Shown here: piece after piece, positions 1-64,000 of the stretch | Position numbering within the stretch: position 1 is the first letter of the stretch | Layout of the letters: each line of letters opens with the position of its first letter | Virus record (IMG/VR): IMGVR_UViG_3300023184_000035 | Location: 1 to 64,000 of that record | Direction: 5' to 3' (one strand) | From: a virus | Length of the DNA: 64,000 nt | Made by a program: the position numbers and the translations under genes | The notes under the pieces: model-generated | What the model saw: the letters and a program-made list of their open reading frames with translations, nothing else | Database searches by the model: none | What the model was told of the DNA's origin: nothing

Positions 1-361
1 GTGAGCGGGCAGTGTTGTGTCCGGGGCAACCAAAACAAAAAACAGGCAAGCAGAATATGATCAAGTGGCTGACGCAACAGACAAAATCATTGTGGCCACA
101 TATGGTGTCGCTGCTGTTGGTATTAATATTCCCCGTATTTTTAATCTGGTGCTTGTTGAGCCTGGTAAAAGTTTTGTTAGAGTTATACAGTCCATTGGTC
201 GTGGCATACGCAAAGCGGAAGATAAAGATCATGTTCAAATCTGGGACTTGACCAGCACTTGCAAATTTGCCAAGCGACACTTGACCAAGCGCAAACAGTT
301 CTACAAAGAAGCCAACTATCCCTTTACACAAGAGAAGTTGGACTGGATGAAAATAGGTTGA
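1..361 (+). CDS. uvsW: UvsW-type DNA/RNA helicase, C-terminal part (partial)
   Basis: C-terminal RecA-like domain of a superfamily 2 helicase of the T4 UvsW type, which unwinds branched recombination intermediates and R-loops. Visible are the VSGATK segment, the VATYGVAAVGINIPR motif V region and the QSIGRGIRK motif VI with its arginine finger. The gene starts upstream of the window. The reading frame that carries these motifs is closed by a TGA at bases 2-4; one missing T in the GTGTTGTG run near base 15 would join it to the frame above (AVFVSGATK), so a small indel or assembly error is likely there. Its stop overlaps the -35 box of the next promoter. Confidence 0.85.
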
Positions 362-386
362 CATTTGTCACACAAACCTGTATTAT
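358..386 (+). promoter_or_regulatory. sigma70 promoter, leaderless output
   Basis: TTGACA, 17 bases, TATTAT. The -10 ends six bases before the ATG at 393 and there is no ribosome site, so the transcript probably starts at the start codon. Confidence 0.7.
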
Positions 387-392
387 AACAAC

Positions 393-893
393 ATGCGAAT
401 ATTAACCCTAGACAACATCCATTACGACCTTGATCATTTGCCCGAAGAAGTAGATGACATGCGGTTTGCTATCTTAGACAACTCAAACCCTCAAGAGCCT
501 GATTACCATTTTATTCCCTTGATTTTTTTAGAGAGTTTCAATGCACCTGCACTGGTGCTACGCATAGGAACCAACACCATAAAGATGCCCATGGACTGGC
601 AGATACTTATAGGCGAACCAGAAGTGGGTGACCTGGAAGTGTTGCCGTTAACGTCAATCAATGATCGTGGATTTAAAGTGTTTCAATTCAATCCACTAAC
701 CAGTTTCCGCCCCAGCTTTCCGGACATTGAAATCTTAGATGTTTATCATGAAGTGTCGTGGTATGCACCCAAACTAAAGAATGGCCAGTTACTTGCTGTA
801 CCACTCAACAATGATTCAGATCCCGACTGTGTGTACTTTGTGAAAGACATCAGTCGCAACTGTGAGATAGTAGACTACAACAAGAGTTGGTAA
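393..893 (+). CDS. Conserved T4-like phage protein of unknown function
   Basis: A 166-residue soluble protein with no signal peptide or membrane segment. The style (a core beginning YHFIPLIFLESFNAP, later SINDRGFKVFQFNPL and a CVYFVKD segment near the end) is familiar from hypothetical proteins of T4-like cyanophages, judged from memory. It begins six bases after a -10 box without a Shine-Dalgarno site. I cannot assign a function. Confidence 0.8.
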   Translation: MRILTLDNIHYDLDHLPEEVDDMRFAILDNSNPQEPDYHFIPLIFLESFNAPALVLRIGTNTIKMPMDWQILIGEPEVGDLEVLPLTSINDRGFKVFQFNPLTSFRPSFPDIEILDVYHEVSWYAPKLKNGQLLAVPLNNDSDPDCVYFVKDISRNCEIVDYNKSW

Positions 894-894
894 C

Positions 895-1041
895 ATGCCC
901 TACACTGAACCACAAATATTTGAAACACTCAATCGCTTGGCCAAGATTTACTTGGAAAGTTATCCAGAAGATCAGCAAGGACTAGAACGATTCCTGCGCT
1001 GGGCACACAGCCAATACGGTTATGAGTATGGGAACACTTAA
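895..1041 (+). CDS. Small phage protein, 48 residues
   Basis: ATG at 895, one base after the stop of the preceding gene, through TAA at 1041, overlapping the next gene by 20 bases. Sequence is mostly helical and polar (FETLNRLAKIYLESYPEDQQ), with an aromatic C-terminus. The tight packing between two good genes is the main support. Function unknown. Confidence 0.6.
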   Translation: MPYTEPQIFETLNRLAKIYLESYPEDQQGLERFLRWAHSQYGYEYGNT

Positions 1042-1327
1042 ACCCGGCGCCACTTACATCTACGAGCGTGTGGGTAATGAAGTGTATGCCCGCGAGTCAG
1101 GTGCTGATCCCAGTACACGTGAATTAATAGGGTATGGGTATGATCCAGTGACTGGACATCAGATTGATCACGACAAGCGCACTAGTGATGGTAGGCCCTT
1201 GTTTGATCACATGCAGGAAGATAAAATGTGGGGCGATATTCGGCGACTGGCCCGGACCAATCCTGCTTTACAAGATTCTCTAGAACGTGTTATAATGATA
1301 TACCGACTAATCAAAGTAGACAAGTGA
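1022..1327 (+). CDS. Conserved phage protein of unknown function
   Basis: 101 residues, start ATG at 1022 inside the preceding small gene. Contains TYIYERVGNEVYARESGADP near the start and MWGDIRRLARTNPALQDSLE near the end, a pattern I associate with hypothetical proteins of T4-like cyanophages. No catalytic motif is visible. Its stop overlaps the GTG start of the next gene, so translation is probably coupled. Confidence 0.7.
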   Translation: MSMGTLKPGATYIYERVGNEVYARESGADPSTRELIGYGYDPVTGHQIDHDKRTSDGRPLFDHMQEDKMWGDIRRLARTNPALQDSLERVIMIYRLIKVDK

Positions 1328-1776
1328 GCAATAAACTAAACATTGCCAATGAGATGCGACAACTGGATCGCAAGAATAGAAACTTTTACAGCGAACTCAC
1401 AGACGAGGAACGCAAGAAGTTTTCAAACTATCTCATGATTCGTTGGGCCAGTTGTGTCGAAGGATCAAGAGAACTGCAAGAGTTTTATTTGATTGCCACC
1501 AACGAGCGATTGAACAAACACTTCTTCAACATTAACAAGCACCCTGAACTGCAATGGCTGTGTGCCACAACAGTGAGTCCAGACATGGGCACACCCAGAC
1601 ACAACTGGATCTCGCCCAAGAAGAAAGAAACAGGTGCAGGGGCAAGCAGTATCAGAAAACAACTGGCAGAGTTGTTCCCTACATACAAAGAAGATGAAAT
1701 AGCCATGTTGGCCTCAATGACCACAAAGAAAGAACTTGATCAATACATCAGAGACCATGGCAGAGACACTAAATGA
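1324..1776 (+). CDS. Possible clamp-loader small subunit (gp62-like)
   Basis: 150 residues from the GTG at 1324, which overlaps the upstream stop (GTGA). An earlier in-frame start at 1228 would overlap the preceding gene by 100 bases and give an unlikely N-terminus, so I reject it. The central region (YLMIRWASCVEGSRELQEFY, then NERLNKHFFNINKHPELQWL) resembles the phage clamp-loader A subunit, which helps gp44 load the sliding clamp. The C-terminal 60 residues are an extra, charged, helical part. Family assignment is tentative; it could be another conserved phage protein. Confidence 0.45.
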   Translation: MSNKLNIANEMRQLDRKNRNFYSELTDEERKKFSNYLMIRWASCVEGSRELQEFYLIATNERLNKHFFNINKHPELQWLCATTVSPDMGTPRHNWISPKKKETGAGASSIRKQLAELFPTYKEDEIAMLASMTTKKELDQYIRDHGRDTK

Positions 1777-2446
1777 ACTCACTTGCGGCTACTGCAAGAA
1801 AACATTTCGTCGTGCAGAAAGTCTTGTGGTGCACATGTGTGAGCCCAAACGTCGACGTCAAGAACGCAGTGAGCGTGGTGTTGAACTGGGCTTTCAATCC
1901 TACTTGAGATTCTATGAGATTGCACAAGGATCAGCCAGGCTCAAAACATTTGATGACTTTGCAGACTCACCTTACTACCGAGCATTTGTAAAATTTGGCA
2001 GGTACTGTGTGTCCACCCGTGCAATCAATCCTAGACAGTTCACAGAGTGGTTGCTGAAACACAACAAAAAGATTGACAACTGGGGCAGTGACAAAATCTA
2101 CACTGAGTATTTGCTGGACTATTTGAAAGTAGAAGCAGTGGCAGATGCACTTGCCCGAGCAGTGGAGTTTGGTATAGATTGGAGTGAGACTCACTCAGCA
2201 CCTGCCCATGATTGTTTGCGTTACGGCAGCACACACGCCATGTGCCATGCTATCACAACAGGACGAGTCAGTCCTTGGGTGATATACAATTCAGAATCTG
2301 GGCAGAAGTTCCTGGGTGAACTCACCGCCGACCAAGTATCAATGATATGGCCCTACATAGACTCAGACATATGGCAAAAGAAGTTCTCAGACTACACCGC
2401 AGACGCTGAATACGCAAAAGAAATATTGAAACAAGCAGGATGGTAA
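1757..2446 (+). CDS. Zinc-finger phage protein of unknown function
   Basis: 229 residues. The start at 1757 overlaps the previous gene by 20 bases; an alternative GTG at 1736 would add seven residues. Residues 9-28 form a C2H2/C2HC-like finger (CGYCKKTF, then HMC), followed by a basic RRRQERSE stretch that could touch nucleic acid. The rest is a helical domain with many aromatic residues. Similar finger-bearing hypothetical proteins occur in T4-like cyanophages. DNA or RNA binding is an inference from the finger only. Confidence 0.7.
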   Translation: MAETLNELTCGYCKKTFRRAESLVVHMCEPKRRRQERSERGVELGFQSYLRFYEIAQGSARLKTFDDFADSPYYRAFVKFGRYCVSTRAINPRQFTEWLLKHNKKIDNWGSDKIYTEYLLDYLKVEAVADALARAVEFGIDWSETHSAPAHDCLRYGSTHAMCHAITTGRVSPWVIYNSESGQKFLGELTADQVSMIWPYIDSDIWQKKFSDYTADAEYAKEILKQAGW

Positions 2447-2447
2447 C

Positions 2448-2801
2448 ATGATTGGTAAAATATGGCAAACTGGCAAGTATGTGGCAGTCACTGGTGGCCC
2501 CGCTGGTAACTATGTCAACAACACTGGTTTAATGAGTGTGGGGCAATTACAATTTAACACCCACAATCAACAACTAGAAGTGTACAACGGTACCGGTTGG
2601 CAAGTGTTAAATCTAGGTCAGTATCATGTTGGTCTTAATGAACATGCTGAAAATTTACTTGATTGGGTGAGTAAACGGCGTGATGAAGAAGCAGAAGCCC
2701 GGCGCATGGCTGAAGAATATCCTGCTGTGGCTGACGCATTGGGTGCTGTTCGTGAAGCTGAACAGCAATTGAAAACTGTTGTGGCATTGTGTAGAGTATG
2801 A
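2448..2801 (+). CDS. Virion-associated small protein, fibre-like motif
   Basis: 117 residues. The N-terminal half has the QLQFNTHNQQLEVYNGTGWQ pattern typical of fibre and baseplate accessory domains that wrap beta strands round an axis; the C-terminal half is a charged helix (RRDEEAEARRMAEEYP) that could form a coiled coil. It lies 1 base after the previous gene and overlaps the next by 4. A structural role is an inference. Confidence 0.6.
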   Translation: MIGKIWQTGKYVAVTGGPAGNYVNNTGLMSVGQLQFNTHNQQLEVYNGTGWQVLNLGQYHVGLNEHAENLLDWVSKRRDEEAEARRMAEEYPAVADALGAVREAEQQLKTVVALCRV

Positions 2802-3367
2802 GTGCAGACATTGACATTGATGTTCCGGATCGTGGTCGCATACTAGAACTGATTCAGCACACCCCTGCTAGACAAGTTGTGGACGGAAAACCGCGCAAGC
2901 ACAACTCTGGTATCTACATCACAGACATTCCGCAAGATCCTGAACATGGCTGTGCGGCCATTGACTATGAGTCAGCGGAACAGCGTGGCTACTTCAAAAT
3001 TGACTTGTTGAACATGAGTGTGTATCAGCTGATCCGAGACACTGCACACTACGAAGCCATGCTGTCGGAAACCCCTCCATGGTCAAGATTGTGGACCGAT
3101 CGAGCATGGACCAGTCAGTTGGTACATATAGGAAATTATGTGGATTTGTTGGCTGCAATGCAACCTGATTCCATACCCAGGATGGCTGCTTTTATTAGCA
3201 TTATCCGTCCAGGCAAAGCACACCTACAGCGAAAGCCTTGGGATCAAGTGTTTGCTGAAGTATGGGATGGGGATGAATCGCGTGGATATACGTTTAAAAA
3301 GTCACACGCTGTGAGCTATGCTGCTCTGGTGTCTTTACACATGAACTTACTCAATACGACGAACTAG
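2798..3367 (+). CDS. DnaE-like remnant (polymerase III alpha fragment)
   Basis: 189 residues carrying short blocks in the order found in bacterial DNA polymerase III alpha: DIDIDVPDR near the start (palm aspartate region), HNSGIYITDIP, GYFKIDLLNM, and YTFKKSHAVSYAALV at the end, which matches the GYGFNKSHAVSYA block of DnaE. The long catalytic, PHP and finger regions are absent, so it cannot be a complete polymerase. It may be a repurposed binding protein. Overlaps the upstream gene by 4 bases and the convergent gene by 21. Confidence 0.6.
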   Translation: MSADIDIDVPDRGRILELIQHTPARQVVDGKPRKHNSGIYITDIPQDPEHGCAAIDYESAEQRGYFKIDLLNMSVYQLIRDTAHYEAMLSETPPWSRLWTDRAWTSQLVHIGNYVDLLAAMQPDSIPRMAAFISIIRPGKAHLQRKPWDQVFAEVWDGDESRGYTFKKSHAVSYAALVSLHMNLLNTTN

Positions 3368-3724
3368 TGTGATTGATTTGCGCTTGCTCTTTTTGCGAGC
3401 AATGTCTACCAGGCTGCACACAGGCCCATGTAGTATTTCAAGATCTTTGTTGCTAAATGTACGCAAGGTAAAACGGAATTGATCCCAATCCCTGCGCAGG
3501 AATATGTTAATGGGTATGCTGCGATTGCTTTCCCACCACCAAGTGTTGGCCAATTCCAAGAATGCCAGCTTGTCCGCTTGCGTGAGCACGGCACCAAAGT
3601 CGTAGATGGTGGTAACAGCGTCATCCTTGTTCTGCACAATGCCCACATATTCTTGACTGGCATACACACACAAGGTAATGAACGGATATTTTTCTGCTAG
3701 TTTCTCAAAAATATTGTTGCCCAT
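3347..3724 (-). CDS. Conserved phage protein of unknown function
   Basis: 125 residues on the minus strand, convergent with and slightly overlapping the DnaE-like gene. NIFEKLAEKYPFITLCVYAS, TWWWESNRSIPINIFLR and LEILHGPVCSL are the recognisable blocks; I recall close relatives in T4-like cyanophages with no known role. A late-type CATAAATA box lies 10 bases upstream of the start. Confidence 0.75.
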   Translation of the reverse strand: MGNNIFEKLAEKYPFITLCVYASQEYVGIVQNKDDAVTTIYDFGAVLTQADKLAFLELANTWWWESNRSIPINIFLRRDWDQFRFTLRTFSNKDLEILHGPVCSLVDIARKKSKRKSITLVRRIE

Positions 3725-3734
3725 AATACGAGAA

Positions 3735-3742
3735 TATTTATG
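3735..3742 (-). promoter_or_regulatory. Late promoter box, CATAAATA
   Basis: Minus-strand CATAAATA, matching the T4-type late -10 box (TATAAATA), 10 bases before the minus-strand gene starting at 3724. Confidence 0.45.
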
Positions 3743-3768
3743 TACAAGTTTGACCGGTAACCGAAATC

Positions 3769-3776
3769 ATTAAATA
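3769..3776 (+). promoter_or_regulatory. Possible late promoter box, ATTAAATA
   Basis: Late-type box 8 bases before the ATG at 3785, divergent from the minus-strand box at 3735-3742. Confidence 0.35.
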
Positions 3777-3784
3777 GATCAACA

Positions 3785-4867
3785 ATGCAAATTACTATAG
3801 AAAACCCATCAGTCAACATTAGAGACTTCTTGACAAGATATCAAGCCTGGCATTATAGCAAGTTACTTGCAGAGCCCAACAAAGCACTAGTGGTTGACTT
3901 TGGCAATCAAGGATATAGGATTCCTTGTTTTAGTGACCGGGACATTGAACAAATTAATGCATGTCAATCAAAAATTGTAGCAATTGATTGCCTCAATGAA
4001 GGCATACGTTACTGTGATCACTACACCCAGTACGACAAAAACAAACTCTACTTATTGTTTGTACCATGGTTTGATCAACACAGGATTGACCTACCTATTG
4101 ATTACGTCCCAATTTGGTATTCCCATTTGCTGTTTGACCTGGTAGACAACTATCTTGATTCAAAATCTTGGTACTATCATGTAGATCGAACATACACATT
4201 TGATTACCCCAAACCTTGTTTGTTTACCACTATTGCTGGCCCTAGAGGTCAAAGGGAAATAATTAAAAATGCCCTTGTCAACAACTTAGAAAAAAACAGC
4301 TTTATTTTTAGGTACGACGGAAAAGACTTTGGTAGAAACATCAGCGCAATTGATGTAGTTGACACATCAGTGCCTGGTTTTGTGGATGTTCCCCAAGCAT
4401 TTGAATCTCAGTTCTTGCACATACGTAATGAGCGCCATTACATTTACTGGAAGTTGATCAGCATGGCAGCGCACAACATGAGCTATTTTAACTTGGTGTT
4501 GGAAAGTGATGTGGGAACTGATGGATTTTTTATAACAGAAAAAGCCATAAAACCTCTATTGATTGGGCAACCATTTGTGATATACGGCAGTCAAGGATTC
4601 TTGCAACACATAAAAAATCTAGGGTTTGAAACGTTTGGTGCATTATGGGACGAGAGCTACGATCAAGAACCCAACTACGAAAAACGTGCCATAATGGTCA
4701 CTGAGTTGTGTGTCAAATTAAAAGATTTTGATTGGGCTGGCAATCGTGATCAACTTCAGGCAATTTGCACAAAAAATCAAATGCGTATTCACAACTTGAG
4801 TTCTGTGGCTCAACAAGAATTTCAAGATTTTGAAGCCACAATACAAGCACTATGCCTCGATAAATAG
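3785..4867 (+). CDS. Glycosyltransferase-like protein, GT10-like C-terminus
   Basis: 360 residues. The C-terminal third carries FFITEKAIKPLLIGQPFVIY, then LGFETFGALWDESYDQ, which resembles the nucleotide-sugar binding half of alpha-1,3-fucosyltransferases (GT10). Three other genes in this window (18192, 36906, 55698 minus) share the TEK..KP...PF...GF.TF..DESYD pattern, so this is one of four paralogues. The gene is A+T richer than its neighbours, which fits separate acquisition. Likely acts on surface sugars of host or virion. The donor sugar cannot be told. Confidence 0.6.
   Translation: MQITIENPSVNIRDFLTRYQAWHYSKLLAEPNKALVVDFGNQGYRIPCFSDRDIEQINACQSKIVAIDCLNEGIRYCDHYTQYDKNKLYLLFVPWFDQHRIDLPIDYVPIWYSHLLFDLVDNYLDSKSWYYHVDRTYTFDYPKPCLFTTIAGPRGQREIIKNALVNNLEKNSFIFRYDGKDFGRNISAIDVVDTSVPGFVDVPQAFESQFLHIRNERHYIYWKLISMAAHNMSYFNLVLESDVGTDGFFITEKAIKPLLIGQPFVIYGSQGFLQHIKNLGFETFGALWDESYDQEPNYEKRAIMVTELCVKLKDFDWAGNRDQLQAICTKNQMRIHNLSSVAQQEFQDFEATIQALCLDK
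4859..4866 (+). promoter_or_regulatory. Possible late promoter box, GATAAATA
   Basis: Late-type box ending 4 bases before the ATG of the virion gene at 4871, overlapping the previous stop. If used, the transcript would begin at or just inside the start codon. Confidence 0.35.
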
Positions 4868-4870
4868 AAC

Positions 4871-5950
4871 ATGTATTCAACCACCATCTATCTTTACCAA
4901 CAAATCATCCGAGTTCTCTTGATAGACACCAGTGGAAGTTATTTTACAGCGAGGTACGACCCAGTGTACGCAAAACAATTAACCGTCAACAAAGGCGTGG
5001 ACAACGTCTTACTTTTTGAATTCATCAATCAAGATGAAAAACCTGTAAACATCACAGGCAGTACATTTCGATTTAGACTGCTGAATCAAACTGGAGATCG
5101 ACTGCTGTTGGAAAAAGACATGGTCACGCTGAGTGCTACTTTGGGCCGTGTAAAAGTTGTGCTAGACACCGCAGACACAATAGAAATCCTGGCACAACCT
5201 GGCAGCTACAGTATTGAACGAACACAGGGCAATTATGTACAAGCAGCATTTGTCAACGACAACGCCGGTGCCCGGGGCGATTGCAATATTGTAGACTCAG
5301 TATTGCCTGAATTCATGGCCAGCCAACCGGTGACCATTCCCACCATAAACGGTAAAAACTCCTGGCCACAGGCAGCGCCAAGTTCGTGGCCAGACTGGGC
5401 ACTGCAACCGCAGCCACTGTCACGCAATTATTTGACTGAATATTATTCAAGTCATATCAATACCACAGGCGCCAGCTTGACCACAATCAAGTATGATCTT
5501 GTGCATTTTACCGGCACAATCAAGGCACAGGCCGCACAAGATTACGAAGCACTTTGGGTAGATGTTACTGAAAGCACAGAATACTTTGATGAAACTGGCA
5601 CATTCTATTTAAATGTAATGGGATTTCATCCGTTGTTGCGACTGGGCATAAACAACAGTCAAGGCTACGGTGCTAGTGCAACTGCTACAGTAGTGGATGG
5701 CGTGGTTACTGGTGTATCAGTTACCAATGCAGGAATAGGTTATATGGCTGCACCATGTGTGCAATTACTAGGCAACGGAGCAGGTGCCACAGCCGTGGGG
5801 GCAGCATTTGTGGGTCCAAGTGGCATTGGTGCAATCACTGTGACCAACGGTGGTTCTGGATACTTGCCGCTAAACTTTGGCGGTACCGAAGCACAGGCCG
5901 TGACTGTGATGATCACAACAGGCTACGTTACCAATATCTTTTATCGTTAA
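4871..5950 (+). CDS. Virion structural protein (baseplate or fibre)
   Basis: 359 residues. The first 110 residues (FTARYDPVYAKQLTVNKGVD, then ITGSTFRFRLLNQTGDRLLL) look like the N-terminal beta domain of upper baseplate proteins. The last 100 residues contain Gly-rich repeats (VVTGVSVTNAGIGY, AITVTNGGSGY) common in phage fibres. No signal peptide. Exact place in the particle is not clear. Confidence 0.65.
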   Translation: MYSTTIYLYQQIIRVLLIDTSGSYFTARYDPVYAKQLTVNKGVDNVLLFEFINQDEKPVNITGSTFRFRLLNQTGDRLLLEKDMVTLSATLGRVKVVLDTADTIEILAQPGSYSIERTQGNYVQAAFVNDNAGARGDCNIVDSVLPEFMASQPVTIPTINGKNSWPQAAPSSWPDWALQPQPLSRNYLTEYYSSHINTTGASLTTIKYDLVHFTGTIKAQAAQDYEALWVDVTESTEYFDETGTFYLNVMGFHPLLRLGINNSQGYGASATATVVDGVVTGVSVTNAGIGYMAAPCVQLLGNGAGATAVGAAFVGPSGIGAITVTNGGSGYLPLNFGGTEAQAVTVMITTGYVTNIFYR

Positions 5951-5953
5951 GCA

Positions 5954-5982
5954 TTGCATTTGCGTGACAAATCTGTTACACT
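5954..5982 (+). promoter_or_regulatory. sigma70 promoter, leaderless output
   Basis: TTGCAT, 17 bases, TACACT, then six bases to the ATG of the primase gene at 5989, with no ribosome site. Confidence 0.55.
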
Positions 5983-5988
5983 GTACAG

Positions 5989-6978
5989 ATGCTTGATATC
6001 CTTGCTTACCTACCTGCAAAAAAGAAACCCACACCTTCGGGGTGGTTGAGTTTCAATGCGGTATGCTGTCAGCACACAGGCGGCACACATGACAAACGAG
6101 GACGTGGCGGACTCAAAGCCACTGAGGCAGGTTGGAGTTATCACTGCTTCAATTGCAATTACACAGCCAGTTTTATCTTGGGACGCAGTGTAAGTTATAG
6201 AGCTCGAAAACTACTGAGCTGGATGGGTGTGCCAGAAGTAGAAATAGAAATGCTGGGATTGGAAAGTCTACGGCACAAAAACATACATGGCATACTGAGT
6301 GAACGGCAGCAAGTTTGGAATGCCATAAGCGATATTCAATTTGGTGAGTTTGATGAGTTGCCACCATTTGCAGAAATAGTCACACTTGAGCATGAATTAC
6401 AATGGAACTACCTGCGTACAAGAAAGGTGCCTGAAGACTTTCCTGTGCTCACAGCTGAAAAGAATGATGGCGTTCACTGGACTCGCCCACAGGTCATAAT
6501 ACCGTTTACCTACAACAATGTCATGGTGGGGTGGACTGCCAGGATGTTGGATGGCAAGGCACCCAAGTTTATCAGCCACAGTCAGCCTGGCTATGTGTTT
6601 GGCACAGACTTGCAACATGACAATTGGCAGCATGTGATAGTAACAGAAGGCATATTTGATGCACTCAGCATAGGTGGCCTGGCTGTGATGCACAACACCA
6701 TAAGTGATCTACAGGCAAGACTGATACGCAGTCTTGGCCGGGAAATTACAGTGGTACCAGACCAAGACACCGCTGGTGTTGAATTAATTGACCGTGCAGT
6801 GGAACTGGGCTGGGCAGTGAGCATACCCAACTGGCCTGCGGGTTGTAAAGATGTCAACGATGCTGTGATAAAGTTGGGCAAACTGGGTGCCTTGCTAACT
6901 ATAATGCAATCAAGAGAGACCAGCAAGATCAAAATAGAACTAAGGAAGAAAGCACTTGTTAAAAGAATACGGACTTGA
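5989..6978 (+). CDS. 61: DNA primase, gp61-like
   Basis: 329 residues, DnaG-type primase that makes RNA primers for lagging-strand synthesis with the helicase encoded next. Residues 25-55 hold a zinc-binding domain (VCCQHTGG, then YHCFNCNY). The Toprim part shows VIVTEGIFDALSIGG with the catalytic glutamate and VPDQDTAG with the metal-binding aspartates. Length is close to T4 gp61 (342). The start has no Shine-Dalgarno site and sits six bases after a -10 box. The 3' end overlaps the helicase gene by 23 bases. Confidence 0.9.
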   Translation: MLDILAYLPAKKKPTPSGWLSFNAVCCQHTGGTHDKRGRGGLKATEAGWSYHCFNCNYTASFILGRSVSYRARKLLSWMGVPEVEIEMLGLESLRHKNIHGILSERQQVWNAISDIQFGEFDELPPFAEIVTLEHELQWNYLRTRKVPEDFPVLTAEKNDGVHWTRPQVIIPFTYNNVMVGWTARMLDGKAPKFISHSQPGYVFGTDLQHDNWQHVIVTEGIFDALSIGGLAVMHNTISDLQARLIRSLGREITVVPDQDTAGVELIDRAVELGWAVSIPNWPAGCKDVNDAVIKLGKLGALLTIMQSRETSKIKIELRKKALVKRIRT

Positions 6979-8377
6979 CGTTCAACGTTTATTTTTAGAA
7001 ATGATGTTGGAAGATGCACAGAGCTATGTGCGTGTGCAAAACATCTACAACCCGCAGAACTTTGACAAAAGTTTACGAGCCGCGGCCGAGTTTATAAAAG
7101 AACATTCAGACAAGCATAAGACACTGCCTGACCGTATGCAGATTAGTGCCACTACGGGCATCAAACTGCAAGCAGTGCCAGATCTAAATGAAGGTCACTT
7201 TGATTGGTTCATGATTGAGTTCGAACAGTTTACCAAACGGCAAGAACTAGAACGTGCTATTTTAAAAGCCGCAGATATGCTGGAAAAAGGTGACTTTGAG
7301 CCTGTGGAGAAACTGATCAAGGATGCAGTGCAGATATCTCTAACTCGAGACATGGGCACAGATTACTTTGCAGACCCAGCGGCTCGTATCAACAAGTATT
7401 TCAACTCGGGCGGACAGGTCAGCACAGGCTGGCCACAACTGGATAGATTGTTGTATGGTGGATTCAGTAGAGGTGAACTAAACATCTTTGCTGGAGGATC
7501 AGGCTCGGGTAAATCACTTGTGATGATGAACATTGCATTGAACTGGTTGCAACAAGGTTTGAGTGGCGTGTACATCACACTGGAACTGAGTGAAGAACTC
7601 ACAAGTTTGCGAACAGATGCCATGCTCACAAACATGAGCACCAAAGACATTCGCAAAGACATAGACACCACAGAGCTCAAGGTCAAACTGGTGGCCAAGA
7701 AGTCGGGCAACTATCAAGTCAAAGGGTTGCCAGCACAAAGCAACATCAACGACATACGGGCATACTTGAAAGAGTATCAAATACAAACAGGCCGGCGTGT
7801 GGACTTTGTGATGATTGACTATTTGGACTTGCTGATGCCTGTCTCTGCAAAAGTTTCACCCAACGACTTGTTTGTGAAAGACAAATACGTTTCGGAAGAA
7901 CTGCGTAACTTGGCCAAAGAGCTGGGCATCTTGATGGTAACTGCAAGTCAGTTGAATCGATCGGCTGTGGAAGAAATTGAGTTTGATCACAGTCATATTA
8001 GTGGTGGTATATCTAAAATCAACACAGCAGATAACGTGTTTGGTATCTTTACAAGTCGTGCCATGAAAGAGCGTGGCAAGTATCAGATACAGTGTATGAA
8101 GTCTCGAAGCTCGACCGGCGTTGGTCAAAAAATTGATTTGGAGTACAACATTGAAACAATGCGCATTACTGATGAAGGCGGAGAAGATGGAGATGGGTAC
8201 TCAAAGAAACCATCAGCTTCGATCATGGACTCAATCAAGGCCCGCAGCCAAGTTAGCCCGGCTAGTGGTGAATCAGACACAGCTCCATGGGACAGTTCGG
8301 ACTCAGCACCAAAAATCACAGCAGATGTTCAGAGTGCAAAACTAAAACAACTGCTGGGCAAGATCAAAACTGGTTAA
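6956..8377 (+). CDS. 41: Replicative DNA helicase, gp41 (DnaB-like)
   Basis: 473 residues, hexameric helicase of the T4 gp41/DnaB type. Walker A GGSGSGKSLVMMN near residue 180, Walker B DFVMIDYLDLL near 285, and a VTASQLNRSA sensor segment follow. The C-terminal 60 residues are a polar tail. Start is TTG at 6956, preceded by AAGGAAGAA and overlapping the primase gene, so the two are translationally coupled and work as a primosome. Confidence 0.92.
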   Translation: MLKEYGLDVQRLFLEMMLEDAQSYVRVQNIYNPQNFDKSLRAAAEFIKEHSDKHKTLPDRMQISATTGIKLQAVPDLNEGHFDWFMIEFEQFTKRQELERAILKAADMLEKGDFEPVEKLIKDAVQISLTRDMGTDYFADPAARINKYFNSGGQVSTGWPQLDRLLYGGFSRGELNIFAGGSGSGKSLVMMNIALNWLQQGLSGVYITLELSEELTSLRTDAMLTNMSTKDIRKDIDTTELKVKLVAKKSGNYQVKGLPAQSNINDIRAYLKEYQIQTGRRVDFVMIDYLDLLMPVSAKVSPNDLFVKDKYVSEELRNLAKELGILMVTASQLNRSAVEEIEFDHSHISGGISKINTADNVFGIFTSRAMKERGKYQIQCMKSRSSTGVGQKIDLEYNIETMRITDEGGEDGDGYSKKPSASIMDSIKARSQVSPASGESDTAPWDSSDSAPKITADVQSAKLKQLLGKIKTG

Positions 8378-9675
8378 GCCACTGTGGTCACAGCAGTCCA
8401 TGTGGTTGAACCGCTGGTGTTGACATACATGCGATCGTTTGTGGTGGTGCCATCTGTGCGCAGGTACAAACTGCCCTTGGCAGCACTCAATGTGGGTGCA
8501 CCAGATCCAAAGAACACCCCAAGATTGGCAGTGCTTGAGAATTTGTAACCTGCTCCGGCTGTGCCACCTACAGGAACAGCAGTAGCTGACAGTATAGTAG
8601 CATTACCCACAGCAGATACTACAGCACTGCTCAGTATGTTGCCACCGGTGATGTTTGCGCTTGCGCTGACTGAGGCTGCTGAAATTGCAGCACCAGTGAT
8701 CAAGTTGCCACCAGTTACATTGCCAGTTACGCTGACTGTAGTGCCTGTATGCAATGTAGCATTGACGTTGGCGCCACCCAAGATGTTGCCACCTGAAATA
8801 TTGCCCGTGCCGCTAATGACACCTGAGCCAAACAGCACATTGCCACCAGTGACATTGCCTGACACCAAAACTGTGGTACCTGTGTGTATTGTAGAATTGA
8901 CGTTGGCAGTGATTACATTTCCACCAGTGATGTTGCCTGTTGCCGAAATCAAGCCTGCAGTTTTAACATTGCCACCTACCACGTTACCTGTGGCAGTCAC
9001 ACTGTTCACAGTGATATCAGTCAATGTAACGTTGCCAAAAATGTCTCCGCTCACAGTCAAATTTCCTGCCATGGTCACGTCATTGGTGTAATAACTTAGT
9101 GGACGATTGTAATCAAACAAGGTGATTGTAGTGCCTTGATCGTATGTAAGGAAACCAAATTCGTATGTGCCAGCAGCAGCAAATGTAATCACGTTTGTGC
9201 TATACCCTTGTACACCAGTTGTGCCCAGGCTGACACTTGCTGGCAAAGTCAATGTGCGAGCTGCTTGATCCACGGTGATTATTAATCGGATAATGCCCAC
9301 CGAGCCAGCAGCGGGCCATGTGGCAGTGGTAAAACTCACACTGATGTTGCCGCCCATGACAATGGTTTGCACATGCCCTGCACTGCAATCTACTGTGATT
9401 GCACCTGTGGTGTTGGCAATCTGTACTAGTGTGCCAGAGAACCCTTGTATTTTGGCATTGTAGATCAGGTTGTTGGCCATATTGTTGTCCAGGGTAGTAC
9501 CTGTCAATGCAGCCTTGAACACACCTTTTGATTGCAGATCATCTATTTCAGTCTCTGCATATTGAAAATTTGTTTTAATTGCTGTAAAATTGTCACGCAT
9601 GCCTTGTGTATTGTTGGGCACGCCAGCAATTGGGTAATTGCCATCTATGGTAGCGGGGTTGATCTGACTGGTCAT
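8374..9675 (-). CDS. Tail fibre-like virion protein with GNITGGN repeats
   Basis: 433 residues on the minus strand. The N-terminus (SQINPATIDGNYPIAGVPNN, then MRDNFTAIKTNFQYAETEID) is a virion-attachment type seen in T4-like cyanophage fibres. Residues 200-360 are a run of GN(I/V)TGGN(I/V) repeats that predict a beta-helical or trimeric shaft; the end SAAKGSLYLRTDGTTTNDRM is a common fibre tip. The same repeats form the shaft of the 1479-residue fibre at 48476. A late-type box lies 20 bases upstream. Confidence 0.8.
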   Translation of the reverse strand: MTSQINPATIDGNYPIAGVPNNTQGMRDNFTAIKTNFQYAETEIDDLQSKGVFKAALTGTTLDNNMANNLIYNAKIQGFSGTLVQIANTTGAITVDCSAGHVQTIVMGGNISVSFTTATWPAAGSVGIIRLIITVDQAARTLTLPASVSLGTTGVQGYSTNVITFAAAGTYEFGFLTYDQGTTITLFDYNRPLSYYTNDVTMAGNLTVSGDIFGNVTLTDITVNSVTATGNVVGGNVKTAGLISATGNITGGNVITANVNSTIHTGTTVLVSGNVTGGNVLFGSGVISGTGNISGGNILGGANVNATLHTGTTVSVTGNVTGGNLITGAAISAASVSASANITGGNILSSAVVSAVGNATILSATAVPVGGTAGAGYKFSSTANLGVFFGSGAPTLSAAKGSLYLRTDGTTTNDRMYVNTSGSTTWTAVTTVA

Positions 9676-9694
9676 ACTGTTTCCTTGTATTAGA

Positions 9695-9702
9695 TATTTA
9701 TT
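9695..9702 (-). promoter_or_regulatory. Late promoter box, AATAAATA
   Basis: Minus-strand AATAAATA 19 bases before the fibre gene starting at 9675. Confidence 0.5.
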
Positions 9703-9716
9703 GCAACAGCATTTCC

Positions 9717-9724
9717 GCTAAATA
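9717..9724 (+). promoter_or_regulatory. Late promoter box, GCTAAATA
   Basis: Plus-strand GCTAAATA 20 bases before the ATG at 9745, divergent from the minus-strand late box. The same octamer precedes genes at 14402 and 19964. Confidence 0.45.
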
Positions 9725-9744
9725 ATCCAAAGGCCCGTGAACAA

Positions 9745-9993
9745 ATGCAAAAGAAGACACGCAGCATCTTAGAAGAACTAGATAACTTGTACGTAGAGCG
9801 AGATCGCCGACTGGTGATTGAGACTCGTGCCAGTAACATCATAGAATCTGCTATTAGATTGCTGGAACAAATAGAAGCTGAATACCCAGCTGACCAAGCT
9901 GAGAATCTGCAACGCAAATTGCTCAATGCCATTAGACATAGAGACACCGGCAAATTTGAACGCTCAGTCAGGAGAACACATGCAGATCTTTGA
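9745..9993 (+). CDS. Small helical phage protein of unknown function
   Basis: 82 residues, nearly all charged helix (RSILEELDNLYVERDRRLVI), probably a coiled coil. Similar short proteins occur in T4-like cyanophages. It overlaps the next gene by 14 bases and sits behind a late-type box, so a virion or assembly role is likely but unproven. Confidence 0.65.
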   Translation: MQKKTRSILEELDNLYVERDRRLVIETRASNIIESAIRLLEQIEAEYPADQAENLQRKLLNAIRHRDTGKFERSVRRTHADL

Positions 9994-10786
9994 AATTACT
10001 GCTCGCAAAAAGCTAGATGAAGTCAACTTTGGTGCGTTTGCCAAAGGCGTTGGCAGCCAACTTGTTAAGAATGTCAAAAGTGATTTGGGCATTCAACCCG
10101 CAGATAACAAAGTCAGTGGAGTGGCAGCTCAACAGGCAGCCACCAAAGCCACTGCTGGAGCGGTCAAAGCACAGGCACAAGCACAGCAACAATTATGGAG
10201 TAACACACTAAAAACCATGACTGCGGCTGCTTCCCAAGCAGGTACCGCACAGATTGATCCGCAAGCGCTGGCCACAAACCTCAACAAACAGATTCAAGGC
10301 ATGATAAAACCACACGGACTCACAGCCAGCATAAAACCCATGAATGGCAGACCCGTGCCACAGGTTGATGATTTTACAGATGACATTGATCCAGAGATGT
10401 TGGATGCAAATACCAAGGCACAGGTGGCACAAACTGTGGCACAAATCAATCAGTCAATTGCCAGTATTCTTGCTGCACCTCCCAATGCCACAGCCGCTGA
10501 CTTGGCCAACAACTGGATGGGACTGGCGCAAGGTGTTGCTGATGCAGGATCAATGACCACATTCCATGCCAACCCAGGTGGCGGAGGCGGCAGAGTTGCC
10601 GGTGGTGGAGGCACAGATAGATCAATTCCTCCAGCAATTCAACCAGTGGTCACTGCACTGGGCACTGATTCTGCCAGCATGCAAAAATTTGCTCGACTAG
10701 TTCAAGCAAGCGGTAAACCAGTCAAAGCAACTGGTAACCCACAAATAGATTCGTTTCTTACACAATCAGGAATTAGATTAACTTAA
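9980..10786 (+). CDS. Virion or assembly protein, Ala/Gln-rich
   Basis: 268 residues from the ATG at 9980, which has AGGAGA seven bases upstream; an earlier start at 9926 lacks this. It begins MQIFEITARKKLDEVNFGAF, a style shared with other capsid-assembly genes of this phage group. The middle is Ala/Gln rich (AVKAQAQAQQQLW), a Gly-rich GGGGGRVAGGGG linker follows near residue 210. The A of the next ATG overlaps this stop. Function unknown. Confidence 0.6.
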   Translation: MQIFEITARKKLDEVNFGAFAKGVGSQLVKNVKSDLGIQPADNKVSGVAAQQAATKATAGAVKAQAQAQQQLWSNTLKTMTAAASQAGTAQIDPQALATNLNKQIQGMIKPHGLTASIKPMNGRPVPQVDDFTDDIDPEMLDANTKAQVAQTVAQINQSIASILAAPPNATAADLANNWMGLAQGVADAGSMTTFHANPGGGGGRVAGGGGTDRSIPPAIQPVVTALGTDSASMQKFARLVQASGKPVKATGNPQIDSFLTQSGIRLT

Positions 10787-12711
10787 TGAAAAGCCTACGC
10801 ACACTCTTAGAAGGCGGCAATGTATTCAAGGATGCAGACGGCCAGCCACTCACAGGTCGTATCAATCAAAGCGATGTTCCTGCCACAGTGGCCTGGATTG
10901 AACAGCTAACTGGACTGCAATTCCCACGTGATCGTTGGCTGGGATCAACTGGCAAAGCCCCCACATCAGGCGACATGGATCTTGCAGTGGACACCAATGA
11001 AATTTCCAAGGACCAATTGGCCCAAATACTCATGCAGTGGATCGTCGGTCATAAACTGCCACCTGCTGAATGGATCAAAAAAGGCGGCGAAGTACACTTG
11101 CGCACACCCATACAAGGACGTCCTGAGTTGGGCTATGTGCAAACAGATTTTATGTTCTTTCCCAACTTGGACTGGGGTACATTCTTTTACTCAGGTGGTG
11201 AAGACTCTGCGTATAAAGGTATGAACCGCAATGTGTTGATGAGCAGCATAGCCAAACAACTGGGACTCAAAGTAGGTGCCAATGGCATGTTCAGTCGCGC
11301 CAACAATGCACTGGTACCTGGTGGCATGGATCCTGACTACGTGGCTCAGGCATTATTGGGGCAAGGCAAAACTAAAGCAAACTTAAAAAATGTAGAGAGT
11401 ATCTTTGCTGCCTTAGCCAAGGACCGAGACAAAGAAGCCAAGGTCAAGGACTTTCGCGATTACTTGAACAAAGAAGGTTTACAACAACCCGACGCTGTAA
11501 AAGAAGACACAGACACGTATTTCCTGGCACGCCTGCGTGACAGAATTGTGAATCAAGGCATGCAACCGCTAGTGGAGCGTGAAAGTTCTAATCCATATCA
11601 AATCTACGAGTCTGAAGAAGCTGGAGTAGGTGGCAAGGCCAAGGGCATTGAACACCTGGAAGACTATGTGTTCCGCAATGGCTTGCCGGGTGTGACCAAG
11701 GCATTGCAAATTGTTGCAGCCGCTGCTGCTGCTCCGGCCCAGACCACCACTGTGAAATGGGATGGCAAACCTGCTGTGATATTTGGACGCAAGCCCGACA
11801 CAGGCGAGTTTGTGCTGACAGACGGATCAGGATTTGAAGCCAAAGGCTACGATGGACTAGCAACAAGTCCCCAAATGATGGCTGACATACAGCGCACACG
11901 TTCGGGTGCTAGAGACGAGTTGATTCGACTGTACGCCACACTGTGGCCCAAACTAGAAGCGGCCACTCCCACCAACTTCCGGGGATATGTCAAGGGTGAT
12001 TTGTTGTACATGAGTACACCGCCGCTAGAAGCTGGCAACTATGTATTCAAGCCCAACACAGAGCAATACAGGATTCCGGCCAAGACTTCATTGGGCCAAA
12101 GAATAGGTGCCAGTGACACAGGTATTGCCATGCATTCCATGTACGCAGATGCAGGTGATGCACGTCAACCACTTAGAGGTGTGCGTTTTAATGAGGTTCC
12201 TGGCTTGTTGTTGATTGAACCCATTGGTGGCACAGAAATCGTGCCTGATGCCAACTTGATCAAGCAAATCAAATCTGTGGCCAACAGTGCAGACGGTCGT
12301 GCCATTGCCACACTGTTCAACCCTGCAGAGTTGCGAGCACAGCAGATCACAGACTTGGCCAAACTGTGTGTGGACTACATCAACTTCAGAATCAAACAAC
12401 CCAATGCCAACTTTGACAACTTGTTGCCAGGGTTTGGCGAGTGGTTGCAAACCAAAGTCAGTCCCAGAAAGTTTGGCAATATTGTGGAATACTTGAACAG
12501 TCCTGCCAGCAACGCAGGTGCGCTGTCGGCAGCATTTACACTGTTCTTGCTGTTGCACGATTTAAAGCAGAACGTTCTGCAGCAGTTAGATTTAAAAAAT
12601 CCTGGGCACGAGGGCTGGGTAATGGCCACTGATGCAGGTTACGCCAAAGCTGTCAATAGATTTGACTTTACTGCAAGAAATGCGGCACAAAATAATCCTC
12701 AACAGGCATGA
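10786..12711 (+). CDS. Fusion: Pol-beta-type nucleotidyltransferase plus ligase-like domain
   Basis: 641 residues. N-terminal half: LGSTGKAPTSGDMDLAVD near residue 55 fits the hG[GS]...DhDh motif of Pol-beta-type nucleotidyltransferases, and VQTDFMFF near residue 120 supplies the third carboxylate. C-terminal half: TVKWDGKPAVIFGR near residue 322 is the KxDG lysine motif of covalent nucleotidyltransferases (ligases, capping enzymes), with RGYVKGDLLYM a possible later motif. I recall relatives in T4-like cyanophages as unknown-function proteins (possibly DUF6267). Both activities are predictions; RNA repair or end modification is one possibility. Confidence 0.6.
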   Translation: MKSLRTLLEGGNVFKDADGQPLTGRINQSDVPATVAWIEQLTGLQFPRDRWLGSTGKAPTSGDMDLAVDTNEISKDQLAQILMQWIVGHKLPPAEWIKKGGEVHLRTPIQGRPELGYVQTDFMFFPNLDWGTFFYSGGEDSAYKGMNRNVLMSSIAKQLGLKVGANGMFSRANNALVPGGMDPDYVAQALLGQGKTKANLKNVESIFAALAKDRDKEAKVKDFRDYLNKEGLQQPDAVKEDTDTYFLARLRDRIVNQGMQPLVERESSNPYQIYESEEAGVGGKAKGIEHLEDYVFRNGLPGVTKALQIVAAAAAAPAQTTTVKWDGKPAVIFGRKPDTGEFVLTDGSGFEAKGYDGLATSPQMMADIQRTRSGARDELIRLYATLWPKLEAATPTNFRGYVKGDLLYMSTPPLEAGNYVFKPNTEQYRIPAKTSLGQRIGASDTGIAMHSMYADAGDARQPLRGVRFNEVPGLLLIEPIGGTEIVPDANLIKQIKSVANSADGRAIATLFNPAELRAQQITDLAKLCVDYINFRIKQPNANFDNLLPGFGEWLQTKVSPRKFGNIVEYLNSPASNAGALSAAFTLFLLLHDLKQNVLQQLDLKNPGHEGWVMATDAGYAKAVNRFDFTARNAAQNNPQQA

Positions 12712-12724
12712 TTTTTACCGATTG

Positions 12725-12732
12725 TATAAATA
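12725..12732 (+). promoter_or_regulatory. Late promoter, TATAAATA
   Basis: Perfect T4 late box TATAAATA, 42 bases before the ATG at 12775. The following gene has a good AAAGGAAAA ribosome site and its own terminator, so it is a separate strong late unit. Confidence 0.7.
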
Positions 12733-12774
12733 AAAGCAGGTCCAACAAGACCACTTAACCTAAAGGAAAAAATC

Positions 12775-13182
12775 ATGGCAAGTTTTACAAAAGTAAATGG
12801 AACTACACAACCAGTATTTGCACTGGACGTGGCAAACGGCAGTATCGCAGGAACAGCAAACGTTGCGGCTCAAGGCCCAGTTAATTTAGCTGGCCCACAA
12901 CTGCAATTCTTCTCATTGACAGCAAACGCTGCACTTACCAATGCTGGTAACGTCAACGGTTACTTGAACAATGTGTTGCAAGCAATTCAACAAACCGGCA
13001 CAATCGCTATCTATCAAGCAGGCGCCACAGCCGGTACAATCAACTTGGCTATTTACCCAGCTGGTGCTTACACCACAGCTACCTTGGTTGCCGCTGCTCA
13101 AACAGCCAATGCCACAGGTGGCTTGAACATTGGTATTCCAACTGGCAACGTCAGCGCAACTGCCAGCTTCACTAACCTGTAA
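12775..13182 (+). CDS. Small abundant virion protein (predicted)
   Basis: 135 residues rich in Ala, Asn, Thr and Gly, with no charged patches (FTKVNGTTQPVFALDVANGS; TLVAAAQTANATGGLNIGIP). It is a single-gene unit: perfect late promoter, strong Shine-Dalgarno and a hairpin terminator directly after. Such isolation and composition fit a highly expressed decoration or tail protein. The exact role is not visible. Confidence 0.65.
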   Translation: MASFTKVNGTTQPVFALDVANGSIAGTANVAAQGPVNLAGPQLQFFSLTANAALTNAGNVNGYLNNVLQAIQQTGTIAIYQAGATAGTINLAIYPAGAYTTATLVAAAQTANATGGLNIGIPTGNVSATASFTNL

Positions 13183-13200
13183 TCAGTTTAGTTCCAACGC

Positions 13201-13231
13201 AACCCTGGACGTAAAAAATCCAGGGTTTCTT
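13201..13231 (+). terminator. Rho-independent terminator
   Basis: Nine-base stem AACCCTGGA/TCCAGGGTT with a 9-base loop, followed by TCTTTTT. Ends the unit at 12775-13182. Confidence 0.85.
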
Positions 13232-13237
13232 TTTGGC

Positions 13238-13245
13238 GTTAAATA
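13238..13245 (+). promoter_or_regulatory. Possible late promoter box, GTTAAATA
   Basis: Late-type box eight bases before the ATG at 13254. Confidence 0.35.
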
Positions 13246-13253
13246 TGCACATA

Positions 13254-13697
13254 ATGAAAGTCTTGTGCCGCACTCTTTTTGATTGTACCTTCACTGGGGT
13301 AACTGGACATCTCCGACCACAACAGTTGCCCTTTACCACAAAAACAAGCCTGGTAATTAACACGCCTGACCAATGGAATCGCAGTCGCAATCAACAACGC
13401 AACTGGGAAAGTCTATTGCAAATTGTCAGTCTAAGAACACAACCCATGAATGTTGTGCCACCCACCAAGCACAACGATGGTTGGCATTTTGAATTTGAAG
13501 TAGAAGCCGAAGGTGTTCTTGCCGGTGGACACAACACTGACGACCTAGCAGGGTTAGTAGCAGACTGTGAAGGTGTACCCATGATCACAGGACTTGACGA
13601 AGCAGAAGTTATCACTGCCACCTTGCATGCTCAAGGTACCAATCAAAACATTTGGTTCAGCGCCATAAATACGCCATTGGAGCCCGAACATGGTTGA
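13254..13697 (+). CDS. Conserved phage virion-region protein
   Basis: 147 residues from ATG 13254; an in-frame ATG at 13245 lies inside the late-type box and is less likely. It starts MKVLCRTLFDCTFTGVTGHL and contains RNQQRNWESLLQIVSLRTQP and GWHFEFEVEAEGVL. I recall relatives in the structural regions of T4-like cyanophages. The role is unknown. Overlaps the next gene by 8 bases. Confidence 0.65.
   Translation: MKVLCRTLFDCTFTGVTGHLRPQQLPFTTKTSLVINTPDQWNRSRNQQRNWESLLQIVSLRTQPMNVVPPTKHNDGWHFEFEVEAEGVLAGGHNTDDLAGLVADCEGVPMITGLDEAEVITATLHAQGTNQNIWFSAINTPLEPEHG
13664..13671 (+). promoter_or_regulatory. Possible late promoter box, CATAAATA
   Basis: Late-type box inside the end of the preceding gene, 18 bases before the ATG at 13690. 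Confidence 0.4.
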
Positions 13698-13956
13698 TAC
13701 TACAGATATTGAAAAGAAAAGTCTTGAAGCTCACGTTGAGTTATGTGCCGAACGTTACCGCATGCTGGAACTCAAAATAGAAACAGTGGAACGAGAAGTT
13801 GGAGAAGTCAAACACATGATGTCAGATGTGCATGGCATTGTGCGCAAAATGGGCGAAAAACGCAACGATCAACTGATCGCCTGGGGCATAGGCGTCATTG
13901 GTGTGTTGCTGGGCATTGTGGGGTGGCTCACTACACAGTATGTAAAAACTCTATGA
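13690..13956 (+). CDS. XhlA/holin-like membrane protein
   Basis: 88 residues: a charged coiled-coil N-terminal part (RMLELKIETVEREVGEVKHM) and one C-terminal membrane helix (AWGIGVIGVLLGIVGWL) followed by a short polar tail. This layout matches the hemolysin XhlA family, often paired with phage lysis. A late-type box precedes it and an ATGA overlap links it to the next gene. No endolysin is visible beside it, so the holin role is tentative. Confidence 0.55.
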   Translation: MVDTTDIEKKSLEAHVELCAERYRMLELKIETVEREVGEVKHMMSDVHGIVRKMGEKRNDQLIAWGIGVIGVLLGIVGWLTTQYVKTL

Positions 13957-14405
13957 CCCGTGATCAAAAATTAGAACGCTTTGCTGAGCGTGAACTCAAA
14001 CGTGTGTACACTGAACTTATCATAGATGATGAACACGGTGGATACGTTGCGTTTGGGCGTTATCACTTGTGTCCTGAGTCAGCGGGCTTTGCAGTGTATC
14101 ATAGTGATGATCTTGTGAGTATGTTTAGCAGTAAAAAAACTGCTATGTCATGGTGTGTGGCAGATCATTTGCAGCAGTATCGATTAGCACAAAACATCCG
14201 CATACTAGACAATAAAAAACAAACATTAACTGCTGATATCCATTGCCGCAGCGGGCAAGCGGACCGTAGCAACAGACCTGAATTCCGTGAAATGGTGCGC
14301 ACCAAACTTGCACCCAAGATCGAAAATCTTACCCTGCTGAATCAAGAACTTGAAAAATGTTTAAATTCGGCTAAATATCTACAACTAAGAGGATTTGCCA
14401 AATGA
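13953..14405 (+). CDS. Conserved phage protein of unknown function
   Basis: 150 residues, ATG at 13953 overlapping the holin-like stop. Blocks such as GGYVAFGRYHLCPESAGFAV and TAMSWCVADHLQQYRLAQNI resemble conserved T4-like cyanophage proteins of unknown role. The C-terminal half is helical. It ends in an ATGA overlap with the next gene, so the three genes 13690-15340 are one translation-coupled set. Confidence 0.65.
   Translation: MTRDQKLERFAERELKRVYTELIIDDEHGGYVAFGRYHLCPESAGFAVYHSDDLVSMFSSKKTAMSWCVADHLQQYRLAQNIRILDNKKQTLTADIHCRSGQADRSNRPEFREMVRTKLAPKIENLTLLNQELEKCLNSAKYLQLRGFAK
14370..14377 (+). promoter_or_regulatory. Late promoter box, GCTAAATA
   Basis: GCTAAATA 24 bases before ATG 14402, followed by an AAGAGGA ribosome site. 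Confidence 0.45.
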
Positions 14406-15340
14406 AATTAACCGAACTGGCCACAACAAAAAAGAGCCGCCAAGCGACCCAAGTATTTGAAAGTTACTTTGGTACAAAAATGCCCGTGAACAAGATCACA
14501 GTGCGCGAAGCACGGGTCATGCTTAAACGTGTGCGTGGAGTCATTGCTGAACACCAGCGTGGCACCGGTCGTCACACCAGTGAACGTAACCCTGCGTATC
14601 TTAAATTGATCATGATGGAACAAGCACTGGCTCATCGTGTGAGTGAAGAAGCAATTCCAGTTGCACCACCCACACAGGCCAAACCAGGACAACCAGTTGC
14701 TGGGCAACCCACTACTGGGCAACCGTCCACAGTCAACATCAAAGATCCAAAGTTGGCAGCGGCATTGAAGAAAAGTCAAGCAGGCCAAACACTAAATCCT
14801 GAAGAACAAAAACTTGTGGCTGGCCAAGCATTGATGACTGCCGAAAGCCGGTTGCGCCGAGCATATCAAGTGTTGAAAGAATCAGAAGTTCAGCAAGCAC
14901 AAGTTGTGTTGGCTGCACAAGACATGGTAGACAAAATGCAATCAATGTTGGAAGACACAACAGAGATGCAATTCAAAGAACTGCCTGCACTAGTAGATAG
15001 TATCCGCAATCAAATTGGCATTGAACAAGCTACACAATTTAATTCTGACGTAACAGCAGCATTGCAAGGTCTTGTGCAAAACCTGCAAGGTTCTAAACAG
15101 CAATTAGAAACAGCACTGGGTGTTGTGACAGGTCAACCTGCACCACTAGACACCAGCATGGCTGCCAGTGGTGTGCCAGGTGCTGCTCCAGCCCCTGTGC
15201 CAGGTGCTGAAGCTGGTGCCGAAATGGGTGCTGACGTAGGTGCCGAAATGGGTGCCGAAATGGGTGCTGACGTAGGTGCCGAAATGGGTGCTGAAGAACC
15301 TGCCCCGGCTGGCGCTGGTCTAGGCCGAGCACGTAGATAA
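14402..15340 (+). CDS. Scaffold-like or capsid-assembly protein
   Basis: 312 residues, highly helical, beginning MKLTELATTKKSRQATQVFE. Residues 90-115 are a Pro/Gln-rich linker (TQAKPGQPVAGQPTTGQP); the C-terminus is a low-complexity run of GAEMGADV-type repeats, whose DNA is a short tandem repeat around 15205-15295. Helical, acidic, repeat-tailed proteins of this kind are common as prohead scaffolds, but no protease site or other proof is visible. Confidence 0.5.
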   Translation: MKLTELATTKKSRQATQVFESYFGTKMPVNKITVREARVMLKRVRGVIAEHQRGTGRHTSERNPAYLKLIMMEQALAHRVSEEAIPVAPPTQAKPGQPVAGQPTTGQPSTVNIKDPKLAAALKKSQAGQTLNPEEQKLVAGQALMTAESRLRRAYQVLKESEVQQAQVVLAAQDMVDKMQSMLEDTTEMQFKELPALVDSIRNQIGIEQATQFNSDVTAALQGLVQNLQGSKQQLETALGVVTGQPAPLDTSMAASGVPGAAPAPVPGAEAGAEMGADVGAEMGAEMGADVGAEMGAEEPAPAGAGLGRARR

Positions 15341-15693
15341 TGAGAATCGACGAAGTCGAAAATTCAAGTTCACTAGATCCAAACAAACTAATGGGTCTAG
15401 TGAATTTTCTTTCTGGCCGTGCAGATGACGAAAATGCACAAAAACAAATCAGCACTGACGCATTTATAAGTGCCGCACAAAGTTTGGGATTTCCAGTCAA
15501 TCAACGTAATATTATAAGCGTGGTAAGTACACCACCTTTGGACAGTGTACTAGAACCAATTGATCCCAGCAACCCTAGTGTGATCATGTACAAAGGCGCC
15601 AACACCGGTGCAACCCAAATGCCTGTAAACAAAGCACAAGACATTGTGGCCGCCTCGGCCAAATCTGCTGCCGGCAAAGAACGCGGCGTATAA
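15340..15693 (+). CDS. Conserved small phage protein
   Basis: 117 residues. The stop of the upstream gene and this ATG overlap (TAATG). Polar and alpha/beta in character, with NKLMGLVNFLSGRADDENAQ near the start. Position suggests a virion or assembly role; no recognisable motif. Confidence 0.55.
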   Translation: MRIDEVENSSSLDPNKLMGLVNFLSGRADDENAQKQISTDAFISAAQSLGFPVNQRNIISVVSTPPLDSVLEPIDPSNPSVIMYKGANTGATQMPVNKAQDIVAASAKSAAGKERGV

Positions 15694-15702
15694 TCATTCT
15701 CA

Positions 15703-15731
15703 TTGACACTTGTTAGTAAATACGCTATAAT
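15703..15731 (+). promoter_or_regulatory. sigma70 consensus promoter for iscU unit
   Basis: TTGACA, 17 bases, TATAAT: a full consensus sigma70 promoter 17 bases before the iscU start, with a GAAGGAA ribosome site between. Confidence 0.85.
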
Positions 15732-15748
15732 CAGCGAAGGAATATCAC

Positions 15749-16126
15749 ATGGCCTATTCAGAAAAAGTAATTGATCACTATGAAAACCCACGCAACGTGG
15801 GCAAGTTTGAAATTGACGACACCATTGGCACAGGCATGGTGGGAGCACCAGCATGCGGCGATGTGATGAAATTGCAGATCAAAGTTGAAGATGGAATTAT
15901 AACAGATGCCAGGTTCAAAACATACGGATGCGGAAGTGCGATTGCCTCATCCTCTCTTGTTACCGAGTGGGTTAAAGGACGAACGCTTGACCAGGCAGCA
16001 GCTCTTAAAAATTCAGAGATTGCTCAAGAACTCGCATTGCCACCAGTCAAGATTCATTGTTCTATTCTTGCTGAAGATGCTATACGAGCAGCCGTAGAAG
16101 ACTATCGTAACAAGCATGCTGCATGA
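15749..16126 (+). CDS. iscU: IscU Fe-S cluster scaffold protein
   Basis: 125 residues, complete. IscU holds the nascent [2Fe-2S] or [4Fe-4S] cluster between the cysteine desulfurase IscS and acceptor proteins. All ligands are present: C36 with D38 (GAPACGDVMKLQIKV), C61 (KTYGCGSAIASSS) and C104. The LPPVK site that binds the HscA chaperone is intact, so it should work with the host ISC machinery. The sequence is very close to bacterial IscU throughout, pointing to fairly recent capture. It opens the unit iscU, radical SAM gene, iscA. Confidence 0.95.
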   Translation: MAYSEKVIDHYENPRNVGKFEIDDTIGTGMVGAPACGDVMKLQIKVEDGIITDARFKTYGCGSAIASSSLVTEWVKGRTLDQAAALKNSEIAQELALPPVKIHCSILAEDAIRAAVEDYRNKHAA

Positions 16127-17870
16127 ACTCACGTTAGGAAATGACGTTGCGGTACTAGATTGTATAATTAGTACCAGCGTTCCGACAAAAAAAACAAAAA
16201 TACTATTCTATCACGGTTGTGTGGGTGAATGGATGTACTCGGCATCTATTTTGTTTAAAACGTACATTGAATGGTTTTATCCAGATACCGCTGAACATTT
16301 AGAATGGCTTATTCCTTTACAAAGTCAAATTGATGATCAATCATTGATTAACTACATAACTCAAAATCAAGTTGACTTGTTGTGTACTAGTCACTATGTT
16401 TGGAATCATGATTTTTTAATTTCGCAACTGGCTAGAGTTTCAAAACATCTTAAAGATGTAAAAATTATTTCTGGTGGGCCCAACATAGATGTCAACGCTG
16501 ACCCAAATTTTTTTGAAAAATATCCTTTTATTGATTATGCAGTGTATGCGGCCGGGGAACAGGCCTTTGCTGACATAATAAATCATCTAGTTCTTGACAA
16601 ACCATTGATTGCATTTAATACATCAAATTGCGCTTGGCGCAACAATAACGACAAAGTTGTTGTGGCTGATTATAAATTTGTGAAAATGATAGAAGTTAGC
16701 CCGTTTGTTTATAATGAAAAGTTTTTTGAAGAAATGACTTCAGCTTTTGTTAAAGAACATACCAACTTATGGTTTGCGTATACATTAACCAGAGGATGTC
16801 CGTATGCCTGCACCTTCTGCGATTGGAACAGCGGTCTTGGTAATAAAGTTTCTAGACGCAAAAATACCTATCAGCAAGAAATTGACTTGTTTCAACGACT
16901 AGGGATCAAGAACATATATTTGTCGGACGCCAACGTTGGGCAATACGAAGAAGATGTCAAAATGATTGAATATTTTGCAGAGAAAAATGTCAAAGAAAAT
17001 GTTGGGTTCCACGTGGGTGGTAATTTCAGCAAGCTCAAGAAAGAAAATAATTTAAAAATCTTTCATGCCATGGCCAAAAGTAAATTGCTTCACAAGGCAT
17101 TTAACTTTTCAATTCAAGATACAAACGAAGAGATATTAAAAAATATTGATCGTCCTGATGTGGGATGGGAAGTTCATGCTGCCATGGCAGATGAGTTACG
17201 ACAAAGCTATCCGCATCTGTGTGTGAAAGCACAACTGTTATATGGACTACCTGGGCAAACTGTTGAATCTTGGAGGGAAACACTTCGGCAAGTTACTCAA
17301 AAAAATATTTTTCCAAGGCCTTTGTTCAATGAACCCTTGCCATCAAGTCCGGCATTACTAGACCCAGAATATCAACGACGATTTCAATTTGAATATATTC
17401 AGACCAATCGACTCATAGAAGGATTTGTGCAGGCAACCAAATGTGTTACCATGGTGTCAAAAAAAAGCAGCTCTTTTGATCAAGCAGACATTGTACACAT
17501 GCTGATTATATCTGCAATGTATCAGGCGTTGACTGCATTTAAATTGGCAATGATCGAATGTGGATCTAATGGGTTTGATATTGAACCAGTTGTAACTGGG
17601 TTGATTCGCACCCCACAATATCAACGCATATATGACAATTTTTTATACAATTGGACTGTGGAAAATAATTTTTACTTTACCACAGATTTCAGTGGTAACC
17701 ACAACATAATTAGTGACTTGACTATAGGAATTAAATTGGTTTCGGATAATCAATTTGTAGCAAGTGTTATATCTAATTTGCCAAAAACTTCACGTTCTGA
17801 ATTTATTCAATATGTAGTGACTGATAAATTCAAAAAAACGATCAATGAAATATTTTCAGATTTTGATTGA
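16116..17870 (+). CDS. B12-binding-type radical SAM protein
   Basis: 584 residues. N-terminal part is a Rossmann-like cobalamin-binding-type domain (ISGGPNIDVNADP; YAVYAAGEQAFADII). The radical SAM cluster motif CPYACTFC has its cysteines at C228, C232 and C235. Family members transfer methyl groups or rearrange substrates using S-adenosylmethionine and a [4Fe-4S] cluster; the substrate here is unknown. It overlaps iscU by 11 bases and is followed 1 base later by iscA, so its cluster may be supplied by these partners. The gene is clearly A+T richer than the phage genes around it. Confidence 0.8.
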   Translation: MLHELTLGNDVAVLDCIISTSVPTKKTKILFYHGCVGEWMYSASILFKTYIEWFYPDTAEHLEWLIPLQSQIDDQSLINYITQNQVDLLCTSHYVWNHDFLISQLARVSKHLKDVKIISGGPNIDVNADPNFFEKYPFIDYAVYAAGEQAFADIINHLVLDKPLIAFNTSNCAWRNNNDKVVVADYKFVKMIEVSPFVYNEKFFEEMTSAFVKEHTNLWFAYTLTRGCPYACTFCDWNSGLGNKVSRRKNTYQQEIDLFQRLGIKNIYLSDANVGQYEEDVKMIEYFAEKNVKENVGFHVGGNFSKLKKENNLKIFHAMAKSKLLHKAFNFSIQDTNEEILKNIDRPDVGWEVHAAMADELRQSYPHLCVKAQLLYGLPGQTVESWRETLRQVTQKNIFPRPLFNEPLPSSPALLDPEYQRRFQFEYIQTNRLIEGFVQATKCVTMVSKKSSSFDQADIVHMLIISAMYQALTAFKLAMIECGSNGFDIEPVVTGLIRTPQYQRIYDNFLYNWTVENNFYFTTDFSGNHNIISDLTIGIKLVSDNQFVASVISNLPKTSRSEFIQYVVTDKFKKTINEIFSDFD

Positions 17871-17871
17871 T

Positions 17872-18195
17872 ATGATAACCATAACTGATGTTGCTAAAAA
17901 TAAAATTCAAAAATTAGTACAGACCAAAGGTTATGCTGGTATACGATTGGGAGTAAAAACTACAGGTTGCTCAGGGCTTGCTTATGTGTTAGAATACGTT
18001 AACAAATACGTGCCTGAATCAGGAACCATAAATTATGCTCAAAATGATTTCTGTGTGTTAGTTGATAAAAAACATGATGTATACCTGCGTGGCACACAAG
18101 TAGACTATGTGCGCCAAGGCCTCAACGAGGGCTTTGAGTTTTCCAACCCCAATGAACGTGACCGCTGTGGTTGCGGAGAAAGTTTTAGAGTTTGA
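17872..18195 (+). CDS. iscA: IscA-type Fe-S carrier
   Basis: 107 residues from the ATG at 17872; an upstream in-frame ATG at 17845 lies inside the previous gene. A-type carriers bind clusters from IscU and deliver them to apo-proteins. The three ligands are C33 (KTTGCSGLAYVLEYV), C99 and C101 (CGCGESF), and GTQVDYVRQGLNEGFEFSNP is the family signature. IscA and ErpA cannot be told apart with certainty by eye; neighbourhood favours IscA. Confidence 0.92.
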   Translation: MITITDVAKNKIQKLVQTKGYAGIRLGVKTTGCSGLAYVLEYVNKYVPESGTINYAQNDFCVLVDKKHDVYLRGTQVDYVRQGLNEGFEFSNPNERDRCGCGESFRV

Positions 18196-19226
18196 TACCA
18201 GGTTACTACACTACACAACAGCTGACAGAACTTGCACAAGGCAACGCTGACACATTTAGATCCATTGGCAAAACACACAGCAAAATGATCTTGGTCAATG
18301 ACAGTGTGATCATTATCTATGCCCATAAGTTTGGTGCTGCCTTGACCAAAGATCAACGTGAGATGTTGCTAGACGTAATTTGTAAACATTACCGCAATCA
18401 AACTATAGAAGTAATATCTGGGGACGGGGAAAATTTAGAGTTGCTGGGAGTGTTAGACTTACTAGAGCTCATAACTGCCAAGCTCAACATACCAATACAA
18501 CACATAAGATTAGCCAGTACCAATCCTGATTATGCAAGAGCTTTCCCTCATGTGCGTAAAAAGCCTGGAGTATTTCTTGCTGCCTGGAATTTTATCAACC
18601 CAGTTGCCACACCTGTCAAAACAGATGCCAAGTTTGTGGGCACCGCCATTGGGAGATTCACACCCAGTAGATTTAGATTGGCATATGAAATGGATCAGGC
18701 ATTTCCCAATGATGCAAAAATAGTTTTCCAACAAATACGCAATCAACTTGAAGTACTAAACTGGTCCAGTGGTGTTTATGATCGCGAACTAGCCTGGGCG
18801 CAAACTCGTCAATTTGACACAGATGTTTCTGTAGAAGATTATGCTCGAGAACATTGGGCTGCAGGATGCCGCAACTACAATGCTTGGTCGGCACAGTTTC
18901 AAATTGATGTTGTGGCCGAGAGTGATGTGTTTAACTATCACTGGCTCACAGAAAAAGTTGCCAAACCCTTGGCCACCGGAAAGCCTTTTGTATTACTAGG
19001 TGGCCGCCACAGTTTACGATTGCTACGTGCCTGGGGTTTTGCAACGTTTGATAACATCATTGATGAATCATATGATGACGAAGAAATTCCCACATTGCGA
19101 ATTACAAAAATTATCAATAGTCTAAAACAAGTTTACCACAGTCCTGATCGACAACACCTTGTAGCACAAATGAATCAAAACGCACACCGCAATATTGCAC
19201 AGTATCAAAAATTCTGTAGAACTTAA
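18192..19226 (+). CDS. Glycosyltransferase-like protein, GT10-like C-terminus
   Basis: 344 residues. Start taken as TTG 18192 inside the iscA stop (TTGA), since no ATG lies near. C-terminal blocks HWLTEKVAKPLATGKPFVLL and WGFATFDNIIDESYDD place it with the genes at 3785, 36906 and 55698. The N-terminal 130 residues differ among the four copies, which suggests different acceptors. Substrates unknown. Confidence 0.55.
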   Translation: MIPGYYTTQQLTELAQGNADTFRSIGKTHSKMILVNDSVIIIYAHKFGAALTKDQREMLLDVICKHYRNQTIEVISGDGENLELLGVLDLLELITAKLNIPIQHIRLASTNPDYARAFPHVRKKPGVFLAAWNFINPVATPVKTDAKFVGTAIGRFTPSRFRLAYEMDQAFPNDAKIVFQQIRNQLEVLNWSSGVYDRELAWAQTRQFDTDVSVEDYAREHWAAGCRNYNAWSAQFQIDVVAESDVFNYHWLTEKVAKPLATGKPFVLLGGRHSLRLLRAWGFATFDNIIDESYDDEEIPTLRITKIINSLKQVYHSPDRQHLVAQMNQNAHRNIAQYQKFCRT

Positions 19227-19227
19227 T

Positions 19228-19944
19228 ATGTACAATCCAAAATTCAATTACCAGTCCATTCCCCGGGAAAACGTCAACGGACGTAGACTATATGCCACTC
19301 CTGATGGCAATAAACTACCCAGTGTGACCACAATACTTGATGCCACCAAAAGCGAGGAAAGTAAAAAGGCCTTGCAAAATTGGCGCAACCGAGTGGGGCA
19401 CGAGCAAGCACAACAAATCACCACAGAAGCTGCCAACCGCGGTACAAGAATGCACACATACCTTGAACAGTATGTCAAAGAAGGTGCCATAAAAGACCGT
19501 GGTACAAATCCATTCAGTTGGGCCAGTCATGCCATGGCTCATAAAGTTGTAGAACATGGACTGAAAAATGTTAATGAGTTTTGGGGCATTGAAGTACCGT
19601 TGTATTTCCCTCGAGTGTATGCAGGCACCACAGACGGCGCAGGCATACACTTGAATGAAGAAGCCATCCTGGACTACAAGCAAACCAACAAGCCCAAAAA
19701 ACGTGAATGGATTGATGACTACTTTGTGCAGTTGTGCGCATACGCAGAAGCACACAATGAACTGCATGGCACAAACATCCGAAAAGGCGTGATTTTGATG
19801 TGCGTCAAACCTGCTGTAGACGATCAAATGAACATGATCTCCCAGCCAGAATACCAAGAATTTGTGCTGGAAGGCCGGGAGTTTGACAAGTACCGGGACC
19901 TATGGTGGAAAAAGGTTGAACAGTATTACTTGCTAAATATGTGA
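19228..19944 (+). CDS. PD-(D/E)XK exonuclease
   Basis: 238 residues from ATG 19228. Opens with KLPSVTTILDATKSEESKK, a block typical of phage and MGME1/RecB-like exonucleases. The catalytic set is GTTDGAGIHLNEEAILDYKQ, giving the D, the E and the D-x-K of the PD-(D/E)XK fold, with a following QLCAYAEA helix motif. Probably degrades or trims DNA during replication or recombination. The ATG lies one base after the previous stop. Confidence 0.82.
   Translation: MYNPKFNYQSIPRENVNGRRLYATPDGNKLPSVTTILDATKSEESKKALQNWRNRVGHEQAQQITTEAANRGTRMHTYLEQYVKEGAIKDRGTNPFSWASHAMAHKVVEHGLKNVNEFWGIEVPLYFPRVYAGTTDGAGIHLNEEAILDYKQTNKPKKREWIDDYFVQLCAYAEAHNELHGTNIRKGVILMCVKPAVDDQMNMISQPEYQEFVLEGREFDKYRDLWWKKVEQYYLLNM
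19932..19939 (+). promoter_or_regulatory. Late promoter box, GCTAAATA
   Basis: GCTAAATA 24 bases before the GTG of the tail-spike gene at 19964; an AAGGAA ribosome site lies between. Confidence 0.45.
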
Positions 19945-19963
19945 TACCCGAAGGAATCACACT

Positions 19964-21709
19964 GTGGCAATCGTACAAGTATCAAGAATCACCACTCGCA
20001 AGGGCTTACTAGAAGACCTACCACAGCCCTTGGCTGGCGCCGAACTAGGCTGGGCCATTAATGAACGCCAATTATTCATTGGCAACGGCACATTAGAAGA
20101 AGGCGCACCTGTTGTAGGCAACACTGAAATCTTAACTGAATTTTCAGACATATTGGGATTTGCCACAGCATACACCTACAAAGGTCAGGCGGCTGGATAC
20201 ACTGTCCAAACTGGCGAAACTCCCGGTACCCCCGTAACACAAAGCCTGCAAAGTCGTCTGGACAGTTATGCCATCATCACTGACTTTGGTGCCACCGGTG
20301 ATGGACTCACCGATGACACCGAGGCTATCAATCGCGCATTGTACCAATTGTATTGTGTGCAGAACAACACTCAGATTCGCAGAAGTTTGTTCTTCCCTGC
20401 AGGCACATACGTGGTTACTGACACCATCCTCATTCCACCTTATGCCAAATTGTATGGTGAAGGTGCCAACAGCAGTATAATCAATTTCACAGTGCAAAAC
20501 TGGGCCGCAAGCACCAGTTATGCTGCTGGTGTGTTGGTGTACTACACTGCCACTTCGGCCTACTACCGAAGTCAGGCTGTGGTACCTGCCACAGGAATCG
20601 CAATAACAAACACTGCCTATTGGTCGTTGGTGTCATTACCTGATTATGTTGTGAGAACTGCAGACAGTTTGCAACAAACAGGTGTGAACATTGGTACAAA
20701 CGGTGCTGTGGCACCACAAAATATTGAAGTATCTGGACTGGCCATCAGAACCGATCAGGTACATGATGCAGTGTTGTTGCAGGCCGCAAGTGATTGTTAT
20801 TTTGACAGCTTGGATATTGCTGGACCGTTGACCACTACAGATTTAACAACATCAGCTGATGATACTGCGGCTATTCGTTGGGATAGCACAGTGAGTCTTG
20901 TTACCAAACAAGTCACCTGGAATAATTGTGTATTTGGTGGGTTTACTTACGGCACTGCCACAGACGAACAAGTGCAAGGTATCACTATCAGTAACAGCCG
21001 ATTTGACACACTATACCAAGGCGTATACCTTGGTGGTGCATCACCAGTAAATGGCGGGCCAACTGGATTTCGACTCATGCACAACACGTTTGACAATATC
21101 TATGTTGAAGGTGTGGTGATCAACAATGTGAGTTTGAATGCCACAGGATACAATGTATTCTATGATGTGGGCAACCATTTCCAAGGTGTTACTATTCCTG
21201 CCAGCTCAATTATTTCAATTGACGCTGACAACAACATCAGCGTTGGTGACATGTTCCAACGCACCACGGCACAGAGTTCAACTTATCCAAGAATTTATCT
21301 TTACAATATAACCACAGGCACAGTACCCATCAGTATTGGAGTAGATTCAGCAGCACAAACACAGTTAGGCAGTTATGTTCGAGAAACCGGCACACAAGCC
21401 ACATTGAGTGCCGGTTCAACCAATGCCACATTGTTTACAAAAAATTCAACCTTGGTCAAGGCATTCTCAATGAATTACACCATAGTTCGAGAAACGTCAG
21501 TGCGCACCGGCACAATGATCATTGTGAATGATGCAGATGATTCAGCAGGTGATGGATTTTCATGGACTGAAGACTATGTACAAAATTCAGATCCTGATGT
21601 GACATTGAATGTGACAGATTCGGGGTCAGTCATTACAGTGCAATACTCTAGTAGTAGTGTTCGCGGCGCAGGAAAGATTTATTACAGTCTCACGCATCTC
21701 GGCGTATAA
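19964..21709 (+). CDS. Tail spike with pectate-lyase-type beta helix
   Basis: 581 residues, GTG start with AAGGAA eight bases before. N-terminal 90 residues are a virion-binding domain (AELGWAINERQLFIGNG is a common phage fibre block). From about residue 105, ITDFGATGDGLTDDTEAINR and FFPAGTYVVTDTILIPP are the hallmark of the pectate lyase 3 beta-helix fold of tail spikes, which bind and cut surface polysaccharide. The catalytic residues cannot be picked out by eye. Confidence 0.85.
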   Translation: MAIVQVSRITTRKGLLEDLPQPLAGAELGWAINERQLFIGNGTLEEGAPVVGNTEILTEFSDILGFATAYTYKGQAAGYTVQTGETPGTPVTQSLQSRLDSYAIITDFGATGDGLTDDTEAINRALYQLYCVQNNTQIRRSLFFPAGTYVVTDTILIPPYAKLYGEGANSSIINFTVQNWAASTSYAAGVLVYYTATSAYYRSQAVVPATGIAITNTAYWSLVSLPDYVVRTADSLQQTGVNIGTNGAVAPQNIEVSGLAIRTDQVHDAVLLQAASDCYFDSLDIAGPLTTTDLTTSADDTAAIRWDSTVSLVTKQVTWNNCVFGGFTYGTATDEQVQGITISNSRFDTLYQGVYLGGASPVNGGPTGFRLMHNTFDNIYVEGVVINNVSLNATGYNVFYDVGNHFQGVTIPASSIISIDADNNISVGDMFQRTTAQSSTYPRIYLYNITTGTVPISIGVDSAAQTQLGSYVRETGTQATLSAGSTNATLFTKNSTLVKAFSMNYTIVRETSVRTGTMIIVNDADDSAGDGFSWTEDYVQNSDPDVTLNVTDSGSVITVQYSSSSVRGAGKIYYSLTHLGV

Positions 21710-21716
21710 CTAGTTG

Positions 21717-22142
21717 ATGTGGCCACGTAGTTTTGCCGAAAGGCTGGAGTCTTGGGCAGACCTAAGACAGCATTGTGCAGATCTTGATCCTGAATCTGCT
21801 GTAACCAAAATCAACACCTGGTGGTTTCAATCACCTTGGTGTGCATATCATTTGCACTGGGATGATCAAGCAGACTGGCCTGATCCTTGGCAGTTGTTGA
21901 GCGACGATGTGTATTGTCCTCTTGCTCGCGGGCTGGGAATCCTGTATACTATAACACTGTTGGATCGTGCAGATCTGCAGGATGCTTGCATGATTGAGTA
22001 TCTAGGGGACAATTTAGTCCTGATTCGGGGTGAGAAATATATACTGAATTGGGATCCTGATCAAGTGTTAAATATCAGCCTGGGGAGTTCAAAACCCAGA
22101 CGGCGTGTCAGTCAAGAAGAAATAAAACAAAAAATTCGTTAG
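21717..22142 (+). CDS. Conserved phage protein, Trp-rich
   Basis: 141 residues from ATG 21717 (a TTG at 21714 would add one residue). SFAERLESWADLRQHCADLD, TWWFQSPWCAYHLHWDDQ and LLSDDVYCPLARGLGILYTI are very distinctive; I recall relatives in T4-like cyanophages beside nrdA, without known function. Confidence 0.7.
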   Translation: MWPRSFAERLESWADLRQHCADLDPESAVTKINTWWFQSPWCAYHLHWDDQADWPDPWQLLSDDVYCPLARGLGILYTITLLDRADLQDACMIEYLGDNLVLIRGEKYILNWDPDQVLNISLGSSKPRRRVSQEEIKQKIR

Positions 22143-22148
22143 GACGAG

Positions 22149-24470
22149 ATGAAAAGCATTACAGTTGTAAAGCGCAGTGGCCTTCGTGAGCCGCTGGCAT
22201 TGGAGAAATGGCAGACTCAAATTGCCAAAGTATGCGCAGGCATAGCAGATGTTAGCCAGAGCATGGTGGAGATCAAAGCACAGTTGCACTTTTATGATGG
22301 TATTACCACCAAAGAAATTGACGGTATTACCTTACGTGCCATTGTGGACTTGATTGACGTGGAATCAAATCCTGATGTTGGGCACACCAACTATCAGTAT
22401 GTAGCAGGTAAACAGAGACTCAGCATGCTACGCAAAGACGTATACGGTAGTTACGATCCTCCTCACTTGTATGACATCGTGAAGACCAACGTGGCCACTG
22501 GTCTGTACACTCCTGAACTGCTAGAGTGGTATTCAGAAGACGACTGGAACCGCATGAATGACATGATTGACCATGCCAAGGATGAATCCTACAGTTATGC
22601 CGCAGTAGAGCAATTGATTGAAAAATACCTAGTAAAGAATCGTAGTACAGGACAAACATATGAAACCCCTCAAGTTAGATACATGGTGGCCGCGGCTACT
22701 GTGTTTCACAAAGAAGAGCCTAACTCAGCTAGAATGCGTTATATCAAAGAATATTATCAAGCCGCCAGTGATGGTTTGTTTACTCTTGCTACACCTGTGC
22801 TTGCAGGGCTCGGCACTCCTACTAAACAGTTTAGTTCCTGTGTGCTTATCAGGAGTGACGACGATCTTGATAGTATATTTGCTTCTGGTGAGATGATGGC
22901 CAAGTATGCCAGCAAACGTGCCGGCATTGGTTTGGAAATTGGTCGCTTACGTCCACTAGGCTCACCCATCCGTGGTGGCGAGATCATGCACACCGGCATG
23001 ATACCATTCTTAAAGAAATGGTTTGGTGATTTACGTTCATGTTCACAAGGAGGTATTCGTAATGCTAGTGCTACAGTGTTCTATCCAATTTGGCATCATC
23101 AGTTTGATGATCTTATTGTGCTTAAAAACAACCAGGGCACTGAAGAAACTCGGGTACGACACATGGACTACGGGGTGGTGCTGTCCGCATTTTTCTGGAG
23201 ACGATTCAAGAACAAAGAAAACATAACATTCTTTGATCCCAACCAAGTGCCAGACCTGTACGAAGCCTTTTATTCAAACACAGAACTGTTTGAGGAACTG
23301 TATGTAAAATACGAAAAGCGTAAAGACCTACGCACTAAGACTATGAGTGCTGAAGAAGTATTCAAGTCAGGCATACTAAAAGAACGTACTGACACTGGAC
23401 GCATCTACTTGGTGTTCATTGACAATGTCATGAGTCAAGGCCCATTCAACCCTGAATACCATACCATTTACCAGAGTAACCTTTGCTGTGAAATTCTTCT
23501 TCCTACTAAACCCTTTAAACGTCTGGATGACCGTGATGGTCGTATCGCTCTTTGCACACTGGGATCAATCAACTGGGGTGCGTTCCGTAATCCAGAAGAC
23601 ATGCGTCGTGCTTGCCGTATACTTCAGCGTAGCCTGTGTAACATTCTTGACTATCAAGACTTTCTCTCCATCCAGTCTCAACTCTCCAATGACGAGATCC
23701 AGCCCCTGGGCATTGGAATCACCAACCTTGCCTACTGGCACGCCAAACGCAGCCTCAAGTACGGAGAACGAGACGCCTTGGCTGAAGTCAAGACGTGGAT
23801 GGAACATCAAGCCTACTACTTGACCGAAGCCACAGTGGAACTGGCCAAAGAACGTGGTCGTTGCAAAGACTCAGACAAAACACGGTATGGACAAGGCATC
23901 TTCCCTTGGGAACTACGTGCCAAAGGGGTAAATGAACTTGCAGACTTCACACCTGATCCTGCACTGGACTGGAATACCCTGCGTGGCAACATGAGAGCAT
24001 ATGGTGTACGTAACGCCACATTGATGGCGGTGGCACCTGTGGAGAGCAGTAGTGTTGTGATCAACTCAACCAATGGCATTGAAATGCCCATGAGCCTCAT
24101 TAGTGTCAAAGAATCAAAAGCAGGCAGCCTTACACAAGTTGTGCCTGAGTATCACAGACTCAAAAACCGATATCAAATGATGTGGCAACAACAAGATTGT
24201 ATTGGATATTTGAAAACAGCCGCTGTGCTGGCAGCATACATTGACCAGAGTATCAGCACCAACACATTTTACAATCCTGCACACTGGCCAGATCGTAAGG
24301 TGCCCACAACACTGATTGCCAAAAACTTGATGCAAGCACATCATTGGGGTATTAAGACATTTTACTATAGTCTAATCAACAAACAAGGCGCCAAGGCAGA
24401 TAAAGAAGATGCACCATTGGAAGCTATAGACTTTGATGAGGCAGATGACTGCGAAAGTTGCAAACTTTAA
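22149..24470 (+). CDS. nrdA: Ribonucleotide reductase class Ia, large subunit
   Basis: 773 residues. Reduces ribonucleoside diphosphates to deoxy forms with the NrdB radical subunit. The N-terminal ATP-cone region (TVVKRSGLREPLALEKWQTQ) is present, so dATP feedback may be kept. FSSCVLIRSDDDLD and QSNLCCEILLPTKP carry active-site cysteines, and the C-terminus ends ESCKL with the CxxC pair that glutaredoxin reduces. Length matches the family (about 760). It heads a set nrdA, methyltransferase, nrdB, glutaredoxin. Confidence 0.96.
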   Translation: MKSITVVKRSGLREPLALEKWQTQIAKVCAGIADVSQSMVEIKAQLHFYDGITTKEIDGITLRAIVDLIDVESNPDVGHTNYQYVAGKQRLSMLRKDVYGSYDPPHLYDIVKTNVATGLYTPELLEWYSEDDWNRMNDMIDHAKDESYSYAAVEQLIEKYLVKNRSTGQTYETPQVRYMVAAATVFHKEEPNSARMRYIKEYYQAASDGLFTLATPVLAGLGTPTKQFSSCVLIRSDDDLDSIFASGEMMAKYASKRAGIGLEIGRLRPLGSPIRGGEIMHTGMIPFLKKWFGDLRSCSQGGIRNASATVFYPIWHHQFDDLIVLKNNQGTEETRVRHMDYGVVLSAFFWRRFKNKENITFFDPNQVPDLYEAFYSNTELFEELYVKYEKRKDLRTKTMSAEEVFKSGILKERTDTGRIYLVFIDNVMSQGPFNPEYHTIYQSNLCCEILLPTKPFKRLDDRDGRIALCTLGSINWGAFRNPEDMRRACRILQRSLCNILDYQDFLSIQSQLSNDEIQPLGIGITNLAYWHAKRSLKYGERDALAEVKTWMEHQAYYLTEATVELAKERGRCKDSDKTRYGQGIFPWELRAKGVNELADFTPDPALDWNTLRGNMRAYGVRNATLMAVAPVESSSVVINSTNGIEMPMSLISVKESKAGSLTQVVPEYHRLKNRYQMMWQQQDCIGYLKTAAVLAAYIDQSISTNTFYNPAHWPDRKVPTTLIAKNLMQAHHWGIKTFYYSLINKQGAKADKEDAPLEAIDFDEADDCESCKL

Positions 24471-24472
24471 AC

Positions 24473-25402
24473 ATGCAATTTTTAAAACACATTGATTTTC
24501 GATATCACGATGGAGTAAATCTGCCCATGATCAATGATTTCATGCGCAATCAATTTTATGATCGTGTGCTGTCAAGATATGTTGTCAATCAACGTTGTAC
24601 TGACATTGGATTTGGCACAGGACTGTTGTCAATGCTGGCACTCAAACACGGTGCTGAACATGTGCGAGCATTTGAGTCAGACCGTAACAGATATTTGTTG
24701 GGTTGTGAGATTATCAGTCAGTTAAAGTTGCAACACCGTATTGAATTGATACATGATCGATACACTACTTCAACACACGCACCAACTGCTGTTACATTTA
24801 CCGAAACTGTAAATGGTAACCTGTGGTGGGAAGGTTTGTGGAACAGTTTGCCACCACACCCAGGACACATATTTTTACCTGGTGAATATTTTTTAGAATT
24901 GTGGGCTGTGGAAGTTCCTGACAGTTTTGCCCGGGGACTGTGTAGAGTTGGGCAAACACAACAGTATTTTGCACCCGGCGTTGATGTTGACCCTGAGTTT
25001 GTTGCAGTGGTTGATGCACTGGCTGGGCGTGAACCAGCACCTGCATGCTTGCCATTGCCACAGGGCATAGTGCAATTTGAACGCCAGCAAGAAACTGACT
25101 GGGGATGGATTCCTTACATGCGAGCAGTGCAAGCAGGCAGTGTGGTTGCCAAGTATCACGCAAAGTATCATCAGGATGGGCAAACAGAATTTGTACTCAC
25201 AGTACCAACTGACAAATGGCATAATAAGACAGTGTTGATTGTGCCACGAATGGGCATGCAACAAGATCAGGATCGATTGTATCTAGACACTGGACACTGG
25301 GGGCCAGGCGAGAATCCAGTGTTGTTGGTAAATCCCCAAAATACATTGGTTGTAACACACAACATAAAAAGTGGAATAATTAACTATTCCCAAGGAACAT
25401 AA
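24473..25402 (+). CDS. PRMT-like SAM-dependent methyltransferase
   Basis: 309 residues from ATG 24473, two bases after nrdA. Motif I is CTDIGFGTGLLSMLALKHGA with the acidic ribose-binding AFESD after it. TFTETVNGNLWWEGLWN carries two glutamates separated by eight residues, the spacing of the double-E loop that binds arginine in protein arginine methyltransferases, and a beta-rich C-terminal part follows as in that family. Arginine methylation is therefore plausible; the target is unknown. Confidence 0.65.
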   Translation: MQFLKHIDFRYHDGVNLPMINDFMRNQFYDRVLSRYVVNQRCTDIGFGTGLLSMLALKHGAEHVRAFESDRNRYLLGCEIISQLKLQHRIELIHDRYTTSTHAPTAVTFTETVNGNLWWEGLWNSLPPHPGHIFLPGEYFLELWAVEVPDSFARGLCRVGQTQQYFAPGVDVDPEFVAVVDALAGREPAPACLPLPQGIVQFERQQETDWGWIPYMRAVQAGSVVAKYHAKYHQDGQTEFVLTVPTDKWHNKTVLIVPRMGMQQDQDRLYLDTGHWGPGENPVLLVNPQNTLVVTHNIKSGIINYSQGT

Positions 25403-25403
25403 C

Positions 25404-26516
25404 ATGAGCAAAGAACAATACAATCTCGCAACAAAAACAGACTACCTACACCGCAAGATGTTTCTTGATCCAGCAGGACCTGTCACAATCCAACGCTTTG
25501 AAGAAGTCAAATACAACAAACTTGTGAAGTTTGAGCAAGAGGCACGTGGCTTTTTTTGGATCCCTGAAGAGGTGTCCTTGACCAAAGACGCTAACGACTT
25601 CAAAGAATCGTCAGACACTGTGCGACACATCTTTACCAGTAACCTGTTGCGTCAAACCGCCTTGGACAGTTTGCAAGGACGTGGTCCTGCACAGGTGTTT
25701 ACTCCTGTTGTGAGCATTCCTGAACTGGAAGCCTTGATGTACAACTGGAGTTTCTTTGAAACCAACATCCACAGTAGAAGTTACAGTCACATCATTCGCA
25801 ACATCTACAACGTGCCCAAAGATGTGTTCAACACCATTCATGACACACAAGAGATCGTGGACATGGCATCAAGTGTGGGCAACTACTATGACGAACTACA
25901 CAGAATAAATTGCCATAAAGAATTAAGCAGTGAAATGACAGGCATGGTTCTCGAACAAGAACACATCAAGGCCATCTGGTTAGCACTGAATGCGTCATAT
26001 GCATTGGAAGCATTCCGTTTCATGGTAAGTTTTGCCACAAGCCTGGCCATGGTTGAGAACCGTATCTTTATTGGCAATGGCAACATCATTAGTCTAATCC
26101 TGCAAGATGAAATCCTGCACAAAGACTGGACTGCTTGGATCATCAATCAAGTTGTGAAAGAAGATCCACGCTTTGCTGCCGCCCGAGCCGAATGTGAAGC
26201 TGAAGTGTACCAAATGTACTTGGATGTTATCCGTGAAGAAAAAGTCTGGGCCGACTACTTGTTCCAGAAAGGTCCTGTGATCGGACTCAATGCCAACATT
26301 CTCAAAGACTTTGTGGACTACACAGCAGTGGGCGCACTCAAAGAAATTGGCGTCAAGTACTTGGAGCCTGCACCGCGTAGTACACCCATTCCTTGGTTTA
26401 TGAAGCATGTGGACACCTCCAAGAAACAATCTGCACTGCAAGAGACAGAGAGTACCAATTATGTTTTGGGAGTTATGTCGGAAGAGTTAGATTACGATGA
26501 TTTACCAAATTTATAA
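25404..26516 (+). CDS. nrdB: Ribonucleotide reductase class Ia, small subunit
   Basis: 370 residues, the diiron-tyrosyl radical subunit. Iron ligands lie in the helices with FFETNIHSRSYSHIIRN, MVLEQEHIKAIWLA and ILQDEILHKDWTAW; the tyrosine in SRSYSH is at the radical position. The C-terminal EELDYDDLPNL is the tail that docks on NrdA. Starts one base after the PRMT-like gene. Confidence 0.95.
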   Translation: MSKEQYNLATKTDYLHRKMFLDPAGPVTIQRFEEVKYNKLVKFEQEARGFFWIPEEVSLTKDANDFKESSDTVRHIFTSNLLRQTALDSLQGRGPAQVFTPVVSIPELEALMYNWSFFETNIHSRSYSHIIRNIYNVPKDVFNTIHDTQEIVDMASSVGNYYDELHRINCHKELSSEMTGMVLEQEHIKAIWLALNASYALEAFRFMVSFATSLAMVENRIFIGNGNIISLILQDEILHKDWTAWIINQVVKEDPRFAAARAECEAEVYQMYLDVIREEKVWADYLFQKGPVIGLNANILKDFVDYTAVGALKEIGVKYLEPAPRSTPIPWFMKHVDTSKKQSALQETESTNYVLGVMSEELDYDDLPNL

Positions 26517-26524
26517 GGAATAAT

Positions 26525-26746
26525 ATGAAAGCAATAATCTGGAGTCGAGACCAATGCGCCTTCTGCGAGCAAGCCAAAAACTTGTTGGAAAGTCGAGGCA
26601 TTGAATACGAAGTGCGCAACATCAGTCACGACTGGACACGTGAACAACTGCTAGAAGCAGTGCCCGCTGCCAGATCAGTACCACAAATCTTCTTGGATGA
26701 AGAATATGTGGGCGGATTTCAGGAACTGCGCCAAAGGTTGATGTAA
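26525..26746 (+). CDS. nrdC: Glutaredoxin
   Basis: 73 residues, thioredoxin fold. Active site DQCAFCEQAKNLL (CxxC), cis-proline in RSVPQIFLD, and GGFQEL near the end for glutathione or partner binding. Probably the electron donor for NrdA/NrdB. Its stop overlaps the next ATG (TAATG). Confidence 0.92.
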   Translation: MKAIIWSRDQCAFCEQAKNLLESRGIEYEVRNISHDWTREQLLEAVPAARSVPQIFLDEEYVGGFQELRQRLM

Positions 26747-27351
26747 TGCCACAATTCACATCTGACTGGTTCAGCAATGCACTGGTCAACTTTGATTTCA
26801 TTACCAACTACTTACAAAAACAAAAAACAGTTGATAGCATATTAGAAATAGGCAGCCATGAAGGCCGCAGTACCTGTTGGATGTTGGAAAACATGCTGGC
26901 AGACACAGGCACCATTACCTGTGTTGATCCATTTGCGGATCGTCCTGTGACAGCATTCAGTTATGATAGCATACCAGAAGATCGCAGCATTGAACAAATC
27001 TTTCGTGCCAACACTGCAGAAGTTAAGAAGCCTGGACAAACTGTAGAAGTAATACCCAACATGAGTTTCCCTGCATTGGCACAGCTGATTGTGGATCAAC
27101 GTCAATATGACTTTGTCTATGTGGATGGCAGTCACAATGCAGATGACGCCTTGGCAGATGCTGTGATGTGCTTTGGACTGCTGCGGCCAGGCGGCGTAAT
27201 GTTGTTTGACGATTACTTGTGGGAGGATGATCAGCACTACTTGGGTCGTTGCAAGCAAAGCATTGATGCCTTTGTGAACATGTTTTATCACAGGCTCAAG
27301 TTAGGCCTGGTAAATTATCAGTTGGCAATAGTTAAAAAGGAACTAGAATGA
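26746..27351 (+). CDS. Class I SAM methyltransferase (Methyltransf_24-like)
   Basis: 201 residues. SILEIGSHEGRSTCWMLENM is motif I, TITCVDPF the acidic end of strand 2, and FVYVDGSHNADDALAD with LRPGGVMLFDDYLWED the signature of the Methyltransf_24 group, often found with sugar or phage-surface genes. Substrate unknown. Another member of the group is encoded at 44401-45051 on the minus strand. Confidence 0.75.
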   Translation: MPQFTSDWFSNALVNFDFITNYLQKQKTVDSILEIGSHEGRSTCWMLENMLADTGTITCVDPFADRPVTAFSYDSIPEDRSIEQIFRANTAEVKKPGQTVEVIPNMSFPALAQLIVDQRQYDFVYVDGSHNADDALADAVMCFGLLRPGGVMLFDDYLWEDDQHYLGRCKQSIDAFVNMFYHRLKLGLVNYQLAIVKKELE

Positions 27352-27647
27352 GCGTCGAAATAGGAAAAACATACACCATGCGCATGGGCTATGGTGAAGA
27401 AATTGTAGCAAAAATCACAGGATTCAACAGCAGTACTTACACACTGAGCAAGCCAGTAGCAGTGGTGCCCGGACAGCAAGGTATACAGTTGATGAACAGT
27501 TTGTTCACCGCAGATCCTGAGGCAGAAGTCACGGTAAATATATCTAGCGTGGCCATGATTGCCCCTGTGCGTGAAGACGTGGGGGACAGTTATTTGGAAG
27601 CCACAACAGGCATCAAGCCTGTGCGCAGTAAAATCTTAATGGGATAA
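27348..27647 (+). CDS. Small Sm-like phage protein
   Basis: 99 residues, beta-rich. MRMGYGEEIVAKITGFNSST reads like the first strands of an Lsm/Sm-like barrel that in T4-like phages recurs in small unknown proteins. RNA binding is only a guess from this. ATGA overlap with the upstream gene; PAAR gene follows 1 base later. Confidence 0.5.
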   Translation: MSVEIGKTYTMRMGYGEEIVAKITGFNSSTYTLSKPVAVVPGQQGIQLMNSLFTADPEAEVTVNISSVAMIAPVREDVGDSYLEATTGIKPVRSKILMG

Positions 27648-27648
27648 C

Positions 27649-27933
27649 ATGCCAGCAGTACAACGACAGGGAGATCCAAACGGTTCAGGTGGTGTAAACA
27701 CTTCTGGTGTGGCTTCTGTGCGAGTAAACGGTCGTCCTATTGTTGTACCTGGAATTAGTGTAACACCACATCCTTGCTGCGGCGATCCTGGTTGCGGAAT
27801 ACATTGCTCAGCAGTGACATCAGGTGGGTCAGGCACAGTACGTGCTGGCGGACGTCCTGTGATACGTGATGGTGATAGTGACACTTGCGGACACAGTCGT
27901 GTGGCAGGATCTAGTACAGTGAGAGCAGGATAA
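27649..27933 (+). CDS. PAAR-repeat spike tip protein (gp5.4-like)
   Basis: 94 residues. PAAR proteins cap the central tail spike and bind a metal ion. Visible repeats are RVNGRPIVVPGISVTPHPCC and RAGGRPVIRDGDSDTCGH, with His/Cys positions that would hold the ion. Size is typical of phage gp5.4. It overlaps the next virion gene by one base. Confidence 0.88.
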   Translation: MPAVQRQGDPNGSGGVNTSGVASVRVNGRPIVVPGISVTPHPCCGDPGCGIHCSAVTSGGSGTVRAGGRPVIRDGDSDTCGHSRVAGSSTVRAG

Positions 27934-29087
27934 TGGCCGAGTCAACAGCAACACCACTACAACTCACAGCAGGTGTGGGATTTTACTCAGGCAATGCAAT
28001 AACAGCCAACACCCAATTGGCCAATAACATTGCCAGTTACAATGCTCTTGCACCCATAGCCAATTTGGTTTACACCATTGGTCAGGCCACAAGCAATGTC
28101 ACGCTGGCCATCAGTGCTGGAACATTGGCCAGTCTCAAAGCCATTGGTGCCAGCGTGTCGGGCAACTATTGTCCTGCCCTGGGCGATTCAGTACCCAGCA
28201 ATGTTTCATGGACTGTGGGCAGTGCAGGATATGCCACATCAATTTCCACAGCAGGCAGCACGTATTTGGGTGGCGGCGACTTTAGTAAGTTTGCGCAGGC
28301 ATTTGGTGCGGCACAAGGTTACATTGCACTCACAAACAATGTCATACTCAGTGCAGTCAACGTCAACAGTGATGACTATCTTGGTCCCACATTCAGCAAC
28401 ATGAACAACCTAATCACTGGAGACATAGCCAAGGTCAATTTGGCTTTTCCAGCATTTGGTGCTGATCTTGAAGCTTCGGGTGATTTAATTGATTTTGAAA
28501 ACGTTGACATGTTTGGTACGCCAGCTGTGTTGTTGCATCAGTTGGCAGTGAAAGGTAACATGTTGAATGGCTCTACTCCTTGTGTGACCAATGAATTAAA
28601 AACTCAAGGATTAACAGATCAAAATATTTCTGATCTTGTAAATCTTAATGTTCAAAGTTTGTTTAATCCTAATGGATTGACCAAAAATGCTTTTGATACA
28701 CTACAACAACGTGCGTATCCTGCATTGTGTAACGTGACTGGATCATGTTTGCAGGATGTGTTGGACATATTGGCATGTACCTTGCCAAATATTTCCAAGA
28801 TGTGCGAACTGTTGAACCCTGTAAAGATATTCCCCACAAGTTATTCGAGTTTGACGCTGCCTACCCCTGATGGACCTGTGCTGATATATGACACAACTGG
28901 TGCAGTAAACAGTGTGGTTACTCCCATATTGAATTCAGGTGTGTTGACTCCAGTGGGGTGTGATGACTTGAGCAAAATAATTCCTCCAGCCAATGCTGCT
29001 GCCGCTCGTGCGCTGCAAATTGCATTTCAACAGGTCAAAGGCATCACTGGAACAACTGGACCCAAACTGGCAGCAATATTACAATGA
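27933..29087 (+). CDS. Virion structural protein
   Basis: 384 residues, Ala/Asn/Thr rich with low charge (GFYSGNAITANTQLANNIAS; YPALCNVTGSCLQDVLDILA). No motif is recognised. Its place after the PAAR gene and overlap with the next structural-type gene argue for a baseplate or tail role. Confidence 0.6.
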   Translation: MAESTATPLQLTAGVGFYSGNAITANTQLANNIASYNALAPIANLVYTIGQATSNVTLAISAGTLASLKAIGASVSGNYCPALGDSVPSNVSWTVGSAGYATSISTAGSTYLGGGDFSKFAQAFGAAQGYIALTNNVILSAVNVNSDDYLGPTFSNMNNLITGDIAKVNLAFPAFGADLEASGDLIDFENVDMFGTPAVLLHQLAVKGNMLNGSTPCVTNELKTQGLTDQNISDLVNLNVQSLFNPNGLTKNAFDTLQQRAYPALCNVTGSCLQDVLDILACTLPNISKMCELLNPVKIFPTSYSSLTLPTPDGPVLIYDTTGAVNSVVTPILNSGVLTPVGCDDLSKIIPPANAAAARALQIAFQQVKGITGTTGPKLAAILQ

Positions 29088-29935
29088 CCACACTAGCACA
29101 AACCGCCGCAGAAACTGCCACATACTCACAACGACTAGGCACCTTGAAAGGCCTGGACTTGATTGCCAACACTACTACACCTGTGCCTGCAGCGGTAGCC
29201 ACATACTATGATACCAACATAGCCCTGGGGTCAGGACCCAGTGGTACATTTTTAACCACAGACTTTTTTGGCTCAGCTGCTGGCATTCCCTACAACACCA
29301 ACTTGGCCACAGTCACATCAACCATCTCAGCACAACTCACAGCAGGCACACTGACCACACTAAACACTGTGTACTCTTATATGAAGACCTTGGTAACTGG
29401 TGGCTATGGGTTGCCAGGAGCAATAGCTCTTCCTGCACCGTATAACGCAGGTAATCCTTATGCTTCATATGATGCAGCCTTGGTTGCATTGATTACTGGA
29501 GCAGATGCTGCCGTTGGCGCAGCCATCTCAGCCATGGGCGCCACCACAACTGCCACATTAAATACCGCCTGGACTGAGATGACCACACACAGTGCCAACG
29601 AAAGTACATTCCAAACTTTAGCATCAATTAATTTTTCAACACTGACTGCTGGCGCACAGTTGCCCATCACTGCGTTTATTCCTTCACTTGCTGGCTACGG
29701 CAAAGAAACACAAACAGGCATGGCCGCTGAATTTTTGGAAAGCATTGCCAACACTGCCAATCAGTATGGCCAGGCCATGGTAGGTGCGCTACGCGAAGGT
29801 CGCAACACTGCCGGACTTGATGCCATTAACTTGAAAATTGACAATGCAGTACCACAGCAACCCAATGCGGTGCCGCCGCAGGCCACGCTGAGTAGCAGTA
29901 CATACACACCCGCCGAAGCCAGAGCACTGGTGTAA
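29084..29935 (+). CDS. Virion structural protein
   Basis: 283 residues with the same Ala/Thr/Asn-rich composition as its neighbour (AAPTAASAP-like and TLNTAWTEMTTHSANESTFQ helices). ATGA overlap with the upstream gene and a strong terminator right after it mark the end of this late operon. Function not recognised. Confidence 0.6.
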   Translation: MTTLAQTAAETATYSQRLGTLKGLDLIANTTTPVPAAVATYYDTNIALGSGPSGTFLTTDFFGSAAGIPYNTNLATVTSTISAQLTAGTLTTLNTVYSYMKTLVTGGYGLPGAIALPAPYNAGNPYASYDAALVALITGADAAVGAAISAMGATTTATLNTAWTEMTTHSANESTFQTLASINFSTLTAGAQLPITAFIPSLAGYGKETQTGMAAEFLESIANTANQYGQAMVGALREGRNTAGLDAINLKIDNAVPQQPNAVPPQATLSSSTYTPAEARALV

Positions 29936-29940
29936 CGCTC

Positions 29941-29971
29941 AAGTACTACCGTAAAAAAGTAGTACTTTTTT
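29941..29971 (+). terminator. Rho-independent terminator
   Basis: Stem AAGTACTAC/GTAGTACTT with a CGTAAAAAA loop and a T-run. It is followed within 6 bases by a sigma70 promoter, so it isolates the late operon from the early unit. Confidence 0.85.
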
Positions 29972-29976
29972 GTGAC

Positions 29977-30005
29977 TTGACCAGAAATTCCCTTTTTGCT
30001 ATACT
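29977..30005 (+). promoter_or_regulatory. sigma70 promoter, TTGACCA family
   Basis: TTGACC, 17 bases, TATACT with TGC before the -10. First of six promoters that share TTGACCA and a TG-extended -10. Confidence 0.8.
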
Positions 30006-30035
30006 AGTGGCATACAAAGCAAAAAGGAGCCTGAA

Positions 30036-30314
30036 ATGAGTTATTACATTGTTGCAAAAGGTACTGGGATGATTGTTACAGATGGTCCCCACAAAACCCG
30101 TGCATACAAAACTTTTGGTGCCGCACGTGCCACCCGGACACGCCTGTGCAACAAAGCAGGCTGGATCGCGGACGAACTCAGCATCATTGCCACCAAGTAC
30201 TACACACCCAAGATGGTCGAACGGGTCAACATCATGACTGGCGAGAAGTTCAAGGAAGATGTCAACACACCGCACTTCTGCTCACCCAGCTCAGAATCAT
30301 TCTGGAGCATGTAA
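30036..30314 (+). CDS. Small early phage protein
   Basis: 92 residues behind a strong early promoter with an AAAAGGAGC ribosome site. MSYYIVAKGTGMIVTDGPHK, then an AT-hook-like basic part (ARATRTRLC) and WIADELSIIATKYY. Likely a host-takeover protein by position; no motif. Confidence 0.6.
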   Translation: MSYYIVAKGTGMIVTDGPHKTRAYKTFGAARATRTRLCNKAGWIADELSIIATKYYTPKMVERVNIMTGEKFKEDVNTPHFCSPSSESFWSM

Positions 30315-30334
30315 TACTTGAGTATTACCGTTTT
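30312..30334 (+). terminator. Weak hairpin terminator (predicted)
   Basis: Inverted repeat TAATACT/AGTATTA with a 2-base loop, followed by CCGTTTT. It overlaps the previous stop codon and sits just before the next early promoter. Confidence 0.35.
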
Positions 30335-30339
30335 GGTGG

Positions 30340-30368
30340 TTGACCAATAATTGCCAAAATGCTATAAT
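30340..30368 (+). promoter_or_regulatory. sigma70 promoter, TTGACCA family
   Basis: TTGACC, 17 bases, TATAAT with TGC before the -10; AAAAGGAGCCC ribosome site follows for the gene at 30399. Confidence 0.85.
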
Positions 30369-30398
30369 ATGGACATATTGTAACAAAAGGAGCCCAAG

Positions 30399-30683
30399 AT
30401 GACTACATACGCAACAATCCAAGAAATCAACACCGCGATCATGTTCAGCAATTTTACAAACGAACAACTCAACAGCATCAATGATGCGGTGAGCTATGCT
30501 CGTGCCCAGCTTCGTGCTGTAAAGATCCGCTCGTTCACCAAAGGTGATACTGTGAAGTTCCACAGCATCAAACGTGGTGTCACTGTGACAGGCACAGTGA
30601 CCAAGGTTGCCATCAAATATGTCACAGTCAAAGACGGTGTGACGCTGTGGAAGGTGCCAGCCAACATGTTGGAAGCCGCATAA
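30399..30683 (+). CDS. Small early phage protein, KOW-like end
   Basis: 94 residues. Helical N-terminal half (NFTNEQLNSINDAVSYARAQ) and a C-terminal beta segment (KRGVTVTGTVTKVAIKYVTV) that reads like a KOW/SH3-type barrel able to bind RNA or protein. Such small proteins are common in the early regions of large phages. Role unknown. Confidence 0.6.
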   Translation: MTTYATIQEINTAIMFSNFTNEQLNSINDAVSYARAQLRAVKIRSFTKGDTVKFHSIKRGVTVTGTVTKVAIKYVTVKDGVTLWKVPANMLEAA

Positions 30684-30802
30684 TGATGTATGACTTTAGT
30701 TGGAGTGATCCTCTTAGTTGGATAGCAATAGGAGTACCGGTTGTGATCTTTGCTGGTATTGTTATTGGTATCTGGGAATTGTCAAAATGGATTTGGAGTT
30801 GA
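30683..30802 (+). CDS. Small membrane protein, 39 residues
   Basis: ATG at 30683 overlaps the upstream stop (TAATG) and the stop is at 30800-30802. One membrane helix (IGVPVVIFAGIVIGIWE) with Trp-rich ends. The overlap and the clean gap of 3 bases to the next gene support it. Confidence 0.55.
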   Translation: MMYDFSWSDPLSWIAIGVPVVIFAGIVIGIWELSKWIWS

Positions 30803-30805
30803 ATA

Positions 30806-31231
30806 ATGGGACTTGACATGTATGCATACGTGGCCGCCCGAGCAGGCCAGCAAGATGAATTTTACGAAGGTGCAGAGCTTGATCCTGACACTAGGGAATA
30901 TGTAAACCCCACGGTCAATAAGCCGCGACAAATTTGTTACTGGCGCAAACATCCCAACCTGCATGGATGGATGGCTCAACGCTGGCTGGCTCGTGAAGGC
31001 AATGCCTTACGAGAAACAGACAACTTCAACGGCATTGAATTTGAACTCACACGCGAGGACTTGGATGACTTAGAAGCCACAGTAAAGGCACGTGAACTAC
31101 CAGCAACATCAGGATTCTTTTTTGGTAGCGATGCTGACAAACACTACTACAACGATGATTTGAAATTCATCCAAGAAGCCCGAGCAGAAATGTTCTTGGG
31201 TTTGAAAGTGTTTTACAACAGTTCGTGGTAG
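30806..31231 (+). CDS. Conserved phage/bacterial protein of unknown function
   Basis: 141 residues. The start MGLDMYAYV and the core RQICYWRKHPNLHGWMAQ are typical of a widespread family found in phages and prophages, with no firm function. Two acidic helices and FFFGSDADKHYYNDDLKFIQ follow. Confidence 0.7.
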   Translation: MGLDMYAYVAARAGQQDEFYEGAELDPDTREYVNPTVNKPRQICYWRKHPNLHGWMAQRWLAREGNALRETDNFNGIEFELTREDLDDLEATVKARELPATSGFFFGSDADKHYYNDDLKFIQEARAEMFLGLKVFYNSSW

Positions 31232-31286
31232 TATTCTTATTAAAATAATACAAGCATGATGACTCAATTCCAAGGCAATTAAATAT

Positions 31287-32675
31287 ATGAATGACATTGA
31301 CTTCACACACAAACAATTCAACGGTATCACTGTGGCAGCCGACTGGATAAGGGACCTTGAAAGTTCGGACAGCCGACTGCACAAAGAGCGGGTGATTGAA
31401 AAAGCCCTGATGGCCTCAAAGTTGGGCAGTGCCAATGCGCAATGTTTTTTGTTCAATTGCTATCAAGCCTATAATCCCTACTACACATTCCATGTTCGAC
31501 AGGTGCCCGAGAGCGAAGGTATTGAGCATGCAGAAAATCCTTGGCCTGTATTTTGGGGACTGTTGGAAGGCCTGCGCACACGATCATTTACCGGACATCG
31601 TGCCCGAGATGCCATTGCGGAATGTATGAAACGCTTTGACAGTGTGGAGTGGAACAATCTCTGCAGACGTGTTATCACCAAAGACCTACGATGCGGCATC
31701 AGTGAGAAAACACTGAACAAAGTGCTGGGCCGAACAGAGTGGCGTATTCCTGTGTTCACTTGCCAGTTAGCACAAGATTCAACGGACCAACCCAAGAAGT
31801 TAAAAGGTATCAAACGCCTGGAGTGCAAGTTAGATGGTGTGCGTGTGCTGGCTGTGATTGAAGATGGCAATGTCACACTGTACAGCCGTAATGGCAAGGT
31901 GTTTGAAAACTTCCCCGAAATTGAAGAAGCTGTTCGACAACACAGCACCAAGTTCATGCTGGGCGATGGTGGCGGTCATAGAGTGCATCAACGCCTAGTC
32001 TTGGACGGTGAAATTGTGGGCGAGAGTTTTCAGAAGCTGATGAAACAGGCACATCGCAAAAGCAATGCAGTGACCACAGGCATGACCTATCATATCTTTG
32101 ACATGTTGCCCTTGAGCAGTTTTCAAGAAGGTCACTTTAACGCACAACAACACAAACGTATTGAGAGCCTGGAACGTGCTCGGGCTCGACTGCCCGAACA
32201 TGGTCCTTTGCAGATCATGAACGGCCTGGACGTGGACCTGGACACAGCCGAAGGGCATGACATCATGCAACGCTATGCCGAAGCTGCCATTGAAGGTGGT
32301 TTTGAAGGCATCATGATCAAGAGCATGGACGCACCGTACCTGTGCAAACGCACAGATTCATGGATGAAATGGAAACCCACAATCACAGTTGACCTGAACA
32401 TTGTGGGATTTGAACAAGGTACTGGTCGCAATCTAAACCGCCTGGGTGCTATAATCTGTGAAGGAGATGACAATGGACGACATATACGAGTCAATGTTGG
32501 TAGTGGCCTGTCTGATAGCGATCGTGATGAGTATTGGAACAGCAGGGACACTCTTCTTGGTCACTTGGTGGAAGTGCAGGCTGACGCAGTTACGCAAAAC
32601 CAAGACGGATCATACAGTTTGAGATTCCCAAGATTTTTACGTTTCAGAGATTTTGAAGCCGGCGAAAAAGTATGA
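31287..32675 (+). CDS. lig: ATP-dependent DNA ligase
   Basis: 462 residues, close to T4 gp30 (487). The lysine that takes AMP is in ECKLDGVRVLAV near residue 177; RNGKVFENFPEIEEAV is motif III region, LDGEIVGESF motif IIIa, EGIMIKSMDAPY motif IV and WMKWKP motif V. The N-terminal 150 residues form the helical DNA-binding domain. Seals nicks after Okazaki fragment processing and repair. Start ATG 31287 has no clear Shine-Dalgarno site. Confidence 0.93.
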   Translation: MNDIDFTHKQFNGITVAADWIRDLESSDSRLHKERVIEKALMASKLGSANAQCFLFNCYQAYNPYYTFHVRQVPESEGIEHAENPWPVFWGLLEGLRTRSFTGHRARDAIAECMKRFDSVEWNNLCRRVITKDLRCGISEKTLNKVLGRTEWRIPVFTCQLAQDSTDQPKKLKGIKRLECKLDGVRVLAVIEDGNVTLYSRNGKVFENFPEIEEAVRQHSTKFMLGDGGGHRVHQRLVLDGEIVGESFQKLMKQAHRKSNAVTTGMTYHIFDMLPLSSFQEGHFNAQQHKRIESLERARARLPEHGPLQIMNGLDVDLDTAEGHDIMQRYAEAAIEGGFEGIMIKSMDAPYLCKRTDSWMKWKPTITVDLNIVGFEQGTGRNLNRLGAIICEGDDNGRHIRVNVGSGLSDSDRDEYWNSRDTLLGHLVEVQADAVTQNQDGSYSLRFPRFLRFRDFEAGEKV

Positions 32676-32959
32676 TCAATCTTAACTTTAACCTATACAA
32701 TCCCTGGAGCCGTCGTTGGGATATCATGTGGAACCGGTTCCTTTGGACCAAACACGGTACGTTGACCACACACAAAGTCTGCGAATTTAACGGCTATCGC
32801 ACCAACCATGTCATTGACTTGGAGTTTGATCTAACATTCCGAGGTGACCATGCCGGCGCCAGAGTCATGCTGGGCGTGTTTGGATATAGTGTTGAACTGC
32901 ACGTCTACGACACCCGACACTGGGACTATGAAACCGACACCTGGGAAGTGTATGACTAA
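32672..32959 (+). CDS. Small phage protein, Trp/His-rich
   Basis: 95 residues overlapping the ligase stop by 4 bases. NPWSRRWDIMWNRFLWTKHG and FGYSVELHVYDTRHWDYETD. I recognise the type from phage genomes but not a function. Confidence 0.6.
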   Translation: MINLNFNLYNPWSRRWDIMWNRFLWTKHGTLTTHKVCEFNGYRTNHVIDLEFDLTFRGDHAGARVMLGVFGYSVELHVYDTRHWDYETDTWEVYD

Positions 32960-33419
32960 GAGACTCTACTACGAAAAACGTGGGCGTAGGTATGTACCTG
33001 TTGCGGAACATGACTACGAACTACATGATGCCATGCCCAAGGGCAACCATTTGATCATGTGTTATCCTGGCGGGCGTAGCACACGCTACAACATTGAGCC
33101 GGCCTTGGCTCCCATGATCGCCGCTGGCCGTGTGGCCGAAGATCGCATGTGTGCAGCAATGCGTAAGGCCAGTGAAATGCGGCCATCTCGTACACCTATC
33201 ACTCCAGGACAGCAAAGAGCTTGGAAAAAGTTAGCCAAAGAATTTGGAGACGAGCTGGCCACATTGAACGGTGCTAGTTCCAGAGACATAGCCGAAGCCG
33301 GCTTAAAAGCCATGCAAGAGGAAGCTGAAAAACTCTTGACCAACCCTGCTGTGAAACTGGCCTATGAGCAGTTTCTCCTAGTGTGTGAATTGACTAAAAA
33401 ACAAGTTGACAACGCCTGA
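32952..33419 (+). CDS. Phage protein of unknown function
   Basis: 155 residues from ATG 32952, which overlaps the upstream stop; earlier in-frame starts lie well inside that gene. N-terminal YEKRGRRYVPVAEHDYE and CYPGGRSTRYNIEPA blocks, then a long helical C-terminal half. Its 3' end contains the -35 of the following promoter. Confidence 0.6.
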   Translation: MTKRLYYEKRGRRYVPVAEHDYELHDAMPKGNHLIMCYPGGRSTRYNIEPALAPMIAAGRVAEDRMCAAMRKASEMRPSRTPITPGQQRAWKKLAKEFGDELATLNGASSRDIAEAGLKAMQEEAEKLLTNPAVKLAYEQFLLVCELTKKQVDNA

Positions 33420-33434
33420 CTTGTGCAGTATAAT
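33406..33434 (+). promoter_or_regulatory. Full-consensus sigma70 promoter
   Basis: TTGACA, 17 bases, TATAAT. The -10 lies in an inverted repeat CAGTA-TAAT-TACTG (33426-33439), a possible operator. It drives the structured region 33441-33634. Confidence 0.85.
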
Positions 33435-33440
33435 TACTGT

Positions 33441-33634
33441 GCATGACCAGGGAGATTGGGTGGTTTAATGGGTGCAACAGAGAAAGATCTTTAACCGGTT
33501 CTGTTGCATGCCGTGGCATCAGAAGCAGAAATCCCGTAGGATGAGACACTGGCTAGACCTGGCAACAGGTCAAAACACTGGCTGATACCCAGTGGAGTAT
33601 GCCCATGTAGATAAAAACAGTGTAAAGGATAGTA
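33441..33634 (+). ncRNA. Structured non-coding RNA or long 5' leader (predicted)
   Basis: About 194 bases without a convincing gene, right after a full-consensus promoter. Clear stems: TGCAACAG (33473-33480) with CTGTTGCA (33501-33508); ATGCC/GGCAT (33508-33519); GACCTG-GCAA-CAGGTC (33556-33571), closed by a GNRA tetraloop; and CACTGG (33576-33581) with CCAGTG (33589-33594). A second CACTGG at 33547 could instead pair with the same partner and enclose the GCAA hairpin, so two alternative folds are possible. The next gene starts at 33635 behind AAAGGAT. No T-run terminator is seen. A 33-residue reading frame at 33443-33544 exists but lacks a ribosome site. Confidence 0.6.
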
Positions 33635-33952
33635 ATGTCTGTTGAAATTGAAACCTCTGCGCAGAGTACGTTTGAATCCCTTGACTCTCTTAAATTAACG
33701 CCCTTGGTCATGCACCGTATTCAAGTGGAACTGCGTGACATTGCCACATGGTATGCAGTTATTCGAGAACTCAATCAGGTGTATGGGGCCAACAACTGGC
33801 GGGGCCAAAGTCATGTTCGACGACGCCTGGAAGGCTTGATCTGGGACGACAGCAAGTCTCTCTGGGTTTGGTTTGACGTGCCTGATGTGTCCATTACATC
33901 TTGGTTGGCCGTTAAACTAGCCGTCCAAGTGCGTATACCACCCAATAAATAA
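33635..33952 (+). CDS. Phage protein of unknown function
   Basis: 105 residues. LTPLVMHRIQVELRDIATWY, NNWRGQSHVRRRLEGLIWDD and SLWVWFDVPD blocks; helical and basic in the middle. It follows the structured RNA region and may be controlled by it. Function unknown. Confidence 0.6.
   Translation: MSVEIETSAQSTFESLDSLKLTPLVMHRIQVELRDIATWYAVIRELNQVYGANNWRGQSHVRRRLEGLIWDDSKSLWVWFDVPDVSITSWLAVKLAVQVRIPPNK
33944..33951 (+). promoter_or_regulatory. Possible late promoter box, AATAAATA
   Basis: Late-type box across the previous stop, 5 bases before ATG 33957. Confidence 0.3.
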
Positions 33953-33956
33953 ATCT

Positions 33957-35474
33957 ATGTTCCTCAGTTATTTCACATTGTTAACCGCGCTCTCTTTGAG
34001 CATGGTAGCGGCCTGGTACAGTATCTTGGGCCTTACTGCTATTTTTGCGTCAGCAGTTGTGCCCATTATCATCATGGGATCAATACTGGAAGTGGCCAAG
34101 GTCACTGTCACAGTATGGTTGCACGAATACTGGCCACGATGCCGACTGCTGATGAAAATATACCTGGTGCCGGCTGTGGGTATGCTAATGGTGATAACAT
34201 CAATGGGCATCTTTGGTTTCCTATCAAAGGCACACAGTGACCAAAATTTAATCAGCGGTGATGTACTCAGCAAGATTGCAATATATGATGAAAAGATCAA
34301 GACCCAAAAGGAAAATATTGAAGCAAACCGTAAAGCACTTAAACAGATGGATGAGGGAGTGGACTCGGTATTGGGCCGCTCAGCAGATGAAAAAGGTGCC
34401 GACAAGGCTGTGGCTTTGCGAAGAGCCCAGCAGAAAGAGCGTGTTAGACTTCAAGCTGAAATACTACAGTCGCAGAAGTCCATTGCGGAACTTACGGATG
34501 CCCGTGCGCCTGTTGCCGCCGAGGTACGTAAGGTCGAAGCAGAAGTTGGGCCAATTAAGTATATCGCGGCGTTCATCTACGGGGACAACCCGGACGCCAA
34601 TGTACTAGAACGTGCTGTGCGTTGGGTCATCATCATCTTGGTTGTGGTGTTTGATCCCTTGGCCATCATGATGGTGCTGGCTGCCACAGAGAGCATGAAG
34701 TGGGAACGTGAACGCCGAGCCGAACAACCTGCTTACGAGGCCGATGATGGGCCATTGACCGATGAACAAGTTACACAACTGCGTGAGACAGCGCAAGCAG
34801 AATTGCCCACAGGTGAAACTGTGGCCATCAGCAAGTTGTTTGATGATCCAGGTGAACATCCTGCAGACACATTTGATCATGAATTACCACAAGACCCGCA
34901 CCCGCCAGGGTGGATGTATGACGATTTGGCATCACATCCCATACTTGATGAACATGCGGTAGAAGAAATTGTTGCTGAATTTGATCACGCTCGCGCCGCC
35001 GTGGCATTCGATCAGGCGTACTTGAACGCCGTGGCACAAGACATTGAACCGGAAGATACAGACGATGTTGGGATCAAAGCCGCAATCAAGCAGTGGAAAA
35101 CTGAAAATCCTGATGGCACCATAAAAGAAGAACGTGCCAAATTGGCTCGTGGTCAGATTCAACAACTACCGTGGACACAACTGGTGGCGGACAATGACCT
35201 GGGAAGAGAGCCCACATCTGGGTTTGGCATTAGTTTTCCTAATAAGCCCATCAAAGGTGACACATACATGCGTGTGGATCAAATGCCCAATGTGCTGTAC
35301 AAGTTCAACGGACACCATTGGATTATTGTGGACAAGAATTTAACTGATAACTACACATACGACGATGCATATATTGAGCATTTGATCGCCAAGCTCACAA
35401 GTGGAGAATATGATCCAGACATGCTGAGTGACGCAGAAGCTGATGCCATTGCTCGTCGTGTAAAACCAATTTAA
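33957..35474 (+). CDS. Membrane coiled-coil protein
   Basis: 505 residues. Three membrane helices in the first 95 residues (LTALSLSMVAAWYSILGLT; ASAVVPIIIMGSILEVA; YLVPAVGMLMVITSMGIFGF), a coiled coil of about 110 residues, a fourth helix near 225 (WVIIILVVVFDPLAIMMVLA) and a long acidic cytoplasmic tail. Membrane/coiled-coil proteins of this build are common in T4-like cyanophages. It may anchor a complex at the inner membrane; role unknown. Confidence 0.65.
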   Translation: MFLSYFTLLTALSLSMVAAWYSILGLTAIFASAVVPIIIMGSILEVAKVTVTVWLHEYWPRCRLLMKIYLVPAVGMLMVITSMGIFGFLSKAHSDQNLISGDVLSKIAIYDEKIKTQKENIEANRKALKQMDEGVDSVLGRSADEKGADKAVALRRAQQKERVRLQAEILQSQKSIAELTDARAPVAAEVRKVEAEVGPIKYIAAFIYGDNPDANVLERAVRWVIIILVVVFDPLAIMMVLAATESMKWERERRAEQPAYEADDGPLTDEQVTQLRETAQAELPTGETVAISKLFDDPGEHPADTFDHELPQDPHPPGWMYDDLASHPILDEHAVEEIVAEFDHARAAVAFDQAYLNAVAQDIEPEDTDDVGIKAAIKQWKTENPDGTIKEERAKLARGQIQQLPWTQLVADNDLGREPTSGFGISFPNKPIKGDTYMRVDQMPNVLYKFNGHHWIIVDKNLTDNYTYDDAYIEHLIAKLTSGEYDPDMLSDAEADAIARRVKPI

Positions 35475-35476
35475 AT

Positions 35477-36685
35477 ATGAAATCATCTGACACGTTAGAC
35501 AACTGTAGTTTCTGCGGCAAACACAAAGACAGTGTGGCCAAACTCATAGTAGGTAATGAAGTCTCTATCTGCAACGAGTGTGTGGACTTGTGCCAGACCT
35601 TACTTGTAGAAGAACTGCCTGAGAAATCAAAAGAAATCACAGACGACACTTTGGATCCCAGAGCCATCAAAGATCACTTGGACAATTATGTGATTGGGCA
35701 GGATCATGCCAAAATGGTATTGAGTGTGGCCATTGCCAATCACTACAAACGCATAGCCAATGCTGATCCAGATGTGGAAATTGAAAAAGCCAACATCCTT
35801 ATGTTGGGGCCAACCGGCTCAGGTAAAACATTGTTGGCACGTACAGTGGCACGTTACTTGGATGTGCCATTTGTGATTGCAGATGCTACAAGTTTAACCG
35901 AAGCCGGCTACGTGGGCGACGATGTAGAGAGCCTGATCACAAGACTGTACACAGCAGCCGGCGGCGATGTGGCAAAAACTCAGCGCGGTATTGTGTTTGT
36001 GGACGAAATTGACAAGATCAGTCGGCGTAGCGAGAGTGCCAGTATCACTAGAGATGTGTCAGGCGAAGGTGTACAGCAAGCATTGTTGAAACTGGTGGAG
36101 GGCACCCGGTGCAGAATTACCCCACAAGGTGGTCGCAAGCACCCGCAAGGTGAAACTGTGGAAATTGACACAGCCAACATATTGTTTATTGCTGGCGGCG
36201 CATTTGTGGGACTAGACAGCATTGTCAAGAGTCGTGTTAAAGGCACCAGCATAGGATTCAATGCCAAGGTCAGTGTAGACACCGGTGCACACCTGGATCA
36301 AACCACACCTGAAGATCTAATCAAATTTGGCATGATACCTGAGTTTGTGGGACGTTTCCCCAGTTGGGTGGCCTTGAATGAGCTTACCAAACCGGACCTG
36401 ATACGTATACTTCAAGATGTCAAACACAGTTATGTCAGCCAGTATCAGTGGATATTCAAGCGAGATCAAGTTGAACTAAACTTTAGCCCAGACAGCCTAG
36501 ATCTCATTGCTGAACGCACTATTGCCAACAAAACTGGTGCCCGTGGGTTACACAGCGAACTAGAACGTGTGCTGTTGCCACACATGTACGACTTGGCTCG
36601 TTATCGCAAAGGCGGCATCCAGACCTTGAATATCAATACTGACCTGGTAAATAATCCTGAATCACTTCGGGAAATAAATGAATAA
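35477..36685 (+). CDS. clpX: ClpX, ATP-dependent unfoldase
   Basis: 402 residues, slightly shorter than host ClpX (about 420). N-terminal zinc domain with C10, C13, C32 and C35, which recognises substrates and adaptors. AAA+ module: Walker A GPTGSGKTLLART, pore loop AGYVGDDVESLI, Walker B GIVFVDEIDKISRR, and C-terminal KTGARGLHSELERV. The IGF loop that docks on ClpP is kept (GTSIGFNAKV), and no clpP is in the window, so it probably uses host ClpP. Overlaps rpsU by 8 bases. Confidence 0.95.
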   Translation: MKSSDTLDNCSFCGKHKDSVAKLIVGNEVSICNECVDLCQTLLVEELPEKSKEITDDTLDPRAIKDHLDNYVIGQDHAKMVLSVAIANHYKRIANADPDVEIEKANILMLGPTGSGKTLLARTVARYLDVPFVIADATSLTEAGYVGDDVESLITRLYTAAGGDVAKTQRGIVFVDEIDKISRRSESASITRDVSGEGVQQALLKLVEGTRCRITPQGGRKHPQGETVEIDTANILFIAGGAFVGLDSIVKSRVKGTSIGFNAKVSVDTGAHLDQTTPEDLIKFGMIPEFVGRFPSWVALNELTKPDLIRILQDVKHSYVSQYQWIFKRDQVELNFSPDSLDLIAERTIANKTGARGLHSELERVLLPHMYDLARYRKGGIQTLNINTDLVNNPESLREINE

Positions 36686-36902
36686 ACCACATGCTAGATC
36701 AGTCATAGTACAAGACAACAATGTTGAAAAAGCCCTGCGCAAGTTCAAGAAAAAAGTGCAGAACTCAGGCATACTGAATGATCTCCGTGAACGTGAATTC
36801 TACATCAAACCCACCACAGAGCGCAAACTCAAACGCAGTGCAGCCCGAAATCGTTGGCGCAAGTACATTGAAGGTCAGCAACTGCCCCCACGAACACATT
36901 GA
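36678..36902 (+). CDS. rpsU: Ribosomal protein bS21
   Basis: 74 residues, the size of bacterial bS21. NNVEKALRKFKKKVQNSGIL, then REFYIKPTTERKLKRSAARN are the family signature. bS21 sits on the 30S platform near the anti-Shine-Dalgarno end of 16S rRNA and helps initiation. Phage-encoded copies are known from large aquatic phages and may steer ribosomes to phage mRNA. Overlaps clpX, so made together with it. Confidence 0.93.
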   Translation: MNKPHARSVIVQDNNVEKALRKFKKKVQNSGILNDLREREFYIKPTTERKLKRSAARNRWRKYIEGQQLPPRTH

Positions 36903-36905
36903 ATA

Positions 36906-37856
36906 ATGAAATGTTTGATAAGCCATAGAGCTGATCAGTATATTACTCATCGCCTTGAACAAAACTTTGAAGTGGTCAGAATTGATCTTGCACAGGTGCA
37001 TGAGTATGATGCTAGAAATCATGTGGTGTTTGTGGATGTGTCAGACACCGAGTTAATTAGCCAACTACGCAATCAAGGATTTGGGCTGATCATATCCAAG
37101 TTTTATGATGAGATACTGGATGATGCTCGTGGTACGTACACAGAAGACAACTGCTTGTACTTGTACGCAAGAAACTGGTGCCGCATGCACAGTGCCACAA
37201 TATGGACCAAGGCACAATACAATTACATTAGACCCGCTGCAACGCCTGACCAATTCTTTTTGCTAATGATGAATTTGCAAAGGGAACACCGAACTCAATT
37301 GTTTGACGCTACTCAGCCCTATCACGCAGAGTCATTGTACAGTTACATAGAGCAAGGGCATTACTTGCCAGATGATGCTCCACTGTCCGCGCAAAAACGT
37401 GGCACCAGCGATCAACATTTTTACAACCCTGCTTGGTATACAAGAACCAATTTCAGCATGGTATCTGAAGCAAGAGTGCAGTGGCCGTCACGATCCGCCA
37501 CAGCACGATTTGTCACTGAAAAAACGTTTAAACCCATTGCAGCACAACATCCTTTTATGGTGTATGGAACTCCGGGCACACTGGCGTATTTGCATGAGTT
37601 GGGATTTGAAACATTTGATCATGTGATTGATGAAAGTTATGATCATGTAACTGATCCGGCAGCACGGCTTGATGCAATTAAAAAAATACTTGATGCACTG
37701 TATCAACCATATCAACAAGGTCAGCAGTTGTTTGCTGATACAATATCTCAGCAAAAAACACTGCACAATTATTATAATTTTTATGATCCAGGCAAACTAA
37801 ACCAGCTGTGGACCACAGAAATTATCAATCCCATTGGAGAGTTTTTAAATGCATAA
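36906..37856 (+). CDS. Glycosyltransferase-like protein, GT10-like C-terminus
   Basis: 316 residues. Carries TARFVTEKTFKPIAAQHPFM and LGFETFDHVIDESYDHV in the C-terminal third, grouping it with the paralogues at 3785, 18192 and 55698. The N-terminal part (NCLYLYARNWCRMHSATIWT) is its own. Followed by, and overlapping, a sugar-dehydratase-like gene, which fits a role in sugar transfer. Confidence 0.55.
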   Translation: MKCLISHRADQYITHRLEQNFEVVRIDLAQVHEYDARNHVVFVDVSDTELISQLRNQGFGLIISKFYDEILDDARGTYTEDNCLYLYARNWCRMHSATIWTKAQYNYIRPAATPDQFFLLMMNLQREHRTQLFDATQPYHAESLYSYIEQGHYLPDDAPLSAQKRGTSDQHFYNPAWYTRTNFSMVSEARVQWPSRSATARFVTEKTFKPIAAQHPFMVYGTPGTLAYLHELGFETFDHVIDESYDHVTDPAARLDAIKKILDALYQPYQQGQQLFADTISQQKTLHNYYNFYDPGKLNQLWTTEIINPIGEFLNA

Positions 37857-38541
37857 ACTGGGCTTGATTGGCAGTCGTGGATTGTTTGGTAATGAAATTT
37901 GTAAATTTTACACCCCCACACTGGTTTACAATTCCAACAACATTAGTGATCTAGCACAGGAACAATTTGACACAGTGATCTGCGCTGCACCCGGTGCCAA
38001 CCGCCGAACAGCACAAGCAGATCCCAAAGCAGATTCTGCCAGTGTGGATCGAATCATTGCAGCTCTGAGCGCCCAACGCATACAACGTGTAGTGCTGATT
38101 GGCACAATTGATGCTGTGGTCAATCCTGATACTGCATATGGTCAAAATCGACTGCGCCTGGAAAACTTTGTCAAGCAGGAATTTGAGCACCACTATGTGC
38201 TGAGATTTGGCAACATTGTGGGGCCTGGCATAAAAAAGAATGTGCTGTTTGATCTCAAGCATGATCAATTTTTAGACAGCATAAATTTGGATTCAGTAAC
38301 ACAATGGTATCCCTTGGATCGTTTGCAATCAGATATTGAGCATGCACTGTCGCACCACAGTTACGAACACACCTTGGTGTCAGAGCCCATTCAAGTACGG
38401 GAAATTGTACAAAAGTTCTTCCCTGAAAAGCTCAGTCAGGTAGGCACCGCACCAGGACCAAGAGCCAATTACAACCTGCCTCCCAGTTTTTCAAAACAAT
38501 TGGTGTTTGAAAAAATGGCACAGTACTGCCAAAAAAATTGA
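37849..38541 (+). CDS. NAD(P)-dependent sugar epimerase/reductase-like protein
   Basis: 230 residues, short Rossmann protein. The nucleotide loop is LGLIGSRGLFGNEI; VVLIGTIDAV takes the place of the serine strand, and AYGQNRLRLENFV has the Y-x3-(K/R)-like catalytic pair with Arg in place of Lys. LRFGNIVGPG is the substrate block of extended short-chain dehydrogenases. Likely makes or modifies a nucleotide sugar used by the neighbouring transferase. Confidence 0.6.
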   Translation: MHKLGLIGSRGLFGNEICKFYTPTLVYNSNNISDLAQEQFDTVICAAPGANRRTAQADPKADSASVDRIIAALSAQRIQRVVLIGTIDAVVNPDTAYGQNRLRLENFVKQEFEHHYVLRFGNIVGPGIKKNVLFDLKHDQFLDSINLDSVTQWYPLDRLQSDIEHALSHHSYEHTLVSEPIQVREIVQKFFPEKLSQVGTAPGPRANYNLPPSFSKQLVFEKMAQYCQKN

Positions 38542-38568
38542 CTTCAGTTGAAATTTGTGTTATAAATA
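38538..38568 (+). promoter_or_regulatory. Promoter for hsp20: sigma70 plus late box
   Basis: TTGACT, 17 bases, TATAAA, where the -10 is also a perfect late box TATAAATA (38561-38568). Early and late RNA polymerase could both use it. Confidence 0.65.
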
Positions 38569-38634
38569 TACATGTAGTGCCCATAGTGGGGCTACAAATC
38601 AAAAAGTCATCTTGCTTAATAAAGGAGAAAACAA

Positions 38635-39093
38635 ATGACAAAAACTCTAACCCTTCGCACATTCGATATTCCCTCAATTCACAAATTTGGTATTGGTTTC
38701 GACAACCTGTTTGATGATCTCATGCGTGTGAATGCCCAACAAAGCAGCAACAACTATCCACCTTATGACATTGTGCAAATCAATGATGATGAGTACATGA
38801 TCAGTTTGGCTGTGGCTGGTTTTGGACCGGACAACCTAAGTATTACCAAGGACAAAAAATTCTTGATAATTGAAGGCCAGCACAGTCGTGAGACCGTGGA
38901 CAACGAAGATTCAACTGCAAAGTACTTGCACAAAGGCATCAGCGAACGAAGTTTCCGCAGGGAATTTCAACTGGCCGATCACGTGGAAATCAGCAATGCA
39001 CATCTTGAACTTGGTATCCTCAGTGTTCATCTAAAACGTGAAGTTCCTGAAGAAGTCAAACCAAAGACCATTGCGATCTCTTACAAAGAGTAA
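38635..39093 (+). CDS. hsp20: Small heat shock protein (Hsp20)
   Basis: 152 residues with one alpha-crystallin domain: YPPYDIVQINDDEYMISLAV at its start and LELGILSVHLKREVPE at its end (the conserved G-x-L). Holds unfolding proteins in solution for refolding. Common in T4-like aquatic phages. It has an AAAGGAG ribosome site and a promoter usable early and late, so it may be made through infection. A large inverted repeat follows. Confidence 0.92.
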   Translation: MTKTLTLRTFDIPSIHKFGIGFDNLFDDLMRVNAQQSSNNYPPYDIVQINDDEYMISLAVAGFGPDNLSITKDKKFLIIEGQHSRETVDNEDSTAKYLHKGISERSFRREFQLADHVEISNAHLELGILSVHLKREVPEEVKPKTIAISYKE

Positions 39094-39106
39094 TATAATG
39101 TAAATA

Positions 39107-39132
39107 CAGTGACAGCAATCCTGCTGTCACTG
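39107..39132 (+). repeat. 11-base inverted repeat between hsp20 and clpS
   Basis: Perfect arms CAGTGACAGCA/TGCTGTCACTG with an ATCC loop. There is no T-run on the plus side, so it could be a hairpin protecting the hsp20 mRNA end, a Rho-type stop, or an operator for clpS. Confidence 0.6.
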
Positions 39133-39158
39133 ATTGTGTAACAATGCAAGGAATACAA

Positions 39159-39470
39159 ATGTCACAGAGCGATACCCGCACAAGAATCAAACCATCAGAA
39201 GCTGTGAAAGAGCCGCCTATGTTTAAAGTTATCTACTTGAATGATAATCAAACCACAATGGATTTTGTTGTAGACAGCCTGATTGAGTACTTTGATTACA
39301 CTGCTGAAACTGCTGAACAAATCACTGTAGATATTCATCAAGCAGGACAGGCCACTGTGGCGGTGTTACCTTATGAAATCGCCGAACAAAAAGGCATTGA
39401 AGTCACGCTGAGTGCAAGATCACAAAGCTATCCACTGCAAATCAAACTGGAACCTGAAACTGTAAATTAA
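39159..39470 (+). CDS. clpS: ClpS, N-degron adaptor
   Basis: 103 residues from the ATG at 39159, which has AAGGAA six bases upstream; the ATG at 39144 does not. ClpS binds proteins with N-end-rule residues and passes them to ClpAP. Core MFKVIYLNDNQTTMDFVVDS keeps the Asn-Asp pair of the binding pocket, and VDIHQAGQATVAV keeps the His that contacts the degron amine. No clpA is in the window, so it would act on host ClpAP. Overlaps the convergent gene by 4 bases. Confidence 0.88.
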   Translation: MSQSDTRTRIKPSEAVKEPPMFKVIYLNDNQTTMDFVVDSLIEYFDYTAETAEQITVDIHQAGQATVAVLPYEIAEQKGIEVTLSARSQSYPLQIKLEPETVN

Positions 39471-40255
39471 TCGTCTACAACAATGCGTAGCGGATGGTAC
39501 ACGTACTGACGCCACTCAGTATCACCCCGGCCCCTGCAGTTGTTGATAAAACGCACACCTTGACGTGCTTGGTCCACACTTCCGTGATAATGTCCAAAGC
39601 ACCAGGTGTGTATTTTCTTTTGTGTGTCTGCACTCAATGCTCGCATCATGAATCCATTGCCCATGGTGTTGAATCGCAGTGTGTCAGCAAGCCCAATGTC
39701 GTGTGCAATCAAACTTGAATTGGGTACTGTATGTGTCACACACACAATCTTTCGAACATCATTATGAGTTTGCAATCGTTTGATACTTGTGACCATGTAA
39801 GTGGCATCTGTTGTGGCCAGGCGCCCAGTGGTCTTGGCCACTTGCGCACTGACTTGGCATTGATTCTGGAACCACAGTGATGTTTGCTCTGCATCTATTG
39901 ACGGGTCAAGGTTGTAAGTCCACCAACCATTGGTGCCTACTATTGCAACCCCATCTACTACCACAACATTATCTTGCAAAAACACAACGTTGGGTATGCG
40001 CTTTATTCGATGTGCAAGATCAGCATAACTGGCATTCAAGTCATCATAGAAGTACCGGTGCTCATCATTGCCATCTACGTAAAACACTGCTTGATAACAA
40101 CTGCCAAGATGCCGCAACATGTCAATCACAGTGTCGCGATCTCGTGCAAGATCTCCTGCTACAACACAATATGGACTGGTGGCACGGCCAGACCAATCAA
40201 AATCAGGCCAAGTTTCTGAGTGAATATCAGAAATTAAATCAAATGCAAAACTCAT
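39467..40255 (-). CDS. Calcineurin-like metallophosphoesterase
   Basis: 262 residues. Metal ligands: DLISDIHSE, VAGDLARDR, DGNDEHRYF (in place of GNHE), VCVTHTVP and FGHYHGSVDQ. T4-like phages and bacteria carry such enzymes with varied phosphoesters as substrates. Not close to PlcP or to phage serine/threonine phosphatase by motif spacing. Substrate unknown. Confidence 0.8.
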   Translation of the reverse strand: MSFAFDLISDIHSETWPDFDWSGRATSPYCVVAGDLARDRDTVIDMLRHLGSCYQAVFYVDGNDEHRYFYDDLNASYADLAHRIKRIPNVVFLQDNVVVVDGVAIVGTNGWWTYNLDPSIDAEQTSLWFQNQCQVSAQVAKTTGRLATTDATYMVTSIKRLQTHNDVRKIVCVTHTVPNSSLIAHDIGLADTLRFNTMGNGFMMRALSADTQKKIHTWCFGHYHGSVDQARQGVRFINNCRGRGDTEWRQYVYHPLRIVVDD

Positions 40256-40279
40256 GATACATATTTAAAAGGAAACTGT

Positions 40280-40639
40280 ATGAACATTATATTTGGCGAA
40301 GCCCTTGACACCATCCCTGACAACTATGTGGTATTGGAATTGGATACATTTGTATTGCCCCCGGACAGTAGAAAAGTCACATCGTATTGTGTGGTTGAAA
40401 AGATCGCCCTGCATGATTTCCCTGTGTTGGAGTCATACAAAAAAGTACACGCAGACTTGATACAGGCATATCGTGATCAAAACTGGGAGTACTGCGAGCA
40501 TGCCATCAAAGGGTTACTGGGCCGTTGGAATGGCGAAGCGGACACTTTTTATGAAAACTTGTTGACACGAGTGCAGGAATTCCAGGCCACGCCACCTGGT
40601 GACTACTGGACTGGCTATATCGACAAGACTGTGGCTTAA
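40280..40639 (+). CDS. Conserved phage protein of unknown function
   Basis: 119 residues, AAAGGAAAC ribosome site. NYVVLELDTFVLPPDSRKVT, then NWEYCEHAIKGLLGRWNGEA; I recall similar proteins in T4-like phages. No motif. Convergent overlap of 4 bases with the next minus gene. Confidence 0.65.
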   Translation: MNIIFGEALDTIPDNYVVLELDTFVLPPDSRKVTSYCVVEKIALHDFPVLESYKKVHADLIQAYRDQNWEYCEHAIKGLLGRWNGEADTFYENLLTRVQEFQATPPGDYWTGYIDKTVA

Positions 40640-40923
40640 ATATTGTCAGGGTTGCTGCCAACTGTACCTGATCCCAGCACACATGCAGTGGTGTCTGTGT
40701 ATTCTACCACGGTCCAGGTTTTCTTTTGTTTATTTGCCAGCAATGTGATATGACTGTTGGTATCTGATTTGCCCACCCATACTGGTGTTTCTCCAAATTC
40801 TTTGGCAAAATGTGGTATCACAAAGTCTGCATTGCTACATTTTAATGGCTTTTGTAATTGAACAAGCTCTTGTGCTTGGCCAGTTAAACAAACCAATAAT
40901 GACAGTGCTAATAATTTTTTCAT
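40636..40923 (-). CDS. Exported small protein, paralogue of next gene
   Basis: 95 residues with a signal peptide (MKKLLALSLLVCLTGQAQ). Mature part LKCSNADFVIPHFAKEFGET, VWVGKSD and WTVVEYTDTTACVLGSG lines up with the upstream minus gene (about a third identical by eye), including two cysteines that could form a bond. Function unknown. Confidence 0.65.
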   Translation of the reverse strand: MKKLLALSLLVCLTGQAQELVQLQKPLKCSNADFVIPHFAKEFGETPVWVGKSDTNSHITLLANKQKKTWTVVEYTDTTACVLGSGTVGSNPDNI

Positions 40924-41237
40924 TGTATACTTCCTGGCTCGGGACTACTTGAGGGTCCTGATGAATGTATACATGCAACATGAGCACTGTATTGTACCAC
41001 TGTAAATGATCCTGTAACACTATTACGCATGACTGCAATAGTTGTGGGCGATTTAGTTAGTTTGTCTTGTCCTACCCATATTTGTTCCTGACCAAATTCT
41101 CTAGCCAAGAACTCTAACATAGTTTGTGCCGGAGCACAATTCAATTGCACTTCTGCTTGGAACATGCGATCTGGTACTTGGGCGCCGGCTATAGAGCTAA
41201 TTAGGCAGAATAGGAACGCCATTATTAATTTTTGCAT
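40920..41237 (-). CDS. Exported small protein, paralogue of previous entry
   Basis: 105 residues with a signal peptide (MQKLIMAFLFCLISSIAGAQ). LNCAPAQTMLEFLAREFGQE, IWVGQD and FTVVQYSAHVACIHSSG match its tandem neighbour. The DNA for the end of its signal peptide is nearly identical to that of the metalloprotease gene at 41259. A late-type box is 18 bases upstream. Probably periplasmic. Confidence 0.65.
   Translation of the reverse strand: MQKLIMAFLFCLISSIAGAQVPDRMFQAEVQLNCAPAQTMLEFLAREFGQEQIWVGQDKLTKSPTTIAVMRNSVTGSFTVVQYSAHVACIHSSGPSSSPEPGSIQ
41187..41223 (-). repeat. 37-base direct repeat coding signal peptide (copy 1)
   Basis: Matches 41727-41763 with one mismatch. Both copies code the MAFLFCL(I/T)SSIA part of a signal peptide in two otherwise different genes. 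Confidence 0.85.
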
Positions 41238-41255
41238 AATGGATCCTTAAAATAT

Positions 41256-41263
41256 TATTTATT
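41256..41263 (-). promoter_or_regulatory. Late promoter box, AATAAATA
   Basis: Minus-strand box 18 bases before the gene starting at 41237. Confidence 0.4.
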
Positions 41264-41777
41264 GCGTTGGGTTAGAGAGACAGCTTCTTTGTACTTCATT
41301 TAACATCATATAACGTTCACGCTGTCCGTGATAAACGTTATAAATTACCTCGGCAATGTCCCGAGTGATCTGCATGAATTCTGGATTACAATGATGCGGG
41401 AATGTTTGTACGAATGTTTTCTTTGTGTGGTCCCAGTTATTATCTCGCATGATGAATGCGTAATGTGTGAGTTCGTGACCCAGGCCCCAATCTATCATCT
41501 CATAACCATAATGTTTCAGTGTTTCGGGAGAGATGATGATTTGCATATCATAGTCAGAATCATCTGGTATGGGAAATTGAAACATCATTCTTGCTCCGGC
41601 TGGCAGCGTTTCAACAGTAATCGGAGGCATGGGTAAATCTACAGGGGCGCCCACACGCTGTTTGATAAATTTCCACTCTAGTTCAATCACTGGCCAATCT
41701 AAATCCGATATTCCCGGTTGGACGTTGGCTATAGAGCTAGTTAGGCAGAATAGGAACGCCATTGCTATGTATTTCAT
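41259..41777 (-). CDS. Exported putative zinc metallopeptidase (HELTH)
   Basis: 172 residues from the Met at 41777, which gives a clean signal peptide (MKYIAMAFLFCLTSSIANVQ); the longer frame to 41810 would spoil it. WGLGHELTHYAFIMRDNNW holds an HExxH zinc site, with FPHHCNPEFMQITRDIAEV downstream offering a possible third ligand. Probably periplasmic. Cell-wall or protein cleavage during lysis or in superinfection control are possible; target unknown. Confidence 0.65.
   Translation of the reverse strand: MKYIAMAFLFCLTSSIANVQPGISDLDWPVIELEWKFIKQRVGAPVDLPMPPITVETLPAGARMMFQFPIPDDSDYDMQIIISPETLKHYGYEMIDWGLGHELTHYAFIMRDNNWDHTKKTFVQTFPHHCNPEFMQITRDIAEVIYNVYHGQRERYMMLNEVQRSCLSNPTQ
41727..41763 (-). 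repeat. 37-base direct repeat coding signal peptide (copy 2)
   Basis: Second copy of the repeat at 41187-41223, 540 bases away, one mismatch. Confidence 0.85.
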
Positions 41778-41796
41778 AGTGGCTTCTCCTGTTGCA

Positions 41797-41804
41797 TATT
41801 TATT
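41797..41804 (-). promoter_or_regulatory. Late promoter box, AATAAATA
   Basis: Minus-strand box 19 bases before the metallopeptidase start, overlapping the stop of the GT4 gene. Confidence 0.4.
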
Positions 41805-42801
41805 ACACAACAGGCACTAAATTATCCCTAAAAATTTCCCAAGCCCTGTCCCAGTTCCACCGCTGACTGCCATCAAATACCCGATGTCTGGGCAGGAACA
41901 AACAGTCAGTAACTGCTTGTTTTAACTGAGCATTGATACAGCCTGTTATACCTTCATCTATTACATCTAATGGACCTGTAGCAGGATACGCAGCTACCGG
42001 TGTGCCACAGGCCATGGCTTCGATCATCACAATGCCAAATGTCTCCCACTGGCTGGGAAACACAAACACATCTGCCAAATTGTAATAATATGCTAGATCA
42101 GCGCCAGTTTTGAATCCCACAAACTCCACGTCAGGATATCGAGACTCTAACTCTGCACGATATGGTCCATCCCCTACCATGATCTTGCGTGAGTTGGGGT
42201 AACTCATGCCGCAGAAATCATCCAGGTTTTTTTCTTTGCTGACTCTGCTGACACACACCAGCGTGGTCTTGGCATTGGGCAAGCGTTCTCTGGGATAGAA
42301 CACAGTGCGATCAACACCGCGTGTCCAGGAAATAATTTCTCCATCAAATCCATGTGCTTTTAATTCTCGAACCATGGTGTCAGTCGTGGTCAGCACCTTG
42401 CCTGAGTGTTTGTGGAACCAACGCACTAGAGGCCAAGTAACTGCTTCAGGGATGCCAAACAGTTTTCTAAGTCCTTCTGGAAACTTAGTATGATAAGCAG
42501 TATTGTACCTATAATGACGTTTGTCAAGATATTGTCTAACACGCAGACCAATAGGACCCTCGGTGGCGATGTGGATATGATCCGGACGGATCTCCTCAAG
42601 TATCGGGCCCAGGTTCCGCGGAAAGGCAATCTTGACTTCGTTGTAGCCAGGGCAATCAACATAGCGGAACCTCCGGGGATCAAGGTATACAACACGATAG
42701 TGATCCCGAATCGCACACGCCTCAATATTTTTGTAAGTGGTAACCACGCCATTGATCTGATCCGGTAAGTTATCTGTGACTATTAAGATTGTTTTTTGCA
42801 T
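41803..42801 (-). CDS. agt: GT4 glycosyltransferase, Agt-like (glycolipid synthesis)
   Basis: 332 residues, GT-B fold. N-terminal ILIVTDNLPDQINGVVTTYK and C-terminal WETFGIVMIEAMACGTPVAA with the E-x7-E motif of family GT4. Products of this type are often annotated as GDP-mannose-dependent mannosyltransferases. Placed directly after a PlcP-type gene on the same strand (33 bases apart), it matches the known plcP-agt pair, where Agt adds a sugar to diacylglycerol to make glycolipids that replace phospholipids under phosphate shortage. The family call is sure; the Agt role rests on context. Confidence 0.75.
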   Translation of the reverse strand: MQKTILIVTDNLPDQINGVVTTYKNIEACAIRDHYRVVYLDPRRFRYVDCPGYNEVKIAFPRNLGPILEEIRPDHIHIATEGPIGLRVRQYLDKRHYRYNTAYHTKFPEGLRKLFGIPEAVTWPLVRWFHKHSGKVLTTTDTMVRELKAHGFDGEIISWTRGVDRTVFYPRERLPNAKTTLVCVSRVSKEKNLDDFCGMSYPNSRKIMVGDGPYRAELESRYPDVEFVGFKTGADLAYYYNLADVFVFPSQWETFGIVMIEAMACGTPVAAYPATGPLDVIDEGITGCINAQLKQAVTDCLFLPRHRVFDGSQRWNWDRAWEIFRDNLVPVV

Positions 42802-42834
42802 TCGCCCGTTACCTTGAATGTTTTAAACTTTAAC

Positions 42835-43707
42835 TCATATCGCATGGTCGCCAGCACCTGTTCGCAACTGAGTTGATTTGGGAAAACTAATTCTATTCTT
42901 CCGGGTTGATCTTGCGGATTCGTTGTGTGTACTGCTATCAATATCATCAACCACATTGTCAGTCTCCTGTGTCCACGTTACAATTTCCCATGTGCCATCA
43001 TGCCGTTCTACCAAGGCAGTGCATGATTCTACCCAGTCGCCGTCGTTCATGTATACAACGCCATCTATATCTTTGATCTCTGCGTGATGTATGTGTCCGC
43101 AGATCACACCATCAAACCCACGCTTCTTGCAGTACTGTGCAAGATTGTGTTCAAAATGAAATATAAAGTCTACTGCTTTTTTGACCCGATGTTTAAGGAA
43201 CAGGCTAAGGCTAAAGTACCCAAAACCAAAATGATGACGAATCCAATTAATCCGAGTATTGAGTCCAAGAATGAAATCATATGCTTTGTCTCCCAACATT
43301 GCCAACCACGGCGCCAGTCTAGTGATGCCGTCAAACAGATCACCGTGTACCACAAGATAGTGCTTGCCGTCGGCACCTATGTGTTCAGTTTGATTTACCA
43401 ATTCAATTATGCCAAACCCAATGCCATATTGCATGAAGGGCCTTAGAAACTCGTCATGATTACCAGCCACATATACCACACGAGTACCACGTTTGCTATG
43501 ACCCAGCACACGGCGAATGACGTTGGTGTGACTTTGTTTCCAGCGCCATTTGTTTTGTTTGATTTTCCAAGCATCAATAATATCTCCCACAAGATATAGT
43601 GTTTCGCAAGTGTTGTGTTTGAGGAAGTTGTTGAGTTTGTCAGCCTGGCTGTCTTTAGTGCCAAGATGTACGTCGCTGATGAAAATGCTGCGATAAGTTT
43701 TTTGCAT
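42835..43707 (-). CDS. plcP: PlcP-type phospholipase (metallophosphoesterase)
   Basis: 290 residues. All metal motifs of the calcineurin/LpxH group are present: FISDVHLGTKDSQAD, YLVGDIIDAWKIK, VAGNHDEFLRP, VVHGDLFDGITR, ICGHIHHAEIK. The GDWVESCTALVERHDG end and the WLAMLGDKAYDFILGLNT helix are what I recall from PlcP of rhizobia and marine heterotrophs, which cuts phospholipid headgroups to leave diacylglycerol. The C-terminal 35 residues are an extra polar tail. An LpxH (UDP-diacylglucosamine hydrolase) reading is the alternative, but the agt neighbour and the Pho-type promoter favour PlcP. Confidence 0.8.
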   Translation of the reverse strand: MQKTYRSIFISDVHLGTKDSQADKLNNFLKHNTCETLYLVGDIIDAWKIKQNKWRWKQSHTNVIRRVLGHSKRGTRVVYVAGNHDEFLRPFMQYGIGFGIIELVNQTEHIGADGKHYLVVHGDLFDGITRLAPWLAMLGDKAYDFILGLNTRINWIRHHFGFGYFSLSLFLKHRVKKAVDFIFHFEHNLAQYCKKRGFDGVICGHIHHAEIKDIDGVVYMNDGDWVESCTALVERHDGTWEIVTWTQETDNVVDDIDSSTHNESARSTRKNRISFPKSTQLRTGAGDHAI

Positions 43708-43709
43708 AT

Positions 43710-43746
43710 ATTATTTAAATCTAGATGTGTTACAATAGCATTACAA
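43710..43746 (-). promoter_or_regulatory. Pho-box promoter for plcP-agt
   Basis: Minus strand: TTGTAAT, GCTA, TTGTAAC (43729-43746), nine bases, then TTTAAATAAT as -10 region (43710-43719). Two 7-base repeats with a 4-base gap replace the -35, as in PhoB-dependent promoters. Same layout as upstream of pstS. Confidence 0.72.
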
Positions 43747-43779
43747 ACTGGTATCACACAAATGTGTAATATATTGGCA

Positions 43780-43787
43780 CATAAATA
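43780..43787 (+). promoter_or_regulatory. Possible late promoter box, CATAAATA
   Basis: Late-type box ending four bases before the GTG at 43792. Confidence 0.35.
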
Positions 43788-43791
43788 CCCC

Positions 43792-44433
43792 GTGAAACCC
43801 ACCATAGCCCTTTTCATATACGATCCCAAATGCTCGGTGCAGAGCGGGAATGGGGTTATTCGGGCCTTGAGCCCACATTACAACATCAAGCTATTTTCAA
43901 AAAATCGTGTGGAAGATGTGTTCTTCAATGATGTAGACATGATTGTTGTGCCCGGCGGGTTTGGTGATGCAGATAGTTATGCCAGCCTGTTCAAAAACAA
44001 CGAAAAAAAAGTCAAAGATTTTGTTGCTGATGGGGGCAGATATCTGGGCATTTGCATGGGTGCATACTGGGCAGGCAGTCACTATCTTGATGTGTTGGAT
44101 AGTGTGGATGCAGTACAGTATTTGACACGCCCGGGCACAGACACACGCAGACCACATGCCAAGTCCATTAATGTGATGTGGCGGGGTCAGGCAGATCAGA
44201 TGTTTTGGTATGATGGGTGTGCGTTAGTTGGGGATTCAACAAAGTTTGAAACTGTGAGCACATACGCCAATGGTGATGCTATGGCCATCATACAGAACAG
44301 AATTGGCCTAATTGGCTGCCATCCCGAAGCAGACCGATTCTGGTACGACAGTTACTCATGGATGCGCCGACACTGGCGTGGCGGACATCACAACGTGCTG
44401 TTACAGTTTGCTGATGAGTTGATGACGAAGTAA
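43792..44433 (+). CDS. Class I amidotransferase-like protein (BPL_N type)
   Basis: 213 residues from GTG 43792 (VKPTIALFIYDPKCSVQSGN); an ATG at 43762 would add ten residues and is possible. VPGGFGDADSYASLF and GGRYLGICMGAYWAGSHYLD show the flavodoxin-like fold with the nucleophile cysteine elbow, and GLIGCHPEADRFWYDSY the His-containing part. This fits the family named for the N-terminus of biotin-protein ligase in fungi. It may hydrolyse an amide; substrate unknown. Overlaps the convergent methyltransferase by 33 bases. Confidence 0.65.
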   Translation: MKPTIALFIYDPKCSVQSGNGVIRALSPHYNIKLFSKNRVEDVFFNDVDMIVVPGGFGDADSYASLFKNNEKKVKDFVADGGRYLGICMGAYWAGSHYLDVLDSVDAVQYLTRPGTDTRRPHAKSINVMWRGQADQMFWYDGCALVGDSTKFETVSTYANGDAMAIIQNRIGLIGCHPEADRFWYDSYSWMRRHWRGGHHNVLLQFADELMTK

Positions 44434-45051
44434 TGTAACACCGTTTTCAAACGGAAAGTCCATGACTTGTATGTTGGGCTGTGTCTTTAGCTGATCAATG
44501 TAATCGCATACTGAATAATGGTACACTTGATCTGCACCGTAAATTCGGGAAGGATTTCTAGTCATGCTGTCATGGAACACCACAATGCTGTTGGTACTGA
44601 GTTGATCAACAAAGGCTTCATGATCGTACTGTGCTTGTTCAGCACTGTGATATCCGTCCACAAACAGTATGTCAATGTTGTGCAAATTGCGATACACATT
44701 GCTTTGCACAAACTCTTGAGTGGTTTTCTTGTGGTGTGTGATGTTGTTGGCATCGTAATGATCAAACCATTCACTCACACGTTCGGGCGACTGCCAGTGA
44801 TCATCCACCATGCCCGGATCCACAAAGTGTACTGTGCCGGCTTGGCCATTGTCCTGAATGCCACGGGCAAACATCATGGGCACAAACCCACGCCATGAGC
44901 CAATGCACACCACTGTGACCGGGCGGTACATACGTGCCAGTGCATAATACATCCAGCCCATACCCAAGTTCTTGTCCTCAGCACGTTGGCCATGCCCCAT
45001 GCTCATAAGTTCAGGATTGGCAACAATTTGTTCCAGCCAGGCGTTATTCAT
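44401..45051 (-). CDS. Class I SAM methyltransferase (Methyltransf_24-like)
   Basis: 216 residues. VVCIGSWRGFVPMMFARGIQ as motif I, GTVHFVDPGMVDD, DILFVDGYHSAEQAQYD and IVVFHDSMTRNP are the signature blocks, as in cephalosporin-hydroxylase-like and sugar-linked methyltransferases. Overlaps the ATP-grasp gene start-to-stop by 8 bases, so the two are co-expressed. Confidence 0.72.
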   Translation of the reverse strand: MNNAWLEQIVANPELMSMGHGQRAEDKNLGMGWMYYALARMYRPVTVVCIGSWRGFVPMMFARGIQDNGQAGTVHFVDPGMVDDHWQSPERVSEWFDHYDANNITHHKKTTQEFVQSNVYRNLHNIDILFVDGYHSAEQAQYDHEAFVDQLSTNSIVVFHDSMTRNPSRIYGADQVYHYSVCDYIDQLKTQPNIQVMDFPFENGVTLLRHQLISKL

Positions 45052-46810
45052 TTCTGTACACTTTCAAAGGTTTGATATTGGCACTGTGTGGTGCAACCCA
45101 GTTCACAACATCATCGGGGTTTTCTATTAGGATTTGATCAAACTGATCCAAGGGCAAGCCCAGTTCTGCAACTTCGGCCTTGGTCATAATGCACACAGCA
45201 GACTCGACTTGTTGGTCAAATATCACTGCTCTGGCTGCGGTAAAGCCATTGGCAAAAGGTCTGCTCATGCACTTGCTGTTGATCCAAATGCCTGTGCTGG
45301 CACTGAATGCATTGCTGCCAGTGATCGCAGCCAGTTCATGTGCCAAATGCAAGTCATCTTGGCCCCATGATTCAACTATGACCATGTGCATGGGCACACG
45401 CACACCAGTTTGAAAAATGTGATCCACTATCTGTGTGATGCCATGATTGTAACCCACTTGTGGCACAGCATTTACTTCGCAGATCAGTGCGCCAGTTTCC
45501 AGCCAGCTTTGTGTGATGTCTGGAATCAACAGGTCAATGCCGGCAATGTCCAAGTCCATGACACGGGCAGCACGTAAACACAGTTGTTGATTGTCGGGAT
45601 GTACTGTGCTTTTGTCAATGGCCTGTGTGACACCACCTGCACTGGCATTGTTGCGTCGGCGCAGTTGCAGTTGTTCACCTGCTGACGGCACAGTGTTCAA
45701 CGTGTGTGACTGTTGTGTGAGCATGCCCACAACTTCATCGTCCACAGTCAAGGGTGGCACAGCGGATCCTATCAAGATAAATGGTTCTCCACCTTCGGGA
45801 CGTTTGATGTATCGTGATGGTCCTTGTTGTGCGTCAATCAGTTGTTGCACTGTGCTGACACCATCTCCTGTGACAGTGGCCGACAGTTTCTTGGTCACTG
45901 TGATGATGTTTTGATCCACAATGGTGATTCTGTGTCCCACACCTTCAAAGTGTCGCTCTACCAGGAACTGTGGCACAATCTTTGTGACTTCTGTGTAGGC
46001 ATGTTGCAAGTCTGCCTCTGTGGTGATACCAGCATACACGCCCTGACCATTGTCACGGTCATAAGGTTTGATCACTACAGGATAACCATAGTGCTGGGCT
46101 GCTTTGACAGTTTGTTCCCAGGTTGACACCACTTGATGTTCACTGCCCGGTAACCCTGCTAGGTTCAACAATTCAGCAGTGGAAATTTTGTTCTTGGCAT
46201 ACAACACAGCCTGTGCTGATGTGCGGCCAGTCATGGTGCTGCTGATGCGCTGTGAGTATTTTCCAGTACCCACCATGTGTGTGCCCGGCCATATTTGATT
46301 CACGGGCATGGCACGTTTCATGCACAGGGTCAACAAGAAGCCTTGATTCTGTCCTGGTAATCCATAACGGTCAAGATTGCTGGAAGCCCAGGCCACCAAG
46401 GGTTCAATGTCATGCGGTGCCGGTTGTGAGTACAAGTCAACAATGTCATTGGCAAATTTAAATGCTGTGGCAGTGGCATCCGGATTGGTCACACTCACTG
46501 CCACACGAAAACACACTGCACCTGCAGCAGACTTTTCACGGGTCAACACTTGATAACGATTGGACACAACCACACGATTCATGCCTTGCACAAAACAAGC
46601 CAGACCAATGCCGCGATGCAGCAGTTGCAATTCAACGTCATCAGTGTCAATGTGACTGACAAATCCCAACACACGATCCAGGTCCGCATCCATTGTGTCT
46701 TGATCAAATTGATCGGGTCGTTGTACAATGATATCCAACACAGCCATAGGCCCAAGTATGCCCAGGGCACTGCCTTCACAGGCCGAATACACTGTGCCAA
46801 GTTCAAGCAT
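45044..46810 (-). CDS. ATP-grasp ligase, cyanophycin-synthetase-like
   Basis: 588 residues from the ATG at 46810, which has GGAGG six bases upstream; a longer frame to 47026 would run far into the upstream gene. Residues 1-200 resemble the N-terminal domain of cyanophycin synthetase. The ATP-grasp core shows YPVVIKPYDRDNGQGVYAGI, VERHFEGVGHRITIVD and ALICEVNAVPQVGYNHG (metal-binding E and N). The C-terminal Mur-ligase half of cyanophycin synthetase is cut down: SRPFANGFTAARAVIFDQQV remains but no Walker A is left. So it probably joins one amino acid or peptide bond, not the full polymer. Confidence 0.75.
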   Translation of the reverse strand: MLELGTVYSACEGSALGILGPMAVLDIIVQRPDQFDQDTMDADLDRVLGFVSHIDTDDVELQLLHRGIGLACFVQGMNRVVVSNRYQVLTREKSAAGAVCFRVAVSVTNPDATATAFKFANDIVDLYSQPAPHDIEPLVAWASSNLDRYGLPGQNQGFLLTLCMKRAMPVNQIWPGTHMVGTGKYSQRISSTMTGRTSAQAVLYAKNKISTAELLNLAGLPGSEHQVVSTWEQTVKAAQHYGYPVVIKPYDRDNGQGVYAGITTEADLQHAYTEVTKIVPQFLVERHFEGVGHRITIVDQNIITVTKKLSATVTGDGVSTVQQLIDAQQGPSRYIKRPEGGEPFILIGSAVPPLTVDDEVVGMLTQQSHTLNTVPSAGEQLQLRRRNNASAGGVTQAIDKSTVHPDNQQLCLRAARVMDLDIAGIDLLIPDITQSWLETGALICEVNAVPQVGYNHGITQIVDHIFQTGVRVPMHMVIVESWGQDDLHLAHELAAITGSNAFSASTGIWINSKCMSRPFANGFTAARAVIFDQQVESAVCIMTKAEVAELGLPLDQFDQILIENPDDVVNWVAPHSANIKPLKVYRNE

Positions 46811-47732
46811 CACCATCCTCCAGACGTTGTTCAAAGTAATCAACAAGATAGCGTTGTAATTCGGGTTGTGGCCTTGCCCAGTGCCAAGCACCGTTGTTGC
46901 CAACCACAATATCTGTGGCAGGATCAAATCCCAGTTGTTGTACAGGATCAAATCGATTCCAGTATCCGCGATTGGGTATTTCTCCGTGCCACAAATGATA
47001 TATGGTATGATCAATGTAACCCACACTGCCTTGCACAGTGGCGTAAAAAGAGTGGGCCCACTTCAAATAGTGTGCAAAATGTGCATCAGTCATGGGCACT
47101 GTGGTGGGTTGTCTTGCTAACTCACCATACGCCGCATGCAAGAACATTCGATCTCCTGCACCCACAATCATGGCGTCATACCACCCGTGTTGATCTATCA
47201 CATCTCTGCGTATGCACCAGGCCAAGCCCGGCATCACTGTGCGTCGAGGATGTCCCCAGGTGTACTGACTGCGTCGTTCTATGGCACCGATGCCATCAGA
47301 TTCAATCTTGGCAACAATGCTTTGTGCGTAATGCTCGTGACTGATTGAGATGTCGGTGTTGCCACGTTCAAGATCCACACTGCGAGAAAACAACTGCACC
47401 GCTTGGTATTGTTGAAGTTGTTGTTGCGCTTTTTCTACCCAGGAATCACTGTCAAACAACACATCACAATCAATCCAGGCCACGGCGTCACAGTCTGGCG
47501 GCAGGTGTTGCAGTGCAACGTTCAGCAGCCGTTCTTTTTGCCACAGCACAGCGCCACCATGCAGTTGTACCATGACATCGGCGTCGGTGGGCGCAAGTTC
47601 AAATTCTCCGTCAAAGCTGAGTTCCACAGTGATCAGTGGCACAGCCAGTTGTTTACGGAACCGTCGGTAATTGTTTAATTTGGTTTGATACCGGGCTGAA
47701 TTGAAATAGGTGGTGATTGCATACAAGTACAT
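46803..47732 (-). CDS. GT-A type glycosyltransferase
   Basis: 309 residues. YAITTYFNSARYQTKLNNYR at the start, AVAWIDCDVLFDSDSWV with the D-x-D metal site, and AYGELARQPTTVPMTDAHFA later. No signal peptide. Overlaps the ATP-grasp gene by 8 bases, forming one operon glycosyltransferase, ATP-grasp, methyltransferase. Sugar and acceptor unknown. Confidence 0.72.
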   Translation of the reverse strand: MYLYAITTYFNSARYQTKLNNYRRFRKQLAVPLITVELSFDGEFELAPTDADVMVQLHGGAVLWQKERLLNVALQHLPPDCDAVAWIDCDVLFDSDSWVEKAQQQLQQYQAVQLFSRSVDLERGNTDISISHEHYAQSIVAKIESDGIGAIERRSQYTWGHPRRTVMPGLAWCIRRDVIDQHGWYDAMIVGAGDRMFLHAAYGELARQPTTVPMTDAHFAHYLKWAHSFYATVQGSVGYIDHTIYHLWHGEIPNRGYWNRFDPVQQLGFDPATDIVVGNNGAWHWARPQPELQRYLVDYFEQRLEDGDA

Positions 47733-47768
47733 GTTGTAATTATAACATGTCGGCCCAGTAGTGTCAAA

Positions 47769-48476
47769 TTAATAGCCAAATCTTGTTTTGTATGTGGCGT
47801 ATAGGGATTGTACAGTGGTCAAGTCCAACACACCGTTGTAAACTTTGATGAAACCTATGTTGCCAGTTTGCACTTCACTGCCGGCTGATCTACTGAACAT
47901 TCGCAACTGATTGAAACCACCGCCGCCCGCATTGGTTGTAGAAAATGCCACAGCGGATGGCTGAGTGTTTGTTGCAGTGTACAGTTGTCCCAAACTGGTT
48001 GTGGTGTTCCAGGTGGCCCAACCAAAGTGCCATATCAGGTCAGCGCCAGACCCGGGCAAGTTCACTGACACGTTGGGATAGAATGTGTCAGGGTTGCCGT
48101 TGTACAAGCCCATGAGCCAATCTTTTGATGCTTCACTTTGAGTGTTCAACAATCTACCATTGGCCACGTTGGTTCTTTGATAGGCCATGAACACACTGTA
48201 ACTCTGGCTGGTAACGTAATTAGGACCTCCATACATGGTGTCTGTGGTTGAGGTGCCGGATCCAGTGAAAGTAAAAATTCCACCATTGGTGGCGCTCCAA
48301 CCCAGTCTACTGCCAGCATTGGCCACTGTGATGGTATAAGCACCTGTGCCAGCCACTGTGCTTCCTGTAGTAGGCACAGCCGCATAGTTGGCAGCATCTA
48401 GGTCATACACCAATGTGGGGGCAGATGACACTGCTGGCCTCCAGTTGCTGATAGCAGACTGCATGATACCACTCAT
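47769..48476 (-). CDS. Fibre tip or adhesin with lectin-like domain
   Basis: 235 residues from ATG 48476, in an ATGA overlap with the long fibre gene. VYDLDAANYAAVPTTGSTVA and GFIKVYNGVLDLTTVQSLYA are the ends of a LamG/concanavalin-type domain often found at fibre tips. Being coupled to the fibre gene, it is probably its receptor-binding partner. Confidence 0.7.
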   Translation of the reverse strand: MSGIMQSAISNWRPAVSSAPTLVYDLDAANYAAVPTTGSTVAGTGAYTITVANAGSRLGWSATNGGIFTFTGSGTSTTDTMYGGPNYVTSQSYSVFMAYQRTNVANGRLLNTQSEASKDWLMGLYNGNPDTFYPNVSVNLPGSGADLIWHFGWATWNTTTSLGQLYTATNTQPSAVAFSTTNAGGGGFNQLRMFSRSAGSEVQTGNIGFIKVYNGVLDLTTVQSLYATYKTRFGY

Positions 48477-51400
48477 CAAGTGACTCCTGTGCCGTTGATA
48501 AACCAAGTGTTGGTAGCCACTTTCATAATGGTGGCCATTCCGTATGTGCTGACAACTCTGTTGCCTGCGGTTGAGTTACCAGCAAAGTAAAGTGTTGTGC
48601 CTGCTTGTGTGACCACCAGCACATTGCCTGCTGCCTGCACTACTAGGCTGAGTGCTGTGCCCACAGGGAATGCCACGTTGGCATTGTCTGGTAAGGTCAG
48701 TGCTAAGTTGCCAGCTGTGGTTGAATAGTAGTGTTTGCCAGCATCGGTTAGTGCTGCTGTGGCATTGGCAGAAAAACTCACCTGTGGAATATCTCTGTAA
48801 CCAATGGCAAATCCAGCTGTGTTGCCTGAAATGTTACCTGTACCAGATATAATGCCTGTGCCAAACAGTATGTTGCCACCTGTTATATTGCCAGTGCCAC
48901 TCACAATGCCTGTGCCAAATAACACGTTGCCACCAGTGATGTTGCCTGTGCCACTCACGATGCCTGTGCCAAACAGTATGTTGCCACCAGTGATATTGCC
49001 TGTAGTTGACACAGTAGTTCCAGTTACATTGCCAACGTGTGTGCCAAGTATATTGCCACCTGAAATATTGGCAGTGGTGGTGATGTTGGCAGCACTGACC
49101 AGAGCACTAACAACATTACTAGATAAACTCAATCCAGCTGCATTCAAGTTGCCACCAGTGATATTGCCTGTAGTTGACACTGTTGTGCCAGTTACATTGC
49201 CCACATGCGTTCCAAGTATATTGCCACCTGAAATATTGGCAGTGGTGGTGATGTTGGCAGCACTGACCAGAGCACTTACAACATTACCACTGAGGCTCAA
49301 TCCTGCACCGTTCAGTGTATTGGCACTGGTGATGTTACCTAAGGCACTTATGGTGCCGCCAGTGATGCCTGGACCAACTCTGATGTCCAGGGCTATGACA
49401 TTGCCTGTGGTAGAAATATTACCACCTGTGTTGATATTACCACCTGTGACATTGCCTGTGGCCGAAACTGTGTTGGTGGACAACAGCACACCTGACACTG
49501 CAATGTTACCACCAGTGATATTGCCGGTGCCTGACACTGTGCCAGTAGCAAATGCCACATTACCATTGAATGTTGCACCATTCACATTGCCGCCGGTGCT
49601 GATCACACCCGATCCTGCCAATATGTTGCCACCTGTGATGTTGCCGGTAGTGCTTATGGGATTTGTGCCCAGCGCAGCCAAGTTGGCCACTACGTTGGCA
49701 TTGCCATAAGAACCTGTGATTCCTGTCAATTGACTACCATTACCCAGTATGTAACTGCCTGTGATGTTGCCAGCCACACTTATAGCATTGCCGTAAGTGA
49801 TTTCTTTTGAAGTGGCATTGTAGAACATCACATTGCCAATGTTGGCCACATCATTGCGCACCGGTGCCACAGTGAATGTGTTGGCAGTGGTCTGATTCAG
49901 GTTAGCGCCAGTGGCGTTCAGAATGATTGAGTTATTGCCTTGTGAGGTTGCACCAGCGTATGCACCAATAGCCACTGCTGCATTGCCTTGATTGGTATTG
50001 CCGGCATACACACCAATGGCCACTGCATTTGCGCTTTGCAAGTTAAAGCCAGCCTGGCTGCCAATGGCTATTGCTGAAAAACCTTGTGTGAATTGACCAG
50101 CACTGGCACCAATAGCTATAGCTTGATCAGATTGTGTAACTCCACCAGCTGTGTCGCCAATTCCTATCGAGTATCGACCTTGTGTATCATAACCAGCGGC
50201 TGCACCAACTGCCACAGAGTTATTGCCTTGTGTGGTCTTGCCAGCCCACCAACCAACTGCTACTGCAAAATTCTTTTGTGTAGTTGCACCAGCTTCTCGT
50301 CCAAATGCTACTGCATTGGCAACGGTGTTTGTAATTGTTGCACCGTTTGTGAGTGTGATCATGCCAGTGCTGATGTTGCCGCCGGTGATGTTGCCAGCCA
50401 CACTTATAGCATTACCATAAGTGACTTCTTTTGTGGTGGCATTGTAAAACATCACATTGGCAATATTGGCCACATCATTGCGCACTGGTGCCACAGTGAA
50501 TGTGTTGGCTGTGGTTTGATTTAAGGCCACACCTGTGGCGTTCAGAATGATTGAGTTATTGCCTTGTGAGGTTGCACCAGCGTATGCACCAATAGCCACT
50601 GCTGCATTGCCTTGTGAGGATTCGCCAGCTGACTCACCAACTGCTACTGCACTATTGCCTTGTGAGACATAACCAGCACTGGCTCCAACTGCCACTGCTG
50701 CATTGCCTTGTGCAGTATTGCCAGCATAAGATCCTATGGCCACTGCTATAGAACCTTGATTGGAAAATCCAGCCTGGGTACCAATTGCTATTGCATTGGC
50801 ACTTTGATTGGACGACCCAGAATCAGTGCCAATTGCCACGGCATTGATACCCTGATCTTGATAACCAGAATGATCGCCCACGGCCACTGCTGAGTTGCCT
50901 TGTAAATTTTGACCTGCAGCATAACCAATGGCCACAGCGGCAGTGCCTTGTGGCTGCCAGGCAGTCCATTCAGTGCCTGGGTCAGGAGTTCCGGTAATGG
51001 CCTGACTGAGGTCTAAAAATTCACCAGTCGGGTCAATGTTCACAACAAAAGTGTCATCCGGCACAAATTCGCCAGTTATGCGCTGTCCAATTCTGATGTC
51101 TGCGTTTGGAGAGATTGTTATCGCAGTGCCACTGCCGCTCTGGTATAGTATACCAAATGTGGTGCCTGCAGCACCAGCACTATCACCAATAGCCACTGCC
51201 GTGATGCCCTGGAAATTTTGACCAGCAGCATAACCAATGGCCACAGCGGCAGGTAGTTGATTGTAGAGCCCAGCCCAATAACCAACAGCCACAGAATTGG
51301 CACCTTGTGAGGTATTGCCGGACAGTTCACCAATGGCCACAGCCGACGAACCTTGTGCATACGAAGCTGCATTGGCACCAATTGCCACTGCTGATAATTG

Positions 51401-52915
51401 TTGACTGACTAGACCAGCACCATAACCAATGGCCACGGCCTGTTCACCTTGACCACTGGTCCCGGCTGTGTTACCAATGGCCACAGAGAAGCGTCCTTGA
51501 CTGAATTGTCCGGCCTTTTGCCCAATGGCCACAGCGTCTTCACCTTGAACATTGTATCCGGCGTCTTCGCCAATGGCCACTGCACGGGTACCTTGTTGGT
51601 AGTAACCCGCCTTGTAGCCCACGGCCACAGCATTGACAGCTTGAGTAAACTCACCAGCATTGGCGCCCACAGCCACTGCATTGGCACTTTGATTGCTATA
51701 ACCAGCAAACTCACCAACAGCCACTGTTCTTATGCTTTGATTCTGCCGACCAGCTGAATAACCAATGGCCACTGCACCATCAGCCTGGAAAGAATATCCT
51801 GCTTGATAACCAACGGCTGTGGAGTATGGACCTTGTCCTATGGTGAATACAAGACTTGCACCATCTGTCAGCGGCGCTGTGGGATACTGATTCAATGTCA
51901 CAACACTGCATCCTGCGCTCTGCACAAATGTGTTGGCAGGAATGTCGGTTCCAGTGACTCGCATTGGGTATACCAAGTTGCTGGCGTCGTTGACGCCGAT
52001 CACAAGGCCCACAAATGTCAAAGAGTCACCAGATGACATGGCTGCTGTGTAGTTTGGAGTGATATCAACTCGGTCTTCGCCAGGGAATATGCCTGTGACC
52101 ACTGTGTTGGCCTGAATGTTGTTGCCAAATACTAGTTGGCTGACCGCAATATTGGCAGTGCTGGCCACATACAATCTGCTGGGCTGAGGTGCTAATACCC
52201 CAGGGGTATAAGTTGTGACCGGTCCTGATCCGCCTTGGGCATCGCTCACACTTCGGTACAAGGTTCCACCAACACCAGCTTGATATCCAATGGCCACACC
52301 GCGGCTTTGATTTTGGTATCCAGCTTGGTAACCAATGGCAATGGAATCTTCACCTTGATACAGACTGCCAGCACTAGAACCAATGGCCACAGCGTGTTGG
52401 GCTTGACTGGTATTACCGGCATTTTGCCCAAACGCCACACTGTCACCTGACGTGTCGTTGAGTAAAGCACCATTGGGCAATGTTATTTTATGATTTAATC
52501 CAAAAGACCATTGTTCTGAGCCGTTGGTAGAGACATAAGCACCTGTGTTATCGACCCACATCCAATTGAGTTCATCATTACTGCCCAATTCTGCATAACC
52601 GCCTGGCCCTGCTATTAAATCAACACCGCCACCAGCATAAGAACCAATTTTACTATTACCGGGTAATGTTAAATTACCAGTTGTGCCAAAGGTCCATACA
52701 CTGTTGGCACTGGCTGATTGTATTGTGACATTACCGTCACTGGTGGCTATGTTGATAATGCTGTTGCCATTGGCAATGGGCAATCCGCCACCAAAATAGT
52801 TGGTTAAATTTGCCCCGGTGATCTGATATGTGACGCCACCTGCCACAACAGGGATTTCAGCGGCGTCTGTCATTGTTGTCAGACTTGGTAGTTGGGAGAT
52901 TTTTACGTTTGCCAT
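48476..52915 (-). CDS. Giant tail fibre with YadA-like and GNITGGN repeats
   Basis: 1479 residues. Residues 1-155: virion-binding part starting MANVKISQLPSLTTMTDAAE. About 160-980: many copies of a 16-residue unit of the form AVAIGxxAGxxxQGxx, the left-handed beta-roll repeat of YadA-type trimeric autotransporter heads, broken by two non-repeat inserts. About 1050-1360: GN(I/V)TGGN shaft repeats as in the fibre at 8374. The end (VSFSANATAALTDAGKHYYS, then NTWFINGTGVT) is a folded tip. It should form a long trimer. Confidence 0.88.
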   Translation of the reverse strand: MANVKISQLPSLTTMTDAAEIPVVAGGVTYQITGANLTNYFGGGLPIANGNSIINIATSDGNVTIQSASANSVWTFGTTGNLTLPGNSKIGSYAGGGVDLIAGPGGYAELGSNDELNWMWVDNTGAYVSTNGSEQWSFGLNHKITLPNGALLNDTSGDSVAFGQNAGNTSQAQHAVAIGSSAGSLYQGEDSIAIGYQAGYQNQSRGVAIGYQAGVGGTLYRSVSDAQGGSGPVTTYTPGVLAPQPSRLYVASTANIAVSQLVFGNNIQANTVVTGIFPGEDRVDITPNYTAAMSSGDSLTFVGLVIGVNDASNLVYPMRVTGTDIPANTFVQSAGCSVVTLNQYPTAPLTDGASLVFTIGQGPYSTAVGYQAGYSFQADGAVAIGYSAGRQNQSIRTVAVGEFAGYSNQSANAVAVGANAGEFTQAVNAVAVGYKAGYYQQGTRAVAIGEDAGYNVQGEDAVAIGQKAGQFSQGRFSVAIGNTAGTSGQGEQAVAIGYGAGLVSQQLSAVAIGANAASYAQGSSAVAIGELSGNTSQGANSVAVGYWAGLYNQLPAAVAIGYAAGQNFQGITAVAIGDSAGAAGTTFGILYQSGSGTAITISPNADIRIGQRITGEFVPDDTFVVNIDPTGEFLDLSQAITGTPDPGTEWTAWQPQGTAAVAIGYAAGQNLQGNSAVAVGDHSGYQDQGINAVAIGTDSGSSNQSANAIAIGTQAGFSNQGSIAVAIGSYAGNTAQGNAAVAVGASAGYVSQGNSAVAVGESAGESSQGNAAVAIGAYAGATSQGNNSIILNATGVALNQTTANTFTVAPVRNDVANIANVMFYNATTKEVTYGNAISVAGNITGGNISTGMITLTNGATITNTVANAVAFGREAGATTQKNFAVAVGWWAGKTTQGNNSVAVGAAAGYDTQGRYSIGIGDTAGGVTQSDQAIAIGASAGQFTQGFSAIAIGSQAGFNLQSANAVAIGVYAGNTNQGNAAVAIGAYAGATSQGNNSIILNATGANLNQTTANTFTVAPVRNDVANIGNVMFYNATSKEITYGNAISVAGNITGSYILGNGSQLTGITGSYGNANVVANLAALGTNPISTTGNITGGNILAGSGVISTGGNVNGATFNGNVAFATGTVSGTGNITGGNIAVSGVLLSTNTVSATGNVTGGNINTGGNISTTGNVIALDIRVGPGITGGTISALGNITSANTLNGAGLSLSGNVVSALVSAANITTTANISGGNILGTHVGNVTGTTVSTTGNITGGNLNAAGLSLSSNVVSALVSAANITTTANISGGNILGTHVGNVTGTTVSTTGNITGGNILFGTGIVSGTGNITGGNVLFGTGIVSGTGNITGGNILFGTGIISGTGNISGNTAGFAIGYRDIPQVSFSANATAALTDAGKHYYSTTAGNLALTLPDNANVAFPVGTALSLVVQAAGNVLVVTQAGTTLYFAGNSTAGNRVVSTYGMATIMKVATNTWFINGTGVT
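48984..49319 (-). repeat. Tandem repeat of a 168-base unit in the fibre gene
   Basis: Two successive units starting at 48984 and 49152, nearly identical, each coding the GNITGGN...LSSNVVSALVSAANITTTAN block of the shaft. A recent in-frame duplication. Confidence 0.75.
49762..49990 (-). repeat. 229-base repeat in fibre gene (copy 1)
   Basis: Matches 50386-50614 with scattered differences; codes FTVAPVRNDVANI(G/A)NVMF and the AVAIGAYAGATSQGNNS unit. Confidence 0.8.
50386..50614 (-). repeat. 229-base repeat in fibre gene (copy 2)
   Basis: Second copy of 49762-49990, 624 bases away, same frame. Confidence 0.8.
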
Positions 52916-52925
52916 GTTGTTTTTG

Positions 52926-53066
52926 TTATTCCGTTGTTAAATCATCACCAGATTCGGTTTGTAAATCAAATCCGTCTTCTGTGATGATCAGCAGGATGGG
53001 AATAGGCTCTGAACCTATAAAGATTCCAGGGCCTATAAAGATTCCGGGTCCGATTTCTATATCCAT
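52926..53066 (-). CDS. Small virion-linked protein, 46 residues
   Basis: ATG at 53066 with AGGA upstream, stop at 52926-52928, just before the long fibre gene. The start repeats IGPGIFIGPGIFIGSEP, the end is DGFDLQTESGDDLTTE. Short proteins with (L)TE(D)G-type ends often sit next to phage fibre genes. A late-type box lies 18 bases upstream and probably serves this gene and the fibre. Confidence 0.6.
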   Translation of the reverse strand: MDIEIGPGIFIGPGIFIGSEPIPILLIITEDGFDLQTESGDDLTTE

Positions 53067-53084
53067 GCTTTTTCCTGCTCTTTG

Positions 53085-53092
53085 TATTTATG
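53085..53092 (-). promoter_or_regulatory. Late promoter box, CATAAATA
   Basis: Minus-strand box upstream of the small gene at 52926-53066 and the long fibre gene. It sits just past the terminator of the porin unit. Confidence 0.5.
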
Positions 53093-53097
53093 CGGCC

Positions 53098-53125
53098 AAA
53101 AAAATAGCACCCCAGGGGGTGCTAT
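53098..53125 (-). terminator. Rho-independent terminator after porin gene
   Basis: Minus strand: stem ATAGCACCC/GGGTGCTAT with a 4-base loop, then seven T. It ends the porin transcript before the late fibre operon. Confidence 0.85.
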
Positions 53126-53185
53126 CCAAGCTGGTTACGAGTTCCAGCGCCGCTCTATCGTTGCGGTCGGTTTATCTAATGCTGA

Positions 53186-54337
53186 TCAGAAGCGGAACTG
53201 CATGCCAATCGCCACAGCGTGTTGGGCATACTTGCTGTCTGAGTATGTTGATCCGTCTGCATTGGGAATCCAACGATCATAGATTGTGAATGGTGAAACT
53301 GCACCACTAGCACGATCAGCTCTTACATAATCAATAAAGATTTCTGTACGCTTATCAAATGCGTAGGTAGCACCAACAGCAGCCATTTTCACATTGTCAA
53401 TACCGGCAGTGATTTTATCTGTCACACTGTAGTAACCACCGTTCAGGCTCACACGGTCCGAAACTTTGTACTTGGCACCAACAAACCATGTGTCTGCGTC
53501 TGTCTTACCATTTGCATAGCTTGAGCTAGAGTAGTATGTGGTCTGTGACGTTGGGTTACGTGTTTCTGCATAGCCTGCGTTTAGTGTCAATGCAGGAGTA
53601 ACAGCATATTTGGCAGCAACCAAGTCAATGTTTTCGCTGACTACTGTATTGCTCAAACGTGCTTCTTCGTGTGTGTATGCTAGATCCAATGGACCATCAG
53701 TGTAACGAACACCTGCGTTGTAGCTGGACTTGTAGCTGGTGTCACCCAATTGGTTGCCGGCTGCGTATGCATAATCAAACTTCAAACCACCAAAACTGGG
53801 TGATGTGTAACGAATCATGTTGTCAAATCTGCTAACACCTGAACCTGAGTAGAAACCAGCATAACGAGCTACTGATTTAGCACCACCAAAGTTCCAGTTA
53901 CCACGTGAGTCAAACTCATCAAGTACGTTGTACAAGAAGTTCTTGCCACGACCCAATTGTAATTGGCCGTATTCTTTGTTGCTTAGTGCCACGTTGGCTT
54001 CACGGTCAAACAATGTTGTGCCTGCTGAACCTGTTGCGCCAGAGTCTTTACCGGCTGCACCAGTACGTGCGCTGAAGTTACCTTCCATTTGGAAGCTGGC
54101 CTTGAAGCCGTCACCCAGGTCCTGTGAACCTTTGAAGCCAAAGCGATTGCTGTTGTGTAGTTGTTCACCTACACCTGAAAAGTCTTGATTGCTAGAACCA
54201 AAACCACTTCCACTGACTGCGCCAACACCAATAACACCATACAATTCTGTATTGCGAGCTGCGTCCTGTGCCTGTGCTGCGCTGGTAGCGATACCAACGG
54301 TCAACAATGCGGCTAGAACAATTTTTGTAAATTTCAT
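53186..54337 (-). CDS. Outer-membrane porin (Porin_4-like, betaproteobacterial)
   Basis: 383 residues, complete. Signal peptide MKFTKIVLAALLTVGIATSA ending AQAQDA; first strand ELYGVIGVGAV; LGDGFKASFQMEGNF and AGAAGKDSGA loops; REANVALSNKEYGQLQLGRG is the block typical of betaproteobacterial general porins; last strand ends HAVAIGMQFRF with the terminal Phe used by the BAM assembly machine. Own promoter, AGGAG site and terminator. A phage-made trimeric pore could raise solute (for example phosphate) entry or replace a receptor porin. Confidence 0.93.
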   Translation of the reverse strand: MKFTKIVLAALLTVGIATSAAQAQDAARNTELYGVIGVGAVSGSGFGSSNQDFSGVGEQLHNSNRFGFKGSQDLGDGFKASFQMEGNFSARTGAAGKDSGATGSAGTTLFDREANVALSNKEYGQLQLGRGKNFLYNVLDEFDSRGNWNFGGAKSVARYAGFYSGSGVSRFDNMIRYTSPSFGGLKFDYAYAAGNQLGDTSYKSSYNAGVRYTDGPLDLAYTHEEARLSNTVVSENIDLVAAKYAVTPALTLNAGYAETRNPTSQTTYYSSSSYANGKTDADTWFVGAKYKVSDRVSLNGGYYSVTDKITAGIDNVKMAAVGATYAFDKRTEIFIDYVRADRASGAVSPFTIYDRWIPNADGSTYSDSKYAQHAVAIGMQFRF

Positions 54338-54365
54338 AGTTTCTCCTTTTTAATTTACTCTTAAT

Positions 54366-54393
54366 AGTATAACATATTATGTAGCTTTGTCAA
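54366..54393 (-). promoter_or_regulatory. sigma70 promoter for porin gene
   Basis: Minus strand TTGACA, 16 bases, TATACT; followed by AAAGGAGAAA ribosome site for the start at 54337. Confidence 0.75.
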
Positions 54394-54404
54394 GCCTGCA
54401 TAAT

Positions 54405-55421
54405 TTATTTCTTGATCTGTGTCCAAACGTCACTGCGGATGCGATCCGTTAGTGATTTTGGCAATGGCACGTAATCAAGATCAGCAGCCATTTTACCACC
54501 ATTCACAAATGCCCAGTCAAAGAACTTGATGGTTTCTTGGCTGTTCTTTGCATTTTTTGGTTCACGGTACATCAACACAAATGTTGCGCCTGTGATGGGC
54601 CATGATTGTGCGCCCTTTTGATTTACCAAACTGATACCCATGCCTGGAACTGAGAACCAGTCTGCACCCTTGGCAGCTGACGCAAACGTTTCATCATCAG
54701 GTTCCACCCACTTGCCATCGCGATTTTGCAATTTAACATGGGTCATTTTGTTCTTTTTAGCATAAGCATATTCCACGTATCCAATTGAATTCTTCACACG
54801 ACTCACATTGGCTGCAACACCCTCGTTGCCCTTGCCACCCACACTACTGGTAGCAGGCCATTTGACAGCGGCACCCCGGCCAACTTCTTCTTTCCAAACG
54901 GCGCTGACTTCAGTCAAGTAGTCTGTGAAAATAAATGTTGTTCCTGACCCATCTGCACGATGCACCACTGTGATGTTGGCATCGGGCAATTTTACTTTGG
55001 GATTTAACTCTTGAATACGTCGGTCATTCCACATAACAATGTGACCAACAAATATCTTGGCCAAGACTTCACCAGTTAACTGTAACTCGCCAGGTTTAAC
55101 GCCTTCTACATTGATCACAGGAACAACACCGCCCAGCACTGTGGGGAATTGTACAAGTCCTGCGGCTGTTAAATCATCACCTTTAAGGGGTGCATCTGTT
55201 GCGCCAAAGTCCACTGTGGCTGCTTTGATTTGCTTGATACCACCTGAACTGCCAATGCTTTGATAGTTAAGTTCAATGCCAGCTTTTTCCTTGTATGCTT
55301 CTGACCACTTGCTATAAATGGGAAAGGGGAAGGTTGCGCCTGCCCCTGTGATTGTTTCTGAATTTGCCTGCGGGCTCATCAAATACAATGACGCCGCAAT
55401 TACTGCTAAGATTTTTTTCAT
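54405..55421 (-). CDS. pstS: PstS, periplasmic phosphate-binding protein
   Basis: 338 residues from the Met at 55421, which gives a clean signal peptide (MKKILAVIAASLYLMSPQAN); the frame continues to 55469 but lacks a ribosome site. The phosphate site blocks are GAGATFPFPIYSKW, QSIGSSGGIKQIKA, DFGATDAPLKGDDL and HRADGSGTTFIFTDYL. Captures phosphate for the host PstCAB transporter. Phage pstS is known in cyanophages. AAAGGAAC ribosome site, with a Pho-type promoter upstream. Confidence 0.95.
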   Translation of the reverse strand: MKKILAVIAASLYLMSPQANSETITGAGATFPFPIYSKWSEAYKEKAGIELNYQSIGSSGGIKQIKAATVDFGATDAPLKGDDLTAAGLVQFPTVLGGVVPVINVEGVKPGELQLTGEVLAKIFVGHIVMWNDRRIQELNPKVKLPDANITVVHRADGSGTTFIFTDYLTEVSAVWKEEVGRGAAVKWPATSSVGGKGNEGVAANVSRVKNSIGYVEYAYAKKNKMTHVKLQNRDGKWVEPDDETFASAAKGADWFSVPGMGISLVNQKGAQSWPITGATFVLMYREPKNAKNSQETIKFFDWAFVNGGKMAADLDYVPLPKSLTDRIRSDVWTQIKK

Positions 55422-55454
55422 GTGTTTGTTCCTTTGTGAATGTGCAATGCACAA

Positions 55455-55491
55455 ATTATTTAAACACAAAGATGTTACAGTAGTGTTACAG
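55455..55491 (-). promoter_or_regulatory. Pho-box promoter for pstS
   Basis: Minus strand: CTGTAAC, ACTA, CTGTAAC (55474-55491), nine bases, then TTTAAATAAT (55455-55464). Two perfect 7-base repeats, 4-base gap. Spacing to the -10 is identical to the plcP promoter. Confidence 0.8.
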
Positions 55492-55638
55492 TTTCTTGAC
55501 TGATTTGTTCTTTTTGACAGGACCAGTTGATTTGGCTTCTTCCAGCATGCGCTCTGTGGCGGGAGTGTTTTGGGGAGGATGATATACGTGGGGTTTCGGG
55601 GGTTCGTGCCGTCTTGGGGCTCGCTTAAACCAACTCAT
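55486..55638 (-). CDS. Small basic phage protein, 50 residues
   Basis: ATG 55638 with AAGGAAA upstream, stop at 55486-55488 inside the Pho box. MSWFKRAPRRHEPPKPHVYH, then ATERMLEEAKSTGPVKKNKS. Such Pro/Lys-rich short proteins recur in T4-like phages. Role unknown. Confidence 0.6.
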   Translation of the reverse strand: MSWFKRAPRRHEPPKPHVYHPPQNTPATERMLEEAKSTGPVKKNKSVKKL

Positions 55639-55697
55639 AGGCGTTTCCTTTGCAGGTTAAAATACTTATTACATGTGTTTGAGATATAAACTCCCAG

Positions 55698-56903
55698 TTA
55701 TTGCTGGTTTATAAGTTCTTCAATTTGAGCAAGATGTTGCCCTGTACAGTGTTGTTGCATTGTGCGCATGGCATGATCCATGTTTGCTTTGTATTCATTT
55801 ATGACTTGATCATGCAACCCATTGAAAAATCGCTGTTTGTTACGCTTGGCAATGGCATTCAACTTGATGTAAAGTTGATTTTTTGATTCAAGACTCATTG
55901 AAGAAATCCTGGTCATTTCTGCAATCACAGCCTGCAATCTCTGTCGGTGATTGACAATTTGATCATAACTCTCGTCAATCAATTCACCAAAAGTTTCAAA
56001 TCCGTATTGTTTTAAATATTGTAAACTTCCTGGAGTGGCCATCAATATAAAAGGTTTGCCACAGGCAATGGGTCGCAAAGTTTTTTCAGTCAAGTGCCAG
56101 CGATGATCATCAAACACCGTCTCCAGCACAACTTCAATGCCAGTGGTAGCATAATCTTCACTGCAATAGTCTGCGCTGGCCGCAGAGTCATGTGTATTGA
56201 GTCTCAGCTCATCGTGCAGATTGTAGTTGACAATTTTAAACTGATCATTTGCAAATTGATGGGTGCTGTAATGCTCGCCGTCTTCGGGATCAAAGCTGAT
56301 GTTGCAATATTGTTCTAGTCTGTTGGCCAATAGTTGTTCCGCAAAACACAGTCGATATTCTCTAGTGCCAGCCCAGGCCCGATTGTAGATCAAAAAATCT
56401 TGTTGGATCGTTGACAGGTCAAACTCCAGCATGGGATCATGTTCAGCATACCTAAACCAATCTTGTGCAATCACAGCATGGCTCCAGTAGTAAACAGGAA
56501 CAAATCCACACTGTGCAAAAACATCAACTTCTGCACTGTGCCATTCAGAATGCACCAAAATTGTAAGATCGTACTGATTCACACAACATGTTATTCCTCT
56601 AAAATGTTGCCGGGACAAGTAGTCCAGCACTGAATTGGCCAACATTGCTGGCCGATTATCACGCAAGAACAACATCTCTGCACAATTCTTTATTTGTTCT
56701 GCGGAGTAAAAAGCATGATTCAATGGTTCTTGATCATGAAATACAGCAATTGGACTGTGATACCATTTGACTTCTGGGTAATTCATCAGTTGGTCCAGAT
56801 CTTCAAGTTTTCTTGAGCCATGTGGTGCCCAGCGATAAATTAGTAAATCATGGTTGACACAGTCAGCCAAATAGTGATATAATCTGTCTAAAGGAACACT
56901 CAT
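55698..56903 (-). CDS. Glycosyltransferase-like protein, GT10-like C-terminus
   Basis: 401 residues if started at the ATG 56903; a longer frame to 56975 would overlap the divergent gene. C-terminal WHLTEKTLRPIACGKPFILM and YGFETFGELIDESYDQIV tie it to the paralogues at 3785, 18192 and 36906; it is the longest of the four. The start codon abuts the divergent start (CATATG at 56901-56906), and no ribosome site is seen for this side. Confidence 0.55.
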   Translation of the reverse strand: MSVPLDRLYHYLADCVNHDLLIYRWAPHGSRKLEDLDQLMNYPEVKWYHSPIAVFHDQEPLNHAFYSAEQIKNCAEMLFLRDNRPAMLANSVLDYLSRQHFRGITCCVNQYDLTILVHSEWHSAEVDVFAQCGFVPVYYWSHAVIAQDWFRYAEHDPMLEFDLSTIQQDFLIYNRAWAGTREYRLCFAEQLLANRLEQYCNISFDPEDGEHYSTHQFANDQFKIVNYNLHDELRLNTHDSAASADYCSEDYATTGIEVVLETVFDDHRWHLTEKTLRPIACGKPFILMATPGSLQYLKQYGFETFGELIDESYDQIVNHRQRLQAVIAEMTRISSMSLESKNQLYIKLNAIAKRNKQRFFNGLHDQVINEYKANMDHAMRTMQQHCTGQHLAQIEELINQQ

Positions 56904-58145
56904 ATGAAAAAAATTGGTTTTATTGGGATTGGCAAGTTGGGTCTCGATTGTGCAGAAGTCATGGCTGAGAAGCATGAAGTACGGGGTTACGATATTTACC
57001 CACGCTCTAGCGACTCAGTAAAAGTCTGTGGCATTGACGAGCTAGTGAACGAAAGCGAATGGATCTTTATTGCTGTGCCCACACCACATGCACCAGGCTA
57101 CGATGGATCAGTGCCCAGCAGCCACATGGAGCCTCGAGACTTTGGGCATGACGCTGTGATTGATGCTATTAAGAATGTGAACCGGTATGCAACCACACCC
57201 AAAAAGGTTGTGTTGATCAGTACTGTATTACCAGGTACCACACGCAAACACTTTTATCCATTACTGGATTCAAAACATCAGTTCCTGTACAACCCTTACT
57301 TGATTGCCATGGGCAGTGTGAAGTGGGATATGATTAATCCTGAAATGGTCATGATTGGAACAGAAGATGGCAACCCCAATGCCTTGGCAGGTGAACTAAT
57401 AGACCTGTACAAGACCATCATGGCGAACGATCCACGTTACGAAATTGGCACCTGGGACGAATGCGAAGCCATCAAGATCTTCTACAACACATTCATCTCT
57501 GCCAAAGTTGGCTTGGTCAACATGATTCAAGACTTTGCACTACGCATTGGCAACATCAATGTTGATGTAGTTACAGATGCTCTAGCACGTAGCACCATGC
57601 GTATCATGGGACCCAAGTACATGACAGCAGGCATGGGCGATGCAGGTGCATGTCATCCCAGAGACAACATTGCCCTGCGTTGGTTGGCCAAGGAATACAA
57701 CATTGGATATGACTTGTTTGACACTGTGATGCATGCACGTGAAGTGCAGGCCAAGAACTTGGCCATGTACTTGTTGGACCTGAGTGTGATGAACAACGAT
57801 ATGCCCATTGTGATCCATGGCAAAGCATACAAGCCTGATGTTGAGTATTGCATTGGATCTTACTCAACACTTGTGGGACACTACATTGAACAAGAAGGCC
57901 GTCAAGTTGTATACGTTGATCCCTTGGCAGATGATCCCACTAATGTTGTGGCCACTGTGGACACTCCGGCAATCTTTTTGTGGGCACACAACCGCAAAAT
58001 CACATACGAATACACAGGTGATCAATTGGACACACTGCCCTACTGCAACATCATGTCAGGCAGTATCATTGTTGATCCATGGCGCAAACTAACATCAACT
58101 CCCGAGGTCGAAGTTGTCCACTACGGTAACACCCGAGTTCATTAA
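56904..58145 (+). CDS. UDP-glucose/GDP-mannose dehydrogenase-like enzyme
   Basis: 413 residues. NAD loop IGFIGIGKLGLD, VPTPHAPGYDGSVP, catalytic cysteine in GDAGACHPRDNIALRWLA, and the C-terminal VIHGKAYKPDVEYCIGSYS half. These enzymes oxidise a nucleotide sugar twice to the uronic acid, used in capsule or glycan building. AAAGGA ribosome site. Overlaps the oxygenase gene by 32 bases. Confidence 0.85.
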   Translation: MKKIGFIGIGKLGLDCAEVMAEKHEVRGYDIYPRSSDSVKVCGIDELVNESEWIFIAVPTPHAPGYDGSVPSSHMEPRDFGHDAVIDAIKNVNRYATTPKKVVLISTVLPGTTRKHFYPLLDSKHQFLYNPYLIAMGSVKWDMINPEMVMIGTEDGNPNALAGELIDLYKTIMANDPRYEIGTWDECEAIKIFYNTFISAKVGLVNMIQDFALRIGNINVDVVTDALARSTMRIMGPKYMTAGMGDAGACHPRDNIALRWLAKEYNIGYDLFDTVMHAREVQAKNLAMYLLDLSVMNNDMPIVIHGKAYKPDVEYCIGSYSTLVGHYIEQEGRQVVYVDPLADDPTNVVATVDTPAIFLWAHNRKITYEYTGDQLDTLPYCNIMSGSIIVDPWRKLTSTPEVEVVHYGNTRVH

Positions 58146-58641
58146 GTATCACATCCCAGTGTTCTGGGATGATGAGTACTGCAGGCTGGACTATGTTAAC
58201 GAATCGTTTAACGACCCAGCCAGCGTGGAACTATGGACCAGCCAAGGCTACACCAATCAGTTCACTGGTGACATGTGCGATATGCGCAGTCAGCAACCAA
58301 GGTGGAACAAAACATTCCTAGACATCTATACTGAAATGGGCTGGAAAGACATCGGCACCAGTTACTACAGAATGAACACTGGCACAGTGTTGCCCATGCA
58401 TCAAGACTTGTACGTGAAATACATCCGGTTATTCAACTTGGCAGGTCAAGAACATCGCATACGCAGAGCCATTGTGTTTTTGGATGATTGGAAAAGTGGA
58501 CACTATTTTGAAGGTGCCCAAGCACCGGTCACACAATGGAGAGCTGGTGATGTGATTGAATGGATGTATGATGCACCTCATATGGCTGCCAACATTGGAC
58601 TAGAGCCCAGATACACACTACAAATAACAGGATGGGTATGA
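58114..58641 (+). CDS. 2-oxoglutarate/Fe(II) oxygenase-like protein
   Basis: 175 residues from TTG 58114 (no nearer ATG). VLPMHQDLYVKYIRLFN provides the H-x-D iron pair; HMAANIGLEPRYTLQITG gives the distal His and the Arg that binds 2-oxoglutarate. Closest in feel to the aspartyl/asparaginyl or small phage hydroxylases. Target unknown. Overlaps genes on both sides, so part of one operon. Confidence 0.68.
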   Translation: MSTTVTPEFIKYHIPVFWDDEYCRLDYVNESFNDPASVELWTSQGYTNQFTGDMCDMRSQQPRWNKTFLDIYTEMGWKDIGTSYYRMNTGTVLPMHQDLYVKYIRLFNLAGQEHRIRRAIVFLDDWKSGHYFEGAQAPVTQWRAGDVIEWMYDAPHMAANIGLEPRYTLQITGWV

Positions 58642-59555
58642 TTTCAACATACAACGAATGGGACCCACTGAAACGCATTGTGGTAGGTCGTGCTGACACT
58701 GCCAACTGGCCTGTGAATGATCCTGTGTTTAAAAACGAGGGCGAGAAGACCACCTGGAAGGAAACTCCTGTACCGCGTGGGCCTGTGGCACAATGGATTA
58801 TAGATGAAGCCAATGAAGACCTTGACATCTTGACCAAGACATTGCAGGACTTGGGGGTTGTTGTAGAACGTCCAGATCCTTGTTTGAACTTTCAAACACA
58901 TGACGGTCTCAGTGCCTACTGCCCTAGAGACCGGTTGTTGGTATATGGCAGTACCATTGTGAATCCTGTGATGATGTACCCCTGCAGAGACATGGAAGCA
59001 CAGTGCTACTACGACATCATTGACAAAGCTGAACACTACCTGCACATGCCCAGAAACGAAGGCATGGTGCTGGAAGCAGCCAATGTGTGCAGACTCAATG
59101 ATTCATGGTTGGTATTGGAATCTGCAGGATGCAACACACCTGCCTTAAACTGGTTGCGGGATCACTTCCCTGACGTCAAGATAGAAAGTTGCAACTTCTA
59201 TGCTGGTGTGCATATTGATAGCACCATTGTGCCCATACGTGAAGGTTTGGTGCTGTTGAATGGTGCCAGAGTAAATGACAGCAACTGCCCAGAAGTGTTC
59301 CGTACATGGGACAAGATCTACGTGGATGATGTTGTGGCACAAGGATTTCATGAGTATCCTTATGCATCAAAATGGGTGGGTATGAACATGCTGGCCGTTA
59401 ATCCAAATACTGTGATTATGGATCGGAACCAACCCAACCTAATTGCCCAACTAGAACAACGCAACTTCACAGTGATTCCGTTGGAATTGCGCCACAGTCG
59501 CACACTGGGCGGTGGATTCCATTGTGTCACACTGGATCTTGTGCGTTCAAATTGA
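58632..59555 (+). CDS. Amidinotransferase (glycine amidinotransferase-like)
   Basis: 307 residues, pentein fold. NEWDPLKRIVVGRAD at the start, EAANVCRLND with the catalytic acid, AGVHIDSTIVPIREG with the catalytic His, and RTLGGGFHCVTLDLVRSN with the nucleophile Cys at the end. Enzymes of this family move or remove the amidino group of arginine. Amidinotransferase genes are known in T4-like cyanophages. Substrate unknown. Confidence 0.85.
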   Translation: MGMISTYNEWDPLKRIVVGRADTANWPVNDPVFKNEGEKTTWKETPVPRGPVAQWIIDEANEDLDILTKTLQDLGVVVERPDPCLNFQTHDGLSAYCPRDRLLVYGSTIVNPVMMYPCRDMEAQCYYDIIDKAEHYLHMPRNEGMVLEAANVCRLNDSWLVLESAGCNTPALNWLRDHFPDVKIESCNFYAGVHIDSTIVPIREGLVLLNGARVNDSNCPEVFRTWDKIYVDDVVAQGFHEYPYASKWVGMNMLAVNPNTVIMDRNQPNLIAQLEQRNFTVIPLELRHSRTLGGGFHCVTLDLVRSN

Positions 59556-59557
59556 GA

Positions 59558-59586
59558 TTGACCAATAAAGACAATTCATGTATACT
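59558..59586 (+). promoter_or_regulatory. sigma70 promoter, TTGACCA family, leaderless output
   Basis: TTGACC, 17 bases, TATACT, six bases to ATG 59593, no ribosome site. Confidence 0.75.
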
Positions 59587-59592
59587 ACACAC

Positions 59593-60621
59593 ATGAACAC
59601 ACCTAAAATTGGCTTTTGTTGCAAGTGGCTCAATGATCCGTCCGAATGTGGCGGCATGAAGGTCAATGCAGTGGACCGTGACTTAAACGGCAGATCAACT
59701 ACCATGAGGTGGCTCCGCGAACACGCGGGCGAAGCCGAGCAACGTCAGTGGGACATTATGAACCACAATGCTGCCGCGGCTGTGCGACTGATTGAGCGGG
59801 TAGGCACACTGCCGCCTGAACGGCGCATGGTACGTTTAGGTTCAGAAATGCTACAAGGCTACACTGAGCCATCGTGGATTGACTGGTGGCAACGTGCAGA
59901 AATACAAGAACACTGTGCCAAGATCTTTGCTCCTGTGGGCGAAGCCGCAAGACGACTGGGTGTGCGTATTTCGTTCCATCCCGGACAGTTTTGTGTGCTG
60001 GCGTCAGAGTCGGACGAGATTGTTCGACGCAGTATCTTAGAGTTTGAATATCATGTGGATATGGCACGTTGGATGGGCTACGGCGCTGGCTGGCATGATC
60101 ATGGTTTTAAAATTAATGTGCATTTGTCGGGCAAAGGCGGGCCTGCCAAGTTCCTACGCACCTTGGGTCAGCTGACCCCAGAAGCAAGGAATTTAATCGC
60201 TATTGAGAATGATGAGATGTCAAATGGTTTGGACGTTACTCTTGCTGTGGCTGATAGTGTGGCTCTTACTTTGGATATTCATCACCATTGGATCAACACC
60301 GGAGAATATATTCAGCCCCGGGATCCACGTGCTCAACGGGTTGTTGAGTCTTGGCGTGGTGTGCGCCCTGTTTGTCACTACAGTGTTAGCCGTGAAGATG
60401 TTGTTGTGGGACACAATACCTTTGTTAGACCAGACTTATCAGCCCTCCTCAGTGCAGGCTACAAAAAGCAAAAACTGCGAGCACACTCAGACTTCATGTG
60501 GAATACCGCTGTGAATGACTGGGCATTGACTTTCTTGGATCAGTGGGACATACAGGTTGAAGCCAAAGGCAAGAACTTGGCCAGTGAAATGCTGTACAAT
60601 CAATGGAAAGCCAATGCCTGA
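59593..60621 (+). CDS. uvsE: UV damage endonuclease (UvdE)
   Basis: 342 residues from ATG 59593. The ATG at 59578 cannot be used, as it overlaps the -10 box. TIM-barrel nuclease that nicks 5' of UV photoproducts. Metal-binding blocks: RISFHPGQFCVLAS, INVHLSGKGG, IAIENDEMSN, ALTLDIHHHWI and CHYSVSRE. Typical length. Useful in sunlit water, where phage DNA is exposed. Confidence 0.88.
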   Translation: MNTPKIGFCCKWLNDPSECGGMKVNAVDRDLNGRSTTMRWLREHAGEAEQRQWDIMNHNAAAAVRLIERVGTLPPERRMVRLGSEMLQGYTEPSWIDWWQRAEIQEHCAKIFAPVGEAARRLGVRISFHPGQFCVLASESDEIVRRSILEFEYHVDMARWMGYGAGWHDHGFKINVHLSGKGGPAKFLRTLGQLTPEARNLIAIENDEMSNGLDVTLAVADSVALTLDIHHHWINTGEYIQPRDPRAQRVVESWRGVRPVCHYSVSREDVVVGHNTFVRPDLSALLSAGYKKQKLRAHSDFMWNTAVNDWALTFLDQWDIQVEAKGKNLASEMLYNQWKANA

Positions 60622-60904
60622 TATTTTAGCTGGAATTTTTGAATGGATACGAAATGACTATCGTACTAATCGCACTAGGTTTGCTGTTGAGCTCTTGGCT
60701 TGGGCTATCAGTATTGGGTGCTCGGTTACCATGGCACTCACCGTACCAACCCCTCCTCTTCTTTACATGTATCCTGTGTGGATTAGTGGTTGTGCCATGT
60801 ATGCTTGGGCTGCCTATACTCGAAAGAGTTTTGGCATGCTGGCCAATTACATATTGTTGACTACAATAGATTCAATTGGCCTGGCACGGATGTTGTTAAA
60901 CTGA
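60614..60904 (+). CDS. Small membrane protein
   Basis: 96 residues from ATG 60614, overlapping the UvdE stop. Three membrane helices are likely (LLAWAISIGCSVTMAL; PPLLYMYPVWISGCAMYAW; LANYILLTTIDSIGLARML). Build recalls the PnuC-like or small phage inner-membrane proteins but no motif decides. Convergent overlap of 9 bases with the next minus gene. Confidence 0.6.
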   Translation: MPDILAGIFEWIRNDYRTNRTRFAVELLAWAISIGCSVTMALTVPTPPLLYMYPVWISGCAMYAWAAYTRKSFGMLANYILLTTIDSIGLARMLLN

Positions 60905-61258
60905 TTTCTTTTTAGCAGGTGCTTTTTTGGCGGCAGCTGGCTTGGCTGCCGTTTTCTTGGCTGCTGGCTTTTTGGCCGGGGTCTTTTTAGCAGGTGCTTG
61001 TTCCACAACTGGTGCAGGTGCTTCTACTCGATTCTCACTGCCTGTGGGCTCTGCAGGTGCCACCGGTGCTAAATCAGACACTTTGACATGAATTTTGCCT
61101 TCAGGCAATTTCTCGCCGTAAGGCCAAGGTTTGTCAGTCAAATGCATTTCTTTGGGCGGCTCCCAAGTCTCAATAGAATCCTTTGATTTGTTGGCCTTGT
61201 CTCTGGCCCAAACCACTGCAATCAACGCAATCACTGCCAATACGATAATAATTTCCAT
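60896..61258 (-). CDS. Membrane-anchored Lys/Ala/Pro-rich protein
   Basis: 120 residues: an N-terminal membrane helix (MEIIIVLAVIALIAVVWA), a short linker, then a C-terminal tail of AKKxPAAKK repeats like histone H1 or bacterial H1-like proteins. It would hang a strongly basic tail, able to bind DNA or teichoic/phosphate polymers, from the inner membrane. AGGAG-type ribosome site. Role unknown. Confidence 0.65.
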   Translation of the reverse strand: MEIIIVLAVIALIAVVWARDKANKSKDSIETWEPPKEMHLTDKPWPYGEKLPEGKIHVKVSDLAPVAPAEPTGSENRVEAPAPVVEQAPAKKTPAKKPAAKKTAAKPAAAKKAPAKKKSV

Positions 61259-61332
61259 GTGTAAATCTCCTATGAAATATTTAGTGACAGAATTAGTGAG
61301 CCAACACTAAAATGACTCAAAGAACCAAAAAG

Positions 61333-61349
61333 ATGTTGCACTGCAACAT
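61333..61349 (+). promoter_or_regulatory. Perfect palindrome over -35 box (operator?)
   Basis: ATGTTGCA-C-TGCAACAT, a perfect 17-base palindrome covering the -35 of the phasin-like gene. TGC/GCA-rich sites are reminiscent of PhaR operators at host phasin genes; this link is a guess. Confidence 0.5.
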
Positions 61350-61364
61350 AAATAATGTTACAAT
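61336..61364 (+). promoter_or_regulatory. sigma70 promoter for phasin-like gene
   Basis: TTGCAC, 17 bases, TACAAT. The transcript would carry a leader of about 60 bases with the hairpin CACAAGAC/GTCTTGTG (61370-61399). Confidence 0.7.
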
Positions 61365-61369
61365 AGAAG

Positions 61370-61399
61370 CACAAGACGCTGAATGGTTCGGGTCTTGTG
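61370..61399 (+). other. Leader hairpin
   Basis: Eight-base perfect stem CACAAGAC (61370-61377) and GTCTTGTG (61392-61399) at the 5' end of the phasin-like mRNA; likely to stabilise it. Confidence 0.55.
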
Positions 61400-61430
61400 T
61401 TCTAGAACTTGCTTAATTTAAGGAGAAAAC

Positions 61431-61688
61431 ATGTTCAATTCCGTAATCGAATCTGTGCAAAATGCACAAAAAACTTTTGTCAATACCTTTGTCACCAACG
61501 AGGAAATTGCCAAGCCCATGATCCGAATGATCGACAGCCAGTATGACACTGCCAAGTTGACTGCTAAAGCAGTGTTGGATATCAGTACAACCCTGGCCTC
61601 AGCAACAACTGAAAAAGTGCAGGAAGCAATGAAGTTTGACGTGACCAAATTTGCTGACACCTTCAAACCAGCCGCTGTTAAAAAGTAA
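61431..61688 (+). CDS. Phasin-like protein
   Basis: 85 residues, fully helical and amphipathic, with no cysteine. MFNSVIESVQNAQKTFVNTF, then TAKLTAKAVLDISTTLASAT and a KPAAVKK end recall phasins, which coat polyhydroxybutyrate granules. It is half the length of usual phasins (about 190). It has its own promoter, a leader hairpin, a strong AAGGAGA site and a terminator, so expression should be high. Alternative: an unrelated small helical protein. Confidence 0.5.
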   Translation: MFNSVIESVQNAQKTFVNTFVTNEEIAKPMIRMIDSQYDTAKLTAKAVLDISTTLASATTEKVQEAMKFDVTKFADTFKPAAVKK

Positions 61689-61710
61689 TACTCAAGTAGT
61701 ACTTTTGAAG

Positions 61711-61733
61711 ACCCTGCTGAGTGCAGGGTTTTT
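61711..61733 (+). terminator. Rho-independent terminator
   Basis: Stem ACCCTGC/GCAGGGT, 5-base loop, TTTTT. Ends one base before the next TTGACC -35. Confidence 0.85.
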
Positions 61734-61734
61734 C

Positions 61735-61763
61735 TTGACCAGAATTTACCGATCTGCTATAAT
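61735..61763 (+). promoter_or_regulatory. sigma70 promoter, TTGACCA family
   Basis: TTGACC, 17 bases, TATAAT with TGC before it. Six bases later is ATG 61770, in frame with the next gene. Confidence 0.85.
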
Positions 61764-61793
61764 ACGGTTATGAAAACAAAAAAGGAAGAAATC

Positions 61794-61946
61794 ATGCAAT
61801 TTTTCTTAGTGTCAAGTGTAGATGGTAGTGTGGTTCTTCAAGCAAGAGATCAAGAACATGCATTTGAATTAGCAGACGAATATGACTTTGATTGGGACAC
61901 TATAGAACCAATTGAAGTGTATTTCACAGAAGAAACTGGAGAATAA
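61794..61946 (+). CDS. Small acidic early protein, 50 residues
   Basis: ATG 61794 has AAGGAAGAA before it. An in-frame ATG at 61770, exactly six bases after the -10, would give a leaderless form with MKTKKEEI added. MQFFLVSSVDGSVVLQARDQ, then EHAFELADEYDFDWDTIEP: strongly acidic, perhaps a DNA-mimic type anti-host protein, though this is a guess. Confidence 0.6.
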   Translation: MQFFLVSSVDGSVVLQARDQEHAFELADEYDFDWDTIEPIEVYFTEETGE

Positions 61947-61947
61947 A

Positions 61948-62175
61948 ATGGAAAAAGTTAAAATTGCAGTAAATGATCTGGTGTACTACCGAAGTACCGC
62001 CGGCAATCAATGCATGGGACGAGTACGCAAGGTAAATCGAGTGAACTCCAAAGTTCAAGTATTGGCGGTCAATGGCTGGATAACTTTGCACTCAGACACA
62101 AAAGTGGTAAACAAGGGATTCTTGCGCCGTGCTACCTCCGGCATGGTTGAACTTGCCAATGAGTATGATTTATAA
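61948..62175 (+). CDS. Small early protein, barrel-like
   Basis: 75 residues from ATG 61948, one base after the previous stop. VAVNDLVYYRSTAGNQ-like opening (KIAVNDLVYYRSTAGNQCMG), then RVRKVNRVNSKVQVLAVNGW: a beta-rich, basic protein like an SH3/KOW barrel. Function unknown. Confidence 0.6.
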   Translation: MEKVKIAVNDLVYYRSTAGNQCMGRVRKVNRVNSKVQVLAVNGWITLHSDTKVVNKGFLRRATSGMVELANEYDL

Positions 62176-62183
62176 TCAAAGGC

Positions 62184-62212
62184 TTGACCAATAATTACCA
62201 ATCTGCTATAAT
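62184..62212 (+). promoter_or_regulatory. sigma70 promoter, TTGACCA family, leaderless output
   Basis: TTGACC, 17 bases, TATAAT; six bases to ATG 62219, no ribosome site. Confidence 0.85.
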
Positions 62213-62218
62213 TACAAC

Positions 62219-62368
62219 ATGAAAACACTAAGCTTCACTATACAACTGCCCCGACAGCGCCGACGTGCGGTGGAGTTGTATAGCCGTGACACTCCGTTCA
62301 AGCCCAAGGTTGAACAGAACAAGACAGTGTACAACCGCAAAGTCAAGCATCGGAGCCGTGATGAATAA
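62219..62368 (+). CDS. Small very basic protein, 49 residues
   Basis: MKTLSFTIQLPRQRRRAVEL, then TPFKPKVEQNKTVYNRKVKH. Probable leaderless start six bases after a -10 box. About one residue in four is Arg or Lys; nucleic-acid or ribosome binding is plausible. Overlaps the next lipoprotein gene by 8 bases. Confidence 0.6.
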   Translation: MKTLSFTIQLPRQRRRAVELYSRDTPFKPKVEQNKTVYNRKVKHRSRDE

Positions 62369-62609
62369 ACTGTTGATTGCTTTACTGGCTGTGGCAGCGA
62401 CCGGATGTGTCAGTGTGGTGCAACGTGCCCCACTGGACGCATCTCAGATTCCAAATGACTGTGCAAATAGAAATGCCATAATTGGCTGGCTGGAACAAAA
62501 TGCCCGAGTCCCCCAACAAACCACTGAGTCAAAGGAAGACTATGAAAGAAGTCGCGGACAAATTCGCTCGCGTATCTGGAGCATGCGTTATACTTGCCAG
62601 CCTGTGTAG
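62361..62609 (+). CDS. Small lipoprotein
   Basis: 82 residues. Signal and lipobox MNKLLIALLAVAATGCVSVV, cysteine 17 being lipidated. The mature part is helical and polar (NRNAIIGWLEQNARVPQQTT). The next lipoprotein gene begins inside its 3' end in another frame, an arrangement like that of spanin pairs. Confidence 0.62.
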   Translation: MNKLLIALLAVAATGCVSVVQRAPLDASQIPNDCANRNAIIGWLEQNARVPQQTTESKEDYERSRGQIRSRIWSMRYTCQPV

Positions 62610-62832
62610 TGGTTGCGCTTCAGGAACCCCCAGTGCTCGGCCCATGGCGTATGAAGATCTCAACTACTTTCAAGTTGACTGTAGAATTGCAGTGCAACAA
62701 CGAGCCATGTTGATGAATATGAGACAGACCCGTGACGAAGTGGCTCTGGATCGACTGACTTTTTGGGACCGTCAAGGCAACATCAACCGACAAATTGATC
62801 GCAACTTATTTTTACTGAGGTACTGTTCATGA
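62542..62832 (+). CDS. Small lipoprotein, overlapping
   Basis: 96 residues from ATG 62542 with AAAGGAAG before it, overlapping the previous gene by 68 bases. VILASLCSGCASGT is the lipobox. The mature part has a charged helical run (QQRAMLMNMRQTRDEVALDR). Could be an outer spanin, but no clear inner spanin is seen. Overlaps the next gene by 4 bases. Confidence 0.6.
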   Translation: MKEVADKFARVSGACVILASLCSGCASGTPSARPMAYEDLNYFQVDCRIAVQQRAMLMNMRQTRDEVALDRLTFWDRQGNINRQIDRNLFLLRYCS

Positions 62833-63389
62833 AACGACTACTAGTTCTTGCACTGATTCCTGCCACTGTGTGGGCATCCGAATGTGTGTTACAAGATCGC
62901 ACGGTGAGTCGCTCAGCGGTGACCATTGCAGAACGTAGCCGAATCACTCGCGAGGTTGTTCCCAGCATCAACAACGGTAAGAAGTGCATGGTCACGTTCC
63001 GTGTACGCATTGGCACAGATTGGCACAGTGCTCATGGTGAATATGAATGGGCTGGAGACCGTCCACGTGAAGAAGCCTGTGCTGTGGCCGTGAGCCGTGC
63101 AGAGGATGAAGTACGTGCCAGAGTAGGCCGCTCACAGACTGTGAGTGAAAAGACCATGATATGTAGTGACCGTCCAGACTTGGATGCATTGCGTAGCACC
63201 AATCCCGGAACTGTGGCAGAACTGCACCAATTCCGACCACATCCAGACTTTCCAAATGAATTTTGGCATAATGGCGCACCCTGCAGATACTTTTTGGACA
63301 GTGCATACGTCCAAAAGGATGTGCGCACCTTTCAAGGAGTGATCTGTCGAGTGCATGACTCACGCTGGGTTGTGGTGGATAAATGGTAG
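62829..63389 (+). CDS. Exported protein of unknown function
   Basis: 186 residues with a signal peptide (MKRLLVLALIPATVWASE) and six cysteines in the mature part, so probably a disulfide-bonded periplasmic protein. VPSINNGKKCMVTFRVRIGT and HNGAPCRYFLDSAYVQKDVR blocks. No family recognised. The next promoter begins right at its stop codon. Confidence 0.65.
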   Translation: MKRLLVLALIPATVWASECVLQDRTVSRSAVTIAERSRITREVVPSINNGKKCMVTFRVRIGTDWHSAHGEYEWAGDRPREEACAVAVSRAEDEVRARVGRSQTVSEKTMICSDRPDLDALRSTNPGTVAELHQFRPHPDFPNEFWHNGAPCRYFLDSAYVQKDVRTFQGVICRVHDSRWVVVDKW

Positions 63390-63418
63390 TTGACCAATTA
63401 TTCACTCTGTGTTAAACT
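63390..63418 (+). promoter_or_regulatory. sigma70 promoter, TTGACCA family
   Basis: TTGACC, 17 bases, TAAACT; a weaker -10 than its relatives. AAAGGAAC ribosome site follows for the gene at 63450. Confidence 0.65.
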
Positions 63419-63449
63419 TGTGTTATCGTAAACTGTTCAAAGGAACATC

Positions 63450-64000
63450 ATGAAAAAAGTATTTGCAATTCTTCCGTTAGTAGCTCTTGTGGCGTGTAGT
63501 GCAACCAAGCCTGCTCCAGTAAGCACGGCTCCTGTATTGCCCACAGAGCAATACGAAAATCGTGTGGCACAAGCACAGGTTGCTCGTGAGGCTCATGTTG
63601 AGCGAGCCATTGTTCAGGCTCCCAAATGGATGACTGACTTGCCTGTGAGTAACAGTGCAGTATATGCCAATGGCTCAGCAGTGAGCTCGGACATGAGCAT
63701 GGCTGACTACAAGGCCAAACTGTTTGCGTTTGGCAAGATCTGTATGGCGGCTGGGGGTAAAGTCAACCAGCAAGCCAAGGTGTACATGCAGGACACCACA
63801 GAAGCCAGCACTGAGATTTCTGAGTTGGCCATCAAGTCAATGTGCCCTGCTGTGGACATCACTGGCGTAGAGATCAAGGAAGTCAAACGCATTTCAGAAG
63901 GCGGCCGATTCCGTACTTACATGCTGGTTGCACTGCCCACAGGCGATGCCAATGCACTGCAAAAGCGCAAAGATCAGCTCCGACTGAAAGATCGTGCAGA
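63450..64000 (+). CDS. LPP20-like lipoprotein (partial, runs off the window)
   Basis: At least 183 residues. MKKVFAILPLVALVACSATK is a signal peptide with lipobox. APKWMTDLPVSNSAVYANGS and the YKAKLFAFGKICMAAGGKVN helix resemble the LPP20 lipoprotein family. Outer-membrane or periplasmic location is expected. The 3' end is outside the window. Confidence 0.65.
   Translation, partial: MKKVFAILPLVALVACSATKPAPVSTAPVLPTEQYENRVAQAQVAREAHVERAIVQAPKWMTDLPVSNSAVYANGSAVSSDMSMADYKAKLFAFGKICMAAGGKVNQQAKVYMQDTTEASTEISELAIKSMCPAVDITGVEIKEVKRISEGGRFRTYMLVALPTGDANALQKRKDQLRLKDRA

Follow-up and report, generated by a model that had tools for sequence, protein, structure and literature searches.

We describe a phage-borne gene pair, plcP-agt, that likely forms a membrane lipid-remodelling operon under phosphate control, and the membrane of the infected cell is probably remodelled to save or free phosphorus. 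The pair lies in the 148,133-base record of a freshwater virus from IMG/VR, whose first 64 kb are the window analysed here and whose phage genes include those for ribonucleotide reductase, primase, DNA ligase, endolysin, and head and baseplate proteins. The two genes are:

42835..43707, minus strand: plcP, 290 amino acids, a calcineurin-type metallophosphoesterase and predicted phospholipase C that would take phosphorylated headgroups off to leave diacylglycerol
41803..42801, minus strand: agt, 332 amino acids, a GT4 glycosyltransferase predicted to glycosylate diacylglycerol

Both open reading frames are real genes, and they stand where the preliminary description had placed its PlcP-type and Agt-type proteins. 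The agt gene lies downstream of plcP after a gap of 33 bases. Pfam matches are Metallophos (9e-11) for the plcP product and Glycos_transf_1 (8e-23) and Glyco_transf_4 (4e-12) for the agt product. Comparison with relatives of 86–96% amino-acid identity gave dN/dS values of about 0.04–0.11 for the two genes (the gt4 comparison of the window with locus L005 was discarded as likely misaligned), which argues that both are maintained proteins; relatives of both are also encoded on hundreds of viral contigs. A DNA-level search of phage records with this stretch returned no matches, nor did a PADLOC search for defence systems. An open reading frame that shares 8 bases with the end of agt (41259–41810, minus strand) has a signal-peptide-like start and a HELTH zinc-protease-like motif and gave no family matches.

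By sequence, the first gene is of the PlcP type, and its product is predicted to act as a phospholipase C on phosphatidylglycerol and phosphatidylethanolamine. It is 55% identical to the Pseudomonas aeruginosa PlcP and 49% identical to that of Sinorhizobium meliloti, two enzymes for which lipid remodelling is documented in the literature. We take locus L246, recognised via its neighbours cyaB and azoR3, to be the P. aeruginosa PA3219-PA3218 cluster, and locus L245, which lies beside a sinI/sinR-like pair, is presumably the S. meliloti SMc00171 orthologue. The record that holds L245 (CP090106.1) is a 3.7-Mb S. meliloti entry labelled 'plasmid pSymB' that, with this pair by plcP, looks like a mislabelled chromosome. 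On the tree, the window protein clusters with characterised members of the PlcP family and the phage proteins lie among those of bacteria, within a 99/99 set that takes in the P. aeruginosa enzyme, whereas LpxH forms a separate 100/100 group. LpxH and PlcP are also encoded by two separate genes within the same genomes. All of the calcineurin metal-ligand motifs (DxH, GD, GNHD, H and GHxH) are present in the window protein, and the ligands D12/H14, D42, N83/H84, H121 and H205/H207 are invariant in the alignment.

The second gene encodes a glycosyltransferase that, from its similarities, is an Agt-type GT4 enzyme, predicted to glycosylate diacylglycerol with glucose or glucuronic acid as the candidate sugar. 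In all 18 whole bacterial genomes searched, the best match of the window protein is the glycosyltransferase directly downstream of plcP (38–46% identity, 220–285 bits; matches were paired with plcP loci by position, by hand). Three further full-length Agt-like matches score 208–237 bits, and every other GT4 protein in these genomes scores at most 128 bits. The match to P. aeruginosa Agt1 is full-length (38% identity, 329 amino acids, 220 bits), and a glycosyltransferase of the Agt kind adjoins the plcP relative at about 62 of the 80 bacterial loci that contain one. Functional residues have been reported for GTcp, the SAR11 enzyme (G16, G82, G85, H104, T162, R163, R190, K195, D256, T257, F258, G259, E264 and W320; PMC8231724). 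When mapped via conserved motifs, with no direct GTcp alignment, 13 of these 14 are kept in the window protein, including the diacylglycerol-site residues H104, T162, R163 and W320, and D256 is replaced by Glu. A D256E change in the catalytic pocket of GTcp costs the enzyme more than 90% of its activity (PMC8231724). Glu nevertheless occupies this position in 102 of 117 viral copies, in MshA and in six bacterial matches, which include plcP-linked genes from Limnohabitans and Comamonadaceae. The structure model (pLDDT 84) has a GT-B fold near BshA, MshA and PimB', which is consistent with the assignment and not discriminating. A GT4 tree with WaaG, WaaB, WcaC and WcaI as outgroup was uninformative for rooting, since the outgroup branches are extremely long and make the root unreliable.

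That the first gene is instead a true LpxH acting on lipid A is exceedingly improbable. Relatives are named 'UDP-2,3-diacylglucosamine diphosphatase' in databases, and LpxH is the nearest solved fold to the structure model (pLDDT 72), though with low TM-scores, a result consistent with the PlcP assignment and not discriminating. However, the LpxH models TIGR01854 and NF003743 score 36.6 and 45.9 bits against cut-offs of 190.35 and 134, LpxH is at most 26% identical over about 120 residues and stands apart on the tree, and the Arg of the LpxH motif GNRD is His in the GNHDE of the window protein; an LpxH identity for 42835–43707 was rejected on these grounds. An O-antigen or lipopolysaccharide glycosyltransferase identity for the second protein was likewise rejected by similarity, as WaaG, WaaB, WcaC and WcaI score at most 33 bits against the 220 of Agt1. 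We also think it very unlikely that the GT4 protein is a surface-glycan or DNA-modifying glycosyltransferase that sits by plcP through chance. Its fold is generic and the window holds other glycan-type genes (the nucleotide-sugar gene ugd and open reading frames 46803–47732 and 55698–56975), but the full-length identity to bacterial plcP-linked enzymes, their rank as best match in every genome, the diacylglycerol-site residues kept in the motif alignment and the conserved adjacency to plcP all speak against it. The preliminary description had offered placement with LpxH or with O-antigen enzymes as the outcome that would contradict its lipid-remodelling reading. Neither was found: the first protein falls outside the 100/100 LpxH branch, and the second aligns at full length with plcP-linked Agt and not with lipopolysaccharide or colanic-acid enzymes. 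The PlcP-Agt reading is thus supported, and pstS, porins and a Pho-box-like operator add to that support.

Relatives of PlcP were identified in at least 598 IMG/VR stretches and relatives of the GT4 protein in at least 466. Of 101 non-redundant viral loci with enough flank, 99 have a glycosyltransferase behind plcP, directly in 95 and one gene on in 4: the next gene is GT4 in 72 and GT2 in 23, GT4 follows one gene later in 4, and neither is found in 2. Viral loci fetched by plcP alone, with no GT4 selection, comprise 37 with GT4, 34 with GT2, 2 with none and 7 that are too short. The GT2 protein (about 238 amino acids) is unrelated to GT4 and replaces it behind plcP, at similar spacing, in sister phages (L015, L016, L024, L044, L047, L050, L059, L076–L079 and other loci). 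Such an exchange of glycosyltransferases behind one phospholipase is what a diacylglycerol-consuming pathway would predict, and bacterial plcP loci also pair with differing glycosyltransferases (PMC4796936). Among 50,697 annotated phage records, 5 contain a PlcP relative and none contains both genes together. Two records labelled as phage are probably bacterial: MT836169.1 (human-gut phage) carries plcP and, after a Pho-box-like repeat at 5727, an apparent polyphosphate kinase, and CAKLQH020000017.1 (Acinetobacter phage) carries prc, ndk, iscX and other bacterial genes.

A Pho-box-like repeat is common to the phage plcP and pstS genes, which is new here. The sites in the window are:

43729..43745, minus strand: Pho-box-like direct repeat TGTAATGCTATTGTAAC, 21 bases before the plcP start codon
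43712..43719, minus strand: -10-like box TTTAAATA of the plcP promoter, whose TAAATA begins 11 bases after the direct repeat
55474..55490, minus strand: Pho-box-like direct repeat TGTAACACTACTGTAAC, before pstS
55457..55464, minus strand: TTTAAATA at pstS, after TGTAACACTACTGTAAC, with spacing equal to that at plcP

Direct repeats spaced by 11 bases before a -10 box are the layout of a PhoB box, and from this resemblance we infer PhoB binding, with plcP apparently wired to phosphate starvation. In the 64-kb window, the strict pattern TGTMAY-N5-TGTMAY has three occurrences against 0.47 expected (a count of three is reached in 3 of 100 shuffles), and the sites before plcP and pstS account for two of them. 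Upstream of viral plcP, the repeat was found in 44 of 89 non-redundant sequences against 0.02 expected from shuffled sequence; its orientation invariably matches that of the gene, and it nearly always begins 37–59 bases before the start. A total of 95 unique sites lie in 1.88 Mb of viral sequence, and 81 of them stand before plcP (55) or pstS (26); another 5 stand before other open reading frames and 9 have no associated gene. The plcP count is inflated because selection of the viral loci rested on plcP or its GT4 partner and viral plcP upstreams also supplied the pattern itself; the pstS count provides an independent test of the pattern, pstS being unrelated to plcP. A scan of the window with the Escherichia coli consensus CTGTCAT-N4-CTGTCAT yielded no significant match. 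Viral upstream matches have the form TGTAAY, which then gave a clear signal. The 11-base-spaced repeat also stands, in the TGTCA form, before two pstS genes of host-type Comamonadaceae and two plcP genes of bacteria. The phage motif is rich in TGTAA, unlike these two host pstS boxes; some viral copies also read TGTCA. Control of cyanophage genes by host PhoB is established, and the same work cautions against relying on predicted Pho boxes (PMC10976474).

Further phosphate-related and membrane-related genes lie in the window:

54405..55421, minus strand: pstS (NF008171, 419 bits, cut-off 339); the open reading frame opens at 55469 and the ATG at 55421 was taken as the start
53186..54337, minus strand: Gram-negative porin (Porin_4, 4.6e-37), directly downstream of pstS
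56904..58145, plus strand: nucleotide-sugar dehydrogenase (ugd), probably a UDP-glucose 6-dehydrogenase, with a putative place in the system
39467..40255, minus strand: second metallophosphoesterase (phrog_1649, 1.6e-23), kept near plcP-agt in close relatives

Of 163 viral loci (a redundant set of at most about 13 kb each), 42 carry pstS, 35 a DesA-type desaturase and 13 a phosphate porin of the OprO/P type. The phosphate porin accompanies pstS in other relatives, and the closest relatives, L003 and L006, hold ugd-o425-pstS-porin-GATase-plcP-agt within about 8 kb. A DesA-family fatty-acid desaturase near phage plcP is seen at L050:8246–8950 (400 bits, curated cut-off 400) and also in L023, L039, L102 and L134. 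The catalytic Cys and Asp of the ugd product are apparently kept (GACHPRD). This enzyme is a possible source of UDP-glucuronate for Agt, and its presence suggests glucuronosyl-diacylglycerol as the Agt product. The second metallophosphoesterase could, more speculatively, act on released headgroup phosphates.

Other neighbours include an amidotransferase/biotin-ligase-N-like protein divergent from plcP (43615–44433, plus strand), with relatives near plcP in 69 of the 163 viral loci, and an ATP-grasp protein (45044–47026, minus strand) that resembles the first part of cyanophycin synthetase at 260 bits, under the curated cut-off. A ClpX-like ATPase (35477–36685), a small heat-shock protein (38635–39093) and a ClpS-like adaptor (39144–39470), all on the plus strand, form a phage protein-turnover set in one stretch. 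A 1479-residue open reading frame (48476–52915, minus strand) has no Pfam match.

The window PstS is closest to Burkholderiales proteins, at 60–64% identity in Limnohabitans and other Comamonadaceae or Burkholderiaceae genomes, and the Glu at the GTcp Asp256 position of Agt is common to Comamonadaceae. The host is likely a freshwater Comamonadaceae-like bacterium.

These elements suggest the following sequence of events. In a phosphate-starved host, active PhoB would bind the repeats upstream of the phage plcP and pstS genes and turn both on. PlcP, by analogy with characterised homologues, would cut the headgroups from phosphatidylglycerol and phosphatidylethanolamine, and Agt would use a UDP-sugar to attach glucose or glucuronic acid to the resulting diacylglycerol, such that a phosphorus-free lipid takes the place of a phospholipid. 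Headgroup phosphate, PstS/porin uptake and lower membrane demand for phosphorus could then all contribute to nucleotides for phage DNA. The enzymology has precedent in bacteria: work with mutants and expression established glycolipid synthesis by the PlcP and Agt1 of P. aeruginosa during phosphate stress (PMC8528852), and the Phaeobacter and SAR11 PlcPs and SAR11 Agt (PMC4796936), including the Agt-type GTcp (PMC8231724), act in this lipid pathway.

The preliminary description had proposed that the membrane becomes a phosphate store for DNA synthesis. The predicted lipid pathway behind that proposal is supported; the store may be modest. Phaeobacter holds 0.54 million phospholipid phosphorus atoms per cell, a number halved on starvation (PMC4796936), and one 148-kb genome contains 2 × 148,133 = 296,266, so the phosphorus released is about that of a single genome. 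This suggests that phospholipid alone pays for few genomes, though larger cells would pay for more. A further phosphatase is also needed because PlcP leaves the phosphorus on the headgroup. Lower demand for new phospholipid, or a change of the envelope, may matter as much as phosphorus release.

Both the proposed control and the proposed purpose have alternatives. The repeat might bind an activator that the phage encodes, or mark a phage promoter class, in which case the lipid pathway would be phage-timed rather than phosphate-controlled. This fits the TAAATA at fixed spacing behind the repeat, which resembles T4-type late promoters, and the TGTAA in place of TGTCA. We nonetheless consider it a somewhat doubtful alternative, given that the strict pattern is so rare in the window and lies almost only before plcP and pstS in the 1.88 Mb of viral DNA, that some viral copies have TGTCA and that the same spaced repeat occurs at host pstS and bacterial plcP genes. 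It is less probable still that the glycolipid serves mainly to change the envelope, blocking later phages or keeping membrane properties, with phosphate saving secondary. The desaturase near plcP in many relatives and the modest phosphate yield favour such a role, and a Ruegeria study links phage attachment to bacterial lipid composition (PMC9938194). Against it, plcP and pstS have an operator in common and phosphate porins accompany both genes, which points to phosphorus. Returning to lipid remodelling under phosphate control, we regard as evenly balanced the fuller proposal that, in many lake phages, host-PhoB-controlled PlcP, interchangeable GT4 and GT2 enzymes, UDP-glucuronate fed by ugd (in this lineage), PstS, porin and desaturase make up a full phosphorus-scavenging and membrane-rebuilding regulon.

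Phage phosphorus genes have so far mostly concerned phosphate uptake or release (pstS, phoA, phoH), and the present locus would extend those under host Pho control to membrane lipid replacement. The preliminary description knew of no established phage system of this kind; we found no phage plcP-agt pair in the annotated phage records and no description of plcP or agt in phages in the open-licence literature, an absence that is not proof. In virome surveys 'lpxH' appears among the viral genes for lipopolysaccharide (PMC10653327; PMC9611531), and some of these genes are probably plcP because database names call such PlcPs LpxH. If our reading is right, the rewriting of host lipids through a switch that responds to phosphate starvation would give phages a new means of funding replication, lipid changes in waters poor in phosphorus would be partly attributable to viral infection, and virome gene lists would be misnaming plcP as lipopolysaccharide synthesis.

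Among the closest known systems, the proteobacterial PlcP-Agt systems of S. meliloti, SAR11 and P. aeruginosa (PA3219-PA3218) have the same protein families, plcP-then-agt order, Pho-box-type operator and predicted products. The pair described here differs in being phage-encoded, hence for use during infection, in an Agt that is 36–46% identical and has Glu for GTcp Asp256, and in the GT2 partner of sister phages. Pelagibacter phage Mosig EXVC030M encodes a PlcP homologue (47% identical) divergent from a PstS-type gene, but a GT4 partner was searched for and not found, and none is annotated beside plcP; this plcP is labelled UDP-2,3-diacylglucosamine hydrolase, and the gene is absent from the discussion in the phage's paper. 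Cyanophage phosphate genes (for example pstS, under host PhoBR) are likewise carried by a phage and have a Pho-box operator (PMC10976474). In those phages phosphate is taken up, whereas here membrane lipid is predicted to be recycled, in a host that is probably not cyanobacterial and from a TGTAAY repeat rather than the cyanobacterial box.

Follow-up and report, generated by a model that had tools for sequence, protein, structure and literature searches.

A Pho-box-like site at a fixed distance from a probable late-type TAAATA core precedes plcP-agt and pstS in a phage genome and in related viral contigs

Introduction

The closest described precedent for phosphate-regulated phage genes is found in the cyanophages P-SSM2 and S-PM2d, in which pstS and other genes are under the control of the host PhoBR system (PMC10976474); plcP is not mentioned in that paper. 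T4-type late promoters consist of the octamer TATAAATA and have no −35 element (PMC2988020), and the form NATAAATA is described for cyanophage late promoters (PMC2984593). Cellular PlcP is the phospholipase C that acts in lipid remodelling when phosphate is limiting (PMC9457565).

The phage described here resembles each of these systems in part. Like the cyanophages, it carries genes, including pstS, that are putatively controlled by host PhoB/PhoR, but the Pho box of the cyanophages is of the cyanobacterial kind, with a different sequence, and no fixed distance from a late core has been reported for it. The consensus repeat of the Pho box is CTGTCAT. As in the Escherichia coli phoA promoter, the phage sites comprise two 7-base repeats with an 11-base period, placed just upstream of the −10 position; however, they contain TGTAA and stand 11 bases from TAAATA, whereas phoA has TGTCA and a spacing of 10 bases to its sigma-70 hexamer, TATAGT. 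With T4-type late promoters, they share the TAAATA core, the lack of a −35 element and the use of this core ahead of virion and lysis genes, but they do not conserve the first two octamer bases and have an additional, putative host-regulator site upstream. Likewise, the gene pair plcP-agt repeats the order of the cellular lipid-remodelling operon, a calcineurin-type phosphoesterase followed by a GT4 glycosyltransferase, but is phage-encoded and has a phage-type promoter. In the literature searched, we found no treatment of plcP-agt as a viral gene pair; what appears to be new is its putative role as a phage Pho target, the composite promoter design and the occurrence of a covarying double-hairpin RNA in these cassettes.

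Materials and methods

The stretch of DNA analysed, referred to as the window, covers bases 1 to 64,000 of a virus record of 148,133 bases; the remainder of the record was fetched and analysed too. Relatives were collected from IMG/VR as the best 80 of at least 598 plcP-encoding stretches and the best 80 of 116 for pstS. A scoring matrix for the sites was trained on 49 sites from other viral contigs, with the present record left out, and a gene-blind scan of IMG/VR used the pattern TGTAAY-N4-YTGTAAY-N11-TAAATA, which occurs in at least 120 stretches. For T4 gp55 and gp45, we used the profiles phrog_234, phrog_12791 and phrog_223, plus a profile made from related contigs.

Results

Phosphate-related genes of the window

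The plcP gene (42,835–43,707, minus strand) encodes a calcineurin-like phosphoesterase of 290 residues (Pfam PF00149) with the metal motifs DVHLG, GDIID, GNHD, HGD and GHIH. Its product is 44–58% identical to bacterial relatives, most of them with the same GT4 neighbour, and scores below the LpxH cut-offs. The second gene of the operon, agt (41,803–42,801, minus strand), encodes a GT4 glycosyltransferase (PF00534/PF13692); a GT4 relative of Agt is present in 13 of 18 bacterial plcP loci and adjoins plcP in 12. By its calcineurin-type domain, metal motifs and adjacent GT4 gene, the plcP product is best assigned to the PlcP of lipid remodelling, a predicted phospholipase C. In the 33-base gap between the two genes, neither TAAATA nor a sigma-70-like promoter was seen. 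With at least 598 plcP-encoding stretches in one IMG/VR scan, plcP-agt is a widespread viral gene pair.

The assignment of pstS (54,405–55,421, minus strand) is clear: its product of 338 residues, the phosphate-binding protein of a phosphate ABC transporter, matches the NCBIfam models TIGR00975 at 380 bits (cut-off 205) and NF008171 at 418 bits (cut-off 339). Downstream of it lies a gene for an outer-membrane porin (PF13609; 53,186–54,337, minus strand), for which simple co-regulation with pstS was considered and dropped, because the porin has a strong extended sigma-70-like promoter of its own (TTGACA-16-TATACT with TG before the hexamer; 54,366–54,393, minus strand). We therefore left the porin out of the Pho unit.

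Two sites of one design

Upstream of plcP, the minus strand from 43,746 to 43,710 reads TTGTAAT-GCTA-TTGTAAC-ACATCTAGA-TTTAAATAAT. The tandem Pho-box-like site occupies 43,729–43,746; TAAATA (43,712–43,717) lies within TTTAAATAAT (43,719–43,710), 11 bases past the box and 4 bases before the ATG at 43,707. The counterpart upstream of pstS, 11.7 kb away, reads CTGTAAC-ACTA-CTGTAAC-ATCTTTGTG-TTTAAATAAT on the minus strand from 55,491 to 55,455. Here, the box spans 55,474–55,491 and TAAATA (55,457–55,462, within TTTAAATAAT at 55,464–55,455) again follows after 11 bases; a leader with AAGGAAC then separates it from the ATG at 55,421, which begins 35 bases past TAAATA. The original prediction, that plcP-agt and pstS share one promoter design, is thus borne out base for base in the repeats, the 9-base gap and TTTAAATAAT.

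A motif scan of the full phage genome, set beforehand as the check, placed these sites far from chance level. Throughout the 148,133 bases, they are the only exact matches to NTGTAAN-N4-NTGTAAN, and an exact search finds TTTAAATAAT just once more, at 134,683 (minus strand), without boxes. The matrix scores the pstS site at 47.5 and the plcP site at 42.4, against 12.2 for the next best site in the record and a maximum of 15.3 in 20 first-order random genomes, so that a chance origin is excluded. Duplication as the source of the ten common bases was also dropped, as the flanks of the two promoters have no extended homology. The site scoring 12.2, which is inside the null range, belongs to the divergent glutamine-amidotransferase-like gene next to plcP, where TAAATA stands four bases before a GTG start codon (43,782–43,794, plus strand) and a single Pho half-site is found at the right spacing.

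The spacing is fixed across related viral contigs

In the best-80 sets of relatives, a tandem TGTNA box followed by TAAATA is found in 24 of 63 distinct plcP upstream regions and in 22 of 59 for pstS. Although spacers of 5 to 16 bases were allowed, the distance is exactly 11 in all 46 of these composite sites, which stem from related phages and are not all independent. The fetched loci contain 76 distinct composite sites, 71 of them upstream of plcP or pstS. The phage repeats follow (T/C)TGTAA(C/T); the fifth base is A instead of C in 46 of the 49 sites for the first repeat and in 44 for the second.

The same association emerges when the genes are disregarded. The loci analysed from the gene-blind scan hold at least 129 distinct sites: 54 at pstS, 44 at plcP, 20 at other genes and 11 that are cut off or without a clear reading frame; judged by position only, at least 98 of the 129 are upstream of pstS or plcP. 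The other targets include genes for a Na+/Pi cotransporter (PF02690, locus L387) and a PstS-like protein (PF12849, L477). In L401, L408, L451 and L467, a membrane protein follows that looks phosphate-permease-like by eye, a label that is unproven, since the three compared with Pfam (L401, L408 and L467) have no match there. A gene starting with MRxEDLAxRL or similar also recurs behind box-11-TAAATA (L396, L405, L417, L426, L441, L027 and L090), with no Pfam match in the two tested (L396 and L405). The view that the repeats have the layout of a PhoB site is accordingly upheld insofar as they are Pho-box-like and associated with phosphate genes in many viral contigs.

Shifting the spacer by one base weakens the association. 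Over IMG/VR, the TAAATA pattern occurs in 18 stretches at spacing 10, in at least 120 at spacing 11 and in 35 at spacing 12, but only 2 of 14 distinct spacing-10 sites and none of 23 distinct spacing-12 sites are at pstS or plcP. Box-11-TAAATA offers a simple sequence rule for locating phosphate-responsive genes in viral contigs.

TAAATA is the prevalent promoter-like element of the phage

Within about 40 bases upstream of the genes of the record, no hexamer is as enriched as TAAATA, which exceeds even Shine-Dalgarno words: 34 of its 72 copies fall there, where 1.9 are expected. It also ranks first in the related loci (217 versus 26.8 expected) and, in the same kind of count, in the late region of T4, but not in the early and middle regions of T4 or in bacterial plcP loci. 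Copies without a box have almost no −35 or upstream information; they are most frequent 4–6 bases ahead of start codons and form another, broad peak at 15 to 30 bases. In the record, they precede genes for virion structural proteins, tail fibres and endolysin, and also a DNA ligase gene. Compared with the T4 late octamer, the composite sites keep TAAATA, while their first two bases vary; TATAAATA itself occurs six times in the record. The ten bases originally predicted to be a −10 region are thus better read as a phage core of the T4 late type, and the ‘−10’ of both sites is probably not a host sigma-70 element.

Two observations complicate this picture. A T at +7 is found in 23 of 31 clustered composite sites versus 98 of 229 box-free sites (p = 0.001); this base would complete AATANT, a sigma-70-like hexamer, and hints that the sites may be used in two ways. 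Furthermore, profile searches of the record found no homologue of gp55 or gp45, and the gp45 profile search matched nowhere; gp55 homologues are present in 13 of 25 related contigs. In a phmmer search with 26 T4 proteins, only gp44, uvsW and nrdA matched the record.

The distance from TAAATA to the start codon also separates the two genes. For plcP, 35 of the 44 genes in the gene-blind set start 4 to 8 bases past TAAATA, whereas most pstS genes start 22 to 49 bases past it. By this measure, the plcP mRNA is probably leaderless, unlike that of pstS, which would have a leader.

A register shift relative to cellular Pho promoters

Cellular plcP promoters were discarded as a control, 15 of 16 having no box-like site within 400 bases, and cellular pstS loci were therefore used instead. 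A plausible box is present in 13 of 30 of these, mostly with a TA-rich hexamer at spacing 10 as judged by eye. Pho boxes located in eight bacterial genomes that encode close relatives of PstS were likewise set aside, as several of the inspected matches seem to be inside coding sequence. Viral sites with TATAAT behave like the cellular ones, with 57 stretches at spacing 10 and 14 at spacing 11 over IMG/VR. Given the different spacing preferences of TATAAT and TAAATA, we distinguish two viral Pho promoter forms, box-10-TATAAT and box-11-TAAATA. The former precedes plcP at 4 of its 45 distinct sites (L269, L331, L371 and L560) and phosphate-binding-protein-like genes, judged by eye, at some of the others; its loci are also enriched in TAAATA, albeit more weakly (3.8-fold versus 9.4-fold). 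A shift of one base is expected if TAAATA corresponds to positions −11 to −6 of the T4-type TATAAATA and if the place of PhoB relative to the transcription start stays unchanged. We regard this shift as evidence, but not as proof, that TAAATA functions as a phage core.

A covarying RNA element with two hairpins near the phosphate genes

Eleven bases past the porin stop codon lies an RNA element of 45 bases (53,130–53,174, minus strand), which folds into a double hairpin, covaries across copies and matches its covariance model at 65.8 bits. It is followed by a further hairpin with a T-run, resembling an intrinsic terminator (about 53,127–53,098, minus strand). In 52 copies, all from viral loci, 96.2% of cells are paired, and the covariation score is 0.455, compared with 0.168 for shuffled and at most 0.105 for slid alignments. 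Seven pairs are doubly changed, two of them in the second helix, where three other pairs never vary. No match was found in Rfam.

A gene-blind scan for the conserved loop places 38 of 67 copies next to pstS, plcP, agt or the porin. TAAATA occurs within 14 bases upstream of 21 of 118 copies, in some cases as the end of a pstS gene; in several of these 21, a Pho box precedes the element at spacing 11 and a terminator-like hairpin follows it. The element may therefore be a PhoB-controlled phage small RNA, for which it is a candidate on these positional grounds. In the window and in L030, L283, L357, L406, L427 and other loci, it is found at the 3′ end of pstS, porin or agt genes or just before plcP; in several loci it begins only a few bases past a Pho-box/TAAATA promoter.

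Discussion

We consider it reasonably probable that both sites are composite promoters, activated under phosphate starvation, in which a predicted host PhoB site is set on the phage's own late-type core. What we infer about PhoB binding, sigma factor identity, timing and metabolic effect can be put as follows. The predicted box would cover about −40 to −23, upstream of TAAATA at about −11 to −6 and without a −35 element. Under phosphate starvation, phosphorylated host PhoB would bind the box and recruit RNA polymerase to the TAAATA core. Increased transcription of pstS would promote phosphate capture, and that of plcP-agt would lead to the removal of phospholipid headgroups and their replacement by glycolipid. 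The plcP mRNA would start at the AUG or a few bases off, that of pstS with a leader containing a Shine-Dalgarno sequence. Going further, host PhoB might directly activate the late form of the polymerase, i.e. the host core enzyme with a gp55-like sigma factor, such that a stress signal gates a late promoter; the regulon would then include the double-hairpin small RNA, apparently the only product that such a promoter yields in several related phages. We offer this extension tentatively.

Several points speak against the composite reading, namely the absence of detectable gp55 and gp45 in the record, the extra T at +7, TGTAA in place of TGTCA and the kinship of the sites. One alternative is an ordinary host promoter, with PhoB and host sigma-70 transcribing both genes early and a weak −10 element, as in cellular Pho regulons, provided by TTTAAATAAT or by the AATAAT that overlaps it; the likeness of TAAATA to a late core would then be due to chance or to A+T richness. 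PhoB promoters indeed tolerate a weak −10 element (cellular loci show TAAAAG, TAAAGT and TAGAGT), the second viral class has TATAAT at spacing 10 before the same kinds of genes, and composite sites have the T at +7 more often than box-free ones. Yet TAAATA is spaced at exactly 11 rather than 10 bases, the two hexamers prefer different registers, and no promoter element is commoner in the phage itself than TAAATA, which lacks a −35 element; together, these points make this explanation unlikely in our view. We hold it to be quite unlikely that two promoters overlap, with PhoB and host sigma-70 acting early on AATANT and a phage late sigma factor acting later on TAAATA, independently of PhoB, so that the genes are transcribed in both phases. 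For T4-like phages that lack MotA, RB49 and S-PM2 among them, an overlap of early and late promoters has been suggested (PMC2984593), and the extra T at +7 would fit; however, the sigma-70 hexamer would then be 13 bases from the box, compared with 10 in cellular sites, and independent late use leaves the invariant spacing between box and TAAATA unexplained.

A different question is whether the repeats are read by PhoB at all. Their TGTAA(C/T) departs from the usual TGTCA(T/C), and another factor could bind them, such as a regulator of the phage that recognises tandem repeats of this kind. This seems very improbable, as the repeat period of 11 bases, the placement of the repeats relative to the core and the genes concerned (pstS, plcP and the Na+/Pi cotransporter) all fit a Pho regulon. 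Moreover, no regulator of the OmpR/PhoB type was found in the record, which makes host PhoB the natural reader of the box.

With this freshwater-type phage, it becomes testable whether a phage late promoter can be driven by a two-component regulator of the host. Provided that PlcP is active during infection, the findings suggest that the host membrane serves some phages as a source of phosphate, in addition to its import. In a cultured relative, the Pelagibacter phage Mosig EXVC030M (L170, 7,915–7,995), pstS and plcP are divergent; TAAATA stands 5 bases before the ATG of plcP, with repeated CTTAAC words upstream.
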